A DNA stretch of 64,000 nucleotides from Kaistella faecalis. Its GTDB lineage: Bacteria; Bacteroidota; Bacteroidia; Flavobacteriales; Weeksellaceae. Positions within the stretch are counted from its first letter, which is position 1. Each line of letters begins with the position of its first letter. Positions 1 through 64,000 of the stretch are shown here, piece after piece. The stretch covers positions 2,371,783 through 2,435,782 of the forward strand of contig NZ_CP078067.1 of the NCBI RefSeq assembly GCF_019195395.1. The letters run 5' to 3'. A program made the position numbers and the translations under genes. Under the pieces are notes generated by a model. It was not told the DNA's origin, ran no database searches, and saw nothing but the letters and a program-made list of their open reading frames with translations.

Positions 1-1
1 C

Positions 2-700
2 CGCGTCGCGGAACCTACTGAAAACGGCTGGAAGGTGAACGAATGGGTGAAGAAAGCCGTGGTAATGTATTTCCCAATCCAAAAAATGGAAAGCATTGAG
101 GTTGGACCATTCGAATTTCACGATAAAATGCCTTTGAAAAGAAATTATGCTGAAAAAGGAGTTCGTGTTGTTCCTCATGCTGTAGCGAGAGAAGGTGCAT
201 TCATTGCATCCGGAGTAATTCTGATGCCTTCTTACGTAAATATCGGAGCCTATGTAGATTCCGGAACCATGGTTGATACCTGGGCGACAGTTGGGAGCTG
301 CGCACAGATTGGTAAAGATGTTCACTTAAGCGGAGGAGTAGGTATTGGAGGTGTTTTAGAACCACTTCAGGCCGCACCTGTAATCATTGAAGATAATGTT
401 TTTGTAGGTTCAAGATGTATCGTTGTGGAAGGTGTTCATGTTGAAAAAGAAGCTGTTTTGGGCGCGAATGTTGTGCTTACTGCTTCCACCAAAATCATCG
501 ACGTTACCGGAGCTGAACCTGTTGAAATTAAAGGGAGAGTTCCGGCCCGTTCCGTTGTAATTCCCGGAAGTTATACCAAGCAGTTCCCGGCTGGTGAATA
601 TCAGGTTCCGTGTGCTTTAATTATCGGGCAGCGGAAAGAATCTACCGATAAAAAAACATCTCTGAACGATGCTTTAAGGGAAAATAATGTCTCCGTATAA
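2..700 (+). CDS. dapD: 2,3,4,5-tetrahydropyridine-2,6-dicarboxylate N-succinyltransferase, 5'-truncated by window edge
   Basis: Acyltransferase of the lysine/diaminopimelate pathway that uses succinyl-CoA on tetrahydrodipicolinate. The reading frame is open from base 2, so the gene starts before the window; 232 residues are visible and the family is usually about 270. The visible part shows the left-handed beta-helix hexapeptide pattern (GVILMPSYVNIGAYVDSGTM, then VGSCAQIGKDVHLSGGVGIG) and the C-terminal VPARSVVIPGSYTKQFP segment typical of DapD. The GTG at 35 is an internal codon, not the start. A glycosyltransferase gene follows 11 bp after the stop, so the two may be cotranscribed, although the functions are unrelated. 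Identification is secure. Confidence 0.93.
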   Translation, partial: RVAEPTENGWKVNEWVKKAVVMYFPIQKMESIEVGPFEFHDKMPLKRNYAEKGVRVVPHAVAREGAFIASGVILMPSYVNIGAYVDSGTMVDTWATVGSCAQIGKDVHLSGGVGIGGVLEPLQAAPVIIEDNVFVGSRCIVVEGVHVEKEAVLGANVVLTASTKIIDVTGAEPVEIKGRVPARSVVIPGSYTKQFPAGEYQVPCALIIGQRKESTDKKTSLNDALRENNVSV

Positions 701-711
701 TTTCTTTCAAC

Positions 712-1377
712 ATGAGTATTCCGAAAAATATTTTTCAGACTTTTAAAACTAAAAAATTGCCATTGATTACCAGATGGCATATTTGGAATATGAAAAGGAT
801 GAATCCTGAATATCAATATTATCTTTATGATGATAATGATATTCAGGTTTTTTTTCAGGAAAATTTTTCCTCAGAATATTTAAAAGCGTATAATCAGTTG
901 ACGATTGGTGCAGCGAAAGCTGATTTTTTTCGGTATGCTATCCTTTATATAAACGGAGGAATTTATTTGGATATTGACAGTGGAATGTCTAAACCGTTGC
1001 GAAAACTTATTTTACCAACCGATGTCGCTTTAATAAGTGCAGAAAGACACATTGGGTTGTATTGTCAGTGGGGCCTAATTTTCGATAAGGGTCATCCGTT
1101 TCTTAAGAAAACTTTGGAGCAGGTTTTAGAAAATATCCAGCTGCACAAATTTCCAAATGATGTACACGCCACCACTGGTCCCACCGCATTTTCTAAAGCA
1201 ATAAATGAGTGTCTTGTGGAAAACCCCGATGTTCCTTACCGGATTTTTGATGGTATTGAATACCGAGGCTATTTAAAATTCAAGTACAAATTCGGCAAGT
1301 TTTTTTTATATTCCAAAAGATCTGAACACTGGAAGAGAAAACAACTGACACAAGATATTATTAAGCCTGCTGAATAA
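712..1377 (+). CDS. Glycosyltransferase family 32-like (OCH1/capsular type)
   Basis: Probable sugar transferase for a cell-surface glycan. The N-terminus reads IPKNIFQTF and is followed by the family signature AAKADFFRYAILYINGGIY (residues about 68-86) leading into the DXD metal/nucleotide-sugar motif at D87-I-D89. This pattern matches small bacterial GT32 enzymes related to OCH1 mannosyltransferases and capsular synthesis proteins. At 221 residues it is a compact catalytic domain with no signal peptide or membrane segment. Its stop overlaps the start of the next glycosyltransferase by one base (TAATGA), indicating translational coupling. Donor and acceptor cannot be read from the sequence. 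Confidence 0.82.
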   Translation: MSIPKNIFQTFKTKKLPLITRWHIWNMKRMNPEYQYYLYDDNDIQVFFQENFSSEYLKAYNQLTIGAAKADFFRYAILYINGGIYLDIDSGMSKPLRKLILPTDVALISAERHIGLYCQWGLIFDKGHPFLKKTLEQVLENIQLHKFPNDVHATTGPTAFSKAINECLVENPDVPYRIFDGIEYRGYLKFKYKFGKFFLYSKRSEHWKRKQLTQDIIKPAE

Positions 1378-2480
1378 TGAAAATTGCATTCGACGGGAAA
1401 CGGTTTTTTAGCAATGCATCGGGTTTAGGGAATTATTCCCGGGATCTGGTTCGGATTTTAGCGATTTATTTTCCTGAAAATCGATACATTCTTTTCAATA
1501 AAAATCAATCAGAAAGAGGGAAGGAGATTTTATATCTCCCAAATGTCTCGTTCAGAGTAGTATCAAAAGGAAACCTTTCAAGGCAGTTTAAGATGGGAAA
1601 GGACGCTCAAAATGCGGATGCTGATATTTTCCACGGACTTTCAGGCGAGCTTCCTCTAAAATGGAATAATAAGTCCATAAAAAAAGTGGTCACCATTCAT
1701 GATTTGATTTTCCTGAGATTTCCGCAATATTACAGTTTTTTCGACCGCAAAATTCATTTTTGGAAATTCGGGAAAGCTTCGGAACAGGCAGATTTGATCA
1801 TTGCAATTTCTGAGCAGACCAAACGCGATATCATTAAGTACCTGAAAGTACCTGAAAGCAAAATTCGTGTTGTTTACCAGGGTTGTCATCAGTCATTTAA
1901 AGAAATTCAGTCTCCTGAATTTTTAAATTCAGTAAAAGAAAAATTTAACCTTCCAGAAAAGTTTGTCCTAAATGTCGGAACCATGGAGGAAAGAAAGAAT
2001 CTTTTGAATATTGTAAAAGCAATTAACGGAACAGAAATTCCGTTGGTTGTCATTGGAAAAAAGACCAAATATTTCAATAAAGTTCAGAAATTCATTGAGA
2101 AAAATAAACTGCTGAACCAAGTTATTTTCCTTGAAAATGTTTCGATGGAAGAATTGGCTGCAATCTATAAGCTTTCTAAAATTTTTGTATATCCGAGTTT
2201 TTTTGAAGGTTTCGGGATTCCTGTGATAGAAGCGCTTTTCTCGGGAACTGCTGTAATTACAGGCAATACCAGTTCTCTTCCGGAAGCTGGCGGTCCTGAG
2301 TCACTTTACGTCAATCCGTATCAAATGGAAGACCTTAAGTCAAAAATTTTATTTCTCTGGAATAATAAAGCAGAACGGAAAAGGCGTGCAGAAAAAGGTT
2401 TAGAATATGTTCAAAGATTCACCGATGAAAATATTGCCAAGGAGTTGATGAATGTTTATAGCGAAGTTTTGAGGTGTTAA
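1377..2480 (+). CDS. Glycosyltransferase family 4 (GT-B fold)
   Basis: Retaining nucleotide-sugar glycosyltransferase, probably acting on envelope polysaccharide. The N-terminus has the acceptor-side glycine loop (FDGKRFFSNASGLGNYSRDL). The middle has the VVTIHDLIFLRFPQYYS segment and the C-terminal half carries the EX7E-type donor motif in PSFFEGFGIPVIEALFSG, with SSLPEAGG after it. The length of 367 residues is normal for GT4. It is coupled to the upstream GT32-like gene, so the two probably add successive sugars. A short palindrome at 2479-2496, straddling the stop, could end transcription before the convergent peptidase gene. Confidence 0.88.
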   Translation: MKIAFDGKRFFSNASGLGNYSRDLVRILAIYFPENRYILFNKNQSERGKEILYLPNVSFRVVSKGNLSRQFKMGKDAQNADADIFHGLSGELPLKWNNKSIKKVVTIHDLIFLRFPQYYSFFDRKIHFWKFGKASEQADLIIAISEQTKRDIIKYLKVPESKIRVVYQGCHQSFKEIQSPEFLNSVKEKFNLPEKFVLNVGTMEERKNLLNIVKAINGTEIPLVVIGKKTKYFNKVQKFIEKNKLLNQVIFLENVSMEELAAIYKLSKIFVYPSFFEGFGIPVIEALFSGTAVITGNTSSLPEAGGPESLYVNPYQMEDLKSKILFLWNNKAERKRRAEKGLEYVQRFTDENIAKELMNVYSEVLRC

Positions 2481-2506
2481 ATAACTTAAGTTATTTATGC
2501 CTTTAA

Positions 2507-3682
2507 CTATTTTGAAATGACGATTTTCTTAGTCAGTTTCTGGTCCTCAACCGTCATCGTTCCGAAATAAATTCCGTTGGAAAGTTTAGAAACATCAATT
2601 TTTTTTGAGTTTTCAGATCGGATGAGAAGTTTTCCTGACGGGTCAGTGATGCTGAATGAAAAGTTTTTTAGGTTCGTATTCAACATTTCAATGTGGATTA
2701 AATCTGATGCCGGGTTCGGATAAATCCGTAAAGACTGCAGCATTCTTTCCGGCGGGCAGTCATTTACTGAAAGGGTAGTAATGTCGGCAGTCGCGAAATG
2801 CTGCACAGCTCCCAAAGCAGCCTTGGTAACATTAAATACGAATACAGGATCCATATTCGCATAAGTATCGCCGGGAGAATGCGGCCTGGTACTTTCATTA
2901 AATTCATAAAAACCTGTAATCACTTCGCCATTTGACTGGAAAGGCATGTAATCTGAGCCGTAAGCGTAAGACAAATTGGGCTGTAGCGCAGAATAAAGCG
3001 AAACACAATTCATCAGTTGTTGGGTAATTGTGCTGGATGCTGCATTGTTTGTAGAGGGATTATTATTGGTATCGCGTTCACAGGTTATGGTGTTGTTTAC
3101 CTCTCCTGCCACGCCGCCAACCTGATCAATATTGAAAACAACTTTAATATTCATTTTAGGATTGGTGGCATTTACAACGGTATTCACATAGTTCTGGCTT
3201 CCGCGAAGTCCCTGTTCTTCGCCTGTAAAATTGATGAATTTGATAGAATATTCCGTCGGAACATCTTTTAGGATTCTCGCCATTTCAAGGATCACTGAAG
3301 TTCCGCTACCGTTATCATTAACTCCCGGACCGGCGATGGTATCGTAATGTCCGCATACAATCACAAAAATATTTGGGTATTTAGTACCGGTTTTAGTCAG
3401 AATAAGATTCTTGGTTGTAGTGCCGTTATAATTGAAAGTATTCTCCGAAATCTGAGCGTCTGTATATCCAAACGCAAGATATTTGTTTTTTAGCCAAAGG
3501 AATGTGTTATTGTTGTTAACGCTTCCTGTCGTTTTAACTCCCAGTGCTGCGAATTCAGTAAGATAGTTGTTGATATTGGTTTGAGTAATCTGGTTGATCC
3601 TGTTCTGATAGACCTGCACAAAGGTTTGCGCAGAATGGAGCATTGAAATACATAACGCTGAAAAGATAAAAAGCTTCTTCAT
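2507..3682 (-). CDS. Secreted M28 family metallopeptidase with T9SS sorting domain
   Basis: Zinc aminopeptidase-type enzyme exported to the cell surface or medium. Residues 1-19 form a signal peptide (MKKLFIFSALCISMLHSAQ). M28 metal ligands are visible: H112/D114 in GHYDT, D123 in GVNDNGSG, E155-E156 in FTGEEQG and D186 in NIDQVGG, with a later RPHSPGD histidine. The C-terminal about 75 residues (from LRIYPNPASD to KKIVISK) are a type A T9SS sorting domain. The length of 391 residues suits peptidase plus sorting domain. It is transcribed alone and convergent with the glycosyltransferases. Confidence 0.93.
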   Translation of the reverse strand: MKKLFIFSALCISMLHSAQTFVQVYQNRINQITQTNINNYLTEFAALGVKTTGSVNNNNTFLWLKNKYLAFGYTDAQISENTFNYNGTTTKNLILTKTGTKYPNIFVIVCGHYDTIAGPGVNDNGSGTSVILEMARILKDVPTEYSIKFINFTGEEQGLRGSQNYVNTVVNATNPKMNIKVVFNIDQVGGVAGEVNNTITCERDTNNNPSTNNAASSTITQQLMNCVSLYSALQPNLSYAYGSDYMPFQSNGEVITGFYEFNESTRPHSPGDTYANMDPVFVFNVTKAALGAVQHFATADITTLSVNDCPPERMLQSLRIYPNPASDLIHIEMLNTNLKNFSFSITDPSGKLLIRSENSKKIDVSKLSNGIYFGTMTVEDQKLTKKIVISK

Positions 3683-3709
3683 TTTATTATAAGTTGGTCA
3701 AAACTAATA

Positions 3710-3745
3710 AAAAATCCCATACAATTTTGTATGGGATTTATAATT
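3710..3745 (-). terminator. Intrinsic terminator of the thrS-infC-rpmI-rplT operon
   Basis: A perfect 13-bp stem (AAATCCCATACAA with TTGTATGGGATTT) with a two-base loop lies 26 bp past the rplT stop. On the minus strand the stem is followed by a T-run (the A-run at 3710-3715 on the plus strand). Confidence 0.8.
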
Positions 3746-3765
3746 GATAACAAAAAATTTTACAT

Positions 3766-4110
3766 TTATTTGATTTGATCTACAACTGCTTTGAAAGCTT
3801 CAGGGTGATTCATTGCTAAATCTGCTAAAACTTTTCTGTTCAGTTCGATGTTGTTGCTTTTTAGAGCGCCCATAAATTGGGAGTAAGACATTCCGTGTTC
3901 TCTTGCACCTGCGTTGATACGCGTAATCCAAAGGCTTCTGAAATTTCTTTTCTTCTCTTTTCTGCCGCGGTAAGCATATTGCATTGCTTTTTGTACGGCG
4001 TTTTTAGCTACAGTCCAAACATTTTTTCTTCTACCGAAAAAACCTTTAGCCTGCTTCATTACTTTTTTTCTGCGAGCTCTGGAAGCTACTGCATTTACTG
4101 ATCTTGGCAT
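3766..4110 (-). CDS. rplT: 50S ribosomal protein L20
   Basis: Primary 23S rRNA-binding protein needed for early large-subunit assembly. All 114 residues match the L20 pattern: [19 protein letters not shown] at the N-terminus, then KGFFGRRKN, and [20 protein letters not shown] in the C-terminal domain. It is the last gene of thrS-infC-rpmI-rplT, the conserved bacterial order, and lies 119 bp after rpmI. L20 represses this operon in some bacteria, but no such RNA site was identified here. Confidence 0.98.
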
Positions 4111-4229
4111 AATTTACATTGTTTTTTTGAAAAGGGCGGTAATTTATTTCATTACACTTGTTTGCTCCGTTTCAGGGTTAAATTTTCTGAATTTTTTTGA
4201 ATTCTTATAAACCGGTTGATTTATAAAAA

Positions 4230-4427
4230 CTACTTAATGGCTAATTGACGAAGAACGCTTTTCTCATCCACAGTAGCAACGTAAGAAGTTTGCGTAAGAT
4301 TTCTCTTCTGCTTCGTTTCTTTTTTCGTCAAGATATGGCTTTTGAAAGCACCTTTTCTTTTAATCTTACCGGTTCCGGTAAGCTTAAAACGCTTCTTAGC
4401 ACCTGATTTAGTTTTTAATTTTGGCAT
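4230..4427 (-). CDS. rpmI: 50S ribosomal protein L35
   Basis: Small basic large-subunit protein of 65 residues, full length. The signature [20 protein letters not shown] and the following [16 protein letters not shown] are diagnostic. It sits between infC and rplT as in most bacteria and is presumably cotranscribed with them from the thrS promoter. Confidence 0.98.
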
Positions 4428-4486
4428 TTTTGCTTAATTTTATCTTTTTGTTATCAATATCTTGTTAATGATTTAACTGCTGATGT

Positions 4487-5050
4487 CTATTTCGCCGGTT
4501 TTTTCGGGCTCATCATCATAATCATTCTTTTACCTTCTAATTTAGGCAGCTGATCAACTTTTCCTACATGTTCTAGTTCCTGAGCCAATTTTAAAAGAAG
4601 AATTTCTCCCTGATCCTTGAAGATGATCGAACGGCCTTTGAAGAAAACATACGTTTTCAGCTTAGATCCCTCCTCCAGAAATTTTTCAGCATGTTTTTTC
4701 TTGAATTCGTAATCGTGATCATCAGTCTGAGGACCGAATCTGATCTCTTTTACAACAACTTTAACCTGCTTGGCCTTTAATTCTTTAGTCTTTTTTTTCT
4801 GCTCGTAAAGGAATTTTTTATAATCCAGAATCCTGGAAATATAGGGCTCAGCTTTGTCGGAAATCACCACCAAATCCAGTTCCTGGTCTTTGGCAATTTC
4901 TAATGCTTTCGCTAAAGGATAAACTCCCGGCTCTACGTTATCACCGACCAAACGTACTTCTTTAGCACGGATCTTTTCATTGATCTGGTGCAAATCTTCC
5001 TGTACGCGCCGCTGTGGGCCTCTACCTCGGTAATTGAATTTCTGTGCTAT
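4487..5050 (-). CDS. infC: Translation initiation factor IF-3, probable AUA start
   Basis: IF-3 binds the 30S subunit and checks the start codon and initiator tRNA. The body is clear: [16 protein letters not shown] in the N-domain and [19 protein letters not shown] at the linker/C-domain. The frame stays open upstream of the TTG at 4993 and encodes further IF-3 N-terminal residues ([20 protein letters not shown]). The best placed start giving this arm is ATA at 5050-5048, 23 nt after the thrS stop, giving 187 residues. No ATG, GTG or TTG occurs between it and 4993. Rare starts (AUU, AUC, AUA) are established for infC in other bacteria and allow IF-3 autoregulation. Product certain, start inferred. 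Confidence 0.93.
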
Positions 5051-5073
5051 GGTGTTAAATTTTAAAGTTAATT

Positions 5074-6993
5074 TTAAATTTTTGATTCTTTTTTGAAGTA
5101 AGAAATGAAATCCTCAATGCTCATTGCGCCTAAATCTCCTTCACCTCTTCTTCTAACAGAAATCGTATTGTTAAGTTCCTCATTCTCACCTACAACCAGC
5201 ATGAATGGTAGTTTTTTCAACTCAGCATCGCGGATTTTCTTGCCCGTTTTCTCATTTCTGTCGTCAATCAAGCCGCAAATATCGTGATTTTCCAGCAATT
5301 GTGAAACTTTTTTTGCATAATCCACATATTTTTCACTGATGGGCAAAATCGTAAACTGATGCGGAGCGAGCCAAAGCGGAAAATCTCCGGCTGTGTTTTC
5401 CAATAAGATGGCGATGAATCTTTCCATAGAACCGAACGGTGCACGGTGAATCATCACCGGTCTGTGTTTTTCGTTATCGCTTCCGGTGTACCATAAATCA
5501 AATCTTTCAGGTAAATTATAATCTACCTGAATGGTTCCCAACTGCCAGCTTCTGCCCAGCGCATCTTTCACCATGAAATCTAATTTAGGACCGTAGAATG
5601 CAGCTTCGCCATATTCAACTCGTGTTTTAAGACCTTTTTTCTCGGCTGCCTGAATGATGGCATCCTCAGCTTTTTTCCAGTTCTCATCAGAACCGATATA
5701 TTTTTCTTTATTATCGGGATCTCGTAAAGAAATCTGGGTAACAAAATCTTCAAATCCTAAAGATTTGAAAACATACAGTGTCAAATCAATTACATTTTCG
5801 AATTCAGCCAAAAGCTGATCCGGAGTACAGAAAAGGTGCGCATCGTCCTGAGTAAATCCGCGAACTCTTGTTAAACCGTGCAGTTCCCCGGATTGTTCGT
5901 ATCTGTAAACGGTTCCGAATTCTGCAAAACGCTTTGGCAGATCTTTGTAAGACCATTGCCCAACTTTGTAGATTTCGCAGTGATGCGGGCAGTTCATTGG
6001 TTTTAACATAAATTCTTCCCCTTCATTTGGTGTTTTGATGGGCTGAAAACTGTCGGCACCATATTTATCCCAGTGTCCTGAAGTCACATATAGTTCTTTC
6101 GCACCGATATGAGGAGTCATTACGAATTCGTACCCAGATTTTTTCTGTGCTTCCGATAAAAAGTTTTCGAGTTTTTTTCTGAGCGCGGTTCCTTTTGGTA
6201 ACCAAAGCGGTAATCCGGCTCCCACTTTTTCCGAGAAGGCAAAAATTCCTAGTTCTTTCCCCAGTTTTCTGTGATCGCGTCGTTTTGCTTCTTCGAGTCT
6301 TTCTAAATATTCGGTTAATTCTTTCTGTTTCGGGAAAGAAATTCCGTAAACTCTGGTAAGTTGTTTGTTTTTCTCATCGCCTCTCCAGTAAGCACCTGCA
6401 GCGTTTAAGATCTTTACTGCTTTTACGATTCCGGTCGCCGGAATATGTCCACCACGGCATAAATCTGTAAAATTATCGTGAGTACAGAAAGTAATCTCAC
6501 CATCATTCAGGTTAGTAATGAGTTCGGTTTTATAGGGATTGTCAGCATATTCTTTCAAAGCGTCGGCTTTTGAGACCGAATAGAGGCTGAAAGTTGCATC
6601 TTTTTTTGCGTTCTCGAGCATTTTCTTTTCGATTTTCTCGAAATCTTTTTCAGAAAGGCTTTCGTCGCCGAAGTCTACATCGTAATAAAATCCGCTGTCG
6701 ATTGCCGGGCCAATGGTTAATTTTGCGTTGGGGTAAAATTCCATAATCGCCTGAGCCAACAGGTGAGCAGAGGAGTGCCAGAATGCTTTTTTCCCCAAAT
6801 CATCATTCCAGGTGAGAAGCTGAAGGGTAGAATCTGTGGTTATTGGCGTGGTAATTTCAACCTGGTTTCCGTTTACTACAGCGGAAATGGTGTTTCTTGC
6901 CAAACCTTCGCTGATTGATTTTGCTACTTCCAAGGCGCTTACTGCGCTTTCAAATTCTCTGATGCTTCCGTCGGGAAGAGTGATTTTTACCAT
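5074..6993 (-). CDS. thrS: Threonyl-tRNA synthetase
   Basis: Charges tRNA-Thr. The 639-residue protein is full length, with domains in order: TGS (1-60), the editing domain with [10 protein letters not shown] near residue 75, the class II catalytic core with [11 protein letters not shown] (motif 2 region) and [16 protein letters not shown] (motif 3), then the anticodon-binding domain from about residue 540. It is first in the operon with infC, rpmI and rplT. A -7 element lies just upstream (7016-7023); no T-box or tRNA-like leader is visible in the short leader. Confidence 0.98.
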
Positions 6994-7015
6994 TGTGAAC
7001 TACAAATTTAAGATG

Positions 7016-7023
7016 CAAAAGTA
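7016..7023 (-). promoter_or_regulatory. -7 promoter element upstream of thrS
   Basis: TACTTTTG on the minus strand fits the Bacteroidetes TAnnTTTG element. Transcription would start near 7009, leaving a leader of about 16 nt before the thrS ATG. No good -33 TTG is seen at the expected distance, so confidence is moderate. Confidence 0.5.
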
Positions 7024-7119
7024 CGGATTTTCTGTGAATTTTTATTTCTGTGGTTTTATAATTCTGAATGTTTTTTGACGGTATACAAAAGAACTGTGGA
7101 AAAAAACTAAAATTGGATT

Positions 7120-7188
7120 CTAGCCCCGATTGTAACGGAAATCCTTTTTTTGCGCAGCAAAAAAAGATTGAAGTGGAAAGCGGGTGGG
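7120..7188. repeat. Flavobacterial intergenic hairpin repeat, copy 1
   Basis: The element begins CTAGCCCCGATTGTAACGGA, has an inner stem ATCCTTTTTTTGC / GCAAAAAAAGAT and ends GGAAAGCGGGTGGG. A related element with the same frame, GGAAATCCTTTTTTT...AAAAAAAGATTG..TGGA-AGC, is found at 39941-40024. The remaining 7001-7278 sequence holds only the thrS promoter and a terminator. Confidence 0.75.
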
Positions 7189-7220
7189 ATTTATAAAAGA
7201 AGATATTATTTGTTGCTCAT

Positions 7221-7256
7221 AAAAAATCCGGCTCCAACAAATGTTGAAACCGGACT
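7221..7256 (-). terminator. Intrinsic terminator after the stress-protein gene
   Basis: Stem TCCGGCTCCAACA / TGTTGAAACCGGA with two G-U-type mismatches, followed on the minus strand by a T-run (A-run 7221-7226). Confidence 0.75.
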
Positions 7257-7278
7257 GCAAAATTATGAAACGTTGTAT

Positions 7279-7800
7279 TTAAAAAGTGTCGCGACTCCCG
7301 AGAGAATCCATATCATTGGACATGCCCCGGTTTCGGAAACTGTAATTTCTGTTGTCATCTGTCATATAAAGATTATTTTTCGCTTTATTGATGATTCTTG
7401 CGCGCTCATCGGAAGATAAATGATGTGCAGAATCAGATTCTCCTGAATATCGGTCTTTTGTAAAATCATTTACATCTAAGGCTCCCTGTTCGTTCATGAT
7501 ATCACGGGCTTTCTCTGCACGTTCAGCATCATCGGTATATACCGTTACCAGATTGCTTTTGGTTGCAGCATAACTGTATTTGTTTTTGGTGGTATCATCA
7601 TCACTGAAAAGCCAGTTCCAGAATCCACTCGTTTTTTCGTCTTCTTCGTAATCATACCCGAATTCCGGATCGTAATTTCCGGTAGTTGAGTAGCGGGAGA
7701 CTTTGTAATCTTCTTTTTCGAATCCGGCATTATCGAGTCTGTCTGATGCCTGGTCGGCTGCTTCGTTGGTTGGGAACATTCCCACGATGGTGTAAGGCAT
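7279..7800 (-). CDS. General stress protein 17M-like domain protein
   Basis: Protein of 173 residues. The N-terminal 40 residues (MPYTIVGMFPTNEAADQASD, then RLDNAGFEKEDYKVS) resemble the small alpha/beta domain of Bacillus general stress protein 17M/YflT. The rest is acidic and polar: an EDEKTSGFWNWLFSDDD segment, a second half ending in a DDAERAEKARDIMNEQGA helix, and a hydrophilic tail rich in R, N and S. There is no signal peptide. It has its own terminator and seems monocistronic. Its role is unknown; similar proteins in Flavobacteriia are often annotated as stress-related. Confidence 0.75.
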   Translation of the reverse strand: MPYTIVGMFPTNEAADQASDRLDNAGFEKEDYKVSRYSTTGNYDPEFGYDYEEDEKTSGFWNWLFSDDDTTKNKYSYAATKSNLVTVYTDDAERAEKARDIMNEQGALDVNDFTKDRYSGESDSAHHLSSDERARIINKAKNNLYMTDDNRNYSFRNRGMSNDMDSLGSRDTF

Positions 7801-7964
7801 AATTCAAATTTTTAATGTTAATAGTTGTGATTTGGTAAAATGTTGGAATCAAAAACTGTGACATAATACGTTTGGTGTAAAAACTTTAAAACTATTTAAC
7901 ATAATATATAGAGCGTTGTAACTGCGCTTAACTTTTATTAACAAAGTAGTTAAGACAAGCAAAA

Positions 7965-7994
7965 ATAAAAGCGAAAATTAATTTTCGCTTTTAT
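7965..7994 (-). terminator. Intrinsic terminator overlapping the stop of the 60-residue gene
   Basis: Perfect stem ATAAAAGCGAAAATT / AATTTTCGCTTTTAT that includes the stop codon at 7978. The AT-rich downstream sequence supplies U residues on the minus-strand transcript. Confidence 0.65.
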
Positions 7995-8160
7995 CATTAT
8001 TATCTGTTTTACCGTCTTTATGGAGTTTAGAGGTGTGCTTGATTTCCTTTTCTGCGGTTTCTCCGGATGTTATCTTTTCTGAAGAGGCGGGAATGTTAGG
8101 AAGATCCTGATTTTGCTTTTTTATTTCTGCCTGTTTTGTTTTGGCTTTATCTTTTTCCAT
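7978..8160 (-). CDS. Small highly charged hypothetical protein
   Basis: Sixty residues, almost all polar or charged (MEKDKAKTKQAEIKKQNQDL, then LPNIPASSEKITSGETAEKE), with no predicted fold or membrane segment. It lies 11 bp after the DUF4230-like gene on the same strand and is followed directly by a terminator, which supports it as a genuine last gene of the thioredoxin-like/DUF4230/small-protein transcript. Likely intrinsically disordered; function unknown. Confidence 0.55.
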   Translation of the reverse strand: MEKDKAKTKQAEIKKQNQDLPNIPASSEKITSGETAEKEIKHTSKLHKDGKTDNNDKSEN

Positions 8161-8171
8161 AATATTTGCTT

Positions 8172-8783
8172 TTAGAATTTTGAAGTATCGATTTGACCGG
8201 TTTGGTCTTCGATTTTATAATTCAAAGCCTTTGCCAAAACAAATATATTATCAAGATTTTCCAGAAGCTGTTTTCTGCCTTCATCGCGGAGGCGGTTTTG
8301 GTTCACAGTTTTATAAACATTGTCTTTTGCAGATTTTGTAATTTTCTGCAGGTCTTTCTGGGTAAAACGGTCGATAAAAGAATCATCCATCGACTGAATT
8401 TCAACACTGGGGATAATCCGTATTTCAGCATTGGGAAGTTCTTTGATGATGAGTTTTTTGTTAGCCGAATCAACTTCCAGTTTCATTTTGTTCAGATCAT
8501 AGGTAACCTGCGCATTTGTTTTGGTGAAGGTGATAAGCTCTTTTTCGATATTGGGAAGCATCCCGCCAAGAAGTTCTGACGTGATTTTGGTTTTCTGCAT
8601 GCTCGAGAAATCCTGCTCCATTACTACCATTTTATTCATTTTTCGGATCTGGTTGGTAATAATGTAGAAATCGTTCTGAACTTTATCTTCCGTTTTTTTT
8701 GTAACTGCGTTCCAGATTAATACGATGAACAGCACTAATGCTGCACCTAATATAAAAGGCAGGATTTTTTGGTTCGTTTTCAA
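8172..8783 (-). CDS. DUF4230-family membrane-anchored protein
   Basis: A protein of 203 residues with an N-terminal membrane anchor (ILPFILGAALVLFIVLIWNA, residues 7-26) and an extracytoplasmic domain. The segment ITNQIRKMNKMVVMEQDFSS followed by a beta-rich region (VTYDLNKMKLEVDSANKKLI) fits DUF4230, a family of unknown function. Its stop is adjacent to the start of the flanking genes: it begins one base before the stop of the thioredoxin-like gene, so the pair is translationally coupled. Confidence 0.72.
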   Translation of the reverse strand: MKTNQKILPFILGAALVLFIVLIWNAVTKKTEDKVQNDFYIITNQIRKMNKMVVMEQDFSSMQKTKITSELLGGMLPNIEKELITFTKTNAQVTYDLNKMKLEVDSANKKLIIKELPNAEIRIIPSVEIQSMDDSFIDRFTQKDLQKITKSAKDNVYKTVNQNRLRDEGRKQLLENLDNIFVLAKALNYKIEDQTGQIDTSKF

Positions 8784-9344
8784 TTACTTTAATAAATCTT
8801 TAAGTGAAGTGTTGTCTTTCTGTATGATTTCTAGTAAATCTCTTTCCAGATAACCTGTAGCCGGACTCTCGATGATTCTACCAATTTCTTTGCCATATTT
8901 CTGTACAATAATAGTAGGAACGCGCTGAATGTTATATATTCCTTCTTCGCCTCCCGGAGCTTCTTTTTTCCGGTTTACAGCAATAAGTGTAAGTTTTTGT
9001 TCGGGGTAATTAAGGCTTTCCAGAATCTTCATTAATCTTGGAACTTCACGATGACTGTCGCCACACCATGTTCCCAATGCTACGATTAAATTGTATGAGC
9101 TCAGCTTTTCTTTTTTAAGTTCTTCTATCGTTTTCTTGTCAATGGTGTATTCGTCGTGCTCTTTTATGTACCAGTCGCTGTATGGCGATTTTAGGAGCTG
9201 ATCTTTCGTCTGATGTCCAAGGAGCATTTTTCCGTCATTGGTCGTTTCAACTTCGCGGTTTACAACTATTTTCTGCGCTTCGCAGGATTGCATTGTCAAA
9301 AGAAATGCAGCGGAAAGGAATATGGTTTTGGTTAATTTATTCAT
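8784..9344 (-). CDS. Thioredoxin-fold lipoprotein-like protein with single active-site cysteine
   Basis: Exported thioredoxin-fold protein of 186 residues. The N-terminus has a signal ending LLTMQSCEAQ; the LTMQSC segment is compatible with a lipobox, so it may be a lipoprotein. The active site reads LGTWCGDSHREVP: the second redox cysteine is replaced by Ser (C-G-D-S), so it cannot act as an ordinary dithiol oxidoreductase. RVPTIIVQKYGKEIGRIIES contains the cis-Pro (VPT) and the final strand. Coupled with the downstream DUF4230-type gene. Confidence 0.8.
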   Translation of the reverse strand: MNKLTKTIFLSAAFLLTMQSCEAQKIVVNREVETTNDGKMLLGHQTKDQLLKSPYSDWYIKEHDEYTIDKKTIEELKKEKLSSYNLIVALGTWCGDSHREVPRLMKILESLNYPEQKLTLIAVNRKKEAPGGEEGIYNIQRVPTIIVQKYGKEIGRIIESPATGYLERDLLEIIQKDNTSLKDLLK

Positions 9345-9374
9345 AATGAAATTAGGAATTTTGATTCAAAGGCT

Positions 9375-9845
9375 TTAATTCTGTTCTAAAATGGATTTAA
9401 GATTGGCGGGAGAGTAGTATTTGTTTTTAAGTACTTTATAATCAGATTTCCGGTGAACATTGATTTTGTCTCCAGATGCTTCTGAGAATGCTTCTTCGCC
9501 TTTAGCCTGGTAAAATGCAATAGTTTCATCGGCTTCCTGCTGATTTGCACAGGCTTTGGACATGTTAGAGCGCTGAACTTCGTTAAACAGTTCGACAAAC
9601 TTTTCACCTAAACCGAATTCTAAAACAGCACCACTCAAAACATACTGCAGATCACAAAGTGCGTCAGCGATTTCTACAATATTGTTGTCGGCAATGGCTT
9701 CTTTTAACTCATTTAATTCTTCCTGCAGCAGAGAAATTCTTAACTCACAGCGTTCCTTTGAAGGAATTTGCGGCTGATCTAAAACAGGAGCATTAAAGGT
9801 TTTGTGAAATTCTGCAACCTGGTTCAGTGCATCGATTTTATTCAT
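9375..9845 (-). CDS. MazG-like/phosphoribosyl-ATP pyrophosphohydrolase-like protein
   Basis: Likely all-alpha NTP pyrophosphatase. The helix-loop-helix ELNELKEAIADNNIVEIADA followed by LCDLQYVLSGAVLEFGL gives the EExxE...ExxD metal-binding pattern of the all-alpha NTP-PPase superfamily. At 156 residues it has the size of single-domain PRA-PH-like proteins. It probably hydrolyses a (modified) nucleoside triphosphate; the substrate cannot be told. It is 30 bp upstream of the thioredoxin-like gene on the same strand, so it may lead that transcript. Confidence 0.8.
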   Translation of the reverse strand: MNKIDALNQVAEFHKTFNAPVLDQPQIPSKERCELRISLLQEELNELKEAIADNNIVEIADALCDLQYVLSGAVLEFGLGEKFVELFNEVQRSNMSKACANQQEADETIAFYQAKGEEAFSEASGDKINVHRKSDYKVLKNKYYSPANLKSILEQN

Positions 9846-9923
9846 TACTGTTTAATTTGAACAAATATAAAAATTAAAATTTCAAAACTCTTACGGAATT
9901 TGGGGTCGCGCGAGTCTTCAAAG

Positions 9924-9955
9924 AAAAAAGCATCCAAAACGGATGCTTTTTAAAA
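9924..9955 (-). terminator. Intrinsic terminator after acyl-CoA dehydrogenase
   Basis: AAAAAGCATCC AAAAC GGATGCTTTTT hairpin with A- and T-runs on both sides; it can act in both directions but serves the minus-strand gene ending at 9971. Confidence 0.85.
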
Positions 9956-9970
9956 TTTTGTACCTGATAA

Positions 9971-11110
9971 TTATTTAGAAATTTCTCTTCCGATTACCAA
10001 TTTCTGAATTTCTGAAGTTCCTTCGCCAATTGTACATAGTTTTGCATCTCTGTAAAACTTCTCCGCCGGGAAATCTTTGGTGTAACCATAACCTCCAAAA
10101 ATCTGCACACCGTTATTTGCGATTCTTACGCAGGCTTCAGATGAATAAAGTTTTGCCATCGCTCCTTCTTTAGTCATCGGTTTTTTAGCGTTTTTTAGCG
10201 TTGCAGCACGCTGTATAAGCAGTTCGGAAGCGTCAATTTCTGTCGCCATATCTGCGAGCATGAAATTAATTGCCTGAAACTGGTTAATCGCTTTCCCGAA
10301 CTGGTGTCTTTCCAGTGAATATTTTAATGCGGCTTTGTAAGCTCCACGTGCAATTCCTAAACTCAGTGCTGCAATCGAGATTCTTCCGCCATCTAAAATT
10401 TTCATGGCCTGTTTAAAACCTGAACCAACTTCGCCCAATCTGTTTGCATCAGGAACTCTCACATTATCGAAAATTAATTCTGCGGTTTCAGAAGCACGCA
10501 TTCCTAATTTATTTTCTTTTTTTCCTGAGGAAAAACCGGGCATTCCTTTTTCTAAAACAAATGCTGTTGAATTATTTTTCGCACCTTTCTCACCGGTTCT
10601 GGTCATTACTACAGCAATATCTCCGGAGATAGCGTGGGTGATAAAGTTTTTTGCACCGTTTAAAACCCATTCGTCACCGTCTTTAACCGCGGTGGTACTC
10701 ATTCCGCCGGAATCGGATCCTGTATTGTGTTCAGTTAATCCCCATGCACCGATTACTTTACCAGATGCAAGCTGCGGAAGCCATTTGTGGCGCTGCTCTT
10801 CGTTTCCGAATTCATAAATATGATTTGTGCAAAGTGAGTTGTGAGCTGCAAGCGAAAGACCTATTGAAGGGTCTACCTGAGAGATTTCATCTAAAATAGT
10901 TACATATTCATGATACCCCATTCCGGAACCGCCATATTCTTCTGGAATCACAATTCCCATAAAGCCCATTTCGCCCATTCTGTGGAAAAGTTCTACCGGA
11001 AAAGTCTGGCTTTCGTCCCAGTCCATAATGTTCGGGCGGATATTTTTTTCTGCGAATTCCTTAGCAGTTTCTGCAATCATATTAAGGTTGTGCAAAGTCT
11101 CAGTATTCAT
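9971..11110 (-). CDS. Acyl-CoA dehydrogenase
   Basis: FAD enzyme of beta-oxidation or branched-chain amino acid breakdown, 379 residues, full length. Seen: the N-terminal helical domain (FPVELFHRMGEMGFMGIVIP), the substrate/flavin motif WGLTEHNTGSDSGGMSTTA, and IFGGYGYTKDFPAEKFYRDA followed by IGEGTSEIQ, whose Glu is the usual catalytic base. The sequence is closest in style to short/medium-chain and isovaleryl types, but chain-length specificity cannot be set. It is flanked by its own terminator and appears monocistronic. Confidence 0.93.
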   Translation of the reverse strand: MNTETLHNLNMIAETAKEFAEKNIRPNIMDWDESQTFPVELFHRMGEMGFMGIVIPEEYGGSGMGYHEYVTILDEISQVDPSIGLSLAAHNSLCTNHIYEFGNEEQRHKWLPQLASGKVIGAWGLTEHNTGSDSGGMSTTAVKDGDEWVLNGAKNFITHAISGDIAVVMTRTGEKGAKNNSTAFVLEKGMPGFSSGKKENKLGMRASETAELIFDNVRVPDANRLGEVGSGFKQAMKILDGGRISIAALSLGIARGAYKAALKYSLERHQFGKAINQFQAINFMLADMATEIDASELLIQRAATLKNAKKPMTKEGAMAKLYSSEACVRIANNGVQIFGGYGYTKDFPAEKFYRDAKLCTIGEGTSEIQKLVIGREISK

Positions 11111-11235
11111 ATATAGTATTTGTTTTCAAAGATAATTAAAATGATTTAGTCTGAAAATATATTTTTTAAATTACCTTTAATTCCTCATTTCACGCAAGTT
11201 AAATCCGTAAATTAGCACTCTTTAATATAATATCT

Positions 11236-13113
11236 ATGAAAAGACTTTTATTTCTGTCTGCCTTTATACCTGTTTTAAGTTTTGCTCAGATTCCTGCGGG
11301 CTATTATGACGGAGCTTCCGCACTCAGCGGTTACGCTCTTAAGACAAAACTGCACGAAATTATCTCGGCTAAAAACATCAATTGGCACTATGGGGATTTA
11401 ACTGCATTTTATAATCAAACCGATTTAGACCGCTATTACGACCACACCGCAAGTAATACCACCATCCTTCTGGATATTTATTCGGAAATACCAGATGGTC
11501 CTGATTCCTATGAATATACGACAGCTAACATTATTGGCTCCGCAAACGCTGAAGGGCAGGGATGGAACAGAGAGCATATGATGCCCCAAAGTACATTCAA
11601 CAGTAATTACCCGATGTATTCTGATATGTTTTATGTGATTCCTACGGATGCAAGAATTAATCAGCTACGGAGCAATTATCCTTATGGTAAAGCAGGCAGT
11701 ACAAACCATTACACATTTACAAACGGATCCAAAATAAGCAATAACGGTACGCCGGGATCGGGATATACGGGAAGAGTATATGAGCCGATTGATGAATTCA
11801 AAGGAGATGTCGCAAGAAGCCTTCTTTACTTTTCGGTAAGATATGAAGGGAAGTTAAGCTCGTTTAATTATTTTAACGGTACTTCAGCGGCAAACGACAG
11901 AAGCCCACTTGATGGTACCGAGGAGAAAGCTTTTGAAAACTGGTATATTAACCTGCTTCTGCAATGGCATAACCAGGATCCGGTTTCACAGAAAGAAATC
12001 GACAGAAATAATGCTGTTTACTCGATACAGAAAAACCGCAATCCGTTTATTGATCACCCCGAATGGGTAAATGTAATTTGGACGCAGACACCAGATGGCA
12101 GCGCTCCTCAGGCACCAGTAAATTTAAATGTTCAGCAAACCAGTGCTTATTTTGTGAATTTATCATGGTCAGCACCGGCCGATAGTGATTTGCTTGGTTA
12201 TAAGATATATCAGAACAGTGTTTTAGTTGCCACTACAAAAAACACAAGCATTACAATTGATCATCTGGAGCCATCAGCGCCGTATAATTTTACAGTAAAG
12301 GCTTATGATAACGGGTATCTGGAATCTCCGCACAGTAATCTGATTACTGTTACAACACTGGCAAATGATATCTATGCTAAAGATTTAATGATTACCAAAT
12401 ATCTGGAGGGAAACTTAAATAATAAGGCGATAGAAATTACCAATAAAACCGGTCATCCGGTTAATTTAAATAAATACAGGCTTAGCGTTCAGTTTTATAA
12501 CAGTAGCGCAGGTAACTACTATTTTCCTGATCCTTATGAACTGGAAGGAATGGTGCAGGATAACGAAACCTTTGTGGTACTGAATCCTAACGCTAATTTC
12601 AGCTGTATTACTAATGAGGAGGCAAGATTTGTAACTGCTGCTCCCCAGCTAACTTACTCCGGAAGTCAATATCTCGAACTTAGATACGCTTCTACCACAG
12701 TAGATGCAATTGGTACCTCAAATCTTAATAATTATGAAACGCTAGGGGATGTTTCCCTATACAGGTCTGCAGCGGTAAATCAGCCTAATTCAACTTTTAC
12801 GCTGTCTGAATGGCAAATTAAGCCGACTGATTATTGTGAAGATCTGGGAAGTTTAGCCACCAATTCTGTGAACGCCAATAGTTTAGCACCATATTCAGTT
12901 TACCCGAATCCTGTTGTTGGAAGCACGTTGTATATTAAAGGAAGTCAACTTCAGAACGTGAAGCAGATTTCGGTGATAGATTTATCTGGAAAACTTTTGA
13001 AAGTGAAAAATCAGCCATTCAAAAACACCAACGCTCTGGATGTTGGAGATTTGAAATCTGGTGTATACCTTTTGAAAATTGATGAGTTCACTTTGAAATT
13101 CATCAAACAATAA
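11236..13113 (+). CDS. Secreted endonuclease I-family nuclease with Fn3 and T9SS sorting domain
   Basis: Extracellular nuclease of 625 residues. Domains in order: signal peptide 1-18 (MKRLLFLSAFIPVLSFAQ); an endonuclease I (EndA/NucM) domain with the beta-beta-alpha metal site GQGWNREHMMPQSTFN and SDMFYVIPTDARINQLRSNY; a fibronectin type III domain at about 290-375 (PVNLNVQQTSAYFVNLSWSA); a beta-rich segment resembling a lamin-tail domain (about 380-510); and a C-terminal T9SS type A sorting domain beginning YSVYPNPVVG. Probably degrades environmental DNA for nutrients. Monocistronic, with a terminator at 13135. Confidence 0.93.
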   Translation: MKRLLFLSAFIPVLSFAQIPAGYYDGASALSGYALKTKLHEIISAKNINWHYGDLTAFYNQTDLDRYYDHTASNTTILLDIYSEIPDGPDSYEYTTANIIGSANAEGQGWNREHMMPQSTFNSNYPMYSDMFYVIPTDARINQLRSNYPYGKAGSTNHYTFTNGSKISNNGTPGSGYTGRVYEPIDEFKGDVARSLLYFSVRYEGKLSSFNYFNGTSAANDRSPLDGTEEKAFENWYINLLLQWHNQDPVSQKEIDRNNAVYSIQKNRNPFIDHPEWVNVIWTQTPDGSAPQAPVNLNVQQTSAYFVNLSWSAPADSDLLGYKIYQNSVLVATTKNTSITIDHLEPSAPYNFTVKAYDNGYLESPHSNLITVTTLANDIYAKDLMITKYLEGNLNNKAIEITNKTGHPVNLNKYRLSVQFYNSSAGNYYFPDPYELEGMVQDNETFVVLNPNANFSCITNEEARFVTAAPQLTYSGSQYLELRYASTTVDAIGTSNLNNYETLGDVSLYRSAAVNQPNSTFTLSEWQIKPTDYCEDLGSLATNSVNANSLAPYSVYPNPVVGSTLYIKGSQLQNVKQISVIDLSGKLLKVKNQPFKNTNALDVGDLKSGVYLLKIDEFTLKFIKQ

Positions 13114-13134
13114 TATTATCAATAAGTTATATTA

Positions 13135-13166
13135 AAACTCCTCATTATTTTTGAGGAGTTTTTTTG
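13135..13166 (+). terminator. Intrinsic terminator after endonuclease I gene
   Basis: AAACTCCTCA / TGAGGAGTTT stem with an 8-nt loop and a T7 run on the plus strand. Confidence 0.9.
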
Positions 13167-13180
13167 TAATTCTTTGCGAA

Positions 13181-14575
13181 CTATCTTAGGTACAATCTCA
13201 TTCTTGCTTCGTATTCCGGTTTTGTCTTCAGAAGTTTCCAAATCTTTTTGTCATCGCGAACAGTAATTCTGTGGTAAATAATTTTATCCGCAGAATATTT
13301 GAAATACGGATGAGTTTTCAGCCATTCTTCCGGCGCATCAGCCAAAGTGTACTTGGCTATTTTAGAAACATCTAGATGGGCAGTTTCAATGAGTTTTTGG
13401 GCTAGATTCTTATCAATATCATAAGTGTCAACAATCTGTTGTCTGTTAGCAAATCCACCGAGCTTTTTGCGGTAGCTCAGCATCATGGCGGCACTTTTTT
13501 CATCAAAACCAAATTCCAGAAGCTGGTTAAACGTAATCTGGTTAACATCGATTTTCGAAAAGTCTGTTTTTATATCCGGATCAGCAGTTTTGGCAGCTAC
13601 AGAATTTGAATTCTTAAACGTCGATGTCGTTTTAAAATTTTCAGGATTTAATACGATGAAAGGTTTCATTTCTTCAAATTTTTCTTCTGAAATTACAAAG
13701 CATCTTGCAATGTCTTCAAGATTTTTAAAACTGCCTTTCAAGTTTCGGTCTCTGTAATTGATGATGACCTGCGCCTGTTTTTCGGAGAATCCAAGTTTTC
13801 TCCAGCCCTCAAGGTCCGTTAGATTAGGATCAAAACTTTCATAAGAAAAATTCGGCTTGTCAGCTTTTTTTGTGGCATAACTGTTTTTCACCTCAAAGTT
13901 TTCCGGTGTTTTCTGGGGAAGCAAAAGATAAGGTTCCATTTTCCGGTAATTTTCTTCGCTGATGATAAAGCAGTCTTTAAATTTTTCTTTACTGATGAAA
14001 CTACCGCCAAGATAATTTCTGTATTTAATAATAGAATTAGCCTGATTCTCCGTGAAACCCATTTTCACAAAATCGTATGTACTAAAGTGATCGGGATTAA
14101 ATTTCCCGGGAATTTTCAGCGTCTTTTTCTCAAAAGTTTTGTATTGGTAATTACCTCCATTTTGCGAAGGATAACTTTTAAACCCTCTATATGAGGTTGA
14201 AGAAGATTTTTCGGGAAGTAAAATATAGGGTTCAAGTTCCGCAAATTTTTCCTCAGAAATAGAGTAACATTTTTTCAGTTGTTCTTTTGACGTGAATTTG
14301 CCGCCCACAACATTTTTGTATTTCAGGATTGTAGCGACCTGTCTTTCTGAGAATCCTAAATTTTTCCATTCATTATCTGTTAACGCATTTGGATCGAACT
14401 CATTAAGGATCCTCTTCTCGGGTTCTGAATATTTTACAGTTTCCAAAGAATTCGGAACATCAGGATCTTGATCATCCGGATTGAAATAAAATAGCCCACC
14501 CATCATTATTGCACCGGAGGTGGCCAGGCCGAAAAAATAATTTTTTGCTGCCGAAATTTGTAGAGGTAAACGCAT
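13181..14575 (-). CDS. Helix-hairpin-helix repeat protein with N-terminal membrane anchor
   Basis: A protein of 464 residues. A hydrophobic segment near the N-terminus (YFFGLATSGAIMMGGLFYF) anchors it. At least four ComEA-type HhH units follow, each built as DPNxLTxxEWxxLGFSExQ...ILKYKNVVGGKF.S.E.LKxC...F.xxxPYI: about residues 60-120, 155-215, 245-305 and 340-395. Such units usually bind DNA nonspecifically, suggesting an envelope-bound DNA-binding protein, possibly in DNA uptake; this is inference. The upstream intergenic region holds a five-copy 22/23-bp periodic repeat (14627-14725), so it may be specially regulated. Confidence 0.85.
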   Translation of the reverse strand: MRLPLQISAAKNYFFGLATSGAIMMGGLFYFNPDDQDPDVPNSLETVKYSEPEKRILNEFDPNALTDNEWKNLGFSERQVATILKYKNVVGGKFTSKEQLKKCYSISEEKFAELEPYILLPEKSSSTSYRGFKSYPSQNGGNYQYKTFEKKTLKIPGKFNPDHFSTYDFVKMGFTENQANSIIKYRNYLGGSFISKEKFKDCFIISEENYRKMEPYLLLPQKTPENFEVKNSYATKKADKPNFSYESFDPNLTDLEGWRKLGFSEKQAQVIINYRDRNLKGSFKNLEDIARCFVISEEKFEEMKPFIVLNPENFKTTSTFKNSNSVAAKTADPDIKTDFSKIDVNQITFNQLLEFGFDEKSAAMMLSYRKKLGGFANRQQIVDTYDIDKNLAQKLIETAHLDVSKIAKYTLADAPEEWLKTHPYFKYSADKIIYHRITVRDDKKIWKLLKTKPEYEARMRLYLR

Positions 14576-14626
14576 GGTAGATTCTTTTATGCAAACATAA
14601 AATGAATATTACCAAAGAGTTACAGC

Positions 14627-14730
14627 GAAAACACCCTTTTGGAACGATGAAAACACCCCTTTAATGATGGGAAAAACACCTATCTGTTATAATGAAATCA
14701 CTATTTAATAGATGAGGAAATCACCCTTTT
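14627..14730. repeat. Five-copy GAAA(A/T)CACC repeat with 22/23-bp spacing
   Basis: Copies start at 14627 (GAAAACACC), 14649 (GAAAACACC), 14672 (AAAAACACC), 14694 (GAAATCACT) and 14717 (GAAATCACC). Start-to-start distances are 22, 23, 22 and 23 bp. Several copies are followed by CCTTT or CTATTTAAT. The array fills the space between the MerR stop and the HhH gene start, where it would lie upstream of the HhH gene. It reads as an array of protein-binding sites or a decayed tandem repeat. Confidence 0.7.
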
Positions 14731-15075
14731 TTATTCTACAGGTTTGTCAACCAGCGAGTCTTTGAGTTTCTGAAGTTCTGCTTTAACAAACTCCAGTCGG
14801 TCGATCATGCTGATCGTCTCGGAAATTTTTGAATTGGTTGTGAGCGCTATCCTGGCGCCGTCCAGCGTGTAACCTTTTTCCTTAACCAAATGATAAATAA
14901 TCTGGAGGTTTTTCAGGTCTTCAGGAGTAAAATAACGGTTTCCTTTTTTGTTCTTTTTAGGTTTGATGATGGGAAATTCCTGCTCCCAATATCTTATCAA
15001 TGAAGCGTTTACATTGAAAGCTTTGGCTACTTCGCCAATTGAATAATAAAGTTTGTCAGGTAAGTTGAGTTTCAT
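14731..15075 (-). CDS. MerR-family transcriptional regulator
   Basis: Small regulator of 114 residues. The N-terminal winged HTH is typical: YYSIGEVAKAFNVNASLIRY, then WEQEFPIIKPKKNKKGNRYF and TPEDLKNLQIIYHLVKEKGY. The C-terminus is a short dimerisation helix with no cysteine-rich effector site, as in the widespread short MerR proteins of Bacteroidetes. It is followed by a repeat array and the HhH protein gene, a possible target. Confidence 0.9.
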   Translation of the reverse strand: MKLNLPDKLYYSIGEVAKAFNVNASLIRYWEQEFPIIKPKKNKKGNRYFTPEDLKNLQIIYHLVKEKGYTLDGARIALTTNSKISETISMIDRLEFVKAELQKLKDSLVDKPVE

Positions 15076-15124
15076 AAGAAAAGGAAATGTCTCGTGTAAA
15101 GTTAAAAATTTTCGCGATAGAATG

Positions 15125-16432
15125 TTAATATGCGACTTCCATTTTTACTTTTTTGCCCTTTAACTTTTCGTTTGCCAATTTTTTCAGTAAATCTTTTACT
15201 TTTTTACGGTCAACTGCAACGTAAGACGTCGTGTCTTTTACTTCAATCAAGCCGATATCGCCTTTTTCAAGTTCTCCTTTTTTGATGAGATAACCTACGA
15301 TATCCACTTTGTTGACCTTGTCTTTTTTTCCGGCGCTGATGTAAACGGTCTGGAAAGGTGTCTTTCCCGGAACTCTGTTGCTTTCTGAAACGTTTTCTTC
15401 TGGCGTATTATTTTTGATAAAAGGGAAGTTTTCATCCTCAGTCATTATTAAATAGGCAAAACCTTTCGCATTCATTCTTGCGGTTCGGCCGTTTCTGTGG
15501 ATAAAAGCATCTTCTTTTGGCGGTAACTGGTAATGAACAATGGATTCAACTTCCGGAACATCCAGTCCTCGGGAAGCTAAATCGGTAGTGATCAAAATTC
15601 TTGCGGAGTCATTTCTGAATTTCAGCAGCGAGCGTTCTCTTTCGTCCTGTTCCATTCCACCGTGGAAGGTTTCGCGGTCGATACCTTTTTCTCTTAGAAG
15701 TTCGGAAATCCGGTCCACAGCGTCACGGTGATTACAGAATATCAGTGTTCTTTTGTTTCCGATTTTACAGATTAGGTGAAATAAAGTATCTAGCTTTTCT
15801 TCAGAAGTTGTCATCACTTTTTTCAGCTGGATATCCGGTTTGGAATCGTGAATGTTGAGGAAATTAATTATTTTTTCATTCTGTAATCCGACAAAATATG
15901 GGATTTTATCCATCGCGGTGGCGGAAGTGAGGATTCGCTGCGAGCAGTTTTCTAATTGCTCAATAATGAAATTCATGTCTTCTTCAAAGCCCAGTTCAAG
16001 CGCTTTGTCGAATTCGTCTAAAACCAAAGTTTTAATGGTGGAGGAATCGAAATTATTATTCCTTAAATGGTAAGCAATTCTTCCCGGCGTGCCAATTAAT
16101 AGGGCAGGTGCTTCTCTGAAATTATTGATTTCAATCTTTTTATCGTGTCCGCCGTAGCAAATGGAGATTTTAAAATCGGTTCCCATAGCTTTAAAAACCT
16201 GCTCAATCTGCAAAGCAAGCTCCCGGGCGGGAACTAAAATCATGGCCTGAATTCCGGACACATCGCTGCGTAGATTTCTAAGAACGGGAAAGAGGAAAGC
16301 CAATGTTTTCCCTGATCCAGTGGGAGACAGGAGGATAACATCGTTCTCGTTTTCAGTCGCGGTATAGGTAGATTTCTGCATTTGATTCATATCCTGAATC
16401 TGCAGTTTTTGATAGATTGATTCTAAATTCAT
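15125..16432 (-). CDS. DEAD-box RNA helicase
   Basis: ATP-dependent RNA helicase of 435 residues from the ATG at 16432 (MNLESIYQKL). The frame stays open 52 codons further upstream, but that stretch is low-complexity and would run through the rpsA promoter, so it is not used. Motifs seen: Q motif (IQDMNQMQKSTY), I (SPTGSGKT), II in the form DEFD (VLDEFDKALELGF), III (TSAT), V (LITTDLASRGLDVPEV) and VI (HRNGRTARM). The C-terminal domain (KVDIVGYLIKKGELEKGDIG) resembles a DbpA-type RNA-binding domain, hinting at rRNA/ribosome work. Motif II reading DEFD rather than DEAD is a known variant. Confidence 0.92.
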   Translation of the reverse strand: MNLESIYQKLQIQDMNQMQKSTYTATENENDVILLSPTGSGKTLAFLFPVLRNLRSDVSGIQAMILVPARELALQIEQVFKAMGTDFKISICYGGHDKKIEINNFREAPALLIGTPGRIAYHLRNNNFDSSTIKTLVLDEFDKALELGFEEDMNFIIEQLENCSQRILTSATAMDKIPYFVGLQNEKIINFLNIHDSKPDIQLKKVMTTSEEKLDTLFHLICKIGNKRTLIFCNHRDAVDRISELLREKGIDRETFHGGMEQDERERSLLKFRNDSARILITTDLASRGLDVPEVESIVHYQLPPKEDAFIHRNGRTARMNAKGFAYLIMTEDENFPFIKNNTPEENVSESNRVPGKTPFQTVYISAGKKDKVNKVDIVGYLIKKGELEKGDIGLIEVKDTTSYVAVDRKKVKDLLKKLANEKLKGKKVKMEVAY

Positions 16433-16506
16433 TTTGCAAAGGTAAAAGAATTGCGCATTGTTAAAAAATGCAGACCTAATATTATCAATTTTAGTCGCTG
16501 TAAGTA

Positions 16507-16536
16507 TTGTGATTATCAAATAATTTCTTAATTTTG
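16507..16536 (+). promoter_or_regulatory. rpsA promoter (TTG-N19-TAATTTTG)
   Basis: A -33 TTG at 16507-16509 and TAATTTTG at 16529-16536 are separated by 19 bp, an excellent match to the Bacteroidetes consensus. A start near 16543 gives a leader of about 114 nt before rpsA. Confidence 0.75.
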
Positions 16537-16556
16537 CACCACTTTTTGTGGGAGCA

Positions 16557-16640
16557 TTTGGCTGAGTTAAAATATTCAAAACTAACATCTTCCGTATTTT
16601 TCACGAACCACATTTAGCCAAGCAGTGAAAAAGAAGGAAT
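16557..16640 (+). promoter_or_regulatory. Possible structured rpsA leader (pseudoknot candidate)
   Basis: TTTTTCAC (16597-16604) pairs with GTGAAAAA (16625-16632). The intervening loop contains AGCCAA (16616-16621), which can pair with TTGGCT (16558-16563) outside the hairpin, the topology of an H-type pseudoknot. The stem ends just before the purine-rich AAGAAGGAA ahead of the start codon. S1 autoregulation through a structured leader is known in enterobacteria; here it is only inferred. Confidence 0.4.
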
Positions 16641-16656
16641 ACAAAATTTTTAGAAA

Positions 16657-18450
16657 ATGTCAAAAGAGACAAATTCAGCAGAGGTTTTATTGAACCAAAA
16701 CGTAGCACCAGAACAGTTTGATTGGGATTCTTTCGAATCAGGATTAGATGCTGATGCAAGAAAAGAGAAAAGCGATTTAGAGGAAATCTACAATGGCTCT
16801 CTTAACAACCTTCAGGATAACGACGTACTTGTAGGAAAAGTTGTAAGACTTACCGACAAAGAAGCGATTGTTGACATCAACTTCAAATCTGAAGGGGTTA
16901 TTTCTCTAAACGAATTCCGTTACAACCAAGGTCTTGCTGTAGGTGATGAAGTGGAAGTAATGGTGGACAGAAGAGAAGACAAATCTGGACAGTTACAGCT
17001 TTCTCATAAAAAAGCAAGAACACTTAAGGCTTGGGACAGAGTAAACGAACTTCACGAAACTGGAGAAATCGTTAACGGTTTCGTTAAATCAAGAACTAAA
17101 GGTGGTATGATCGTAGACGTTCACGGTATTGAAGCATTCTTACCAGGTTCTCAAATCGATGTTAAGCCTATTAAAGATTACGATCAGTTCGTAGGTAAAA
17201 CAATGGAATTCAAAGTTGTGAAAATCAACCCTGAATTCAAAAACGTTGTTGTATCTCACAAAGCGCTTATCGAAGCAGATCTTGAAGGTCAGAAGAGAGA
17301 AATCATCGGTCAGTTAGAAAAAGGACAGGTTCTTGAAGGAACTGTTAAAAATATTACTTCTTACGGGGTATTCGTAGACTTAGGTGGTGTTGATGGATTA
17401 ATCCATATTACCGACCTTTCCTGGTCTAGAGTTAACCACCCATCGGAAATCCTTTCAGACGGCGAAACTGTAAAAGTGGTAATCCTTGATTTCGATGACG
17501 AGAAAACAAGAATCCAGTTAGGTATGAAGCAATTGGAAGCTCATCCTTGGGATGCTCTTTCTGCTGATATGAAAGTAGGAGACAGAGTAAAAGGAAAAGT
17601 AGTAGTTCTTGCTGATTATGGTGCATTCGTTGAGGTTGCTCCAGGTGTAGAAGGATTAATTCACGTTTCTGAAATGTCTTGGTCTACTCATTTAAGAAGT
17701 GCAGGAGATTTCGTAAAAGTAGGTGACGAGGTAGAAGCAGAAGTTTTAACACTTGACAGAGAAGACAGAAAAATCTCTTTAGGGATGAAACAGCTTAGCC
17801 AGGATCCTTGGTCAAATATCGAAACTAAATATCCTGTAGGTTCTAAGCACGTTGGAACAGTAAGAAACTTTACTAATTTCGGTGTGTTTGTAGAATTGGA
17901 AGAAGGTATCGACGGCTTGATCTACATCTCTGATCTTTCTTGGACTAAGAAAATCAAGCACCCATCAGAATTCTGTGCGGTTGGCGATAAATTAGACGTA
18001 ATCGTTCTAGAATTGGATACTGCTGCAAGAAGACTTTCTTTAGGTCACAAACAACTTCTTGAAAATCCTTGGGATAAATTCGAAACTAAATATGCTGAAG
18101 GTACTGTACACGCAGGAAAAGCTACTGAAGTTTTCGATAAAGGAGCACAGGTTCAGTTCGAAGACGCTGAAGTTGAAGCTTTCTGCCCATCAAGATTATT
18201 AGAAAAAGAAGACGGTTCTAAAATCAAGAAAGGCGAAGATGCACAGTTCAAAGTAATCGAATTCAACAAAGAATTCAAGAGAGTAGTAGTATCTCACACA
18301 GGAATCTTCAGAGATGAGGAAAAGAAAAACGTGAGAGAATCTTCTTCATCTAACAAACCGATGGGTTCTTCAAGCAACGAAGAAAAATCAACTCTAGGTG
18401 ATTTAGATGTATTAGCAGAATTGAAAAAGAAAATGGAAGGTGGTAACTAA
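16657..18450 (+). CDS. rpsA: 30S ribosomal protein S1
   Basis: mRNA-binding ribosomal protein with 597 residues. At least six S1 (OB-fold) domains can be counted, the clearest being GQVLEGTVKNITSYGVFVDL, GDRVKGKVVVLADYGAFVEV and GSKHVGTVRNFTNFGVFVEL, each followed by GLIHITDLSW-like strands. The acidic N-terminus and a flexible Ser-rich C-terminal tail (ESSSSNKPMGSSSNEEKS) are usual in Flavobacteriia. It has a strong consensus promoter, a long leader and its own terminator. Codon use is typical of a highly expressed gene. Confidence 0.97.
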   Translation: MSKETNSAEVLLNQNVAPEQFDWDSFESGLDADARKEKSDLEEIYNGSLNNLQDNDVLVGKVVRLTDKEAIVDINFKSEGVISLNEFRYNQGLAVGDEVEVMVDRREDKSGQLQLSHKKARTLKAWDRVNELHETGEIVNGFVKSRTKGGMIVDVHGIEAFLPGSQIDVKPIKDYDQFVGKTMEFKVVKINPEFKNVVVSHKALIEADLEGQKREIIGQLEKGQVLEGTVKNITSYGVFVDLGGVDGLIHITDLSWSRVNHPSEILSDGETVKVVILDFDDEKTRIQLGMKQLEAHPWDALSADMKVGDRVKGKVVVLADYGAFVEVAPGVEGLIHVSEMSWSTHLRSAGDFVKVGDEVEAEVLTLDREDRKISLGMKQLSQDPWSNIETKYPVGSKHVGTVRNFTNFGVFVELEEGIDGLIYISDLSWTKKIKHPSEFCAVGDKLDVIVLELDTAARRLSLGHKQLLENPWDKFETKYAEGTVHAGKATEVFDKGAQVQFEDAEVEAFCPSRLLEKEDGSKIKKGEDAQFKVIEFNKEFKRVVVSHTGIFRDEEKKNVRESSSSNKPMGSSSNEEKSTLGDLDVLAELKKKMEGGN

Positions 18451-18472
18451 TCCTTTCTAAATCTTAATAAAT

Positions 18473-18502
18473 AACGTCTCCGCAACCGGAGGCGTTTTTT
18501 TA
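18473..18502 (+). terminator. Intrinsic terminator after rpsA
   Basis: AACGTCTCCG CAAC CGGAGGCGTT stem (one G-U pair) followed by a T7 run. Confidence 0.9.
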
Positions 18503-18563
18503 TGAAAAAAATGTAAAACATATTGATTTTTTTTATATTTTCGAAGCCAATTAATGAAAATAT

Positions 18564-21158
18564 ATGAAAAATAGAAATTTACCCTTTAAAATTGCCGCGG
18601 TATTTTTGATGTTTTCTTTCGGAAGTGCGGGTGCGCAGGACTTTAAGTCACTCATCCAGAATCACCTTTCTGCAAAGAGTACATTCGTGAAAGCCGATCT
18701 TAAAAATTTCGAGATCATCAATCAGGATTTTTCGAAATCTATGAAGTCTGATGTCGTAAAAATCCAACAGTCTTACCAAGGCATTCCCGTCTATAATGCA
18801 GTAGGCACGGCGTTGGTAAAAGACCAGAAAATCAGTTTTTTTAATGACAGTTTTGCAAAAAACTATGCCAATGCAAGCCAGCCCACTGAAGCCGGCAGCA
18901 GCAAATCTGTTTTTGCAAATGTCGCTCAGTCCCTGGGTTTAAAAAACAGTACAAGTTACCAGGTAATCGGTATTAAAGATGCTGATCTTGATACTCCATT
19001 CGTAAAAAGTCGTTTGATTTATTTTCAGACAGAAAATAATGATTTAAGATTGTGTCACGAATATATTTTCGAAGAAAAAGGGACCTCCAACTACTGGGAT
19101 ATTCTTGCAGATGCCCGAACGGGAGAAATTCTCAGCAAAGTTAACTTAACACTTTCCTGTACTTTCAATCATGATGCCTATAACCATGATTATGCAGCGC
19201 ATACCCCTGAAGGATTTTCAAGCGATTTCGCTCAAAGCGCAAAAGCAGATGCCGCAATGGCGCCGTTAGATGCAAGCTACAGAGTATTCGCATTGCCTAT
19301 TGAAAGCCCTAGCCACGGTGGCAGATCTCTGGTTTCAAATCCATGGTTAGCCGATGCTTCTCCGGAAGGATGGCATACAATTCCTGGCGGAACTTACGCA
19401 GGTACCTTCACTACTACAAGAGGGAATAACGTAATGGCGTATGATGATAAAAACAACACCAATTCTCCCGGGTCATATGCGGAAGGAGGAGCAGGTAGGG
19501 TTTTTGATTTTCCTTTCATTGTCAATAATACACCAGGAAACCTGAATGCTTCCACCACTAATTTATTTTATGTCAATAATAAGATTCACGATATTTTTTA
19601 CCGTTTAGGATTTACAGAAACTGCTAGAAATTTCCAGGCATGGAACTATGGTAAAGGTGGAGCACAAAATGATTATGTTCAGGCAGAGTCACAGGATGGT
19701 GGCGGTACCGATAATGCAAATTTCGCAACACCTATCGATGGTTCCAGACCAAGAATGCAGATGTACCTTTGGAATCCTTCCGTTCTGGAGCGTGTTTTTT
19801 ATAATTCCCCTCCCGAAGCAGTTGGGAGAGAAGTTCAAAATTATATTTCGACCACTTTCGGTCCTGCCCTTACTCCAACGGGAGTTACAGCTGATGTAAA
19901 ATTGTCGCCGGTTCTTGATGCATGTACCGCACTTCCTGCAGGATCCTTAACCGGACTTATTGGATTGATTGAAAGAGGTTCTTGTGATTTCGTAGTTAAG
20001 GTGAAAAATGCACAGAACGCTGGAGCAGTAGCAGCAATTATTTACAGTTTGCCAACTTCTACTCCTACAGCGGGAATGGCAGGTGTCGATGCTACAATTA
20101 CCATTCCTTCAGTATTGATTGAAAATTCAGAAGGAGTTTACATGAAAAATCTACTGGCCACAAAAACTGTAAATATAACCTTGAAATACGACCCAACAAC
20201 ACAAAAAATCAGAGACGGAAGTTTCGATAACGGAATCGTAATTCACGAATATGGCCACGGAATCTCTAACAGAAACACCGGAAACGGATATTCATGCCTG
20301 TCTTCATCAAGCTCGAAGGAGCAAATGGGAGAAGGTTGGTCCGATTTTTTCGCTTTGATGCTCACCAACAGACCTAACGATAATGCTTCCGTGCCAAGAG
20401 GTATTGGAACTTACGCCATCACCGAAGATGTAAATGGCCTGGGAATCAGACCTGCACAATATTCACCGGATTTTGGAATCAATAACTACGCATATGGCGA
20501 TACCAACGGAATGGAATATACCAATACAAGCGGCCAGCTTGTACCGAATGTACACTCGATAGGTTTCATTTGGGCCTCAATGCTGTGGGATCTGCATTGG
20601 AAATACGTTGAGAAATATGGTTATTCAGCAGACGTTATGGCGAATACTGCGAATGGAAGTACAAAAGTTCTGCAGCTTGTAACCGACGGCTTGAAGCTTC
20701 AGGAATGTAGCCCAACTTTTGTGAGCGGCAGAGATGCTATTTTGGCTGCAGACTTAGCAACCACCGGTGGTGCCGATAAATGTATGATTTGGGATGTCTT
20801 CGCAAGAAGAGGTTTGGGTGTAAATGCATCTGCGGGAGCAAAAACAAATATCAACGATCAGGTAGAAAGCTTTGAGGTTCCTGCAGAATGCGTACTTGCG
20901 ACCAGCGATGTAAATGGAGGTAAGGCATTAAGCATTTATCCAAATCCGGCGAAGAACGAATTCTTCCTGAAGTCTGCACACAACACTTTAGGTAAATTGA
21001 ATGTTGAGATTTTCGATGCTACAGGAAAATTAGTTTCCAGCCAGAAGATTTCAGGTAGTGATGCTGTAAATACACAAGCTCTAGTAAACGGAGTTTACGT
21101 GGTGAAAGTGTCAGGTTTAGGAGTAAATTATTCATCTAAACTCATGATCAGAAAATAA
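18564..21158 (+). CDS. Secreted M36 (fungalysin) metallopeptidase with PA and T9SS sorting domains
   Basis: Extracellular zinc endopeptidase, 864 residues. Order: signal peptide (to about residue 24, GSAGAQ), FTP-type propeptide (about 25-190), M36 catalytic domain split by a protease-associated domain (about 430-540, DACTALPAGSLTGLIGLIER), zinc site HEYGHGISNR with the third ligand in GEGWSDFFAL, and a C-terminal T9SS type A domain (LSIYPNPAKNEFFLKSAHNT). Such enzymes are common secreted nutrient proteases in Flavobacteriia. Monocistronic, with a strong terminator. Confidence 0.95.
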   Translation: MKNRNLPFKIAAVFLMFSFGSAGAQDFKSLIQNHLSAKSTFVKADLKNFEIINQDFSKSMKSDVVKIQQSYQGIPVYNAVGTALVKDQKISFFNDSFAKNYANASQPTEAGSSKSVFANVAQSLGLKNSTSYQVIGIKDADLDTPFVKSRLIYFQTENNDLRLCHEYIFEEKGTSNYWDILADARTGEILSKVNLTLSCTFNHDAYNHDYAAHTPEGFSSDFAQSAKADAAMAPLDASYRVFALPIESPSHGGRSLVSNPWLADASPEGWHTIPGGTYAGTFTTTRGNNVMAYDDKNNTNSPGSYAEGGAGRVFDFPFIVNNTPGNLNASTTNLFYVNNKIHDIFYRLGFTETARNFQAWNYGKGGAQNDYVQAESQDGGGTDNANFATPIDGSRPRMQMYLWNPSVLERVFYNSPPEAVGREVQNYISTTFGPALTPTGVTADVKLSPVLDACTALPAGSLTGLIGLIERGSCDFVVKVKNAQNAGAVAAIIYSLPTSTPTAGMAGVDATITIPSVLIENSEGVYMKNLLATKTVNITLKYDPTTQKIRDGSFDNGIVIHEYGHGISNRNTGNGYSCLSSSSSKEQMGEGWSDFFALMLTNRPNDNASVPRGIGTYAITEDVNGLGIRPAQYSPDFGINNYAYGDTNGMEYTNTSGQLVPNVHSIGFIWASMLWDLHWKYVEKYGYSADVMANTANGSTKVLQLVTDGLKLQECSPTFVSGRDAILAADLATTGGADKCMIWDVFARRGLGVNASAGAKTNINDQVESFEVPAECVLATSDVNGGKALSIYPNPAKNEFFLKSAHNTLGKLNVEIFDATGKLVSSQKISGSDAVNTQALVNGVYVVKVSGLGVNYSSKLMIRK

Positions 21159-21178
21159 TTAATAATTTCTTTTTTATC

Positions 21179-21212
21179 AACCGTCTTGCTTTTTGGTAAG
21201 ACGGTTTTTTAT
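21179..21212 (+). terminator. Intrinsic terminator after M36 peptidase gene
   Basis: AACCGTCTTGC TTTTTG GTAAGACGGTT stem and T-run; sits 20 bp past the stop. Confidence 0.9.
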
Positions 21213-21276
21213 TAATAATAATGATGTTTAAATCTTAATAATTCGCGACATGCAAATCTTATAAGACAAATTAGCA

Positions 21277-21308
21277 AATAAAAAACCCACCAGATAAATC
21301 TGATGGGC
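21277..21308 (-). terminator. Intrinsic terminator after rplS
   Basis: CCCACCAGAT / ATCTGATGGG stem (one G-U pair), followed on the minus strand by a T-run (A-run at 21277-21285). Confidence 0.85.
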
Positions 21309-21330
21309 TTTCTTATTATTGTTGTCTGAA

Positions 21331-21684
21331 TTACTTTTTGTAAGCAGCGTCTTTAATTCTCGCTTTTTTACCTCTAAGGTTACGGAAATAGTAAATTCTC
21401 GCTCTTTTAACTTTACCTCTTCTGTCTACTTCAATTTTCTGAAGTGCTGGTAAATTAATTGGGAAAACTCTTTCTACACCCACATCACCACTCATTTTTC
21501 TAATGGTAAATGTTTTGGTAAGGCCTGTTCCTCTCAACTGAATTACAGTTCCTTTGAAGAACTGAGTTCTTGTTTTAGCGCCTTCTTTAATCTCGTAATA
21601 CACGGTAATGGTGTCACCGGCTTTGAATTCTGGGAATTCGTTTTTTGTGATGTACTTGTCTTGTACGTACTTTACTAAATCCAT
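21331..21684 (-). CDS. rplS: 50S ribosomal protein L19
   Basis: Large-subunit protein at the 30S-50S interface, 117 residues. It matches L19 throughout: FKAGDTITVYYEIKEGAKTR, FKGTVIQLRGTGLTKTFTIR, GVERVFPINLPALQKIEVDR and the tail ARIYYFRNLRGKKARIKD. Transcribed alone from the consensus promoter at 21756-21785, unlike the rpsP-rimM-trmD-rplS operon of many other bacteria. Confidence 0.98.
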   Translation of the reverse strand: MDLVKYVQDKYITKNEFPEFKAGDTITVYYEIKEGAKTRTQFFKGTVIQLRGTGLTKTFTIRKMSGDVGVERVFPINLPALQKIEVDRRGKVKRARIYYFRNLRGKKARIKDAAYKK

Positions 21685-21755
21685 TTTTATAATAAAAATT
21701 TTTTGTCAAGCTAAGCAACATTCACGTCCTTCGTCAGAGGTTGATTAACAGGTTG

Positions 21756-21785
21756 CAAAAATACTATATTTTTTCTATTCTGCAA
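21756..21785 (-). promoter_or_regulatory. rplS promoter (TTG-N19-TATTTTTG)
   Basis: On the minus strand TTG (21785-21783) is 19 bp from TATTTTTG (21763-21756). The leader would be about 65 nt. Nothing else is seen in 21685-21865. Confidence 0.7.
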
Positions 21786-21865
21786 ATCTTTCATTATTAA
21801 TATTTTAAAAATAGTGCACTATTGCTCATGTCATGATAAAATGTCAAATAAATCTGCCCGTGTGC

Positions 21866-22072
21866 TATGGCAAGTCAGATTAAAGATGAGGCAAAACCCA
21901 CCAGATGAGCGAAGATGAGGTTGTAGAAAAAGTGATGTTAAAGAAACAAGCAGTAAAAAGTTTTGTCCCGGTGGATAAATTAGGAGAAATTGCCGTATTT
22001 TTATCAGCAGAAAACGCCACAACAGTCTCCGGATCGGTATTTACTTTAGATGGAGGGTGGAGTGCACAGTAA
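21866..22072 (+). pseudogene. Remnant of 3-hydroxybutyrate dehydrogenase (SDR), C-terminal tail only
   Basis: The frame from 21905 to the TAA at 22070-22072 encodes 55 residues ending VSGSVFTLDGGWSAQ, the C-terminus of classical SDR enzymes; the segment MSEDEVVEKVMLKKQAVKSF and the ending GGWSAQ are typical of 3-hydroxybutyrate dehydrogenases. Just upstream, ASQIKDEAK continues the family pattern but in another frame, consistent with loss of one A in an A-run near 21895. The Rossmann fold and YxxxK catalytic part are absent. It lies 12 bp before scoA, the next step in ketone-body use, so a functional gene probably once headed this operon. Confidence 0.8.
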
Positions 22073-22084
22073 TATTCAGTAAAT

Positions 22085-22789
22085 ATGATCGATAAAAGAG
22101 TAAAAAACGCCAAGGAAGCCATAAATGGTATTACCGATGGAATGACTTTGATTGTAGGTGGTTTCGGCTTGTCAGGAATTCCCGAAAATTCAATTTCGGA
22201 GCTGGTTGAAAGCAATATTTCCGGGCTTACCTGTATCTCAAATAATGCAGGAGTTGATGATTTTGGACTTGGTTTGCTCCTTCAAAAGAAGCAGATCAAA
22301 AAAATGATCGCATCCTACGTTGGCGAAAATGCCGAATTCGAAAGACAGATGCTTTCCGGTGAACTTGAGGTAGAATTGACGCCTCAGGGAACTTTAGCGG
22401 AAAAATGCCGCGCTGCACAGCACGGAATTCCTGCATTTTATACCCCTGCAGGCTACGGAACCGAGGTTGCTGAGGGCAAAGAAACTAAGGAATTCAACGG
22501 TAAAATGCATATTTTGGAATATGCTTATGAAGCAGATTTCGCCATTGTAAAAGCCTGGAAAGGTGATCACGCAGGAAATTTAATTTTCAGAGGAACAGCA
22601 CGGAATTTCAATGCGCCGATGGCCGGAGCCGGAAAAATTACTATCGCTGAGGTAGAAGAATTGCTAGAACCGGGTGAATTGGATCCGAACCAGATTCACA
22701 TTCCCGGAATTATGGTACAGCGGATTTTTCAGGGCGAAAAATTCGAGAAAAGAATAGAGCAGCGTACAACCCGAAAAAGAGAAGCATAA
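22085..22789 (+). CDS. scoA: Succinyl-CoA:3-ketoacid CoA transferase subunit A
   Basis: Transfers CoA from succinyl-CoA to acetoacetate, allowing ketone-body (or PHB-derived) acetoacetate to be used. The 234-residue alpha subunit shows the family start ([20 protein letters not shown], then SGIPENSI), [16 protein letters not shown] and [20 protein letters not shown]. It is coupled to scoB (stop and ATG share one base at 22789) and is preceded by the decayed 3-hydroxybutyrate dehydrogenase tail. Confidence 0.95.
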
Positions 22790-23442
22790 TGTTGACAAAA
22801 GAACAGATCGCACAGCGAATTTCTAAGGAAGTTAAAGACCGTTATTATGTAAATCTCGGAATCGGTATCCCGACTTTAGTAGCAAACTACGTTCCTCAGG
22901 ATATTTCCGTGGAATTTCAAAGTGAAAACGGCGTTCTCGGAATGGGTCCTTTTCCTTTTGAGGGCGAAGAGGATCCGGACTTGATTAATGCTGGAAAACA
23001 GACAATTACAACGCTGCCGGGTGCTTCATTTTTCGATTCTGCTTTTAGTTTTGGAATGATCCGAAGCAAAAAAGTGGATCTCACCATTCTCGGCGCAATG
23101 GAAGTTTCCGAGAACGGCGACATCGCAAACTGGAAAATTCCTGGAAAAATGGTGAAAGGAATGGGAGGAGCGATGGATTTGGTGGCTTCGGCGGAAAATA
23201 TCATTGTTGCGATGATGCATGTAAACAAAGCCGGCGAAAGCAAAATTCTTAAAAAATGTACACTTCCGTTAACCGGTGTCGGTTGCGTGAAAAAGGTAGT
23301 CACAGAACTTGCGGTGATGGATGTTACGCCGAAAGGTTTCAGACTTCTGGAGCGTGCACCCGGAGTTTCCGTGGAAGATATTATTAAAGCTACTGAAGCA
23401 GATTTGATTATCGAAGGAGAGATTCCGGAAATGCAATTCTAA
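22789..23442 (+). CDS. scoB: Succinyl-CoA:3-ketoacid CoA transferase subunit B
   Basis: Beta subunit, 217 residues. The catalytic glutamate is in the family motif VEFQSENGVLGMGPFPFEGE (SENG). Other conserved parts are YVNLGIGIPTLVANYVP and SFGMIRSKKVDLTILGAMEV. It forms the active transferase with the product of scoA and ends with a clear terminator at 23463. Confidence 0.95.
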   Translation: MLTKEQIAQRISKEVKDRYYVNLGIGIPTLVANYVPQDISVEFQSENGVLGMGPFPFEGEEDPDLINAGKQTITTLPGASFFDSAFSFGMIRSKKVDLTILGAMEVSENGDIANWKIPGKMVKGMGGAMDLVASAENIIVAMMHVNKAGESKILKKCTLPLTGVGCVKKVVTELAVMDVTPKGFRLLERAPGVSVEDIIKATEADLIIEGEIPEMQF

Positions 23443-23462
23443 ATCAATTACTTAACAGATTC

Positions 23463-23495
23463 AATCCCTTTCAATTTTTTGAGAGGGATTTTTTT
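23463..23495 (+). terminator. Intrinsic terminator after scoAB
   Basis: AATCCCTTTCAA / TTGAGAGGGATT stem, short loop, T7 run. Confidence 0.9.
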
Positions 23496-23520
23496 GTGTT
23501 TTGAACTGAAAAGATTTTAT

Positions 23521-23639
23521 ATCTAAAATAAGCAGTGTATTTAGATAAAATTAAATATTTTATGCAAAGATTTAAAAAATAAATCTAAATTGTTTTTGTA
23601 ATTAACTAATAATATCTAATTTTGCATCCTAATTTAGAT
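23521..23639 (+). promoter_or_regulatory. Candidate operators of the arginine operon (ATCTAAW-N12-TTTAGAT)
   Basis: Two inverted repeats of identical 26-bp geometry: ATCTAAA-N12-TTTAGAT at 23521-23546 and ATCTAAT-N12-TTTAGAT at 23614-23639. The second overlaps the -7 element and the predicted start. A single half-site, ATCTAAA, lies at 23583-23589. The layout suits a dimeric or multimeric repressor. The Lrp/AsnC protein encoded at the end of the operon is a candidate ligand-responsive binder, as is an ArgR-type protein encoded elsewhere. Confidence 0.55.
23596..23624 (+). promoter_or_regulatory. Arginine operon promoter (TTG-N18-TAATTTTG)
   Basis: TTG at 23596-23598 and TAATTTTG at 23617-23624, 18 bp apart; transcription would start about 20 nt before the GTG start of the first gene. 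Confidence 0.65.
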
Positions 23640-23649
23640 AAACGTACAA

Positions 23650-24285
23650 GTGAATACGAAATTTACAGTAAAAGTTGCAACAGATCAGGACCTTATGTCA
23701 GTTCCGGCAATTCTAAAGGAAATCGAAGAATCCGCAAAAGAGCGCGGAACCGGAATTGCAAAACGTACAGCTTCATATCTTGAAGAGAAAATAAATGAAG
23801 GTAAAGCCGTGATGGCCTTTTCACCGGAAGGCGAGTGGGCGGGTTTCTGTTATATCGAAACCTGGAGTAACAAAACCTATGTCGCAAATTCCGGGTTAAT
23901 CGTTTCCCGAAAATTCAGGAACGAAGGATTGGCAAGAATGATTAAAGAAGTAATATTCAATTATTCCAGGGAAAAATATCCCAACGCAAAACTTTTTGGT
24001 TTAACGACCGGATTAGCTGTAATGAAAATCAACAGCAACCTCGGTTATAAACCCGTAACCTACTCGGAACTGACGCAGGATGATGTTTTCTGGAGCGGCT
24101 GCAAAAGCTGCGTGAACTATGAAATTCTGATGAGCAAAGAACGCAAAAACTGCCTTTGTACCGCAATGCTTTACAACCCGAACGAAATCACAGCAACAGA
24201 AATTAAGAATAATACCAAATCTGAAAATGACCAGAAGTTGTTTTCAAAATTCAAAAAAATAAAGACAATGTTATGGAAAAAGTAG
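23650..24285 (+). CDS. GNAT-family N-acyltransferase of the arginine operon (probable N-acetyl/succinyl-glutamate synthase)
   Basis: First gene of the arginine operon, 211 residues, GTG start at 23650. The GNAT fold is visible: AVMAFSPEGEWAGFCYIETW, then GLIVSRKFRNEGLARMIKEV with the acyl-CoA loop (RKFRNEGLA). The later part contains a cysteine cluster (SGCKSC...KNCLC). Because the operon otherwise lacks the enzyme that acylates glutamate, this protein is the likely first step, acting in place of classical ArgA or ArgJ. Whether acetyl or succinyl is used is not decided by the sequence. Its end overlaps argG by 13 bp, so the two are coupled. Confidence 0.82.
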   Translation: MNTKFTVKVATDQDLMSVPAILKEIEESAKERGTGIAKRTASYLEEKINEGKAVMAFSPEGEWAGFCYIETWSNKTYVANSGLIVSRKFRNEGLARMIKEVIFNYSREKYPNAKLFGLTTGLAVMKINSNLGYKPVTYSELTQDDVFWSGCKSCVNYEILMSKERKNCLCTAMLYNPNEITATEIKNNTKSENDQKLFSKFKKIKTMLWKK

Positions 24286-25463
24286 TTTTAGCTTATAGCG
24301 GCGGCCTCGATACATCTTTTTGCGCCGTTTACCTTTCAAAAGTAAAGCAGCTGGAAGTGCATGCGGTGATGGTAAATCTCGGCGGATTTTCTGAAGAGGA
24401 AATTAAAAAAACGGAGGAGCGCGCATATCAGTTGGGCGTAAAATCTTTCCATGTGATCGATGACGCGGAGAATTATTACGAAAAATGTATCAAATATTTA
24501 ATCTTCGGGAATGTTTTAAAAAATAATACATATCCGCTTTCAGTAAGTTCTGAAAGAGTTTTTCAGGCAACTGCAATTGCTGATTATGCCAAAAAAATCG
24601 GTGCAAAAGCCATCGCGCACGGAAGTACGGGAGCCGGAAATGATCAGGTTCGTTTCGACAGCATTTTCCAGATTCTTTTGCCGGAAGTTGAAATCATTAC
24701 GCCAATCCGTGATCTGAAACTTTCCAGAAATGAAGAGATTGAATTTTTGAAGAAAAACGGTTTTGAAATCAACTTTGAAAAATCTCAGTACTCCATCAAC
24801 AAAGGACTTTGGGGAACTTCGGTAGGCGGAAAAGAAACGCTGACTTCCAATTTATCGCTTCCTGAAACTGCTTATCCAACACAGATTTCAAAAACAGAAC
24901 CCGAAGAAATGTCCATCACTTTCGAAAAAGGGGAAATTAAAGCTGTAAACGGTGAAAAGTTTTCAAAACCGATCGAAGCGATCCAGAAAATCCAGGAAAT
25001 TGCGCAGGCTTTCGGAATTGGCCGCGACACGCACGTTGGCGACACCATTATTGGAATTAAAGGTCGAGTAAGTTTTGAAGCGGCTGCTCCATTAATAATT
25101 TTGAAAGCGCATCATTTGTTGGAAAAACATACGCTGACTAAAAATCAGCTTTTAATTAAGGATCAGCTCAGCCTTTCTTATGGAAATTATTTGCACGATG
25201 GTTTGGTCCTCGATCCGGTAATGAAAGATTTTGAAGCACTTTTCGAAAGTTCTCAGAAAACCGTAAACGGTACAGTTAAAATTTTATTGAAACCTTATCA
25301 TTTTAATTTGATTGGAATTGAATCTCCAAACGATTTGATGTCATCTGATTTCGGTTCTTACGGAGAAATGAACAAAACCTGGACAGAATCTGACGTGAAA
25401 GGTTTCTCAAAAATATATTCGAATGCGCTGAGCATTTATCATCAGGTAAACAACAAGAATTAA
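24273..25463 (+). CDS. argG: Argininosuccinate synthase
   Basis: Joins citrulline and aspartate using ATP. Residues 6-14 are the PP-loop (LAYSGGLDTSF), with AHGSTGAGNDQVRFDS and KGLWGTSVGGKET conserved. The length of 396 residues is normal. It starts inside the end of the GNAT gene and is followed one base later by argC. Confidence 0.96.
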   Translation: MEKVVLAYSGGLDTSFCAVYLSKVKQLEVHAVMVNLGGFSEEEIKKTEERAYQLGVKSFHVIDDAENYYEKCIKYLIFGNVLKNNTYPLSVSSERVFQATAIADYAKKIGAKAIAHGSTGAGNDQVRFDSIFQILLPEVEIITPIRDLKLSRNEEIEFLKKNGFEINFEKSQYSINKGLWGTSVGGKETLTSNLSLPETAYPTQISKTEPEEMSITFEKGEIKAVNGEKFSKPIEAIQKIQEIAQAFGIGRDTHVGDTIIGIKGRVSFEAAAPLIILKAHHLLEKHTLTKNQLLIKDQLSLSYGNYLHDGLVLDPVMKDFEALFESSQKTVNGTVKILLKPYHFNLIGIESPNDLMSSDFGSYGEMNKTWTESDVKGFSKIYSNALSIYHQVNNKN

Positions 25464-25464
25464 T

Positions 25465-26439
25465 ATGGAAAAAATAAAAGCAGGAATTGTAGGCGGAACG
25501 GGTTTTACGGCGGGTGAATTAATCAGAATTCTGCTGTATCACCCGAATGTGGAGATTTCATTTGTGACGAGCCAAAGTCTCCAGGGCTATTCTATTACCG
25601 ATGTTCATAAAGATCTTGTTGGAGAAACCAATCTGAAATTTGAAAATTTAGCACAACCCGCAGATATCATTTTTCTCTGTCTTCCGCATGGTGAAAGCAA
25701 AAACTGGCTCATCGAAAACGAAAAAGGCATCGCTCCTGAAACCAAAATTATCGATCTTGGGAACGATTTTCGTGTTGATGAAGAATGGAACGAAAAGAAA
25801 TTCATTTACGGGCTTTCAGAATTCAATAAAGAAAAAATCGCAAAGGCTTTATACATCGCGAATCCCGGATGTTTTGCAACCGCGATTCAACTGGGAATTC
25901 TTCCGATTTTGAAACAGGAAAAAATTGAAAAAATCCATTGTGTGGGAATTACGGGCTCAACCGGAGCGGGAAAAGCTTTGCATCAGTCACTGAATTTCAA
26001 CTGGCGGAACGATAATATTTCTCCTTACAAAACCTTTACGCATCAGCATATCGCGGAAATTGAAAAAAGCATTTCCTTGATTTCTGATACCAAAACGGAT
26101 ATTAATTTTATTCCTTGGAGAGGCGATTTTACACGGGGAATTTTCGTTTCACTGATGATGGAAAGCGACCTGTCTCAGGTCGAAATCGAGGAAATTTATA
26201 AATATGCGTACAAATATTCAAAATTTGTCTTCGTTTCTGCGAGCCCGATCGATATGAAACAGGTTGCGAATACCAATAAAGCATTGATTTATATCGAGAA
26301 AGTGGGAAAAAATCTTGCGGTTCACGTCGCGATTGATAATCTCCTGAAAGGCGCATCTGGACAGGCAATCCAAAATATGAATCTGATGTTCGGTTTTAAT
26401 GAAAAGGCAGGACTTAACCTTAAACCCTCCGTTTTTTAG
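25465..26439 (+). CDS. argC: N-acyl-gamma-glutamyl-phosphate reductase
   Basis: NADPH-dependent reduction of N-acylglutamyl phosphate to the semialdehyde. The N-terminal Rossmann motif is GIVGGTGFTAGELIRIL; the catalytic cysteine lies in IANPGCFATAIQLG; the histidine region is THQHIAEIE. At 324 residues it is the short ArgC type. Two bases separate it from argD. Confidence 0.95.
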   Translation: MEKIKAGIVGGTGFTAGELIRILLYHPNVEISFVTSQSLQGYSITDVHKDLVGETNLKFENLAQPADIIFLCLPHGESKNWLIENEKGIAPETKIIDLGNDFRVDEEWNEKKFIYGLSEFNKEKIAKALYIANPGCFATAIQLGILPILKQEKIEKIHCVGITGSTGAGKALHQSLNFNWRNDNISPYKTFTHQHIAEIEKSISLISDTKTDINFIPWRGDFTRGIFVSLMMESDLSQVEIEEIYKYAYKYSKFVFVSASPIDMKQVANTNKALIYIEKVGKNLAVHVAIDNLLKGASGQAIQNMNLMFGFNEKAGLNLKPSVF

Positions 26440-26441
26440 TC

Positions 26442-27581
26442 ATGAAATTATTTGATGTATATCCGTTGATGCCCGTAAATATTGTAAAGGCAGAAAACTG
26501 TAAACTTTGGGACGAAAACGGAACCGAATACCTCGATTTTTACGGCGGTCACGCGGTGATTTCTGTCGGTCACACACATCCGCATTATGTGGAAAAAATT
26601 AAAAATCAGTTGGATCAGATTGGATTTTATTCAAATTCTGTGATCAATAAACTTCAGGAAGAACTGGCAGAAAAGCTTGGAAAAATTTCCGGCTACGAAG
26701 ATTACAGCCTCTTCCTGTGTAATTCCGGGGCAGAAGCCAATGAAAATGCACTGAAAATTGCATCTTTCAATTCTGGGAAAAAGAAATTTATCACGTTCAG
26801 AAATTCATTTCACGGAAGAACTTCTGCGGTGGTTGCAGCAACCGATGATCCCTCGATTGTCGCTCCAGTAAACGAAACTGACAATTTTGTTTTTTGTGAA
26901 TGGAATAATGTTGAGCAGTTTGAAAAGCTGTTTTTTGAAAATTTTCAGGATTTGGCTGGAGTGATTATTGAAGGAATTCAGGGCATTGGCGGAATTCAGA
27001 TTCCGACTCAGGAATTAATGGATAAAATTTCGCAATTGTGCGCTGAGAATAATGTTTTCTTCATTTCTGATGAAATCCAGTCGGGTTATGCACGGAGCGG
27101 AAAATTCTTTGCTCATCAGCATTTCGGTGTAAAACCGGATATCATTACGACCGCAAAAGGAATGGCGAACGGTTTTCCGATCGGCGGCGTTCTGGTTTCT
27201 CCGAAAATTCCGGCAAAACATAAAATGCTGGGAACTACTTTTGGCGGAAATCATTTGGCTTGTGCTGCTGCCATTGCGGTTTTGGAAATTATTGAGAAAG
27301 AAAATCTGATTAAGGAATCTTTTGAAAAAGGCGAATATTTAATTCAGAAATTAAAAGGAATTTCACAGATCAAAGAAATTCGTGGAAAAGGGCTTTTGAT
27401 AGGAGTTGATTTTGAGATTCCGGCGTCTCAGGTTTCCAAAAAATTAAGGGAAGAATTTAAAATTTTTGTCGGAAGCGCAACCAATCCTTTAACCATGAGG
27501 CTTTTGCCACCACTTACGATTTCTTATCCGGAAATTGATTATTTCATCTCTTCGTTAAAATCAGTCATAAATTCAATTTAA
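26442..27581 (+). CDS. argD: Acylornithine aminotransferase (class III PLP enzyme)
   Basis: Converts N-acylglutamate semialdehyde to N-acylornithine. PLP-fold signatures are seen: CNSGAEANENALKIA, ISDEIQSGYARSGKFFAHQH and the Schiff-base lysine in IITTAKGMANGFPIGG, then TTFGGNHLACAAAIAVLE. The length of 379 residues is typical. Specificity for acetyl versus succinyl is unresolved; position in the operon fixes the role. Confidence 0.94.
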   Translation: MKLFDVYPLMPVNIVKAENCKLWDENGTEYLDFYGGHAVISVGHTHPHYVEKIKNQLDQIGFYSNSVINKLQEELAEKLGKISGYEDYSLFLCNSGAEANENALKIASFNSGKKKFITFRNSFHGRTSAVVAATDDPSIVAPVNETDNFVFCEWNNVEQFEKLFFENFQDLAGVIIEGIQGIGGIQIPTQELMDKISQLCAENNVFFISDEIQSGYARSGKFFAHQHFGVKPDIITTAKGMANGFPIGGVLVSPKIPAKHKMLGTTFGGNHLACAAAIAVLEIIEKENLIKESFEKGEYLIQKLKGISQIKEIRGKGLLIGVDFEIPASQVSKKLREEFKIFVGSATNPLTMRLLPPLTISYPEIDYFISSLKSVINSI

Positions 27582-27583
27582 AA

Positions 27584-28537
27584 ATGAAAAATTTCACATC
27601 AGTTAACGATATATCAAATCCTGAATTGCTTGTTCAGGAAGCTCTGGAACTCAAAAAAAATCTTTACGGTTTCGGGGATTTAGGAAAAAACAAAACACTC
27701 GGTTTGGTTTTTCTGAACCCGAGTTTAAGAACCAGAATGAGCAGCCAGAAAGCAGGAATGAACCTCGGAATGCAGGTTCAGGTCATTAACGCCGGACAGG
27801 ATGCCTGGAACTGGGAATTTGCAGAAAATGCCGTGATGGATGGTTCTACCGTTGAACATATTAAAGACGCCGCAAAAGTTTTAAGCGAATATTGCGACGT
27901 GATTGGTTTAAGATGTTTTCCCGGTTTGAAAGACCGTGACGAAGATTACAGCGAATTTGTGCTGAATTCTTTCATCAAATATGCAACCGTTCCCGTGATT
28001 TCTCTGGAATCTGCGACCCGGCATCCTTTGCAGAGTTTCGCCGATTTAATTACCATCCGTGAAAACTGGACTCAACCACAAAAACCGAAAGTCGTTCTTT
28101 CCTGGGCGCCGCACATCAAAGCGCTTCCACAGGCGGTTGGAAATTCTTTTGCTGAGTGGATGAATGCTGCCGATTTGGATTTTTGCATTGCAAATCCTGA
28201 AGGTTACGATTTAAGCAAGGATTTTACCGGCGATGCTAAGGTTTATCACAATCAGGAGGAAGCTTTGAAAGACGCTGATTTTGTGTATGTGAAAAACTGG
28301 TCTTCGTATGACGATTACGGCGCGATGCCGGAAGTGAAAGGAAACTGGCTTTTAGGTGAAGAATTTTTGAAAACAAATCCTGAAACAAAATTCATGCACT
28401 GTCTTCCGGTACGCAGAAATCTGGAAATGAGTGACGCGGTTCTAGATTCTGCGAATTCTCTGATTTATCAGCAGGCGAATAACAGAACGCTTTCCGCGCA
28501 GTTAATCATCAAGAAAATCCTTGAAAATTCTTTTTAA
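27584..28537 (+). CDS. argF': N-acylornithine carbamoyltransferase (argF' type; probably succinylornithine)
   Basis: Carbamoylates N-acylornithine, the variant route known from Bacteroides and Xanthomonas. The carbamoyl-phosphate motif reads NPSLRTRMSSQKAGMN rather than the STRTR of ordinary ArgF, and the C-terminal motif is FMHCLPVRRN. The family residue that decides substrate (Pro90 in the Bacteroides fragilis succinylornithine enzyme, Glu92 in the Xanthomonas acetylornithine enzyme, from memory) falls on Val90 here (MDGSTVEH). From what I recall of published mutants, small or hydrophobic residues there favour succinylornithine. Length is 317 residues. Confidence 0.92.
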   Translation: MKNFTSVNDISNPELLVQEALELKKNLYGFGDLGKNKTLGLVFLNPSLRTRMSSQKAGMNLGMQVQVINAGQDAWNWEFAENAVMDGSTVEHIKDAAKVLSEYCDVIGLRCFPGLKDRDEDYSEFVLNSFIKYATVPVISLESATRHPLQSFADLITIRENWTQPQKPKVVLSWAPHIKALPQAVGNSFAEWMNAADLDFCIANPEGYDLSKDFTGDAKVYHNQEEALKDADFVYVKNWSSYDDYGAMPEVKGNWLLGEEFLKTNPETKFMHCLPVRRNLEMSDAVLDSANSLIYQQANNRTLSAQLIIKKILENSF

Positions 28538-28538
28538 A

Positions 28539-29327
28539 ATGGAAGATTTATATGTCATAAAAATCGGCGGTGAAACCATCAACAGCAAAGATTCGCTTAA
28601 AGCCTGTCTGAAAGCAATATCGACGGCGGGAAAAAAGGTGGTTTTGGTACATGGCGGCGGAAAAAAAGTCACCGAACTGGCGCAGAAACTCTTCATTCCC
28701 CAACAGATGGTGGAAGGGAGACGGATAACTTCCTTGGAAACTCTGGAACTCTGCACGATGGTTTATGCGGGTCTTATCAATAAAAATATCGTCGCGGGAT
28801 TATCAGCTGAAAAACTCCTGGCAATAGGACTTTCAGGAGCTGATCTGAACTGTATTGTTTCGAAAAAAAGAGATGCTTCTGTGATTAATTACGGTTTTGT
28901 GGGCGACATCGTGAAGGTGAATGAGACGGTTTTTGAAAATTTTATCAGTCAAAATATAATTCCGGTGGTTAATTCCATCAGCATCAGCGAAGATGGTGAG
29001 CTTTTAAATACGAATGCTGATGTAATGGCGGCGGAAATCGCAAAAGCAATGTCGGATAAGTACAAAGTGCATCTCCTTTACTGTTTTGAGAAAAACGGAG
29101 TTTTAAAAGATATTACCGATGAAAATTCAGTAATTATGGACATTTCAAAAACAGATTTTACGCACATGAAAGAAACGAAACAGATTGCCGACGGAATGAT
29201 TCCGAAACTGCAGACTGCTTTTCGAGCGCTGTATCACGGTGTGGATGAGGCAAGAATTCTTAAAAGTGACGCGCTGGAAAATTATTTTACCAACGAAAAC
29301 CCCGGAACAAATATCAGTTTACATTAA
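28539..29327 (+). CDS. argB: N-acylglutamate kinase
   Basis: Phosphorylates N-acylglutamate. The start is taken at ATG 28539 (MEDLYVIKIGGETINS), just after the argF' stop; an upstream in-frame ATG at 28521 would overlap argF' and adds nothing conserved. Motifs: VIKIGGE, VLVHGGGKKVTEL and VNSISISEDGELLNTNADVM. It has 262 residues and lacks the extended N-terminal helix of arginine-inhibited kinases, so feedback inhibition by arginine is doubtful. The stop overlaps the argE start by one base. Confidence 0.94.
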   Translation: MEDLYVIKIGGETINSKDSLKACLKAISTAGKKVVLVHGGGKKVTELAQKLFIPQQMVEGRRITSLETLELCTMVYAGLINKNIVAGLSAEKLLAIGLSGADLNCIVSKKRDASVINYGFVGDIVKVNETVFENFISQNIIPVVNSISISEDGELLNTNADVMAAEIAKAMSDKYKVHLLYCFEKNGVLKDITDENSVIMDISKTDFTHMKETKQIADGMIPKLQTAFRALYHGVDEARILKSDALENYFTNENPGTNISLH

Positions 29328-30379
29328 TGGAGATTTTAAATAACGAAGTCAGAAATTTTTTGATTGAATTGATCGAAACGCCCTCTTTCAGTAAAGAAGA
29401 GGAAAATACAGCGTTAATCATTGAGAAATATTTAAACCTGAAAAACATCCCGTTTCAGAGAAAAGGAAATAATATTTGGGCAAAAAATCTTTATTTCGAT
29501 GAAAATTTGCCGACAATTCTGCTCAATTCCCATCATGACACGGTAAAGCCGAATTCCGGGTACACATTGGATCCGTTTAAAGCGGTGAAAAAAGACGGGA
29601 AGATTTTTGGCTTGGGAAGCAACGATGCGGGCGCAAGTCTGGTGAGTTTATGGGCAGTTTTTGCGCATTTTTATGCAAAAAAACTTAAATATAATTTAAT
29701 TTATGCAGCCACGGCCGAAGAAGAAATTTCCGGTGAGAACGGAGTGAAATCGATTTTGGAAGATTTAGGAAAAATTAATTTTGCCATTGTTGGTGAGCCT
29801 ACGAAAATGGATTTGGCGGTTGCGGAAAAAGGTTTGGTTGTATTGAATTGTGTGGCGAAAGGAACAGCTTCTCATGCTGCTCACATTAATGATGATAATT
29901 CGATCTATAAAGCGGTTCGGGACATTCAGAAAGTACAGAATTTTGAATTTGATAAGATTTCAGAAGTTTTAGGAAAAGTAAAAGCGACCGTGACGATTGT
30001 AAATGCAGGTTCCCAACACAATGTGGTTCCGGATCAGTGTCATTTTACAATTGATGTACGGACGAATGAACATTATTCCAATTCAGAAATTGTGGAAATT
30101 TTCAAAAAAGAGCTGGAGTCTGAAATTCAACCGAGATCATTGGCTTTAAATTCTTCAAAAATTAATTTGGATCACCCTTTTGTTTTGGCAGCGCAGCAAG
30201 AAAACTGTAATTTATACGGTTCTCCGACGGTTTCAGATCAGGCTTTAATGCCTTTTGATTCTGTGAAAATCGGGCCCGGAGATTCCATGCGTTCGCACAC
30301 GGCGGATGAATTTATTTACGAAAAGGAACTCGCTGAAGGCATCGAAAAATACATTGAAATCCTCTCTCATATTCTTTAA
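29327..30379 (+). CDS. argE: N-acylornithine/N-acylcitrulline deacylase (M20 family)
   Basis: Zinc hydrolase that removes the acyl group late in the pathway. M20 features: LLNSHHDTVKPNSGYTLDPF (metal His and Asp), GLGSNDAGASLVSLWA, ATAEEEISGENG (catalytic and metal Glu) and IVGEPTKMDLAVAEKG. Because ArgF' makes acylcitrulline, this enzyme probably works on that compound. It has 350 residues and is linked tightly to argB and argH. Confidence 0.92.
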   Translation: MEILNNEVRNFLIELIETPSFSKEEENTALIIEKYLNLKNIPFQRKGNNIWAKNLYFDENLPTILLNSHHDTVKPNSGYTLDPFKAVKKDGKIFGLGSNDAGASLVSLWAVFAHFYAKKLKYNLIYAATAEEEISGENGVKSILEDLGKINFAIVGEPTKMDLAVAEKGLVVLNCVAKGTASHAAHINDDNSIYKAVRDIQKVQNFEFDKISEVLGKVKATVTIVNAGSQHNVVPDQCHFTIDVRTNEHYSNSEIVEIFKKELESEIQPRSLALNSSKINLDHPFVLAAQQENCNLYGSPTVSDQALMPFDSVKIGPGDSMRSHTADEFIYEKELAEGIEKYIEILSHIL

Positions 30380-30381
30380 AA

Positions 30382-31704
30382 ATGGAAAATAAAAAACTTT
30401 GGGCGAAAGATTCAGCCAACCAGAATCATTTGGAAATTATTGAAAAATTTACCGTTGGTAAAGACAAAGATTTCGATATTTTATTGGCTCAGTACGATAT
30501 TCTTGGGACAAAAGCACATTGCAAAATGCTTGCAAAAATCGGTTTTTTAGGGGAGGAAGAAAATAATGCTATTCAGAAAGAGCTGGATGAAATGTATATT
30601 TTGGCTAAAGAAAATAAGTTGTTAATCAACGATGGAGTAGAGGATATTCACAGCCAGATTGAGTTTAATTTAACTCAAAAACTGGGAGATGCCGGAAAGA
30701 AAATTCACACAGGAAGATCACGAAACGATCAGGTTTTATTGGCGATCAAATTATATTTAGCGTCAGAAATCAAAGAAATTGCACAACTTTCAAAGAATTT
30801 ATTTGAACGTTTAATTAACCTCGCAGAAACTCACAAATCTGCATTAATGCCGGGTTACACGCATTTTCAGATCGGAATGCCTTCTTCGTTTGGATTGTGG
30901 TTTTCTGCTTTCGCCGAATCTTTATCCGAAGATTTAGAGGTTTTAGCCGCAGCTTTATCCGTGGTTGAGAAAAATCCTTTAGGTTCGGGTGCCGGTTTTG
31001 GATCTTCTTTTCCACTGGATCGGGATTTTACAACAAAAGAGCTGAATCTAGAAAAAATGAACATCAATTCTGTTTACGCACAAATGACGCGCGGAAAATC
31101 AGAAAAAATCACAGCGATGGCAATGAGTACGGTGGCTGCGACTTTAAGCAAACTTGCTTACGATATCTGCATGTTCAGCAATCAGAATTACGGTTTTATC
31201 AGTTTTCCATCCGAACTAACGACCGGAAGCAGCATTATGCCTCACAAAAAAAATCCTGATGTTTTTGAACTGATCCGTGCAAAATCTGCCCGAATTCAGA
31301 GTCTTCCGAATGAACTTACACTGCTTATAAACAATCTACCATCAGGCTATCACAGGGATTTTCAGTTGACAAAAGAAATTATTTTCCCGGGAATCCAGGA
31401 TTTGAAAGACTGTCTGCAAATTTTTGAATTTATGCTGAAACACATTAATGTGAAGGAAGATATTTTGAAGGACGAAAAATATGATTATCTTTTCAGCGTC
31501 GAAAAAATCAACGAACTGGTGATGAGCGGAGCAAGTTTTCGGGAGGCCTACCGCGAGGTCGGAAATTCCATTGAAAACGGTTCGTACAGTTACCGAAACG
31601 ATGATTTAAAGCATACCCACAAAGGGAGTATCGGGAATCTATGCCTCGACGAGATTACTCAGAATTTTGAGGAAATCTTCAGGAAATTCAATAAAAATAT
31701 ATGA
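30382..31704 (+). CDS. argH: Argininosuccinate lyase
   Basis: Final step, releasing arginine and fumarate. The superfamily signature is GSSIMPHKKNPDVFELIRAK, with HTGRSRNDQVLLAIKLYL near the N-terminus and MPGYTHFQIGMPSSFG in the middle. The length of 440 residues is normal. Its last codons overlap the start of the Lrp/AsnC regulator by four bases (ATGA). Confidence 0.96.
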   Translation: MENKKLWAKDSANQNHLEIIEKFTVGKDKDFDILLAQYDILGTKAHCKMLAKIGFLGEEENNAIQKELDEMYILAKENKLLINDGVEDIHSQIEFNLTQKLGDAGKKIHTGRSRNDQVLLAIKLYLASEIKEIAQLSKNLFERLINLAETHKSALMPGYTHFQIGMPSSFGLWFSAFAESLSEDLEVLAAALSVVEKNPLGSGAGFGSSFPLDRDFTTKELNLEKMNINSVYAQMTRGKSEKITAMAMSTVAATLSKLAYDICMFSNQNYGFISFPSELTTGSSIMPHKKNPDVFELIRAKSARIQSLPNELTLLINNLPSGYHRDFQLTKEIIFPGIQDLKDCLQIFEFMLKHINVKEDILKDEKYDYLFSVEKINELVMSGASFREAYREVGNSIENGSYSYRNDDLKHTHKGSIGNLCLDEITQNFEEIFRKFNKNI

Positions 31705-32162
31705 AGACACTAGACAGTACAGACCATAAAATTCTTAATTTCATGCAGGAAGATTCCACCGTTTCCGTAAAAGATCTGGCGGAAAAGATCGGGCTTTCCT
31801 TCACTGCGACCTACGAAAGGATAAAATCGCTGAAGCATCACGGCATTATCAGAAAAAATGTTGTGCTGATTAATGCAGAACTTGCAGGATTCGAGATTAT
31901 GGCGTACTGTAATATCGTGTTAAAAGAGCAGTCGAACGAAAAACTGCAGGAATTTGAACAGAAAATAAAGGATGAGCCACAGGTTCTGGAGGTGGTAAGT
32001 CTCTCGGGACAATATGATTATATGATCAAAGTTGTGGCAAAAAACATTAAGGATTATAATAATTTTATGACGACTGTTGTAGCAAATATCCCCAACATCG
32101 GCCAGTATCACAGCAATATCGTACTTTCGGTCATTAAAAATGACACAAAATTTACTTTTTAA
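31701..32162 (+). CDS. Lrp/AsnC-family transcriptional regulator
   Basis: A 153-residue regulator: N-terminal HTH (LDSTDHKILNFMQEDSTVSV, then KDLAEKIGLSFTATYERIKS) and a C-terminal RAM ligand-binding domain (VLEVVSLSGQYDYMIKVVAK). Being translationally coupled to argH, it is made in step with the arginine enzymes and is a natural candidate for feedback control of the operon through the repeats at 23521-23639. Which amino acid it senses is not visible. Confidence 0.92.
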   Translation: MKTLDSTDHKILNFMQEDSTVSVKDLAEKIGLSFTATYERIKSLKHHGIIRKNVVLINAELAGFEIMAYCNIVLKEQSNEKLQEFEQKIKDEPQVLEVVSLSGQYDYMIKVVAKNIKDYNNFMTTVVANIPNIGQYHSNIVLSVIKNDTKFTF

Positions 32163-32189
32163 ATCAGGAAATTATTCCTGATTTTTTTT
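32161..32189 (+). terminator. Intrinsic terminator ending the arginine operon
   Basis: AAATCAGGAA TTAT TTCCTGATTT stem overlapping the regulator stop codon, followed by T-rich sequence. Confidence 0.9.
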
Positions 32190-32215
32190 ATTTAATTTTG
32201 AAGTAAATCTAGAAG

Positions 32216-32575
32216 ATGCCAAAATTTAAAATTCAAAAATCGCCCTTCACTGTTCCGACGACCGACGGGAAGCTGATTGAAGAAATCTGGGGAAACTCCA
32301 CCGGAAATTCAAATATTTCTATTGCGCATATGGTCGCACCTCCAAACTGGACTGAACCGCATCAGACGCCGGAATTTGATGAATTTACCTACATTATCAA
32401 AGGAAAGAAACAATTCGAAATCGATGGTGAAACTGTGATATTAGAAGCTGGACAAAGCATTCTGATTGAAAAAGGAGCCAGAATCCGTTACAGCAATCCG
32501 TTTGAAGATTCCTGCGAATATTTAGCAATTTGTCTGCCTGCTTTTTCAATGGATTTGGTGAACCGCGAAGAATAA
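32216..32575 (+). CDS. Cupin-domain protein
   Basis: Single-domain cupin of 119 residues. Motif 1 is seen as PHQTPEFDEFTYIIKGKKQF (PHxxxxxExxYVLEG type) and motif 2 around GQSILIEKGARIRYSNP. No partner domain is present. Cupins of this kind bind a metal or small ligand; substrate is unknown. It starts 26 bp after the operon terminator and converges on a HAD hydrolase gene. Confidence 0.8.
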   Translation: MPKFKIQKSPFTVPTTDGKLIEEIWGNSTGNSNISIAHMVAPPNWTEPHQTPEFDEFTYIIKGKKQFEIDGETVILEAGQSILIEKGARIRYSNPFEDSCEYLAICLPAFSMDLVNREE

Positions 32576-33199
32576 TTAATAACGAATACCTAAACTTCTT
32601 AATTCTTCCTCCAGATTTGTCCCTTCAGTAATATGAACCGTCATAAAACCTAGCGTTTTTGCGACTTCTATATTCTTTGGATTATCATCAATGAAAACAG
32701 ATTCTTCAGGCTTCAGATGATATCTTTCGAGCAGAACTTCCCAGATTTTCTTATCGGGTTTAATGAGTTTCTCAGTGCCGGAAACAACTATTTTCCCTTT
32801 AAAAGCATTAAAGAAATCATAGTTTGCCAAAGCATAAGGAAAAGTTTCCGCTGACCAGTTGGTAAGCCCGAATAATTCATATTCCGAATGCTCCAGTTTT
32901 CTTAAAACCTCTACATTTTCGGGAATATCAGATTTCAGCATTGTTGTCCAGTTGTCGTAATAAGCGCGGATTTCCGTTTCCCATTCTGGAAATTTTGCCA
33001 CCTGAATGTCTGTTCCTTCCTTTAAACTTCTGCCGCGGTCCTGCTCTGCATTCCATTCATCTTCGGCGATGTTTTTAAGAAAAAATTCCATCTTTTCATC
33101 ATCATTAAAATAATCTCTGAAGAAATATCTGGGATTCCAGTCCATCACCACGCCGCCGAAATCGAAAATTATATTTTTTATCTGTGAATTTTTCTGCAT
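32576..33199 (-). CDS. HAD-superfamily hydrolase
   Basis: Phosphatase-like HAD protein of 207 residues. The nucleophile motif is IIFDFGGVVMDWN, motif II LFGLTNWS, and motif IV FIDDNPKNIEVAKTLG. The length and the alpha-helical cap fit the YihX/epoxide-hydrolase-N-like branch, which includes sugar-phosphate phosphatases. It may be cotranscribed with the antiporter gene 11 bp upstream. Confidence 0.88.
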   Translation of the reverse strand: MQKNSQIKNIIFDFGGVVMDWNPRYFFRDYFNDDEKMEFFLKNIAEDEWNAEQDRGRSLKEGTDIQVAKFPEWETEIRAYYDNWTTMLKSDIPENVEVLRKLEHSEYELFGLTNWSAETFPYALANYDFFNAFKGKIVVSGTEKLIKPDKKIWEVLLERYHLKPEESVFIDDNPKNIEVAKTLGFMTVHITEGTNLEEELRSLGIRY

Positions 33200-33210
33200 T
33201 TTTTATTGAA

Positions 33211-34497
33211 TTATTTTTTGCCGAACAGAATACTGATCAGTGTGAATAGTAAAAGAATATGGAGGTAAAATGAATATTGTACGAGCTCGACATAATCCAT
33301 CTTAAAACTGCTGAGTGAAATGAGAATCAGAATCTGCGCGCCGTAAGGAATTAAACCCTGTACATAACAGGAAGATATATCAAGCACTGAAGCACTTTGC
33401 TGCGGTTTCAGGCCGTACTTGTCATTGATTTCTTTAGCAACTTTCCCGGAAATAATGATGGAAATAGTATTGTTTGCCACACAAAGATTGGCGACGGTTA
33501 CTAAACCACCGATTCCAAGTAAAGCCGTTTTTTTTGAATGAATAATTTTGCTGATATTCTTAATTAAGAAAGAGATTCCGCCCGCTTTTTCCACGAGAGC
33601 GGCCAGTCCGCCCGTAAGAAGGGAAAGAAAGAAAATTTCTGTCATGCTCGTGAAACCTTCGTAAGTTTTCTTTGCAAATCCGATAAAATCGAAGCTTCCG
33701 TAACCAAAACCTAAAATTCCTGCAAATGCAAGACCTGCAAATAGTACCACAAAAACGTTCAACCCAATGAGAGAAAGTACAATCACGAGAATATATGGCA
33801 AAATTAAAATAAGGTTAAAATCTTTTACTGAATCTGCCGCTGCGGCAGTGCTTTCCTGATTTAAACCCACTGCGGTTAATAAAATAATCGCTGTGAAAGC
33901 CGCCGGAATGGCAATTTTGGAGTTAAAACGAAACTTATCTTTCATCTGGCAGCCTAAACTTTGAGTAGCTGCAATGGTGGTGTCCGAAATCAAAGACAGG
34001 TTATCGCCGAACATCGCTCCCGAAAGTAAGCAAGCACCGATTAACCCTAAAGGTGAGTCGCTTTTTTCAGCAAGCGCGATAACAATAGGTCCAAGTGTTA
34101 CAATTGATCCAACCGAAGTTCCCGACGCAAAGGAAAGAAACGACGCCATGACAAAAACTCCAACAGGAAAGTAAGCAGGCGAAATATAGGTAAGCCCGAG
34201 GTTAACAATGGAATCTACACTTCCTGTCGCTGCTGTTACTGTCGCAAAAGCTCCTGCCAGAAGGTAAATAATACACATCGTAAGGATTTTTCCATCGCCA
34301 CATCCTTTCAGGAAAGTATCAACTTTCTGATTGATTTTTCCTTTCAAAAGTACAAACGCTGCGGTAATTCCTATCAGAGCAGCTACAGGTGAAGGAAGTG
34401 CATAAAAATCGTCATAGTAAATCCCGAACCCCAGGAATACAAAAACGAAAATCAGCAGCGGAAAAACTGCAACAAATTGAGAATTAAGTTTAAACAT
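33211..34497 (-). CDS. NhaC-family Na+/H+ antiporter-like membrane protein
   Basis: Polytopic membrane protein of 428 residues with about 10-12 hydrophobic segments. Characteristic stretches are FASGTSVGSIVTLGPIVIAL, LSGAMFGDNLSLISDTTIAA (GDNxSxISDTT is typical of NhaC) and CVANNTISIIISGKVAKEIN. It probably exchanges Na+ (or a metabolite) for protons at the inner membrane. Specific substrate is not proven by sequence. Confidence 0.85.
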   Translation of the reverse strand: MFKLNSQFVAVFPLLIFVFVFLGFGIYYDDFYALPSPVAALIGITAAFVLLKGKINQKVDTFLKGCGDGKILTMCIIYLLAGAFATVTAATGSVDSIVNLGLTYISPAYFPVGVFVMASFLSFASGTSVGSIVTLGPIVIALAEKSDSPLGLIGACLLSGAMFGDNLSLISDTTIAATQSLGCQMKDKFRFNSKIAIPAAFTAIILLTAVGLNQESTAAAADSVKDFNLILILPYILVIVLSLIGLNVFVVLFAGLAFAGILGFGYGSFDFIGFAKKTYEGFTSMTEIFFLSLLTGGLAALVEKAGGISFLIKNISKIIHSKKTALLGIGGLVTVANLCVANNTISIIISGKVAKEINDKYGLKPQQSASVLDISSCYVQGLIPYGAQILILISLSSFKMDYVELVQYSFYLHILLLFTLISILFGKK

Positions 34498-34506
34498 TCC
34501 GCAAAA

Positions 34507-34941
34507 TTACTGTTCAAAAGGTGAAAACACATAATGATTGTCGGAAAACTTTGCATACACATGCTGCAGACCGTTACTCAGAATAATTTCTTCAGCCCCG
34601 ATGATCGAGTTATATCTCGCGGTCTGTTCGAAAGTTTTTTGGGTAAGTTTGATTTTCGGTGCTTTACATTCAACCAAAATTTTAGGGACCGTTTTTTCGG
34701 TTACCAATAAATCTATTCTTTTGGTAGTTCCGTTCAATTCCAGTTTTTTTTCTACAATCAAAGACGATAAATTTCGTTTCTTAACGGTATGAAAATAATG
34801 CACCCAATGCTGTCTTACCCATTCTTCAGGCGTCAGCAGAAGCCACGTTTTCCGGACCAAATCATAAATAAAAAACTTATCTTTGTCTCTCTTGATCTGC
34901 AGATCAAAAGTAGCCTCAAAATTCAGTTCCGGAAGTTGCAT
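34507..34941 (-). CDS. HsdR N-terminal-domain (PD-(D/E)XK nuclease fold) protein
   Basis: A 144-residue protein resembling the nuclease domain at the N-terminus of type I restriction subunits. KRIDLLVTEKTVPKILVECK gives D...EXK, the catalytic core (R-I-D, then V-E-C-K). It lacks helicase and specificity parts and sits next to holA with divergent orientation. In related Flavobacteria such single-domain proteins are chromosomal housekeeping neighbours of holA rather than part of a restriction system. Role unknown, perhaps in DNA repair. Confidence 0.8.
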   Translation of the reverse strand: MQLPELNFEATFDLQIKRDKDKFFIYDLVRKTWLLLTPEEWVRQHWVHYFHTVKKRNLSSLIVEKKLELNGTTKRIDLLVTEKTVPKILVECKAPKIKLTQKTFEQTARYNSIIGAEEIILSNGLQHVYAKFSDNHYVFSPFEQ

Positions 34942-34943
34942 GT

Positions 34944-35981
34944 ATGAAAGAATTAGATTTAGTCCTCAAAAATATTAAAAATAAAGAGTTTCTGCCCATT
35001 TATTTTTTCCACGGCGAAGAACCTTTTTTTATGGATGTTGCTGTGAAAGCTTTCGAAAACGATGTGTTGGAGGAAGATGAGAAAGCCTTTAACCAAACCG
35101 TAGTTTACGGCAAAGACACCACTTTTTCTGAGGTACTTTCTCTCGCAAGACAATTCCCGATGATGGGCGAAAAACAGGTCATTATTCTGAAAGAAGCTCA
35201 GGAAATCCGGATGATCGAAAAAGAAGCAGAAGCGTTGAAATTTTACGCCGAAAATCCTGTAGAATCCACACTTTTAATCATTGCGCACAAACATAAAAAA
35301 GTCGATTCACGTAAAAGTTTTGCCAAGATTCTTTCCAAAAACAAAATGCTTTTCGAAAGCGCTAAAATGCGTGATTACGAAGTTCCGAAATGGATCGAGC
35401 AGGAACTACGCAACGCTGGTCTAAAAGCAAAACCTAATATTCCGGCTCTACTTTCAGAATATCTCGGCACCGATTTATCACGGATTTCAAACGAACTGCA
35501 CAAACTCAAAATGATCCTCAAAAACGATGAAATCCTGGATGAAAAAACCATCGAAACCCACATCGGAATCAGCAAAGAATTCAATGTTTTTGAACTCATC
35601 AAGGCATTGGGTAAAAAGGATGAAAGCAGTGCACTCAGAATTGCTCATTTCATAGGGAAATCGCCGAAGACGAATCCCTTGCCAATGATGATGGGCAACC
35701 TTTATAATTTTTTCTCGAATCTTATTATTTATCATACATCGCCAGGCGTTCAGCCGAATGTTTTAGCCGGGCAAATGAATGTGAATCCGTATTTTTTGAA
35801 AGATTTTGCCGAAGCAGCACGGTTTTACAACCTGAAACACTGCACCAGAATCATCTCGATCCTGCGTGAAATAGATCTTAAAAACAAAGGCTTGGGCGCT
35901 GTAAATATGGAGGAAGGCGAACTGCTCACCGAGATGGTGTACAAAATCCTTCATGTCGACCGCTTGAAAGTGAAAGTGTAA
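34944..35981 (+). CDS. holA: DNA polymerase III subunit delta
   Basis: Clamp-loader subunit that opens the beta clamp. It has 345 residues. The N-terminal region YFFHGEEPFFMDVAVKAFEN and LARQFPMMGEKQVIILKEAQ are typical, as is LLSEYLGTDLSRISNELHKL in the AAA+ lid. Its start is two bases from the divergent HsdR-N gene, so the promoters overlap both coding regions. Confidence 0.9.
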   Translation: MKELDLVLKNIKNKEFLPIYFFHGEEPFFMDVAVKAFENDVLEEDEKAFNQTVVYGKDTTFSEVLSLARQFPMMGEKQVIILKEAQEIRMIEKEAEALKFYAENPVESTLLIIAHKHKKVDSRKSFAKILSKNKMLFESAKMRDYEVPKWIEQELRNAGLKAKPNIPALLSEYLGTDLSRISNELHKLKMILKNDEILDEKTIETHIGISKEFNVFELIKALGKKDESSALRIAHFIGKSPKTNPLPMMMGNLYNFFSNLIIYHTSPGVQPNVLAGQMNVNPYFLKDFAEAARFYNLKHCTRIISILREIDLKNKGLGAVNMEEGELLTEMVYKILHVDRLKVKV

Positions 35982-35987
35982 TTTTTT

Positions 35988-36070
35988 GGGCGACTTTTCC
36001 GCCCTCCGTTCTCGCTTTTTTGCTTCACTTCGTTGCGCAAAAAGAGCTCCACTCAGGTCGGGTCGCGGTT
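35988..36070. repeat. Second type of flavobacterial intergenic hairpin repeat
   Basis: GGGCGACTTTTCCGCCCTCC, then CGCTTTTTTGC ... GCAAAAAAGAG and CACTCAGGTCGGG. The inner arms CTTTTTTGC / GCAAAAAAG form a stem. It lies between holA and trxB; the remaining 36071-36229 sequence is AT-rich and holds only the unremarkable upstream region of trxB. Confidence 0.6.
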
Positions 36071-36229
36071 TCAGTTGTGAAACAGAGATCATTAAATAAA
36101 GATAAAAATCAGACAAATAAAATAAAGATAATATTTCGCGCATTGAAAAAATTCATCATAAAATAGACTACAACCCAAAATAATTAACGATTTTTGAAAA
36201 CTCAAAATCATAAACATCAACATTAAATA

Positions 36230-37171
36230 ATGGAACAGAATATTTTAGACTGTGTGATCGTAGGTTCGGGTCCATCAGGATTTACCGCTGCAATTTACGC
36301 TGCAAGAGCCGATTTGAAACCGCAATTATACACTGGTCTTGAACCCGGAGGACAGCTGACAACTACCACAGAAGTAGATAACTTTCCAGGCTATCCGGAC
36401 GGCGTTACAGGTCCTCAAATGATGATGGATCTTCAGAAACAGGCCGAAAGATTCGATACAAAAGTTCATTACGAACTCATCACAAAAGCTGAATTTTCTA
36501 ACGAAGAAGGCGGAATTCATAAACTTTGGGCAGGTAATAAAGAGATTTTGGCGAAATCAGTAATTATTTCAACCGGTGCTACAGCCAAATATCTTGGCTT
36601 GGATGACGAGAAAAAATATTCCGGAGGAGGCGTTTCTGCCTGTGCAACCTGCGATGGATTTTTCTATAAAGGAAAAAATGTTGTTGTAGTAGGAGCGGGC
36701 GACACCGCGGCAGAAGAAGCGACATATCTGGCAAAACTTACGAATAAAGTAACCATGTTGGTAAGAAAAGATATGTTCAGGGCTTCAAAAGCGATGATTC
36801 ACCGTGTAGAAAATACGCCGAATATTGAGGTGAAATTCAATCATGAGCTCATCGGAATCGAAGGTGAAAATGCTTTGGTGGAAAGAGCGGTCGTAATCAA
36901 CAATCAAACTCAGGAAACCTCTAAAATCGATGTTCACGGGATTTTTATCGCCATTGGTCATAAACCGAATACAGATGTTTTTGCCGGTCAGATCGATTTG
37001 GACGAGAACGGCTATATCAAAACGGTTCCGGGTTCTACAAGAACGAATTTGCCGGGAGTTTTTGCTGCGGGAGATGTTCAGGATCATATTTACCGCCAGG
37101 CGATTACTGCGGCTGGAAGCGGCTGTATGGCTGCAATGGACGCTGAAAAGTACCTTGCAGAATTAGCCTAA
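36230..37171 (+). CDS. trxB: Thioredoxin-disulfide reductase
   Basis: NADPH/FAD enzyme that keeps thioredoxin reduced. FAD motif VGSGPSGFTAAIYAARADL, redox site C138-A-T-C141 in SACATCDGFF, NADPH motif VVVVGAGDTAAEEATYLAKL, and the C-terminal FAD motif GVFAAGDVQDHIYRQAITAA. The 313 residues are the low-molecular-weight bacterial type. Confidence 0.97.
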   Translation: MEQNILDCVIVGSGPSGFTAAIYAARADLKPQLYTGLEPGGQLTTTTEVDNFPGYPDGVTGPQMMMDLQKQAERFDTKVHYELITKAEFSNEEGGIHKLWAGNKEILAKSVIISTGATAKYLGLDDEKKYSGGGVSACATCDGFFYKGKNVVVVGAGDTAAEEATYLAKLTNKVTMLVRKDMFRASKAMIHRVENTPNIEVKFNHELIGIEGENALVERAVVINNQTQETSKIDVHGIFIAIGHKPNTDVFAGQIDLDENGYIKTVPGSTRTNLPGVFAAGDVQDHIYRQAITAAGSGCMAAMDAEKYLAELA

Positions 37172-37198
37172 CAGAAGAGCTACTGACTCCAAACAGTG

Positions 37199-37564
37199 AT
37201 GAGAAACCTGTTTTATATATTTATTGGCGGTGGACTCGGAAGCGTTATGCGCTTTCTGGTTTCCAATTACACCCAGAAATTATGGAACATCAACACGTTT
37301 CCGATGGGAACTTTTGCCGTCAACATGATTGGCTGTTTTCTCATCGGAATTTTCAGTGCTTATTTTCTTAAGGCAGATAATTATCTGAAATTCCTTCTTA
37401 TTACAGGATTTTGTGGCGGGTTCACCACATTCTCTACTTTTTCCGCGGAAAATATTTCGCTTTGGGAGAACGGAAATTATGTTATGCTTGCTTTTTATAT
37501 TCTCTTGAGTGTGATTATCGGATTTGGCGCTGTTTATTTAGGGTTAAATATTGCTAAGAATTAA
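37199..37564 (+). CDS. crcB: Fluoride ion channel CrcB/Fluc
   Basis: Small dimeric fluoride exporter with four membrane helices, 121 residues from the ATG at 37199 (a GTG lies directly before it). Conserved parts: GGGLGSVMRFLVSN, FPMGTFAVNMIGCFLIGIFS (with the conserved Asn) and GFCGGFTTFSTFS, the phenylalanine-box region. No fluoride riboswitch is visible in the 27-nt gap after trxB. Probably cotranscribed with trxB. Confidence 0.93.
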   Translation: MRNLFYIFIGGGLGSVMRFLVSNYTQKLWNINTFPMGTFAVNMIGCFLIGIFSAYFLKADNYLKFLLITGFCGGFTTFSTFSAENISLWENGNYVMLAFYILLSVIIGFGAVYLGLNIAKN

Positions 37565-37613
37565 ATTTTTCCCTTTGAATACTAGGTTTTTAGGATATTT
37601 GTCAAAAAAATAT

Positions 37614-37644
37614 TTGGTCGGTAAACAAAAGCTCTTTATATTTG
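37614..37644 (+). promoter_or_regulatory. tRNA-Ser promoter (TTG-N20-TATATTTG)
   Basis: TTG at 37614-37616 and TATATTTG at 37637-37644 with 20 bp between them, about 30 bp before the tRNA. Confidence 0.7.
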
Positions 37645-37673
37645 CACCACTGAAAATGAGAAATCATTTGACT

Positions 37674-37758
37674 GGAGGAATGGCAGAGTGGTCGATTGCG
37701 GCAGTCTTGAAAACTGTTGACTGTAACAGGTCCCGGGGTTCGAATCCCTGTTCCTCCG
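37674..37758 (+). tRNA. tRNA-Ser (anticodon UGA)
   Basis: An 85-nt class II tRNA. Acceptor stem GGAGGAA pairs with TTCCTCC, discriminator G at 37758. D-arm TGGCAGAGTGGTCGA; anticodon stem GCAGT/ACTGT with loop CTTGAAA (anticodon TGA at 37708-37710); a long variable arm; T-arm GGGGTTCGAATCCC. The CCA end is only partly encoded (CC then TTG). A terminator follows. Confidence 0.97.
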
Positions 37759-37784
37759 CCTTGTAAATTTCACGGTTTACATTT

Positions 37785-37820
37785 AAACCCTTTAAGACGT
37801 AAGTTTTAAAGGGTTTTTTA
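37785..37820 (+). terminator. Intrinsic terminator after tRNA-Ser
   Basis: AAACCCTTTAA ... TTAAAGGGTTT stem followed by a T-run. It may also end transcripts of the convergent ligA gene. Confidence 0.8.
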
Positions 37821-37841
37821 TTACTGGTATGTTTTGGGTTT

Positions 37842-39878
<2,037 letters not shown>

Positions 39879-39940
39879 CTAAAATCAAACTTTATTGATT
39901 CACTGTTTTGTTAAAATACGGTGCTTAATTAAAGATTCTT

Positions 39941-40024
39941 CCCGCGCCCCGGATAGCAATGGAAATCCTTTTTTTTACTCCGGCAAATACGTTGGCAAAA
40001 AAAGATTGTAATGGATAGCCGGAA
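39941..40024. repeat. Flavobacterial intergenic hairpin repeat, copy 2
   Basis: CCCGCGCCCCGGATAGCAAT, GGAAATCCTTTTTTTT, a GC-rich loop, GGCAAAAAAAGATTG and TGGATAGCCGG. It shares the frame of the element at 7120-7188, with a longer loop. It lies between ligA and the 2-oxoacid dehydrogenase gene. Confidence 0.7.
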
Positions 40025-40045
40025 ATGTGCGCCAAAAAAACAGTT

Positions 40046-42118
40046 TTACTGAGTCAGAATTTCCTTGATTTTTGCAGAAACCTTTTCTGCGTTGGGCAAC
40101 ATCTCTTTTTCTAAAACCAAGTTGATCGGAACTGCAGGCAGATCCAGTGAACCCATAGCTTCGACGGGTGTATCGAGATAACGGAAACAGTTTTTGGAAA
40201 TACGGTGTGCAAAAGCTTCCGCAAAGGAATTATTGAGCTGCTCTTCGGTCAAAACCAAACATTTTCCGTGAAGTTTCACCCTTTCGAATACTAAATTTTC
40301 ATCCAGCGGAATCAATGTCCGCAAGTCGATGATTTCAACTTTTCCTTCATGGTTTTTAGCTGCTTGTTTTGCCCAGTAAACGCCCATTCCGTAGGTTACA
40401 ACCGCCATGGTTCTCCCTTTTTCTGTTTCTGATTGATCTGCTTGAAGAAGAATATTTCCTTTTCCTAAAGGCAAAATATAATCTTCGGCAGGTTCTATGG
40501 TTTTAGCGTCTTCGGTGCCTGGAACTTTACTCCAGTATAAGCCTTTATGTTCAAGCATCACGACCGGATTAGGGTCATAATAGGCCGCTTTCAGCAATCC
40601 TTTAAAATCTGCAGCATTGCTTGGGTAGGCAACTTTAATTCCTTTAATGTTGGCGAGTATGCTTTCGATACTTCCACTGTGATAGGGACCCCCGCCGCCG
40701 TAAGCTCCAATAGGGACACGGATGATATTGCTCACCGGAAATTTTCCGTTGGATAAGTAATTTGATTTTGAAATCTCTGTAATCAACTGGTTGATGCCGG
40801 GATAAATATAATCAGCAAACTGAACTTCAACAATAGGTTTCAGTCCAACGGCGCTCATGCCAACCGTTGATCCTATAATATATGCTTCCTGAATCGCGGT
40901 ATTGAAAACTCGTTTATTCCCAAACTTCTGGCCCAAAGTCACGGCTTCCCGGAAAACTCCGCCAATCCTTTCGCCGACATCCTGACCATATAATAAAGCT
41001 TCCGGATGTTTCCACATGATTTCCTGAATCGCGTGAATGGCAGCATCTACCATGACTATTTTTTCCTGGCCTTTCGGTTCACGTTCCCCCACTTCTTCGG
41101 TAATAGGCGTAGGTGCAAAAACATGGTTTTTTACAGTATCTGCTTTTGGATCTTCCGCAGCAATCGCTTTTTGGAATGCCTGTTCGGCTTCGAGTCTTGC
41201 TTTCTTTTCAATCTGTTTCAAAAGATCCTCGCTGATTCCGTCTTCTGTAAGTGTATTTCTTAAAATGTTTCCCGGATCTTTGGCTCGGTGTTTTGCCAGA
41301 TCTTCTTCATCGCGGTAAAATTCGCGACGGACGCCGGAAGTGTGGTGGCCAATTAATACAGTCTTTGCACACACGAGCATTGGTTTTCTTTCTGTACGAA
41401 CAAAATCAACCGCTTTTTTCATGGCTTCAAAACTTGCCACAAAATCAGTTCCGTCTACCCGCATTCTGTTCAAACCAACAAAACCTGCAGCAAAATCGTA
41501 GGCATCTGAAGTACGGGCTTCTTCCTTGGTTACTGAAATTCCCCACTCATTATCCTGTACAAGAAAAATAATAGGGAGCTGATGAAGGGCCGCAAACTGA
41601 AAAGCTTCTGAAACTTCGCCTTCTGTAACTGAATTATCCCCGAAACTGCAGACTACAACAGGATTGTTTTCGAAAGTCTTTAAACTAAACTCCTGAATAT
41701 ATTTGATGCCCTGCGCAACTCCTGTTGTTGGTATGGCCTGCATGCCTGTTGCCGAACTTTGGTGAATGATTTTCGGTAGATTTTCTTCACGGCTGGAAGG
41801 GTGAGAGTAGTAAGAACGGCCGCCTGAAAATGGATCATCAGCTTTTGCCAAAAGCTGTAACATCAAACGGTAAGGTTCAAAACCAATTCCCATCAGTATA
41901 CTTTCGTCACGGTAGTAAGGCGAAACCCAGTCATCTTTGGTCAGTTGATAAGCGGTGGCAAGTTGAATCGCTTCGTGCCCGCGTGAGGTGCTGTGGACGT
42001 ATTTCGTGATGTTTCGGTTTTCTTCATAAATGTCTGCCATAGCCTTGGCAAGCATCATGTGGTGGAAAGCCTTTAGTAAAATCTCTTTTGAAACGTTGTG
42101 CTTTGTGCGAATTTCCAT
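40046..42118 (-). CDS. 2-oxoacid dehydrogenase E1, fused alpha and beta subunits
   Basis: Thiamine-diphosphate E1 component, probably for branched-chain 2-oxoacids, with alpha and beta fused in one chain. The start is ATG 42118 (MEIRTKHNVSKE), giving 690 residues; an in-frame extension of 45 codons upstream is not conserved-looking and crosses the promoter. The alpha half (1-360) has the TPP motif from GDNSVTEGEVSEAFQFAALH to FLVQDNEWG; the beta half starts around residue 385 (IVMVDAAIHAIQEIMWKHPE) and has GQDVGERIGGVFREAVTLGQ. Such fusions are common in Bacteroidetes. It is the last core gene before the island. Confidence 0.92.
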   Translation of the reverse strand: MEIRTKHNVSKEILLKAFHHMMLAKAMADIYEENRNITKYVHSTSRGHEAIQLATAYQLTKDDWVSPYYRDESILMGIGFEPYRLMLQLLAKADDPFSGGRSYYSHPSSREENLPKIIHQSSATGMQAIPTTGVAQGIKYIQEFSLKTFENNPVVVCSFGDNSVTEGEVSEAFQFAALHQLPIIFLVQDNEWGISVTKEEARTSDAYDFAAGFVGLNRMRVDGTDFVASFEAMKKAVDFVRTERKPMLVCAKTVLIGHHTSGVRREFYRDEEDLAKHRAKDPGNILRNTLTEDGISEDLLKQIEKKARLEAEQAFQKAIAAEDPKADTVKNHVFAPTPITEEVGEREPKGQEKIVMVDAAIHAIQEIMWKHPEALLYGQDVGERIGGVFREAVTLGQKFGNKRVFNTAIQEAYIIGSTVGMSAVGLKPIVEVQFADYIYPGINQLITEISKSNYLSNGKFPVSNIIRVPIGAYGGGGPYHSGSIESILANIKGIKVAYPSNAADFKGLLKAAYYDPNPVVMLEHKGLYWSKVPGTEDAKTIEPAEDYILPLGKGNILLQADQSETEKGRTMAVVTYGMGVYWAKQAAKNHEGKVEIIDLRTLIPLDENLVFERVKLHGKCLVLTEEQLNNSFAEAFAHRISKNCFRYLDTPVEAMGSLDLPAVPINLVLEKEMLPNAEKVSAKIKEILTQ

Positions 42119-42124
42119 ATTGAA

Positions 42125-42132
42125 CAAATATA
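42125..42132 (-). promoter_or_regulatory. -7 element of the 2-oxoacid dehydrogenase gene
   Basis: TATATTTG on the minus strand ends 6 bp before the ATG at 42118. If the start site is at the usual distance, the message has almost no leader. Confidence 0.45.
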
Positions 42133-42366
42133 AATATTTTTCTCTGCATTGCCTTACTTTTCGCTCAAATAGTGATGAATAGGGTTTTTTTATTATTCTA
42201 TTATGTATTCTGAAGTAATTGAAAGTATCGTAATTAAGAGTTTGTTGTACCACTTGTTATACCTTTCAAGTAGATTTTGCCGCCAGAAATCAGCCCTATT
42301 TTTCCTAGATGTTGCGAAAGATTTGAAACAATTTTTCGTAAAAAATAACTCTTAAATTTTATTACA

Positions 42367-43584
42367 ATGGCATCATTAAAACTTATCCTAAAGACTCAAA
42401 GCGAGGACAAAGCTGGGAATTCCCCCTTGTACATCAGAGTAATCCAGAATCGTAAAACAAAATTTATTTTTACTGGAATCAAGCTTAATAGAAACCAATG
42501 GGATCAGGACCGGCAGAAGGTTCGAAAAAACTATCCAAATTCAACCAGGATGAATGCGGTGTTGGCTCAGAAAATTGCGGATGCAAGCATTATGGCTTTG
42601 GAAATTGAGAAGAAGACTAAAAATGTTACCGCATACGAAATAAAAAAAGCTTTAAAGGGAGAAAACGGTACAAAATTTTTCCCATATAAAGACAAGGTTT
42701 TTAAACAACAATGTAGTAAGTGGTCTGAAGACACATTATACAATTACATACAATGGATAGAAAAGTTTTCTAATTTCGTTCAAAATGAAAATCTTTTGAT
42801 AAACGAAATTGATGTTCCCCTTATTAAAGATTATGTTCATTATATGGAGTCAGTACTTAAAAATAGTGGTGTAACTGTTAAGTCGTGTTTGACGCCTTTA
42901 TCTATGATTTTTAATTCTGCTATTGACGAACAGTTGGTAGATAAAAATTCATATCCCTTTGATAAAATCAAAATTAAAATGGAAAGCGCAACTAGAAGAT
43001 CCCTCAATATGGACGAATTCGAACGCTTGAAAAACTATTCTCACTCACATGGTAAGAAGGGTCAATTATTTCAGAATATGTTTGTGTTTGCAGTTTCAGC
43101 AGCAGGTTTTCGATACAGGGATTGTGTTTGTTTGAGATGGAGTGAAATTAATTTGACTGAGGGAATTATTGAAAGAAAAATTAATAAGTCTGGTAGAGTA
43201 CATCGCGTAAAAATTGGTCCTACCGCAATATCGATATTAATGAAGTATTATGATGTAAGCGGCGAAAAGGACTCTTTAGTATTTCCGGTTATTTCAACTG
43301 AAATTTTTGATAGATCATCAGCAGAAGAGAAACGAAAATTAATTTGTAATTCTAACGTCCTCTGTAATATCCACCTTCGCCAGATAGGAAAAAATCTCGG
43401 TTTTCCATTTAATCTTCATTTTCATTTAAGCCGCCACACCTTCGCAACTCATGCATTGAATAATGGGATGCGTATAGAATATGTGAGCAAGCTTATGGAT
43501 CATACAAAAATTTCAACCACTCAGATTTATGCTAAAGTCATGAATGAGGAACTTGATAAAGCTGTAGACCAGTATATCATATAA
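42367..43584 (+). CDS. Tyrosine recombinase (integrase)
   Basis: Site-specific recombinase that opens the accessory island, 405 residues. The N-terminal part (SLKLILKTQSEDKAGNSPLY, FIFTGIKLNRNQWDQDRQKV) is an arm-DNA-binding domain, then a SAM-like core-binding domain (about 105-205), then the catalytic domain with GFRYRDCVCLRW (Arg), HLSRHTFATH (H-x-x-R), LMDHTKISTTQIYAKV (His and nucleophile Tyr). All catalytic residues seem intact. This is the arm-domain type used by Bacteroidetes conjugative and mobilisable elements. No att core could be assigned: the partner end is not in the window. Confidence 0.92.
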   Translation: MASLKLILKTQSEDKAGNSPLYIRVIQNRKTKFIFTGIKLNRNQWDQDRQKVRKNYPNSTRMNAVLAQKIADASIMALEIEKKTKNVTAYEIKKALKGENGTKFFPYKDKVFKQQCSKWSEDTLYNYIQWIEKFSNFVQNENLLINEIDVPLIKDYVHYMESVLKNSGVTVKSCLTPLSMIFNSAIDEQLVDKNSYPFDKIKIKMESATRRSLNMDEFERLKNYSHSHGKKGQLFQNMFVFAVSAAGFRYRDCVCLRWSEINLTEGIIERKINKSGRVHRVKIGPTAISILMKYYDVSGEKDSLVFPVISTEIFDRSSAEEKRKLICNSNVLCNIHLRQIGKNLGFPFNLHFHLSRHTFATHALNNGMRIEYVSKLMDHTKISTTQIYAKVMNEELDKAVDQYII

Positions 43585-43636
43585 ATTTACAATCCCAAAA
43601 AAATATCCGATTTAAAATCAGGTATATAATAAATAG

Positions 43637-43668
43637 AATCACTCCAAATTATGGGGTGATTACTTTTA
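43637..43668 (+). terminator. Possible terminator after the integrase gene
   Basis: AATCACTCC / GGGGTGATT stem (one G-U) and a T-rich tail 53 bp after the stop. Confidence 0.55.
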
Positions 43669-43822
43669 TATGCATTCAATTTACTATATTCGTTTTAACA
43701 CAAAAACGATGAAAAATATATGAATATTTGGCTATTCATGAGGGTATTTTTGTCAATTAACAAAACATAACAGGAAACTGTTTAAACATTAACAAATTTA
43801 ACTTGAAATAACCAATAACGTT

Positions 43823-44719
43823 ATGGCGCATCCCCACAAGCTCCTTGAAACGGTAAATTTTCCACAATTAACAACACGTACCCCCTCACAGGCAATAAGT
43901 TCCCAATTCGACATCATTCATTCGGATGCTCGGGATTGTAACGAATACTGCCAGCAGTTAATAAATAAGGCGTTCGCACTAAAGCATTCTGAATTTTGTG
44001 ATTTCCTTACCCATCATTGTGATTTTGCTGATGACAGTATGACCTGGATCAATAAGTTCGAAAAACTGCTTACGGTTAATGCTGAACTTTTCGTCGGGAA
44101 GTGCGCTGAACTTCGACTGATTAAATTGATAAGTTGCCTGGAAGGTAAAAGAAATTCATTGAAGTCTCAGCAAGCAGCACCCGGTCTCATGGGACTGAAT
44201 AGAACGAATATCAACGCATTGTCAGAAGATCGTCACTTTTCATTTGTTGAGACTAAGCAAAGTGTTGAAAGAATGCAGTCTGAAAATGCTAAGATTCTTT
44301 TCCTTACTTCTGAGATTCTGGAATATCAGGAAGCAGATATCATAATGCATAATAAAAAACTGTGCGATTACGATATCTCATGCGAGAAACTGATTAAAAA
44401 AATCAGAACCCTGTCTCAGCTTAAAAGTGAATTGCAGGTAGAAATTTCCAATACTCATAAACCAGATGGTACTAAAGAAAAAATCCGTCTAAACGGTCCA
44501 CAGAATATTCTAACGAATGCAATTAAGCAGATGATGTTTGAGCTTAAACCAACAGGTCATGCGTACTTACAGGGTAAGATAGGGGACATGGCTACATTCA
44601 TTTGCGATAACTTTGCAGATGAAGAAGGCAACGCACTTTCCTTTGATACCATCCGAACATATCTTTCTCCAACCAGAAATGATAAAGATCCGAACTTGGA
44701 GAATCAGGTAAAATTCTAG
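43823..44719 (+). CDS. Hypothetical protein of the mobile island
   Basis: Protein of 298 residues that I do not recognise. It is cytoplasmic, largely helical and charged. The C-terminal 50 residues (YLQGKIGDMATFICDNFADE, then FDTIRTYLSPTRNDKDP) recall a motif that I have seen at the end of other Bacteroidetes mobile-element proteins, but I cannot name the family. Between integrase and the excisionase-like gene, a regulatory or excision-related role (as for RteC proteins) is possible; this is conjecture. Confidence 0.7.
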   Translation: MAHPHKLLETVNFPQLTTRTPSQAISSQFDIIHSDARDCNEYCQQLINKAFALKHSEFCDFLTHHCDFADDSMTWINKFEKLLTVNAELFVGKCAELRLIKLISCLEGKRNSLKSQQAAPGLMGLNRTNINALSEDRHFSFVETKQSVERMQSENAKILFLTSEILEYQEADIIMHNKKLCDYDISCEKLIKKIRTLSQLKSELQVEISNTHKPDGTKEKIRLNGPQNILTNAIKQMMFELKPTGHAYLQGKIGDMATFICDNFADEEGNALSFDTIRTYLSPTRNDKDPNLENQVKF

Positions 44720-44784
44720 TCTCATTTTTAAACATCTGTTTATTTTTTCAAAACATTGATTAGTAATACATTACAAATAACTTA

Positions 44785-44815
44785 GTCTCATGAGACCAAA
44801 TGAGACCAATGAGAC
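44785..44815. promoter_or_regulatory. Operator-like GTCTCAT/ATGAGAC array upstream of the HTH gene
   Basis: Perfect 12-bp palindrome GTCTCATGAGAC at 44785-44796 followed by two further ATGAGAC copies at 44800-44806 and 44809-44815; another GTCTCAT stands at 44719-44725. All lie 50-146 bp before the excisionase-like gene. It looks like a cluster of binding sites, probably for control of excision or replication genes. Confidence 0.55.
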
Positions 44816-44864
44816 TTTAAGCTTCTTTTTTCCTTTGCTCCATAATCTTAAAACAAATATTATT

Positions 44865-45143
44865 ATGGAAGCAACGACATTCACTTCAGATCAGATCGAC
44901 GAGCTAATTATCAAAATTGAAAATCTTTTGGTGCAGCTCGAGAAGAAAACTGCATCCCCCCAACAATCTTTTATAGACAACAAAACCTTTCTCCAAATTA
45001 TGGGCGTTTCTCAGAGAACCGGTCAGGCGTGGCGCGATGAGGGTAAAGTGGCCTTCTCACAGGTAGGTAATAAGATCTACTATAAAATGGAAGATATTGA
45101 GAAATTTCTTGCGGAGTACCATAACAAAGCATTTGCTAAGTAG
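44865..45143 (+). CDS. Excisionase-like helix-turn-helix DNA-binding protein
   Basis: A 92-residue protein from ATG 44865; an open stretch upstream (to 44790) covers the operator array and is not used. The N-terminal helix (TFTSDQIDELIIKIENLLVQ) precedes a MerR/excisionase-type HTH: FIDNKTFLQIMGVSQRTGQA, WRDEGKVAFSQVGNKIYYKM, EDIEKFLAEY. Small proteins of this type are found next to integrases in Bacteroidetes elements, where some act as excision factors. A terminator follows. Confidence 0.85.
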   Translation: MEATTFTSDQIDELIIKIENLLVQLEKKTASPQQSFIDNKTFLQIMGVSQRTGQAWRDEGKVAFSQVGNKIYYKMEDIEKFLAEYHNKAFAK

Positions 45144-45172
45144 TATTCTTCGTTTTCCTTTCTATTGTTCCC

Positions 45173-45206
45173 AGAGAGCCCATGCTTATGCTTTGGGCTC
45201 TTTTCG
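45173..45206 (+). terminator. Intrinsic terminator after the HTH gene
   Basis: AGAGCCCATGC TTAT GCTTTGGGCTCT hairpin and T4; 30 bp after the stop. Confidence 0.75.
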
Positions 45207-45262
45207 AAAACTTTAAAAATCCTTGCTGCCACCCGGCACCTAACATCTAACATCCAACACTC

Positions 45263-47443
45263 ATGAAATCCACCATATTCAAAAACTTTAATGAAGTTGT
45301 AGAACAGAAGGACATTCTGAAAATTCTCGACGATATCAAAAACGGAACCTACCGCAATGCCATCACTTACCTCCGGAAATCCCTTACTGAAGACAAAAAA
45401 GAAGCTGCAGAAAGAGCCAAAAAATCACTTCCGGCATTCACACCCTCAGCAACCTTTAAAGGCGGTAGAAAAATGGAATTCCTGTCAAATTACAATGCTT
45501 TAGTAGTTCTGGACATCGACAAGATCACCAAAGAAAAGCTTACCGAATCTAAAGAAAACCTGCAGAAAAACGAATTTGTATTTGCGGTATTCACAAGTCC
45601 ATCGGGAAACGGACTGAAAATATTTGTGAAGGTCAGTACCGGGAAAACCGAACACAAAGAAACATTCTTAAAGCTTCAGGAGTACTTCGAAAATCTTTTG
45701 CAGCTGGAAATCGACAAATCAGGCAAAGACATCACCCGACTTTGTTTCTTTTCCTACGATCCTGAACTGTATCTGAATGAGAATTCAAAAGAATTTTCGG
45801 TGACTGAACCACAAGAACAACCTGAGATAAAACCGCCTGCATCAGAACCCAGCATCCAGAACCCAACACCCATCAATTACGATGTACTGTACCATCACTG
45901 CATCCAGTTCACCGAAAAGAAATATCAGTTTATTGAAGGCAGCCGCAATTACTTTGTTTTCACTCTCGCCAACAACCTGAACAGAAAAGGAGTTCCCGAA
46001 TCCTTAGCCCTGGGCTATATCCTCGCCGATTACGACTACAACACCCAGGAAGTAATGACCGCTGTAAAAAGCGCATACTCAAATACCTCCGAACATGCTA
46101 CCGATGACTATCAGCCACAAAAAAAATCCGCAAAATCTGAGCAATCTGCGAGCATAAGGAAAAATTCAGGTGAATCATCCGCGCCAACAAACCAAGAAGG
46201 AATCATGACAATAGAGGAGGAGGAAGAACCCGCCCACATCGACAAGCTCGAAACCTTCTTAAACAATCGCTATAAATTCCGTTACAATGAAGTCTTGGGG
46301 AAACTTGAATACCGGAGAGTAAACGGAAAGACCTGGAAATACATCACCGACTTTAAAGAAAACTCAATCCTGAGAGAAATCCAGAAAGCAAAAGTACGCT
46401 GCAGCATCAACTCCCTCCGGAACCTGCTTCACTCAGACTTCTGCGAAATGTACGATCCCTTCAAAGATTATTTTGAAAATTTGGTGGAATATACGGGTGA
46501 TAAAGACCACATCGAAGAGCTTGCCTTAACTATCACCACCACAAAACCTGATCTCTGGAAAGAATGTTTTAAAAAGTGGTTTGTTGCTATGGTTGCCTGC
46601 GTTATCAACGAAAAGCAAATCAACCAGACAGTAATTGTCTTTTCCGGAAAACAGGGACTGGGTAAAACAACGTGGATAGAAAAGCTAATGCCTCTGGAAC
46701 TGAAGCAGTATATCTTCTCCGGAACCGTAAATCCTAACAATAAAGATACGCTGATCCACCTGGCAGAGTGCATGCTTATTAACCTGGACGAACTCGAAAA
46801 CCTGAACCGTACAGAAATCGGTTCACTCAAAGAACTCATCACTAAAACCCATATCAGAATGCGAAAAGCCTACGGCCACAACAACGAAAACATGCCACGC
46901 CGTGCCAGCTTCGCCGGCAGCGTAAACACCGCCCAGTTCCTTAACGACACCACCGGTTCCCGTCGCTTCTTATGCTTCGAGCTCGAAAACATCGAATACC
47001 AACATGAAGTAGATATAAATCTTTGTTATGCGCAGGCTTATAAATTGTACCAGGACGGTTTCCGCCATTGGTTCAATCAGGAGGAGATCAAAGACATCAA
47101 CGCGAACAATGAACAGTACCAACTTAAAAGCCCTGAGGAAGAATTACTACTTACATGGTTTGAACCAGCCACCAAAGAAACTGCAAATAAATTCTACAAC
47201 ACTTCCCAAATTGCTGTCCGATTAGCAGAACTCGGTAACCTCCATGTGACAGACGGTACCGTAAATAAGATCGGTAAAGCCTTAAAGAAACACGGCTTTC
47301 AGAGATATTCAAAAAACCATGCTTATGTATATCCGGTGAAGGAATTTGATTATGATGAAGTGGATAAAAGAAACCGATCACTGCAAAGTACTGAAAAGCA
47401 GGAATTCATAACCCCAAAGCTTCCGTATCGATTCGAAAATTAG
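45263..47443 (+). CDS. VirE/BT4734-type replication protein (primase-helicase-like)
   Basis: A 726-residue protein of Bacteroidetes mobile elements. The N-terminal 180 residues match the BT4734/VirE_N domain (RKMEFLSNYNALVVLDIDKI, FAVFTSPSGNGLKIFVKVST), which is related to primase-polymerase folds. A middle helical part (about 215-280) resembles a primase C-terminal domain. The VirE P-loop ATPase follows, with Walker A G462-KQGLGKT and LINLDELENL as Walker B. A C-terminal winged-helix-like region ends the protein. It probably primes or unwinds DNA during element replication. The adjacent origin-like repeats at 47465-47727 support this role. Confidence 0.85.
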   Translation: MKSTIFKNFNEVVEQKDILKILDDIKNGTYRNAITYLRKSLTEDKKEAAERAKKSLPAFTPSATFKGGRKMEFLSNYNALVVLDIDKITKEKLTESKENLQKNEFVFAVFTSPSGNGLKIFVKVSTGKTEHKETFLKLQEYFENLLQLEIDKSGKDITRLCFFSYDPELYLNENSKEFSVTEPQEQPEIKPPASEPSIQNPTPINYDVLYHHCIQFTEKKYQFIEGSRNYFVFTLANNLNRKGVPESLALGYILADYDYNTQEVMTAVKSAYSNTSEHATDDYQPQKKSAKSEQSASIRKNSGESSAPTNQEGIMTIEEEEEPAHIDKLETFLNNRYKFRYNEVLGKLEYRRVNGKTWKYITDFKENSILREIQKAKVRCSINSLRNLLHSDFCEMYDPFKDYFENLVEYTGDKDHIEELALTITTTKPDLWKECFKKWFVAMVACVINEKQINQTVIVFSGKQGLGKTTWIEKLMPLELKQYIFSGTVNPNNKDTLIHLAECMLINLDELENLNRTEIGSLKELITKTHIRMRKAYGHNNENMPRRASFAGSVNTAQFLNDTTGSRRFLCFELENIEYQHEVDINLCYAQAYKLYQDGFRHWFNQEEIKDINANNEQYQLKSPEEELLLTWFEPATKETANKFYNTSQIAVRLAELGNLHVTDGTVNKIGKALKKHGFQRYSKNHAYVYPVKEFDYDEVDKRNRSLQSTEKQEFITPKLPYRFEN

Positions 47444-47464
47444 TTAAAAGTAATGTAAATAATA

Positions 47465-47727
47465 CGGTGCAAATATCAATATGTTTTAGCGGTGCAAAAT
47501 GCACCGCTTTGCGTTAAAAGGAGTGAGTAAGATAAGTAAGCACTTTTTGGCTAAAAACTTTTTTTATTTTTTTTCTGAAAAAATACTTCTTAAACCGGTG
47601 CAAATCGACGAAAACAAATCATGCCCTTTCATTAAAATACATTCTTTAGCCTTATTTTAATAAGTAAATTTCTAAACAAAAAAATAAAAATTTTCTTTTG
47701 CCGGAATTTGCTTACTTACTTACTCAC
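47465..47727. repeat. Origin-like region: CGGTGCAAA repeats and a long-range inverted repeat
   Basis: CGGTGCAAA occurs at 47465-47473, 47490-47498 and 47596-47604; the middle copy is within the hairpin AGCGGTGCA / TGCACCGCT (47488-47508). GTGAGTAAGATAAGTAAGCA at 47523-47542 is repeated inverted at 47709-47727 with one base missing, enclosing a very AT-rich stretch of 166 bp. No gene is visible in 47444-47789. The features resemble an origin or a control region of the element; function is inferred. Confidence 0.6.
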
Positions 47728-47789
47728 ATTACGGTTTCTCTTTTTTTCTTCCGTTTGCTCTTTGTATATTTAGCGTTTAAATTTCATAA

Positions 47790-50700
47790 ATGGCAACAAG
47801 CTTTACAAAAGTTCTAGAGAAATATCGCAAAATTTCATTTTCCCAAAGAGACAAAGGGGATCGGTTCGAACGATTAATGAAAGCTTATTTGCTCACTGAT
47901 CCCAAATACACAGCAATATTTAAAAAAGTTTGGATGTGGAATGAATTTCCTTCCAAAGCTGATCTAGGAGGTACAGATACCGGTATCGATCTGGTAGCCT
48001 TAACTTTTGATGGTGATTATTGGGCAATCCAATGTAAATGTTATGAAGAAAATACGGTAATCGATAAAAAAGCTGTTGACACGTTTTTATCTACATCAAG
48101 CAGATCATTCAAGAATGATGATTTACAGACCACACATTTCTCACAATGCTTATGGATTTCCACATCGAATAACTGGACCAATAACGCCACAGAATCTTTA
48201 AAAAACCAAAGACCACCTGTTTCTAGAATAAATATATACGATTTAAATCAGGCACCTGTTGATTGGGAAAAGTTAGAAAATAATATAACTGGGGAACAGG
48301 CAAGAACTAAAAAATACCCACTCAAAGACCATCAGAAAGAAGCTCTGACAAACACACACACTTATTTTAAGGAAAATGACCGTGGTAAACTTATCATGGC
48401 CTGCGGTACAGGTAAAACCTTTACATCACTTCGAATTGCAGAAAATGAAACCTCTGGAAAAGGTCTTATTCTTTTCCTGGTTCCTTCCATAGCATTACTA
48501 GGACAAACGCTTAATGAGTGGAGTGCCCAGGCGATGGAAAAAATTAATCCTATTTGTATTTGCTCGGACCCGGAAATTACCAAGAAAAAAACTAAAGTTG
48601 AGGATATCGATACTACGTCGGTAATAGATTTGGCCTTACCGGCCTCCACTAATGTGCCGAATATTATTCAGCAGTTTCATAGATTGAAATCACATGACAA
48701 CGGAGGGATGACGGTAGTTTTCTCAACTTACCAATCTATTGAAGTTATTGCAAAAGCACAGGCAGAATTAGGTAAAATATTTCCTGAGTATGCGGAGTTT
48801 GATCTCATTATTTGCGACGAAGCTCACAGAACCACAGGTGCCAAATTAGCGTCAGAAGACGAATCTGCCTTCACCAAAGTCCACGATAACGAGTTTCTTA
48901 AAGCTAAAAAGAGGCTTTACATGACGGCCACCCCACGGTTATACGACCAGGAGACAAAAAGTAAAGCTGCTCAGGCAGAAGCGCTCTTATGGTCAATGGA
49001 TGATGAAAAAATCTATGGTGAGGAAATCTACAGAATTGGTTTTGGGGAAGCGGTAGGAAGAAAACTTCTTACTGATTACAAAGTTCTTATTCTAACATTA
49101 AGTGAAACTGACGTGCCACCGGTTATTCAGCAAATGATATCCAATGGAGAAAGTGAAATCCGTGTTGATGATATGCCGAAGCTTATTGGCTGCATTAATG
49201 CATTATCTAAACAGGTTTTGGGCGACGAAGGTTTGCTAAAAGCTACCGATCCTAACCCTATGCGTAGAGCGGTCGCGTTTTGTTCTACAATTGCTAATTC
49301 GAAAACAATTACCCAGACTTTAAATTCTGTTTCGGATACCTATATTGATACACTTCCCGAGGAAAGCAATGTTAATACGGTTTCAGTTTCCTCAGATCAT
49401 ATTGATGGTACCATGTCGGCAACAGAGCGTAACAAACTCTTGGATTGGTTGAAAGACGAACCGGAAGATAATGAATGCCGTGTACTTACAAACGTACGCT
49501 GCTTAAGCGAAGGTGTTGATGTGCCTTCCCTGGATGCAGTGATGTTCCTTTCCGCTCGGAATAGCCAGGTAGATGTGGTGCAGTCAGTTGGTCGTGTGAT
49601 GCGTTTATCCGAAGGAAAGCAGTACGGTTACATTATTATCCCCGTCGTCGTTCCCACCACAATAAGTGCAGAAGAAGCATTGGATGATAACGAACGGTTT
49701 AAAGTGGTTTGGACAGTTCTAAACGCACTTCGTGCTCACGATGACCGTTTCAACGCAACAGTAAACAAAATCGAATTAAATAAGAAAAAACCATCCAATA
49801 TTTTAGTGGGCGGAGTCGCAACCGGTTTTTCTCCCGACGGCAAACCCTACGAGAAAGGCGCTTACGATGGTGGTTCAACTGAAGTGTTGGAAAAACAGCT
49901 GAAAATCCAGTTCGAGGAACTTCAGAATGCAGTGTTCGCACGTATGGTCCAGAAGGTCGGCGATCGCCGTTACTGGGAGCAGTGGGCTAAATCCGTTGGG
50001 GATATTGCAGCCAGACAAAAGGAACGCATCATTCAGCTCATTGTAGATTCTCCTAAACATGCTAAGGAATTCGAACGCTTCCTGAAGGGGTTACGCAAAA
50101 GCATTAACCCTTCCATAGAACAGGAACAGGCGGTTGATATGCTTTCTCAACACATCATTACAAAACCTGTTTTTGAAGCGTTGTTCGATGGATATTCGTT
50201 TGTTCAGAATAATCCCATGAGTAAATCAATGCAGAAGATGCTAGATTTATTGGAAGAACAAACAATTGATGAAGATGTTAAAACTTTAGAATCATTCTAC
50301 GAATCCGTAAAAATGCGGGCTTCGGGGATTGATAATGCTGAAGGCAAACAGAAAATCATCTTAGAATTATACGATAAGTTCTTTAAAACCGCCTTCCCTA
50401 AAATGGTTGAGCAGTTAGGAATTGTCTACACCCCAACCGAAGTGGTCGATTTTATTATTCACTCCGTTGCAGATGTACTTCAAAAAGAATTTAACCGGAA
50501 TATTTCAGATGAAAATGTACACATTCTTGATCCATTTACTGGTACAGGAACCTTCATTACCAGATTACTCCAAAGTGGTGTAATCAGACCGGAAGATTTA
50601 GAAAGAAAATACAAGAAAGAAATTCACGCAAATGAAATTGTCTTGTTGGCTTATTACATTGCTTCAATAAACATCGAAAATGTATTCCATGACTTAACTC

Positions 50701-52640
50701 CTGATCCCGATGATGGTATTGGCAAGGAAGTCTATCATCCTTTTGATGGTATTTGTTTAACCGATACTTTCCAGCTGGGTGAAACAAAAGAGGGCGAACA
50801 GTTATTTGATGAAATGTTTCCGCAAAACTCAAAAAGAGTTCAGGATCAGCAGAAAACCCCTCTCCGAATCATAGTGGGTAATCCTCCTTATTCAATTGGT
50901 CAAAAATCTGCGAATGATAATGCAAAAAACCAATCATACCCAAGATTAGATAAAAAAATTGCAACCACCTATGCAAAAGAATCGAATGCTGGCCTGAATA
51001 AATCTTTATACGATGCTTATATAAAAGCCTTTAGATGGAGTACCGATCGGTTAGATCCAAAACATGGGGGTATCATTTCTTTTGTGTCAAATGGGGCATG
51101 GTTAGATGGTAATTCTACTGATGGTTTCAGGAAATCTCTGGAAAAAGAATTCGACTCTATTTATATTTTTAACCTTCGGGGTAATGCAAGAACTAGTAAT
51201 GAACAAAGAAGAAAGGAAGCAGGCAATGTTTTTAAAGAAGGTAGCAGAACCCCTATCGCAATAACTCTTCTAGTAAAAAATCCTGAAGCAAAAAGAGAGA
51301 AAGCTAAAATCTATTATAAAGACATTGGTGATTATCTTTCAAAGGATGAAAAATTAAAAATTATCTCAGAAAATAAGTCTTTCATAAATAGGGATTTAGG
51401 ATTACAAGAATTACAAACAAATGAGCATGGCGATTGGATTAATCACAGAAATTCTGCTTTTGATGATTTTGTCCAATTACAACCAAATAAAAAATATTTG
51501 ACATCAGAAAAAAGCTTTTTCATATCTCAAAGTTTGGGAACTGCAACTAATAGAGATGCTTGGGTTTATAACTTTTCAAAAAAAACATTAAGAAATAATA
51601 TTAATAAAACTATCAATTATTACAATGAAAATTGCAATAATTTACTAACCGATAAATCATTAAAAATTAATAAAGATTCAAAATTAGGAAATTGGACAAG
51701 AGATTGGCAAAATGCAATTTCTAAAGGAAAATTATTTGTTGAAAATGAAAATGAATACAAAACCACTTTATATAGACCATTTACTAAAATAAACTCTTAT
51801 TTTGATGATGATTTAAACCAAGAAAGATACCAATTGCCAAAAATATTTTCAGGTAAAAATATTGCTATTTCTGTCGTTGGTACTGGGGGAAGTAAGAATT
51901 TTTCAGTTATCATTACAGCTTTAATTCCAGACTTGCAATTAATGTCTAATGGACAAATCTTCCCACTATATTATTACGAAGAACCAAAAACAATCCAAAA
52001 AGGCTTATTTGACGATCCTAGTGAATCTGATTATGTTAGACGAGATGCAATTTCAGATTTTATATACGAACAGGCAAAGAAACAGTATGGTAAAAATGTA
52101 ACCAAAGAAGACATTTTTTATTACGTGTATGGATTTCTGCATTCAAAAGATTACAGAGAAACTTTTGCTGCCGATCTAAAGAAGATGCTTCCAAAACTCC
52201 CTTTACTGGAGGATGTGAAAGACTTTTGGGCATTCTCCAAAGCTGGGCGTCAATTGGCAGCTTTACATCTGGATTATGAAGCTGTTCCTGCCTATCCTGG
52301 CGTTTCAGTAACAGAAAGCAACAATTACCAGGTGACAAAAATGAAGTTCCCTAAAAAGGACCAGAAAGACAAGATCATCTATAATAGCAACATAGTAATT
52401 TCAAACATTCCGGCAAAAGCCTATGAGTATGTTGTAAATGGTAAATCAGCCATCGAATGGATTATGGAACGCTACCAAATCACCACGCACAAAGATTCAG
52501 GAATCACAAATAATCCGAACGATTGGGCTGCTGAAGTAGGCAATCAACGGTATATTTTAGATTTACTTCTGAGTATTATTAATGTTTCCATACAGACAGT
52601 CGATATTGTAAACGATCTTCCAAAATTAAATTTTGAATAA
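47790..52640 (+). CDS. Type ISP single-polypeptide restriction-modification enzyme
   Basis: One 1616-residue chain with all activities. In order: an Mrr-like PD-(D/E)XK nuclease (GGTDTGIDLVAL with D67, then AIQCKCYEE with Q81-C-K83); a superfamily 2 translocase with Walker A ACGTGKT (204-210), DEAH at 343-346 and motif VI SVGRVMRLSEG; a helical coupler; a gamma-class N6-adenine methyltransferase with DPFTGTGTF (914-) and NPPY (1031-1034); and a C-terminal target recognition domain. Size and order match LlaGI/LlaBIII-type enzymes. It would methylate one strand of an asymmetric site and translocate to cut unmodified phage DNA. The TRD portion (about 51300-52000) is more AT-rich than the rest, as expected for a diversifying region. 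Confidence 0.92.
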   Translation: MATSFTKVLEKYRKISFSQRDKGDRFERLMKAYLLTDPKYTAIFKKVWMWNEFPSKADLGGTDTGIDLVALTFDGDYWAIQCKCYEENTVIDKKAVDTFLSTSSRSFKNDDLQTTHFSQCLWISTSNNWTNNATESLKNQRPPVSRINIYDLNQAPVDWEKLENNITGEQARTKKYPLKDHQKEALTNTHTYFKENDRGKLIMACGTGKTFTSLRIAENETSGKGLILFLVPSIALLGQTLNEWSAQAMEKINPICICSDPEITKKKTKVEDIDTTSVIDLALPASTNVPNIIQQFHRLKSHDNGGMTVVFSTYQSIEVIAKAQAELGKIFPEYAEFDLIICDEAHRTTGAKLASEDESAFTKVHDNEFLKAKKRLYMTATPRLYDQETKSKAAQAEALLWSMDDEKIYGEEIYRIGFGEAVGRKLLTDYKVLILTLSETDVPPVIQQMISNGESEIRVDDMPKLIGCINALSKQVLGDEGLLKATDPNPMRRAVAFCSTIANSKTITQTLNSVSDTYIDTLPEESNVNTVSVSSDHIDGTMSATERNKLLDWLKDEPEDNECRVLTNVRCLSEGVDVPSLDAVMFLSARNSQVDVVQSVGRVMRLSEGKQYGYIIIPVVVPTTISAEEALDDNERFKVVWTVLNALRAHDDRFNATVNKIELNKKKPSNILVGGVATGFSPDGKPYEKGAYDGGSTEVLEKQLKIQFEELQNAVFARMVQKVGDRRYWEQWAKSVGDIAARQKERIIQLIVDSPKHAKEFERFLKGLRKSINPSIEQEQAVDMLSQHIITKPVFEALFDGYSFVQNNPMSKSMQKMLDLLEEQTIDEDVKTLESFYESVKMRASGIDNAEGKQKIILELYDKFFKTAFPKMVEQLGIVYTPTEVVDFIIHSVADVLQKEFNRNISDENVHILDPFTGTGTFITRLLQSGVIRPEDLERKYKKEIHANEIVLLAYYIASINIENVFHDLTPDPDDGIGKEVYHPFDGICLTDTFQLGETKEGEQLFDEMFPQNSKRVQDQQKTPLRIIVGNPPYSIGQKSANDNAKNQSYPRLDKKIATTYAKESNAGLNKSLYDAYIKAFRWSTDRLDPKHGGIISFVSNGAWLDGNSTDGFRKSLEKEFDSIYIFNLRGNARTSNEQRRKEAGNVFKEGSRTPIAITLLVKNPEAKREKAKIYYKDIGDYLSKDEKLKIISENKSFINRDLGLQELQTNEHGDWINHRNSAFDDFVQLQPNKKYLTSEKSFFISQSLGTATNRDAWVYNFSKKTLRNNINKTINYYNENCNNLLTDKSLKINKDSKLGNWTRDWQNAISKGKLFVENENEYKTTLYRPFTKINSYFDDDLNQERYQLPKIFSGKNIAISVVGTGGSKNFSVIITALIPDLQLMSNGQIFPLYYYEEPKTIQKGLFDDPSESDYVRRDAISDFIYEQAKKQYGKNVTKEDIFYYVYGFLHSKDYRETFAADLKKMLPKLPLLEDVKDFWAFSKAGRQLAALHLDYEAVPAYPGVSVTESNNYQVTKMKFPKKDQKDKIIYNSNIVISNIPAKAYEYVVNGKSAIEWIMERYQITTHKDSGITNNPNDWAAEVGNQRYILDLLLSIINVSIQTVDIVNDLPKLNFE

Positions 52641-52646
52641 ATATTG

Positions 52647-54584
52647 ATGCAGCATAGAGTTTACTTTTATTCTAAATATGACGGTTCTATTTTCAGCTCC
52701 TTAACAAGGATTGGAACGATCATGACAACTCTAGATCTGATAAATATTACTGACGTTAATGATATACTTGAATTGTATCAAGTTCTGATTTTTTTTGATC
52801 ATAACCTATTTCCAAACACCTGGACCAGTATTGAGGTAGAAGAAAATAAATTAAAAATTCCCGCAATTAAGAAAGCTATTATTTCATTTTTCATCAATAA
52901 AAATTCTTCAACATTATATCAAAGTTACACAGAGGTGGATTTCCAGCTAAAGAATAGTTTTTGGCAAATTATTGACAAGTTTAATTTTCATCAATTAATA
53001 TCATCAGAAGATTTTTCTTCTATTCTCGTTAACTGTAATCATTTAATTTCTGAAGTTTTACAGCATAAAAAATTAGTTGATATATTTAAAAATGAGATTA
53101 AGAACTATTTACTGTCACATCCAATTTTATCTGCTGAGATAATTCTGCGCGAATATGAGGAAAAAAGGGATGATAATTCATCACGACTATATTTACCTTC
53201 CACTTTAAGTTTGGCTGACAAGGAAGATATCATTTTACAATACATAAGCGCGCCGAGTCCAAACTTAAATTATTTAGATCTAATTATACATTCTAAATCT
53301 GACGATAATTTAAAATTACATGACCGTACGAAATTAAATGCAAAAAAAAGGTCGGCTCAAATTACTCAAGAATTTTTCGAACAAAATACTGGAATAACTT
53401 ATGGTGTTTCAATTGTATTGAATAAGGACTCGGAAATCCCACAAGAGATTAGATCTCATGATGGTAAATTAGAAGTTACATTTGGGGGGAAATTTTTAGA
53501 CAACATTACCGGCAAAACAGAATTATTTGAGTATATCAAAGAAAACATGTTTATCTTGGATAAGCTTAATTGCATTGATTTAGTGAAAAGGAAATCGGAA
53601 ATATCAACCTTTGAAGGCATTTTTATGTCCTCGAGAAATGCTTATAACCCTGGTGTTTCCTTTAATCAAAAACTGATGATAATTCAAGGTTCAATACAAA
53701 TGTTTCAGCTCTATTTAAAAAAAAGAGAGTTATCGCTGGAAGATCTGCTGCTACATTATGTAAACGTCGTCCTGAACTCTAAATATAAAGTCAATAAATT
53801 TCATGTCAAATTAAATATTTCTTCTGAAAGCTATTTAGATAAAATTTTAACAGCGATCCCACAAATTGATTCGCTACTTAAGCAGTATAAAATATTTGTC
53901 GAAGATGGTCATATAGACAGCGATTTATTGCAGATCAGTTCTAAGCCACTAATATTTTCAGAAATTCCAAGTAAATCTGAAAAAAAATATTATTATCCTA
54001 ACCAGGACAAGCTTTCGAAAATTTTCAACAATTTCTTTGCAGAAATTGGTATTTTTTATCATCCCGAGTTGTTTAATAGTGAGTATGATAATTTCTATAG
54101 TTTTCTTATAAAAAATGATGTTCGTGTTGCTCAATTTGATGACTTTCAACAACGTGGTCTGGAAGAATTAATAGAAGAAAATTACCTCTTTATTGATGAT
54201 AATGGTTTTCTACGAATTAGAAACGAGGCTTTCTTCGTTACCCTTCACGTCTTATACAAATTTGAGGTAGTAAATTATTTCTCTTTACATTATTTACTTC
54301 GACCATCGATGGAAATGCTTAATAATTTTGAGATGGTTACTCATGAGAAAAAATTATTTACAAAAGGGGAAAGTGATTTATTGAACTTTATCTTAAACAA
54401 ATCGCGTTTTACAGATGGCTATGATATTCGTAACAAATATATGCATGGTACAAATCCTTTAGATGAAGAAATCATAAAAAATCACTATAATATTGTTTTA
54501 ATGGTTTTAATAATGATAGTTTTTAAGATCGAGAACGATTTAAAAGCATCGCAGCCTAAACTCATACTCACTTTAGAAATATAA
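52647..54584 (+). CDS. Large protein with C-terminal HEPN-like (DUF4209-type) domain
   Basis: A 645-residue protein starting 6 bp after the restriction enzyme stop, almost surely cotranscribed (ATG 52647). The N-terminal 500 residues are helical and not recognised. The C-terminus has YDIRNKYMHGTNPLDEEI with R595-x4-H600, the RX4-6H motif of HEPN RNases, and the context (helical bundle, NKYMHG) resembles DUF4209. HEPN proteins frequently act as RNase toxins or abortive-infection effectors. The tight link to the type ISP enzyme suggests a back-up defence or a partner; this pairing is inferred. No immunity gene is visible. Confidence 0.72.
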   Translation: MQHRVYFYSKYDGSIFSSLTRIGTIMTTLDLINITDVNDILELYQVLIFFDHNLFPNTWTSIEVEENKLKIPAIKKAIISFFINKNSSTLYQSYTEVDFQLKNSFWQIIDKFNFHQLISSEDFSSILVNCNHLISEVLQHKKLVDIFKNEIKNYLLSHPILSAEIILREYEEKRDDNSSRLYLPSTLSLADKEDIILQYISAPSPNLNYLDLIIHSKSDDNLKLHDRTKLNAKKRSAQITQEFFEQNTGITYGVSIVLNKDSEIPQEIRSHDGKLEVTFGGKFLDNITGKTELFEYIKENMFILDKLNCIDLVKRKSEISTFEGIFMSSRNAYNPGVSFNQKLMIIQGSIQMFQLYLKKRELSLEDLLLHYVNVVLNSKYKVNKFHVKLNISSESYLDKILTAIPQIDSLLKQYKIFVEDGHIDSDLLQISSKPLIFSEIPSKSEKKYYYPNQDKLSKIFNNFFAEIGIFYHPELFNSEYDNFYSFLIKNDVRVAQFDDFQQRGLEELIEENYLFIDDNGFLRIRNEAFFVTLHVLYKFEVVNYFSLHYLLRPSMEMLNNFEMVTHEKKLFTKGESDLLNFILNKSRFTDGYDIRNKYMHGTNPLDEEIIKNHYNIVLMVLIMIVFKIENDLKASQPKLILTLEI

Positions 54585-54611
54585 ACTTATACAATAAAAA
54601 TTTATCTTTTC

Positions 54612-54722
54612 ATGGAAACCGCAATACGCACAATCAGGAAAATTCAAGATTGGAACGAAACTGAAATACAAAAAAGAGCTGACTATTTGTACAACCAGGC
54701 AATAAAAATCTGGCAGGAATAA
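54612..54722 (+). CDS. 36-residue peptide resembling a nuclease C-terminal tail
   Basis: Short reading frame METAIRTIRKIQDWNETEIQ, then KRADYLYNQAIKIWQE. The pattern W-x-E-x-x-I-x-x-R-x-x-x-L...A-x-x-I-W resembles the end of DUF1524/GmrSD-type HNH nucleases. It may be the remains of a lost defence gene or a small real peptide. It lies 27 bp after the HEPN-like gene on the same strand. Confidence 0.35.
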   Translation: METAIRTIRKIQDWNETEIQKRADYLYNQAIKIWQE

Positions 54723-54791
54723 AATTAATCTGCTAATTCAAATCTTACATTGCTCTCTCACATCAACGAATACATAACTCAAAAAAATCTT

Positions 54792-55361
54792 ATGAAACAA
54801 TTATATTTATTACTCCTTCTGATGCTACCTGCTTTACATTTATATAGTCAAAATTCTAGTTATGCAAAATGCATCGCTGAAAGTGCAGAATTACCTTTGC
54901 AGAAAGTCAAAGACCAGATTAAACAGAAAAAAAATCTACAAGACCTTAAGGTTTTTAGTGCCGAACAGACAGTACATCTGGAAACGTGGTCAAACATTAA
55001 GAATGTCTGTCACAATTCGTACGGTGATCACCCAGATTTTAAAGAAGCAGATTTATACAATAGGTTTTTTAGTTCTATTGGTGCCAAGACAATGTATGAT
55101 CCATCGGAAATTAAAAAAATCGCTCCTGAAATTATTTCCCAGTATATATGCCTCAAGAAAAACTATGGTTTACGCTATGATATTGAGCCAGAATTTTTAT
55201 CCGAGAAAGAATATTATAAAAAATACGCGGACACTGCAACTAATTACAATCCGACGCAGTATTCATTTATGCAGAGTCTAATGAATAGTAACTATGACTA
55301 TCGTCTGCAGGTACAAAAGAAAATGTCCAAATGCATTTCAAAAAATGATGTGGATTGGTAA
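54792..55361 (+). CDS. Secreted hypothetical protein
   Basis: 189 residues from ATG 54792, chosen because it begins a clear signal peptide (MKQLYLLLLLMLPALHLYSQ); an upstream in-frame ATG at 54750 would add 14 polar residues. The mature part is helical and hydrophilic, with three cysteines (AKCIAES, NVCHNSY, QYICLKK) plus one near the end (SKCISK). No family recognised. It stands between the defence genes and umuD. Confidence 0.7.
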   Translation: MKQLYLLLLLMLPALHLYSQNSSYAKCIAESAELPLQKVKDQIKQKKNLQDLKVFSAEQTVHLETWSNIKNVCHNSYGDHPDFKEADLYNRFFSSIGAKTMYDPSEIKKIAPEIISQYICLKKNYGLRYDIEPEFLSEKEYYKKYADTATNYNPTQYSFMQSLMNSNYDYRLQVQKKMSKCISKNDVDW

Positions 55362-55443
55362 TTATTGTTTTTTGGTTTGATACACTTATTTCATCATTTC
55401 ATAAATTTTTTGACTTAAATATTTTTAAAATTTTTATTGTCAT

Positions 55444-55451
55444 TAACTTTG
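55444..55451 (+). promoter_or_regulatory. -7 element of umuD, placed for a leaderless message
   Basis: TAACTTTG ends 4 bp before the ATG at 55456, so transcription would begin at or next to the start codon. No TTG is seen at the usual -33 distance; a damage-responsive activator might replace it. Confidence 0.45.
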
Positions 55452-55455
55452 CCCC

Positions 55456-55932
55456 ATGAAACCCCGCTATTCCATAAAACTCTACCGTCTTGATAATGAA
55501 TCAGATATCCTGATCCCCCTTCTACCGGCCAAGGTAAAAGCAGGCGGTTACGGAAGCTTTGAAAGCCCGGCGCTGGATTTTCCGGAGGACACAATCGATT
55601 TGGTAAAGCTCTTGATAAAAGACAAAGACACAACCTTTTTTGCTAAGGTTTCCGGACCATCCCTGGAGGGAATCGGCATATTTGACGGTAATATCCTGAT
55701 CGTTCAGAAAGGATTATTTCCAAGGGAAAATGACATTGTTGTAGTGTATTATGGTGGCGAATTTTTCGTCAAAAGGTACAAGCCAAAATACCACGAGAAT
55801 ACGTTGAAAATGAAGACCATCAAATTACAGTCTGAAAACCCTGCATATAATGACATGGATATCACCGAAGACACAGACTTTGAATTGTGGGGCGTAGCAA
55901 CCTGGAATTTAAATAATTTGCGAAATAGGTAG
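55456..55932 (+). CDS. umuD: UmuD-like S24 self-cleaving protein
   Basis: Polymerase V accessory protein, 158 residues. The likely self-cleavage bond is A29-G30 (KVKAGGYGSFESPA). Catalytic Ser69 is in VSGPSLEGIGIFDGN and the general-base Lys106 in GEFFVKRYKPK. After RecA-stimulated cleavage the C-terminal part would join UmuC. The N-terminus lacks a LexA DNA-binding domain. umuC is present but separated by a membrane protein gene. Confidence 0.9.
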   Translation: MKPRYSIKLYRLDNESDILIPLLPAKVKAGGYGSFESPALDFPEDTIDLVKLLIKDKDTTFFAKVSGPSLEGIGIFDGNILIVQKGLFPRENDIVVVYYGGEFFVKRYKPKYHENTLKMKTIKLQSENPAYNDMDITEDTDFELWGVATWNLNNLRNR

Positions 55933-56025
55933 ATTAAAACAAAAATAATTTTACAAAATAAAACCAGCTGCCAATCATAGGCGTTATTATTACTTGCAAA
56001 AAATTAAATCTTTACAACAATGTAA

Positions 56026-56925
56026 ATGCCTAAAAATATGGAGCCATCAAAATCAAGCTTATTCGGTACTTTAAAGACTTATTATACCGATCACAAGGAT
56101 TTCTTACCTCTTTTCGTTTTGATTCCGACGGTAATTGGCGGCATATGGCAAACTCTCGAATTGATGCTGATTGGTTTTTCTACATTACGTTTTTTCTCCG
56201 TATCACAGTTGGTGAGTGATGGTATAATAATTCTATGCTTTACTGTTATATTTTATATATTTTACATGATCGTACTGCGTAATTTAAACCCTCGCAAAAT
56301 TTTTATTAGCTATGTTGAAAATCAAGACCCTTTCATTGGTTTATATGGTTCGCTAGCTATGTTTATATTGGTCGTTTTCTATATAATAGTCTACGTCGTA
56401 CCTGACATTCCTTCAGAAGATTTTCGAACACTCCCAATAAACGTATCATTGGCACTCATTTTCTCCTATATTTTTTTATTTCTAATGTTCTTGGGATCTC
56501 TGATTATGTTAGTAGTACAGTTAGTAAAGAAATATTATTTCAAAAGTATCACCACTCTAGAGCAGCTCGATGATAAGCAAAAAAAAATAGAAGGTTATTT
56601 AAAAAAAAAGGATGCGTTTTGGTCTACTTTTTATGCCTTTATAAGTATACTTATTTTGGCGGTGGTGCATATTTCAATTTTTGCAGTTCTAATATATATA
56701 CATTCGTTACGTAATCAAGTAGTACTTGCAAAGGACATTGAAAATTTCAGATATTTAGAAAGCAATAAGCATTTAAGCAGTGAACTCCAGAATAAGTATG
56801 ATACATGTGAACTTGCATATTGGAATGATAAATATATTTTTTTAAAGTTATCAAGTGAAAAATTGGTAAATAATGACTACAAAATATTGATATTAAAGAC
56901 TGAAGATGTGCTGTTCCCAAAGTAA
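56026..56925 (+). CDS. Membrane protein inserted between umuD and umuC
   Basis: A 299-residue protein with about five hydrophobic segments (FVLIPTVIGGIWQTLELMLI; IIILCFTVIFYIFYMIVLRN; LAMFILVVFYIIVYVVPDIP; LALIFSYIFLFLMFLGSLIM; FYAFISILILAVVHISIFAV) and a charged coiled-coil linker (LEQLDDKQKKIEGYLKKKDA). No family recognised. It splits the usual umuD-umuC pair. The same frame stays open for 58 codons beyond the stop (to TAG at 57100-57102), so the gene may be shortened by a nonsense mutation. AT content is high compared with neighbours. Confidence 0.75.
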   Translation: MPKNMEPSKSSLFGTLKTYYTDHKDFLPLFVLIPTVIGGIWQTLELMLIGFSTLRFFSVSQLVSDGIIILCFTVIFYIFYMIVLRNLNPRKIFISYVENQDPFIGLYGSLAMFILVVFYIIVYVVPDIPSEDFRTLPINVSLALIFSYIFLFLMFLGSLIMLVVQLVKKYYFKSITTLEQLDDKQKKIEGYLKKKDAFWSTFYAFISILILAVVHISIFAVLIYIHSLRNQVVLAKDIENFRYLESNKHLSSELQNKYDTCELAYWNDKYIFLKLSSEKLVNNDYKILILKTEDVLFPK

Positions 56926-57127
56926 GAAGATAAAAACTTCAATACTGATTCGGATTCTGTAATTTTAAATAATAATGTTACCGCTACAAATGATATAGAC
57001 TTGGTTAGAAAATTAAAACACACAATTCTCCCAGTTTATACCCTTTTAATAAATTATCTTTTCTGCTATCGATTTGTTTTTTGGATAAGCGGCAAGTTTT
57101 AGATTTTATCATAAAAAACAAAAATAT

Positions 57128-58390
57128 ATGTTTGGCCTTATCGATGGTAATAATTTCTACGCGAGCTGCGAGCGGATCTTCCGACCAGACTTGCGTAATA
57201 AACCGGTTGTTGTTCTAAGTAACAACGACGGTTGCGCTATTGCCCGAAGTAATGAAGCGAAAAAGCTAGGCATTACCATGGGCCAGCCATACTTTCAAAT
57301 TCAACACCTGGAAAAGGAAAAAGATTTGCATGTTTTCTCTGCGAACTTTGTGCTGTATGGTGACATTAGCAACCGGATCGCAAATATCTGCAGACGTTAC
57401 TGCCAGGATATAGAAATTTACAGCATCGATGAATCCTTCCTTGATTTCCATGGCTATGAGCATTATGACTTACAGAAACATTGTGAGGAACTGAGGGAAA
57501 AAGTTCTGCGAGGGTTGGATATTCCTACCAGCATTGGTATTGCACCCACAAAGACTTTAACCAAAGTAGCCAATAAAATAGCTAAGAAATTTCCTGAAAG
57601 AACTAAAGGAGTGTACATTATTGATACTCCGGAAAAGATTGAGAAAGCATTAAAATGGTTTCCGCTCGAAGATATCTGGGGAATCGGCAGAAGGTATTAC
57701 GATCGGTTCTCTGCCAGGGGTATAAAAACAGCCTGGGATTTCACTCAGCTTCCTGAAGCTTTTGTGCAGAAAGAAATGGGAGTTTTCGGGCTAAGGATGC
57801 ATAAAGAATTACGGGGCATTCCTCAGTACGATCTAACAGAACACAAGCCTAAGAAGGGAATTGCAACCACAAGAACCTTTGACAAGAGGACAGATAAGCT
57901 TGAGGATTTAGAGGAACGCGTATCAACATTTGCCTATAAATGCTCCGAGAAATTACGCCGTCAGAATTCCTGCTGCAGATACCTGACTGTTTTTATCATG
58001 ACGGACCGGTTTAAACCCGATCTCAAACAATACAGCAATTCATTTACGATTACTTTACCCAATCCTTCAAACTCTGCAATTGAGCTGGCAAAAGTGGCTA
58101 AACAGGCACTATATAAAATCTATTTACCTTATTTTCAATACAAGAAAGCAGGGGTAATGGTTACTGAATTTGTACCCGATACCGCAAGAATGACCAGTCT
58201 TTTTGAAGAAGATCAATTTGAAAAGCATAAACCTATCTTACAGGTCATGGATTATATGAACCGACGATTAGGCGCAGATAAAATCAAATTGGCAAGCATG
58301 GATATACAGAAGACCTGGAAGATGAATCAGAAGAACTTATCACCCAGATACACTACTGAACTGAATCAGATCATGAAGGTAAAAGCTTAA
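57128..58390 (+). CDS. umuC: UmuC-like Y-family DNA polymerase (Pol V catalytic subunit)
   Basis: Translesion polymerase, 420 residues, full length. Catalytic carboxylates are in MFGLIDGNNFYASCERIF (first Asp) and YSIDESFLDF; KPVVVLSNNDGCAIARSNEA and PTSIGIAPTKTLTKVANKIA are typical; the thumb/little-finger part has FPLEDIWGIGRRYYDRF. Works with cleaved UmuD. The 200 bp before it are AT-rich with no clear promoter. It is followed by the first MNHFRG-family gene. Confidence 0.95.
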   Translation: MFGLIDGNNFYASCERIFRPDLRNKPVVVLSNNDGCAIARSNEAKKLGITMGQPYFQIQHLEKEKDLHVFSANFVLYGDISNRIANICRRYCQDIEIYSIDESFLDFHGYEHYDLQKHCEELREKVLRGLDIPTSIGIAPTKTLTKVANKIAKKFPERTKGVYIIDTPEKIEKALKWFPLEDIWGIGRRYYDRFSARGIKTAWDFTQLPEAFVQKEMGVFGLRMHKELRGIPQYDLTEHKPKKGIATTRTFDKRTDKLEDLEERVSTFAYKCSEKLRRQNSCCRYLTVFIMTDRFKPDLKQYSNSFTITLPNPSNSAIELAKVAKQALYKIYLPYFQYKKAGVMVTEFVPDTARMTSLFEEDQFEKHKPILQVMDYMNRRLGADKIKLASMDIQKTWKMNQKNLSPRYTTELNQIMKVKA

Positions 58391-58412
58391 GGATTAAAAC
58401 AGTAAAAGTGTT

Positions 58413-58420
58413 TATATTTG
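58413..58420 (+). promoter_or_regulatory. -7 element before the first MNHFRG-family gene
   Basis: TATATTTG, 34 bp before the ATG at 58455; no convincing -33 TTG. It would allow this gene to be expressed apart from umuC. Confidence 0.4.
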
Positions 58421-58454
58421 ATTTAAGCTTTTTTCAAATCATAACCATTAACTT

Positions 58455-58739
58455 ATGTCCTCAACTCGCGAGCAGGTAGTAACTGCAATCCAGGATTTAA
58501 TCGATTATCGCCACACTGTTTTCGGAAATATTGTAAATATTGCGCTGAAAGGGGAGTTACATCATTTAGATGGTGCTGTGGATATTGGTGAAACTTACGA
58601 GTTCAAAATGAACCATTTCAGAGGTCTGGACGATATTAACGTAAACCGTCTGATTAAACTTTGCGAGGTGATTGACGAGAACATATTCCTGATGATGGAG
58701 GATAATGATATTGATGTAAACGAAGTCGAATTTGAATAA
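58455..58739 (+). CDS. Small acidic MNHFRG-family protein, paralogue 1
   Basis: 94 residues, acidic, predicted helical, no signal peptide. It clearly aligns from end to end with the protein at 62360-62647: IQDLIDYRHTVFGNIVNIAL versus MQDMIKMQYILFENIVNLSL, and YEFKMNHFRGLDDINVNRLI versus YAFTMNHFRGVEDPNVQSLI. I do not recognise the family. It follows umuC; its paralogue follows the SRAP gene, so a link to DNA-damage functions is plausible but inferred. Confidence 0.8.
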   Translation: MSSTREQVVTAIQDLIDYRHTVFGNIVNIALKGELHHLDGAVDIGETYEFKMNHFRGLDDINVNRLIKLCEVIDENIFLMMEDNDIDVNEVEFE

Positions 58740-58755
58740 TTAAAAAATCCGGAAG

Positions 58756-59037
58756 ATGAAACTTACAAAAACACACCATTTTTTGATTGGCTTGGGAATA
58801 GGTTTGGTAGTTGGTATTTTACTTAGCTCACTTTCCTGGCGAGCTGAACGGCATAAATTATCAACCAACTTAGATGAAATCCGCACGATTGTAATCGAGA
58901 ATAAATTGAAAAGCAATAATGACAGTATAAAGTACAATGATAAAATTGCTGATATGGCTGCGCTTTATTACAGATTGGAATTAGAAAATAGGGAATTAAA
59001 AGACAAACAGGCAATCGCTAATTCCTCTGGAAAATAA
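58756..59037 (+). CDS. Small membrane-anchored coiled-coil protein
   Basis: 93 residues: a glycine-rich transmembrane helix (HFLIGLGIGLVVGILLSSLS, residues 8-27) then a charged helical tail with heptad character (YYRLELENRELKDKQAIANS). It starts 16 bp after the previous gene and is probably cotranscribed. Size and layout recall phage lysis accessory (Rz/spanin-like) or membrane-tether proteins, but nothing specific can be claimed. Confidence 0.7.
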   Translation: MKLTKTHHFLIGLGIGLVVGILLSSLSWRAERHKLSTNLDEIRTIVIENKLKSNNDSIKYNDKIADMAALYYRLELENRELKDKQAIANSSGK

Positions 59038-59118
59038 TATTTAGATTACTGAAAAAATTCTGAATAATAGCCGAGTGAAACGGCTGTTAGTCTTATATAA
59101 ATACCACTACATCATACC

Positions 59119-59736
59119 TCAAAATCGAACACCTTTTTCTTTTGTCAGATAATGAATTTTCTGTTCTAAAATTTCTTTGGTTAAAGGTGGTCGGTCAAAT
59201 CCTGTAAATTCAAAGGTCCTATAAAGAGAGTCTAGGAAGCCGAAAATTTCATCGTCAACCATGGCGGAAAGATAAACATACAAATCTCTCTTATCTGGAT
59301 CATCAAAATAATCTTCATCAAAACTTACAATAGTATCTGCAGCATCTTTCCATCGTTGGGTAAAATAGCCGTCAAACTGAATGCCCTTTTCTACAGCGCA
59401 TGAATGAACCAGTTCCATACTTTCCTTTAACTTATGCTCAATAGTCTCGGTAGGATCTACCAAAATATGTTCATAGCTCACATTAAATAATTCACAGTTT
59501 GAGTAGTAATAAAGAAAATCTGGATTTTCTTTAAGCACCTTATTAATCCAATCCTGGAATATTTCCTTTAATAGGGTTAGATTTCCTTTTGCCGAAATTG
59601 CTTCCCTATACTGGGTTTCGCTCTCGAATCTACTTTTCATCTGCAAACCTGATTTCAGGAATACATCCAGGCCATAACCACCCATTGACGATTCGCTCAC
59701 CCGTATTTCTTTAATATCGAAAGGTACACTTTGCAT
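59119..59736 (-). CDS. Hypothetical protein
   Basis: 205 residues, acidic, without signal peptide or membrane segment, on the opposite strand to the neighbours. Parts with clear coding character include DIKEIRVSESSMGGYGLDVF, QDWINKVLKENPDFLYYYSN and VSFDEDYFDDPDKRDLYVYL. No family recognised. The base composition and codon use match the surrounding island. Confidence 0.7.
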   Translation of the reverse strand: MQSVPFDIKEIRVSESSMGGYGLDVFLKSGLQMKSRFESETQYREAISAKGNLTLLKEIFQDWINKVLKENPDFLYYYSNCELFNVSYEHILVDPTETIEHKLKESMELVHSCAVEKGIQFDGYFTQRWKDAADTIVSFDEDYFDDPDKRDLYVYLSAMVDDEIFGFLDSLYRTFEFTGFDRPPLTKEILEQKIHYLTKEKGVRF

Positions 59737-59871
59737 AAGGATAGAATATTTATATTGTAACGTGGGTTTAAAATTAAGGCTAATTTCTTTAAAACGATCT
59801 AAAGCGCTATGTTATTTAAAAATATTAAAAATTATTTCGGGTAATCAATGCTTTTTTATTAATCTTGATCT

Positions 59872-59879
59872 TAACTTTG
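59872..59879 (+). promoter_or_regulatory. -7 element before the PLD-like gene
   Basis: TAACTTTG, 35 bp before the ATG at 59915; -33 element not clear. Confidence 0.4.
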
Positions 59880-59914
59880 ATTACAAATTTTTCTCATCTT
59901 AAAATCAGACGCTT

Positions 59915-61561
59915 ATGAATACAAAATCTACTTTATTTACTCTGCTGATAAGTTTGTTTTCCTCCATATGTTTTGGTCAAACTACCATTAAAGAGAAGGA
60001 TTACACAATCACTTACAATCCCGACCATATTGCGGTAACGTTCGATGAGAATGTTTCATTTGAGGCGTTCAATACAAAATATTTTACCCAAAAGGCAGTT
60101 CAGGCCGACAGTACCAGGCAGTACACTTACATCATAAAGGATATACAGCCTGCGGAATTTATAACCTTCCAGTATTCTCTGAAAGACGGAAATGCTACCG
60201 ATTACTGGTACGCTACACTTGCAGCACCATCAGCTTCTACCGGTGTAATGAATGTCTATTTTAATCATGTAGTCAGTACTTCTGTTTCACAATATCAGCC
60301 GGCACAGAATTTAGGCAATACTTTAGATGATATGCTGATCAGTTATATCAATGCCACCCAAAGTACGCTGGATATAGCAATTTATAACAGCTACTCATCA
60401 AGTTCCACTACAGGAATTGCCGGAGCTATTAATAATGCATACAATAGAGGCGTAAACGTTCGTGTCATTTACGACGGCAGTACAGGCAGCCAAATGATCC
60501 CGTTATTAAATGCTTCAATTCCGAAACTCGCAAGTCCCACTTCCTCAGACTACGGAATTATGCATAATAAATTTGTCGTGTTTGATGCAGACAGTTCAGA
60601 TCCTAATCGTCCCTGGGTGTGGTCTGGTTCCACGAACTGGACGGCCGTACAGATTGACGGCCCCGATAAAAATAATGCGATTGCCATTCAGGATCAGGCA
60701 CTGGCTCAAGCCTATAAGATGGAATTTGAAGAAATGTGGGGATCATCAGGTTTAAATCCTAATACTTCTGCCTCGAAATTCGGTCCATATAAAACAAATA
60801 ATACCCCTCATATTTTCAATATCGGTGGAAAGGTGGTAAAGAACTATTTCAGTCCATCTGATGCGGTAACCTCCCAGATCATTAATGTAATCAATTCAGC
60901 GGACAGCGATATTGAAGTGGCTACCATGTTGATAACCAGAGACGATATAAGAGATGCACTGATTAATAAATACAACTACGGACTGGCTACTGTTCAGGGC
61001 GTTTTCGATACCCAAAATCCTTCCGGTAACGATATTCCTGCACTGAAAAGTGCTATCGGTGCCAATAAAATGGTACAATATGGCGGTGCTGGAGTAATGC
61101 ATCATAAATTCATGCTGGTGGATAATTTTAATGCAGCTTCAGACCCGATTGTCCTTACAGGTTCCCATAACTGGAGTACATCAGCGGAAACCCGTAATGA
61201 TGAAAACACCCTGATTATCCACGACAAAACAATTGTAGACCAATACTATCAGGCATTCCATTATCTCTACCTGGAAGCTGGCGGAACCTTAGCCATTTCA
61301 GAAAATGCTTCGAACACCAAAAAAGTTATGCTTTATCCTAATCCGACTGACGGTCCGGTTTATTTCAAAGTTGATGGAACTCTCCTAAATGCACATGGAA
61401 ATATTTCAGTATTTAACGTCGTAGGCAGCAAGATCATGGAAAGAAGTTTCAACAATATGCGCAATTCCTCCATTGATCTGAGTAATTATCCGAAAGGAAT
61501 TTACTTCTTAAACATCACTGTAGGCGATCTGAAATACCAGGCAAAAGTTCTCCGACAATAA
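59915..61561 (+). CDS. Secreted phospholipase D-like protein with T9SS sorting domain
   Basis: 548 residues. Signal peptide 1-22 (SLFSSICFGQ); a small N-terminal domain; two HxKx4D catalytic motifs, H217-N-K...D224 in IMHNKFVVFD and H396-H-K...D403 in VMHHKFMLVD, each followed by a GSTNW or GSHNWS signature; and a C-terminal T9SS type A domain (VMLYPNPTDGPVYFKVDGTL ... KYQAKVLRQ). It could be a phospholipase or a nuclease; the GS(T/H)NW context occurs in both. An exported PLD protein on a mobile island is notable. A terminator follows. Confidence 0.92.
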   Translation: MNTKSTLFTLLISLFSSICFGQTTIKEKDYTITYNPDHIAVTFDENVSFEAFNTKYFTQKAVQADSTRQYTYIIKDIQPAEFITFQYSLKDGNATDYWYATLAAPSASTGVMNVYFNHVVSTSVSQYQPAQNLGNTLDDMLISYINATQSTLDIAIYNSYSSSSTTGIAGAINNAYNRGVNVRVIYDGSTGSQMIPLLNASIPKLASPTSSDYGIMHNKFVVFDADSSDPNRPWVWSGSTNWTAVQIDGPDKNNAIAIQDQALAQAYKMEFEEMWGSSGLNPNTSASKFGPYKTNNTPHIFNIGGKVVKNYFSPSDAVTSQIINVINSADSDIEVATMLITRDDIRDALINKYNYGLATVQGVFDTQNPSGNDIPALKSAIGANKMVQYGGAGVMHHKFMLVDNFNAASDPIVLTGSHNWSTSAETRNDENTLIIHDKTIVDQYYQAFHYLYLEAGGTLAISENASNTKKVMLYPNPTDGPVYFKVDGTLLNAHGNISVFNVVGSKIMERSFNNMRNSSIDLSNYPKGIYFLNITVGDLKYQAKVLRQ

Positions 61562-61569
61562 TCAAATTA

Positions 61570-61598
61570 AAGTCTGTCTTACAGAGGCAGACTTTTTT
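61570..61598 (+). terminator. Intrinsic terminator after the PLD-like gene
   Basis: AAGTCTGTCT / AGGCAGACTT stem and T6 run, 9 bp after the stop. Confidence 0.85.
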
Positions 61599-61701
61599 CT
61601 TACAACATTCTAAAAAATTTATTATTAAATTTGATTTGCACAATTTTATGTTAAAAGTGGTTTCAATATCTGTTGAGTTCCCTGTTAAATTGATCTGAAT
61701 T

Positions 61702-62349
61702 ATGTGTTATTACGTTGATACCAGCTTTACGCAAAAAGAAGTAAGAGAAATCTACGGAGTAGGTTTTGAGGGCGAAGAGTACAAGCCCACGAAATTCCTG
61801 AACGGTTTTTCTCATGCATTAGTTCCGGTAATCCTGGACGAAAATCCTGCAATCTGCACTACTGCAAATTGGGGCTTAATTCCTTTCTGGGCTAAAGACA
61901 GGAAGATTCAGAAACAGACTCTCAATGCAAAAATTGAAACGGTAGAAGAAAAACCATCATTCAGAAATAATTATAACCGCAGGTGCTTGGTTTTGGTTAA
62001 AGGCTTCTACGAATGGAAATGGCTGGATGACAAAGGAAAGGAGAAGAATAAACATTTTCTGACTTTACCCAATGCCGGCATAATTTCTTTAGGAGGAATA
62101 TATGGGAACTGGACGGATAAGGAAACCGGAGAAGAACTTAGAACCTTTTCTATTGTTACAACTCAGGCAAATGAATTAATGACGGAAATTCACAATACAA
62201 AACATCGTATGCCTGTTGTCCTTACAAAGGCAATGGAAAAAGAATGGTTAATGGATAGAGATATTCAGGATTTTGCTTTTCCTAATCATGAAGCAGACCT
62301 GCTCGCAATAAATCTTGATGAACCTGCAGAACCTAAAACCTTATTTTAA
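61702..62349 (+). CDS. SOS response-associated peptidase (SRAP; YedK/HMCES family)
   Basis: Binds abasic sites in single-stranded DNA through a covalent Cys2 adduct. The start MCYYVDTSF puts the catalytic Cys at position 2. LNAKIETVEEKPSFRN supplies the conserved Asn and Glu; CLVLVKGFYEWKW and IHNTKHRMPVVL (active-site His) follow. The 215 residues are full length. A TAAATTTG element at 61626-61633 may drive it. It is followed 10 bp later by the second MNHFRG-family gene. Confidence 0.94.
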   Translation: MCYYVDTSFTQKEVREIYGVGFEGEEYKPTKFLNGFSHALVPVILDENPAICTTANWGLIPFWAKDRKIQKQTLNAKIETVEEKPSFRNNYNRRCLVLVKGFYEWKWLDDKGKEKNKHFLTLPNAGIISLGGIYGNWTDKETGEELRTFSIVTTQANELMTEIHNTKHRMPVVLTKAMEKEWLMDRDIQDFAFPNHEADLLAINLDEPAEPKTLF

Positions 62350-62359
62350 AAATTAAGAG

Positions 62360-62647
62360 ATGATTACTTATAGAGAACACTTGATAGCTGCAATGCAAGA
62401 TATGATTAAAATGCAATACATTCTTTTTGAGAATATTGTGAACCTTTCACTAACAGGTGAAATGAAGCATCTTCAAGGTTTTGTGGATGAAGATGAGTCT
62501 TACGCATTTACTATGAATCATTTTAGAGGGGTGGAAGATCCTAATGTCCAATCCTTAATTCAGTTATGTGACATTATTCAGCAGAAATTAACTCAATTGA
62601 TGGAGAAAAATAATATTGAATATAAGGATATAGATCTTGATACATGA
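62360..62647 (+). CDS. Small acidic MNHFRG-family protein, paralogue 2
   Basis: 95 residues, acidic and helical, a clear paralogue of the protein at 58455-58739 with the shared core YAFTMNHFRGVEDPNVQSLI. It lies 10 bp after the SRAP gene and overlaps the next gene by four bases (ATGA), so it is surely cotranscribed with them. Function unknown. Confidence 0.8.
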   Translation: MITYREHLIAAMQDMIKMQYILFENIVNLSLTGEMKHLQGFVDEDESYAFTMNHFRGVEDPNVQSLIQLCDIIQQKLTQLMEKNNIEYKDIDLDT

Positions 62648-62910
62648 TTACAATACCAGATCATAACACTGAACTTATTTTATTGCTAAGTGAGAAATAC
62701 AAACTTTCGAAAATTATAGTTCATGAAAGTTTCCAGGTTTTTACGAAGCCGTTTATAAATCGTGTATCCAAAGATTGTGCAGAAAATGAGGGACTCGAAC
62801 ATCACCTCCATTTGAAACAGCTTGCGGTGGACCTTGTGAGAGCTGCTCAAAAACATGTACCATTTCAAATTTCGATTTCCGACGGTACTGTCACAATAAA
62901 GAATCTTTAA
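62644..62910 (+). CDS. Hypothetical protein downstream of the MNHFRG paralogue
   Basis: 88 residues, coupled to the preceding gene by ATGA overlap. Predicted mixed helix/strand protein with an N-terminal helical half (TELILLLSEKYKLSKIIVHE) and a C-terminal strand pair (VPFQISISDGTVTIKNL). No family recognised. It is the last credible gene of the window. Confidence 0.6.
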   Translation: MITIPDHNTELILLLSEKYKLSKIIVHESFQVFTKPFINRVSKDCAENEGLEHHLHLKQLAVDLVRAAQKHVPFQISISDGTVTIKNL

Positions 62911-62945
62911 GTACCACAGCTCTGCCACAGCAAATAACATAATTG

Positions 62946-63036
62946 CAATTATAGTCAATTTGCCATCGCAAACCGTTGCCCTCCACTCCGCTGCGCTGCG
63001 TTACGTGCAAACCAGCACCATTATCACCTATAATTG
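62946..63036. repeat. Long-range inverted repeat module 1
   Basis: CAATTATAG (62946-62954) and CTATAATTG (63028-63036) enclose 73 bp of GC-richer DNA (CTCCACTCCGCTGCGCTGCG). Confidence 0.5.
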
Positions 63037-63060
63037 AAAATTATGCTAAATGCTTTCCTG

Positions 63061-63083
63061 TTGTGTGGGCGAAGCCCACACAA
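63061..63083. repeat. Perfect hairpin TTGTGTGGGC-GAA-GCCCACACAA
   Basis: Ten-base-pair stem with a three-base loop and no T-run, so not a typical terminator. Confidence 0.7.
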
Positions 63084-63190
63084 GCCAACGCCTTCCAGCC
63101 GCCAGGACAGTCATAATTTAGAAGACCCTCTCACCGTTCCAGTGCCCAAATCGACAGTCTAGTCTTGAAAGGTCCATGTGCCTGCAGTCC

Positions 63191-63259
63191 ATAGCCTGCT
63201 TTTTTTCAGCGGAAAGTGTAGTGGCAGGCTATGCACTTCGGTACCGCGCACAGCAGTAT
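63191..63259. repeat. Hairpin repeat copy A
   Basis: Stem ATAGCCTGC (63191-63199) / GCAGGCTAT (63224-63232); loop with TTTCAGCGGAAA and TGTAGTG; then a conserved tail ACCGCGCACAGCAGTAT at 63243-63259. Copy B at 63631-63701 has the same layout with two compensatory pair changes in the stem. Confidence 0.75.
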
Positions 63260-63270
63260 TCCGGGTAACA

Positions 63271-63330
63271 AAAATATGCGTAGGCCATCCCTTACCCTTT
63301 GCCCACTTCCAGCAGCATCACGCATATTTT
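63271..63330. repeat. Inverted repeat module AAAATATGCGT / ACGCATATTTT
   Basis: Perfect 11-bp arms at 63271-63281 and 63320-63330 around 38 bp. A CATACCGCTGTCTTTCCAGC motif follows at about 63342, similar to one at 63728. Confidence 0.6.
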
Positions 63331-63423
63331 CCATTGCCCTCCATACCGCTGTCTTTCCAGCCCCTTCAGTATTTGTTTATCGAAAGGGAGTTGCCTAAGC
63401 TTTCCCATGTTCCTCCAGCCAAT

Positions 63424-63510
63424 AGCCGGCATACACTTCACGGACGTGACCGGCCGTTCCGTTGCAGCCCGCTATACGCTTCCGCAACCGCGCACAGCAG
63501 TATGCCGGCT
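63424..63510. repeat. Inverted repeat module AGCCGGCATAC / GTATGCCGGCT with shared tail motif
   Basis: Perfect 11-bp arms at 63424-63434 and 63500-63510. The tail motif ACCGCGCACAGCAGTAT (63487-63503) of copies A and B runs into the right arm here. Confidence 0.65.
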
Positions 63511-63630
63511 CACCGGGAATTGCTTATTTTATTTTGGTTCCGGTAAGCCGTCATACAGCTGTCTTTTCCCTCGCTGTCCGCCGCCTTGAATGAAAAGCCG
63601 TTCTTAAAATTTGCCATGTCCCGCTAGTCA

Positions 63631-63740
63631 ATAAACTGCTTTGTTTCAGCAGAAAAATGTAGTGGCAGTTTATTCACTATCGGTACCGCGCACAGCAGTA
63701 TGCCGCTGCTGCGTGCCCTCGCATCGGCATACCGCTGTTT
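63631..63740. repeat. Hairpin repeat copy B plus a second hairpin
   Basis: Stem ATAAACTGC (63631-63639) / GCAGTTTAT (63665-63673), loop TTTCAGCAGAAA and TGTAGTG, tail ACCGCGCACAGCAGTAT (63685-63701). The tail leads into a second hairpin, GTATGCCG / CGGCATAC, extended by CAGC / GCTG and followed by T5. No gene is credible anywhere in 62911-64000. Confidence 0.75.
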
Positions 63741-63910
63741 TTCCAGCAGCTGAGGGGAGCTAGAAAAATCCCGCTTCGAAATCCCTGAATTTTATAATAA
63801 GCAAATCTCTTGTTTCACCATCCGGGAGACCCGGATAAGAAAAAATAAAAAAAAAGAAAGTAAAGTTATGGTTTCGGAAAAATGCCGTGACAATATCAAG
63901 CCCTTGCGGG

Positions 63911-63966
63911 TTTTTTGCAAAAAAGATGGCCGTGAAAAATGATACGGCAATCTTTTTTGCAAAAAA
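63911..63966. repeat. Near-perfect 23-bp-arm inverted repeat
   Basis: Arms 63911-63933 and 63944-63966 match at 22 of 23 pairs, around a 10-nt loop; each arm contains the palindrome TTTTTTGCAAAAAA next to a GCCGT / ACGGC block. The strength and symmetry suggest a transfer origin, replication site or regulatory hairpin of the island rather than a simple terminator. Confidence 0.7.
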
Positions 63967-64000
63967 ATATTGCATAGCATTTTTCCTCCCGAGGGGTAGA

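Follow-up and report, generated by a model that had tools for sequence, protein, structure and literature searches.

A 31-bp-phased ladder of AGAT-N5-ATCT sites at the arginine promoter of Kaistella faecalis as a probable operator of the argH-linked Lrp/AsnC protein

Introduction

FL11 (PH1519) of Pyrococcus horikoshii OT3 is an archaeal member of the Lrp/FFRP family, and its known role is in lysine metabolism. It forms an octamer and has lysine or arginine as its ligand (PMC2995911), and its sites are reported to lie about two turns apart, with spacers of 15–17 bp (PMC10201364). With BarR and similar local archaeal Lrp regulators, several 15-bp semipalindromes follow one another close to a metabolic gene at regular distances of two or three turns (PMC10201364, PMC2995911). 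The Lrp of E. coli, a global and leucine-responsive regulator whose octamer wraps DNA, has the consensus CAG-N9(A/T)-CTG (PMC6640053), and spacers of 27–29 bp, corresponding to three turns, have been reported for it (PMC10201364). For Lrp proteins, there are published examples of wrapping and of sites spaced by three turns (PMC2995911, PMC10201364, PMC6640053). End-product control of arginine synthesis, which is the job that we propose here for a Lrp protein of Kaistella, is also that of ArgR at its ARG box, although ArgR belongs to another protein family and recognizes another site.

Here, we describe the promoter of an arginine operon in a 64-kb stretch of the Kaistella faecalis genome (the window; all coordinates refer to it). 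We found no prior description of an arg ladder system in the open-access literature that we searched.

Results

The arginine operon ends with an Lrp/AsnC gene

The first gene of the operon (23650–24285, + strand) encodes a 211-aa protein that matched no Pfam family at E 0.001 and is probably an acetyltransferase of the GNAT type; the gene is conserved upstream of argG across Bacteroidota. It is followed on the same strand (24273–31704) by tightly packed argG, argC, argD, a gene for an argF-type carbamoyltransferase, argB, a gene for an argE-type M20 peptidase and argH. The stop of argH is overlapped by a gene for a 153-aa Lrp/AsnC regulator (31701–32162, + strand), the proposed binding protein of the sites described below. 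Elsewhere, in reduced genomes of ~600 kb (G274, G283, G291 and others of f16), the homologue of the first arg gene was seen inside an open frame of ~590–630 aa, suggesting a fusion.

The 31701–32162 protein has an N-terminal AsnC-type HTH (PF13404, 2.7e-12) and a C-terminal AsnC/RAM domain (PF01037, 5.6e-19), both above the cut-off, and its fold is clear from the Pfam and PDB sequence matches. Among the solved structures, FL11/PH1519 was its second-best match (E 1.3e-20); the archaeal protein is ~30% identical to it. The two share a GxYD motif in the RAM domain, which we take to be the effector-pocket motif: GQYD of the Kaistella protein is aligned to GDYD of FL11 and is invariant in the aligned orthologues. 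The FL11 sequence used here came from the structure-match alignment, and no result depends on its first few residues. The genome has four Lrp-family genes in total.

Five sites occupy one 31-bp register across the promoter

Bacteroidota promoters follow the consensus TTTG at −33 and TAnnTTTG at −7. Upstream of the first arg gene, we observed the −7 element TAATTTTG (23617–23624, + strand), which is conserved in relatives, and a probable −33 element, TTTG (23595–23598, + strand), assigned from the sequence and this consensus. The transcript is predicted to start near 23631 and would have a leader of ~20 nt. A terminator-like hairpin with a T run (23463–23495, + strand), which probably belongs to the upstream gene, lies just 5′ of the sites.

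A preliminary description of this region had reported two inverted repeats of identical geometry and a half-site, and we found all three at exactly the positions given: repeat 1 (23521–23546) is ATCTAAA (23521–23527)-N12-TTTAGAT (23540–23546), repeat 2 (23614–23639) is ATCTAAT (23614–23620)-N12-TTTAGAT (23633–23639), and the half-site ATCTAAA is at 23583–23589. Repeat 2 was also rightly placed over the flavobacterial −7 element TAATTTTG and the inferred start site. What had been overlooked is the left half of a complete site, AGATTTTATATCT (23512–23524), and a common 31-bp register. The AGAT and ATCT words of this promoter lie on a strict 31-bp lattice with centres at 23518, 23549, 23580, 23611 and 23642, and its unit is a 13-bp dimer site, AGAT-N5-ATCT, which is equivalent to AG-N9(A/T-rich)-CT.

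Site 1, AGATTTTATATCT (23512–23524, centre 23518), is the full dimer site with 8/8 matches and the only ladder site of this promoter that has both halves. In site 2, AGATAAAATTAAA (23543–23555, centre 23549), the left half is the strong one. Site 3, AAAAAATAAATCT (23574–23586, centre 23580), is immediately 5′ of the −33 element; its strong half is the right one and carries the half-site ATCTAAA mentioned above. Site 4, ACTAATAATATCT (23605–23617, centre 23611), again with a strong right half, is in between the −33 and −7 elements, and site 5, AGATAAACGTACA (23636–23648, centre 23642), with a strong left half, follows the inferred transcript start and precedes the GTG start codon. The two 26-bp repeats have the same geometry because each consists of the right half of one site and the left half of the next, sites 1 and 2 for repeat 1 and sites 4 and 5 for repeat 2. 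The step of 31 bp makes three helix turns. Operator arrays of the Lrp/AsnC family consist of 13–15-bp semipalindromes with an A/T-rich centre, set two or three turns apart on one helix face, and the array agrees with this form in its AG-N9-CT sites (compared with CAG-N9-CTG for E. coli Lrp) and its 31-bp register.

The phasing is statistically distinct

Six of the seven AGAT/ATCT words between 23500 and 23655 fall in one 31-bp register, the exception being an AGAT at 23568. In 20,000 dinucleotide shuffles, this phasing was never reached, either at period 31 or elsewhere in the range of 18–47 (the promoters share ancestry and are not independent trials, and the shuffle figures overstate independence), and when seven words were placed at random 200,000 times, it was never reached at period 31. 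When periods of 20–44 were scanned over the window, the largest in-phase cluster elsewhere had three words, compared with six for the arg promoter at period 31.

Pooled promoters of relatives gave the same period. Over 13 thinned promoters, the summed period score was 59 at 31, 38–39 at 30 and 32, which partly carry the period-31 signal under the 1-bp tolerance of the score, and 23–36 otherwise. Over 14 thinned promoters, the gaps in AGAT-Nx-ATCT peaked at 5 and 36 (5+31), those in ATCT-Nx-AGAT at 18 and 49, and the distances between identical words at 31 and 62. Some ATCT words that overlap the −7 element may partly reflect conservation of the promoter.

The pair of repeats is unusual. In the window, ATCTAAN13TTTAGAT at 0–1 mismatch matched only repeats 1 and 2, and pattern searches of the 2.66-Mb genome yielded two exact occurrences of ATCTAA-N14-TTAGAT, both at the arg promoter. 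However, the degenerate motif gives no genome-wide signal: with up to one mismatch it had 10 sites in the genome, against 13 for a reversed-pattern control. The 26-bp motif was rejected as a regulon marker, as its genome matches with at most one mismatch were not above the control and six of the eight other sites were inside long open frames. A second AGATTTTATATCT in the window (1525–1537) is within an ORF and was taken as a chance occurrence.

AT-rich intergenic DNA gives many short palindromes, and in the window the count of two-mismatch matches to ATCTAAN13TTTAGAT was that of the background; one might hence regard the words as accidental, or as parts of an RNA hairpin or attenuator instead of DNA operators. 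We consider this extremely improbable. Both the phasing statistics and the conservation across genera (see below) speak against it, chance being excluded by the shuffle and random-placement tests, and so does the position of four of the five sites 5′ of the inferred transcript start.

A conserved register in which the strong half switches sides

The proximal repeat was observed in all seven Kaistella-clade loci (L011–L017), six being exact over ATCTAA/TTAGAT and one having a single mismatch. Some relatives received their genus label through near-identity to named loci or through their position in the tree. To this extent the 26-bp motif of the preliminary description does recur in relatives, but the left half of the proximal repeat is missing in Chryseobacterium and Epilithonimonas, where the 31-bp register persists. 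Register −31 has ATCT in Kaistella, AGAT in Epilithonimonas and both in L125, L127 and L128, while register −93 has AGAT in Kaistella and ATCT in L127 and L128. Symmetric dimer sites would be expected to show this pattern of a fixed register with the strong half on either side, but a 26-bp operator would not.

Complete AGAT-N5-ATCT sites were found in L125, L127, L128 and L199. The same words form tight palindromes at other Weeksellaceae arg promoters, AGATAAATTATCT in L125 and L127 and AGATAATTTATCT in L128, and also in two Flavobacterium genomes (AGATAAAATATCT); L012 carries CAGATTATTTATCTG, which may be compared with the E. coli Lrp consensus CAG-N9-CTG. Chryseobacterium retains words at about −94, −63 and 0. 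The register can drift by 1–2 bp, as in Chryseobacterium (63) and L175 (32/32). The cleanest ladder that we have seen is that of a Flavobacterium genome (L175/L199, G292), with two perfect AGAT-N5-ATCT sites 32 bp apart and a third word 32 bp further on.

These data bear on the proposal that the operator unit is the 26-bp ATCTAAA-N12-TTTAGAT, bound by one dimer of the linked Lrp or of another regulator through half-sites two turns apart. Both repeats do exist, and the proximal one is present throughout L011–L017. However, the loss of its left half in Chryseobacterium and Epilithonimonas with retention of the register, and the complete 13-bp sites of the four loci named above, are contrary to this proposal, which also does not predict site 1 or the in-register middle half-site. 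We therefore regard a 26-bp unit as quite unlikely; the repeat reads instead as the facing halves of two 13-bp AGAT-N5-ATCT sites 31 bp apart.

The ladder co-occurs with the argH-linked lrp

The lrp gene abuts argH in both orientations. The Kaistella clade and two or three further genera have it as the last gene of the arg operon, whereas in most relatives (Chryseobacterium, Epilithonimonas, Flavobacterium and others) the orthologue is convergent and directly follows argH. With support of 100/99, the argH-linked Lrp proteins group in one clade, to which three unlinked copies belong as well but none of the paralogues. A second, unlinked Lrp of the in-operon subclade was observed alongside the argH-linked copy in L112 and L113 (genus g11), and another unlinked one is L114 (G002, g3), in whose genome argG gave no hit.

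At least two in-register words were present in 45 of 46 promoters with an argH-adjacent lrp but in only 2 of 80 without it, and at least three in 32 of 46 and 0 of 80, respectively; co-loss of adjoining genes inflates this co-occurrence in the in-operon group, with a smaller effect for convergent lrp genes. Of the 36 genus genomes, the 15 that have the first arg gene are exactly the 15 that have the close Lrp. Within Flavobacteriaceae, a close Lrp was found only in G292 and G306, and the ladder likewise only there; the other Flavobacterium genomes have neither. A class-wide search by the Lrp alone identified two genomes outside the order, both with the gene beside argH. One of them (L235) has two words exactly 62 bp apart at its arg promoter. 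In the other (G699, L234), despite its linked lrp, we saw no more than a single near-complete site.

With four Lrp-family genes in the genome, the ladder might instead be bound by one of the three other paralogues or by a global regulator, the linked lrp being a mere neighbour. This is improbable. The ladder tracks the linked Lrp clade, and the paralogues are also present in ladder-less genomes. When 4-word ladders were searched in the 36 genus genomes, exact matches occurred only at three arg promoters (G000, G136 and G026), so that no other genus-shared ladder was found that would point to a global regulator. The one-mismatch matches elsewhere in these genomes gave no sign of common arg-related sites. 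Judging from the sequence comparisons, it is very likely that the ladder is bound by the 31701–32162 protein, although carA, the sole other pathway gene checked, had no ladder upstream. The Lrp/AsnC gene at the operon end had already been named as the prime candidate, and the Pfam-confirmed family, the overlap with argH and the phylogenetic co-occurrence, in which it is the best candidate, bear this out.

ArgR and leader-peptide attenuation

An ArgR gene (PF01316) was found in 0 of 42 genomes, including that of the Kaistella faecalis window, with or without a ladder; E. coli and a Bacteroides ring were among the controls of the profile search. No ARG box with up to two mismatches, and no pair of 18-bp ARG boxes, was present at the promoter (23400–23700). 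The remark in the preliminary description that the sequence is unlike the classical ARG box is consistent with both results. The argH-linked Lrp seems to stand in for ArgR.

We also looked before the first gene for an Arg-rich short ORF with a terminator, as in leader-peptide attenuation, and found none at this promoter, where the inferred leader is only ~20 nt. In arg operons without a linked lrp, however, a short ORF ending in arginines often precedes the first gene. By a crude ORF scan, at least four Arg in the last 14 residues were seen in 36 of 80 loci without lrp and in 1 of 46 with it. Examples are ...SVRPVPVRVRR*, ...FSRPRRRPVF* and MLQLHTIFTFSIRRSGIRRP*, and such ORFs were noted 5′ of the GNAT gene in L019, L024, L033, L037, L063, L074 and L085, and in Flavobacteriaceae in L182, L184 and L186. 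From their sequences, these short ORFs are probable arginine leader-peptide attenuators, and control by lrp and ladder on the one hand and by leader peptide on the other look largely exclusive. Leader-peptide attenuation has already been suggested for amino-acid operons of F. psychrophilum (PMC9723704).

Discussion

We propose that the arg promoter of Kaistella faecalis is a 31-bp-phased, five-register ladder for the argH-linked Lrp/AsnC protein, which would wrap it cooperatively and repress it, probably in response to arginine; we assign this reading a probability of about 0.82. The sites, their phasing and conservation, the co-occurrence and the single protein clade were computed, and from them we infer the binding, the repression, the arginine effector and the wrapping. 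An arginine-responsive repressor is proposed because of the precedents for wrapping and spacing, the AG-N9-CT geometry and the match to FL11.

In this model, Lrp dimers belonging to one oligomer, an octamer or larger, would occupy one face of the helix at intervals of three turns, and the oligomer would wrap ~137 bp, from 5′ of the −33 element to the start codon. Exclusion of RNA polymerase in the bound state is expected because sites 4 and 5 cover the promoter core, the former in the −33/−7 gap and the latter just past the start, while sites 1–3 would add cooperative binding and wrapping. With lrp at the end of the operon, the circuit would be autorepressive here. The autoregulation suggested earlier can therefore be kept for Kaistella but not as a general property, as the region upstream of the convergent lrp genes has no clear ladder.

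Binding of the linked Lrp need not mean repression by arginine. Lrp proteins can activate as well as repress, and the best-kept words of Chryseobacterium include upstream ones, at −94 and −63, in addition to those at the start. The overlap of sites 4 and 5 with the promoter core nevertheless favours repression in Kaistella, which we consider likely from the site arrangement. An effector such as ornithine or lysine, or no ligand at all, may also be envisaged; however, the end product is the obvious signal of the pathway and FL11 binds arginine. By this analogy, arginine is the most plausible co-repressor of a pathway-specific repressor and a fairly likely one, and we judge activation or another effector to be a minority possibility, though the least improbable of the alternatives.

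The Kaistella Lrp resembles that of E. coli in family and in the AG-N9-CT geometry of its sites, but appears limited to one, adjoining operon, and wrapping, a property of the E. coli octamer, is predicted for it. The several regular semipalindromes are like those of BarR-type regulators, although pathway, ligand and half-site sequence differ, and the sites are three turns apart instead of the approximately two turns of FL11.

On a broader scale, the Bacteroidota without ArgR may possess two interchangeable arginine modules, one consisting of a local, FL11-like Lrp repressor and its 31-bp ladder, the other of leader-peptide attenuators rich in arginine. The lrp-ladder module would accompany the operon when this is lost or moves, as it may have done into a few Flavobacterium species and into the two genomes outside the order. 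To this joint reading we would give even odds.

These findings point to a likely regulator of arginine synthesis in Kaistella, Chryseobacterium, Epilithonimonas and others, a large group of bacteria in which no ArgR was found. The proposed operator grammar, AGAT-N5-ATCT repeated at steps of 31 bp, is exact and can be tested, and the arg promoter would be an unusually clean natural array for the study of DNA wrapping by Lrp oligomers.

Follow-up and report, generated by a model that had tools for sequence, protein, structure and literature searches.

In PICIs the replication origin directly follows the rep gene on its 3′ side and always consists of two iteron sets around an AT-rich region (PMC6092414). 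The accessible text of that report finds this layout in all islands studied there and in no other known bacterial replicon, and it describes that the pri-rep-ori stretch of PICIs replicates a plasmid. For the SaPIs the Rep protein is described as binding through its C-terminal domain, and binding by the C-terminal domain has been shown for Cch2 of SCCmec (PMC7581432, accessible text). In the open-licence literature we found no report on the replication origins of VirE/VapE elements from Bacteroidota.

We analysed a stretch of 64,000 nucleotides from Kaistella faecalis, which we call the window. It contains a conserved unit of 206 bp (47522..47727, delimited by sequence comparison) behind a gene for a VirE/VapE-type primase-helicase. 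In our view this unit very probably serves a 25.2-kb integrative defence island as replication origin (ori); the island would then be a replicon of the PICI type. As in the pri-rep-ori of the SaPIs and the E. coli PICIs, the unit is situated directly 3′ of the initiator gene and two iteron sets flank an AT-rich region; as in the PICI origins, the iteron sequence varies between elements and the initiator is a homologous primase-helicase (PMC6092414, accessible text). The unit differs from the PICI origins in that it is found in Bacteroidota, is associated with a BT4734-type primase and carries two N4-GTAAG iterons per arm, with the arms 166 bp apart. Unlike in the PICIs, defence cargo often stands directly behind the unit, and no sign of phage induction or packaging was seen. 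The cch2 locus of SCCmec likewise has a helicase gene and directly behind it an iteron site to which the C-terminal domain binds. Its helicase, however, belongs to a different family, and the site is described as three direct iterons of 5 nt without an inverted pair of sets (PMC7581432).

The integrative island

The left boundary of the island is marked by one copy of a 20-bp direct repeat, ATATTGAACAAATATAAATA (42117..42136). The right copy is found at G000:C1:2439115-2439134, which corresponds to window coordinate 67333 and thus lies beyond the window. In 10 of 10 relatives examined the left flank of the window is matched only up to 42134-42140, and in the genome G026 the chromosome continues at the left junction with the sequence that starts at 2439126 in the genome of the window. 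The empty site carries one exact copy of ATATTGAACAAATATAAATA in G022 and a variant in G026; in relatives a single copy stands beside the same dehydrogenase gene (exact in L234, variant in L233). Since ATATTGAACAAATATAAATA is found at both junctions and the empty site exists in relatives, the island measures 25.2 kb.

The integrase, the 298-aa protein, the HTH_17 protein, VirE and the two cargo genes are on the + strand. The first gene of the island encodes a tyrosine integrase of 405 aa (42367..43584; PF00589 with E 4e-20, PF17293, PF13102; PHROG integrase). With this integrase, the 20-bp repeats and the empty site, the element possesses, as a PICI does, an integrase and a specific attachment site. 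There follow a 298-aa protein of the conserved backbone (43823..44719), which has no Pfam or PHROG match and whose homologues are found upstream of VirE in relatives, and an HTH_17 protein resembling excisionase/AlpA (44790..45143; PF12728 with E 9e-7, PHROG excisionase/regulator with E 5e-6). All three genes are present upstream of VirE, on the same strand and within 6 kb, in 19 of 38 relatives, or in 17 of the 29 whose available upstream sequence exceeds 4 kb. Behind VirE and the unit the cargo consists of a single-chain type ISP/IIG restriction-modification enzyme (47790..52640; Type_ISP_C, ISP_coupler, Mrr_cat_2, ResIII; PADLOC PDLC03597, bits 2286) and the candidate defence protein PDC-S56 (52644..54584; PADLOC PDLC05039, E 8e-169). 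Elsewhere the cargo is a type I restriction system, a DUF262-type protein (HEC-06/SspE-like match) or a TmtA match. NBU1-like mobilizable transposons of Bacteroides presumably share with the island a tyrosine integrase, an HTH protein and a VirE/primase-type gene. Unlike in NBU1, VirE is followed here by the unit and defence cargo, and a mobilization gene was not recognised among the window proteins examined.

Several smaller features were noted in and around the island. It also carries an S24 peptidase/UmuD-like gene and a UmuC-like polymerase (55456-58390). A short open remnant behind PDC-S56 (54612-54722) resembles, by eye, the end of a DUF262/DUF1524-type protein and is possibly left over from an earlier cargo. 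A CTTAC motif is located just inside the left end (42153-42157), and an iteron-like GGAGTAAGC about 40 bp inside the right end (L247, 6069-6077), which is adjoined by a thermonuclease-like gene (L247, 5513-6034). A related element on a viral contig (L229, 10243-11808) carries, by eye, S24-like and nuclease-like genes. Two Flavo-1 RNAs score above the gathering threshold in the window (7118-7191 and 39936-40029), the second of them near the left flank of the island.

Given the integrase, the unit could also be a recombination site, either an attachment site or a site of cargo exchange, whose arms are bound by the recombinase and at whose edge the cargo is swapped. In agreement with this the cargo starts immediately after the unit, and this is where near-identical VirE-unit pairs begin to differ; there are also half units (L007, L047, L048, L049, L053) and tandem units beside an integrase (L052). 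The ends of the island, however, are the 20-bp repeats, whose empty site is known from relatives. The unit is located within the island, 5.4 kb from the left end, and therefore it is not the attachment site of this island, a candidate which we rejected. Moreover, the unit keeps its place behind VirE and not behind the integrase, and its plan is retained behind far VirE relatives. We consider a recombination site improbable and favour the origin.

The proposed replication protein

The proposed initiator of replication is the VirE/VapE-type primase-helicase (PriRep; 45263..47443, PF08800 and PF05272). The protein has 726 aa and consists of a BT4734-like N-terminal domain, a VapE-like ATPase and a C-terminal winged helix. 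BT4734-like proteins are assigned to the archaeo-eukaryotic primases in the accessible text of PMC5862659. Among solved structures the best sequence match is 7pds, 'Similar to D. nodosus vapE' (phmmer E 5e-12). A first model of the full-length protein reached pLDDT 71.6 and pTM 0.42 and was weak in the ATPase. Instead we used a second model, which covers residues 325-726 (402 residues) and was made with a deeper alignment (pLDDT 84.3, pTM 0.76). This predicted structure matches 7pds, 'PriRep1 with dsDNA', with a Foldseek E of 7e-19; the fold match has a Z of 25.9 and comprises 362 residues across model residues 1-378, winged helix included. The next fold matches are NrS-1 (Z 14.8) and the SaPI5 primase-helicase (Z 13). 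We take 7pds to come from SaPI1. VirE thus shares the arrangement of ATPase and C-terminal domain with PriRep1 of the SaPIs (7pds) and with the SaPI5 primase-helicase (7ola, 7om0), and it is an SF3/AAA+ ATPase with a C-terminal DNA-binding domain homologous to PriRep. It differs from both proteins by a sequence identity of only about 20% and by the BT4734-like primase fused to its N-terminus.

We suggest that replication might be initiated in this way. VirE, made by the gene just upstream of the unit, would act like the PriRep of SaPIs and PICIs, as a primase-helicase that loads itself. Through its C-terminal winged helix it would bind to the inward-facing GTAAG-type iterons, and two VirE hexamers, one per arm, could melt the AT-rich DNA between them. 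The N-terminal primase would then start synthesis and the excised circle would be replicated. Sequence and comparison show how the unit is built, where it stands relative to the gene, that its four iterons change in concert, that the initiator is homologous to PriRep and where the island ends. We infer these activities, that is binding, melting, priming and replication, as well as their occurrence after excision.

Repeats downstream of the virE gene

The initial annotation had described three direct copies of CGGTGCAAA, one of them in a hairpin, followed by a wide inverted repeat around AT-rich DNA. All these elements are present. The copies of CGGTGCAAA are located at 47465-47473, 47490-47498 and 47596-47604, and the middle one is part of the hairpin AGCGGTGCA-AAA-TGCACCGCT (47488-47508). 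The inverted repeat is formed by GTGAGTAAGATAAGTAAGCA (47523-47542) and the reverse complement of GTGAGTAAGTAAGTAAGCA (47709-47727) with 19 matches out of 20 and one gap of 1 nt, and its arms are 166 bp apart. Between the arms (47542-47706) the DNA has 75.8% AT versus 61.7% in the window, a value reached by only 1.3% of 165-bp stretches. In 2000 dinucleotide shuffles of the region a 9-mer with at least three G/C was never present three times. Aligned as a whole, the dyad extends over about 72 nt per side with a score of 37 versus a maximum of 25 in 5000 shuffles. An ungapped test over 20 nt gives 15 matches out of 20 and shuffles reach 17, but this test is blind to the inverted repeat because of the 1-nt gap.

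As an iteron, CGGTGCAAA did not hold up. Among 32 loci at least two copies of GGTGCAAA beside the unit are found in the window alone. We rejected CGGTGCAAA in this role as it is a local feature, whereas the inverted repeat and its surroundings are conserved. Judged from sequence comparison, the true iterons are GTAAG-type 9-mers inside the wide inverted repeat. The hairpin AGCGGTGCA/TGCACCGCT with one CGGTGCAAA inside (47488..47508, + strand) is probably the terminator of the VirE gene, and its sequence is not conserved. An uninterrupted stem of at least 7 bp is found between VirE and the unit in 17 of the 32 loci; these stems differ in sequence, and a T-rich tail usually follows. In the remaining loci the gap has interrupted stems or lacks such stems.

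The unit starts 79 bp past the stop of the primase-helicase gene. Each arm is composed of two tandem iterons of about 9 bp with the sequence N4-GTAAG or a close variant, which face inward. In the window the left outer iteron is GTGAGTAAG (47523..47531) and the left inner iteron ATAAGTAAG (47532..47540), both on the + strand. The right inner iteron TAAGTAAG (47711..47718) and the right outer iteron, again GTGAGTAAG (47719..47727), are on the − strand. The AT-rich centre of the dyad (47541..47710), a possible melting region, contains the third CGGTGCAAA (47596-47604).

Distribution and position of the unit

When 47440-47790 was used as a DNA query, 21 of the 36 genomes of the genus, that of the window among them, gave matches; about ten of these are near full length with about 70% identity. 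The first 20 aligned units are all 205-207 bp long, and their middle varies freely. With a sequence profile we found units in 20 of the 36 genomes of the genus and, at the family level, in 31 of 148 genomes from 10 of 33 genera. Matches extend to Pedobacter, Parapedobacter, Paenimyroides, a Bacteroidales MAG and a viral contig. In the fetched loci the profile gave 72 matches, 61 full and 11 partial. After five duplicates of full units had been dropped, 56 units were analysed, one of which (L115) is shortened to 179 bp.

If the repeats serve an origin, they should recur beside homologous VirE-type genes. For this comparison loci were fetched by protein alone, and 38 of them contain a VirE with at least 50% identity including the C-terminus. 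In 31 of the 38 loci the unit is placed 29-108 bp past the VirE stop and in two more at 351 or 402 bp, in total 33 within 402 bp. Since the profile was trained on units that come in part from the same genomes as the test loci, it is the position of the units and not their bare detection which carries weight. The remaining five VirE genes (L162, L163, L165, L186, L190) are without a near unit, which speaks against an origin. In some groups a second unit follows about 350-370 bp past the VirE stop. The layout found is that of a PICI-type origin immediately 3′ of the initiator gene.

Viewed from the units, 39 of the 56 are located within 500 bp behind a VirE gene. The other 17 count against an origin: four are 1.75, 6.1, 11.6 and 16.3 kb away from VirE, and for 13 VirE is absent from the fetched stretch, two of these (L125, L144) being less than 400 bp from a contig end. 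In L107, L108 and L109 the unit is found 6-16 kb behind VirE, beyond the cargo; AAAGTAAG or a close variant occupies all four iteron places in two of these units and three of four in the third. The cargo after the unit varies and comprises ISP, type I or DUF262-type restriction genes, a TmtA match and metal genes, where the labels for metal genes and DUF262 were assigned by eye.

Iterons and an AT-rich dyad are also found in partition and transfer sites, and this counts in favour of a partition site (parS/centromere) or an origin of transfer (oriT). The preceding gene, however, encodes an initiator-type primase-helicase and not ParB or a relaxase, and the ParA, ParB and relaxase families were unmatched among the nine window proteins scanned. 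In addition the plan fits the PICI origins as published (PMC6092414). Of the two functions that had been proposed for the repeats, a replication origin is supported by the unit behind VirE in 33 of 38 loci, while nothing supports a partition site. We regard parS or oriT as extremely unlikely.

Concerted change of the iterons

The iterons differ between units, for example GTGAGTAAG in the window, GGCAGTAAG in L037, GGGTGTAAG in L054, TCGGGTAAG in L046, GTGGATAAG in L113 and AAAAGTAAG in L050; iterons of further units include GGATAAGTA. We located the arms by the cores alone and then compared the three bases before each core in 30 representatives with less than 80% identity. Of the three bases, on average 2.23 agree between left inner and right inner iteron, 2.10 between left outer and left inner, 1.90 between right outer and right inner and 1.77 between left outer and right outer. 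Permutation lowers the agreement to 1.07-1.16 (1.07-1.08 for the first three pairs), and in 20000 permutations the observed value was never attained for any pair. As the iterons agree in direct orientation too, base pairing of the arms alone cannot explain them. Agreement in direct orientation is to be expected of a protein-binding site that is repeated. In some units, however, the arms are unlike, such as GGCAGTAAG with GGGTGTAAG in L041, and these count against an origin. The iteron type covaries with VirE (partial Mantel r 0.33 for the helicase part and 0.26 for the C-terminal part). Both parts track the iteron type equally closely, so that this comparison does not point to the binding domain in particular.

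These data also bear on two further explanations. One is that the unit is a regulatory region or a structured RNA: it could act on the cargo as promoter or attenuator, or form a long hairpin at the 3′ end of the virE mRNA. Indeed the unit is intergenic and partly self-complementary, and most of the next genes have the same direction. But it is indifferent to the kind of next gene, and the next long ORF is in the opposite direction in L170, L175, L182 and L185 and 0.6-1.2 kb away in L153 and L161. Furthermore, pairing does not require that the tandem iterons agree in direct orientation, and an Rfam match is absent at 47 kb. Thus, a regulatory or RNA function is in our opinion very unlikely. The other explanation treats the unit as a small, MITE-like mobile repeat which came to lie beside VirE by chance; copies are dispersed over 20 of the 36 genomes of the genus, and 13 of the 56 units have no VirE in the fetched stretch. 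The ends, however, differ between copies and agree within a copy, which is the opposite of ends defined by a transposase, and the distance past the VirE stop is nearly fixed. We find a mobile repeat hardly credible and retain the origin.

Far VirE relatives, plasmids and phages

The profile of the unit has no match behind far VirE relatives (25-41% identity), which come from Bacteroidales, Prevotella, Paludibacteraceae and others. These nevertheless keep the layout, which predates the sequence, with other iterons, namely GGCGGACAA (L196), GCGGACATT (L193), GGGACAGCA (L201), ATCCAGCAT (L202) and TGCACAGT (L208). We applied a fixed strict test that asks for an inverted repeat of at least 14/16 plus a tandem repeat within 450 bp. 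Of the 33 far relatives 14 pass it, whereas none of 165 shuffles does and, among 172 regions downstream of other ORFs in these loci, 2 do; the 19 far relatives that fail count against an origin. Near relatives pass in 16 of 38 cases (1 of 190 shuffles, 4 of 208 control regions), and many of them are missed because their arms often differ by one base in the iteron spacing. Two iteron sets flanking an AT-rich region are thus found in the window, in the 56 units and in 14 of 33 far relatives.

We also surveyed VirE in six plasmid and phage records. In a plasmid record of Bacteroides finegoldii (L253) the dyad stands 346 bp behind the BT4734 gene and is a perfect 16/16 pair with 80 bp between its arms. 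The dyad was not found in two other records, L254, where the next gene follows immediately, and L252, where only a gene fragment was matched. It is absent behind VirE in three phage records (L251, L255, L256), which again counts against an origin.

It is possible, although we would rather doubt it, that replicating, PICI-like islands with defence genes form a large class in the Bacteroidota that has been overlooked, defined by a BT4734-VapE initiator and an adjacent origin of inward-facing iterons. The iterons would diversify fast, probably against cross-replication or incompatibility, and orphan and tandem origins may be used in trans or serve as decoys. Irrespective of such a class, the presence of the layout next to BT4734/VapE genes throughout the Bacteroidota, where the iterons are often unrelated, would bring the PICI replicon type to a new phylum and give the very common VirE-type genes of the Bacteroidota a testable job. 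Origin sequences are predicted for dozens of islands with restriction and other defence genes. These would offer ready-made replicons for laboratory vectors as well as iteron-initiator pairs with which a change of replication specificity could be studied.

Partial and tandem units

As a sign of replication we looked for circular contigs, but none of ten short contig records, which include two pairs of the same contig under two locus names, has terminal repeats. Partial units are present in L007, L047, L048, L049, L053, L139, L141, L150 and L151, and many are broken near the middle of the dyad. They may be relics, or a single iteron set may have been kept alone. One of them is a second unit in the genome of the window (G000:C1:550988-551175; L007, 10989-11176), of which only the left half is present, with 90% identity over 62 bp. 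It precedes MazG-like, GIY-YIG/helicase-like and PHP/AAA-type genes, which resemble another defence island (all labels by eye).

In the locus L052 an integrase gene is directly followed by three tandem units, each with an iteron type of its own (4329-5202); a fourth unit is 10.6 kb away (15780-15980), and VirE is absent from this stretch. Three tandem units without VirE are not what one origin needs and count against this function. The iterons of L052 are unlike those beside the VirE gene elsewhere in the same genome (L055).
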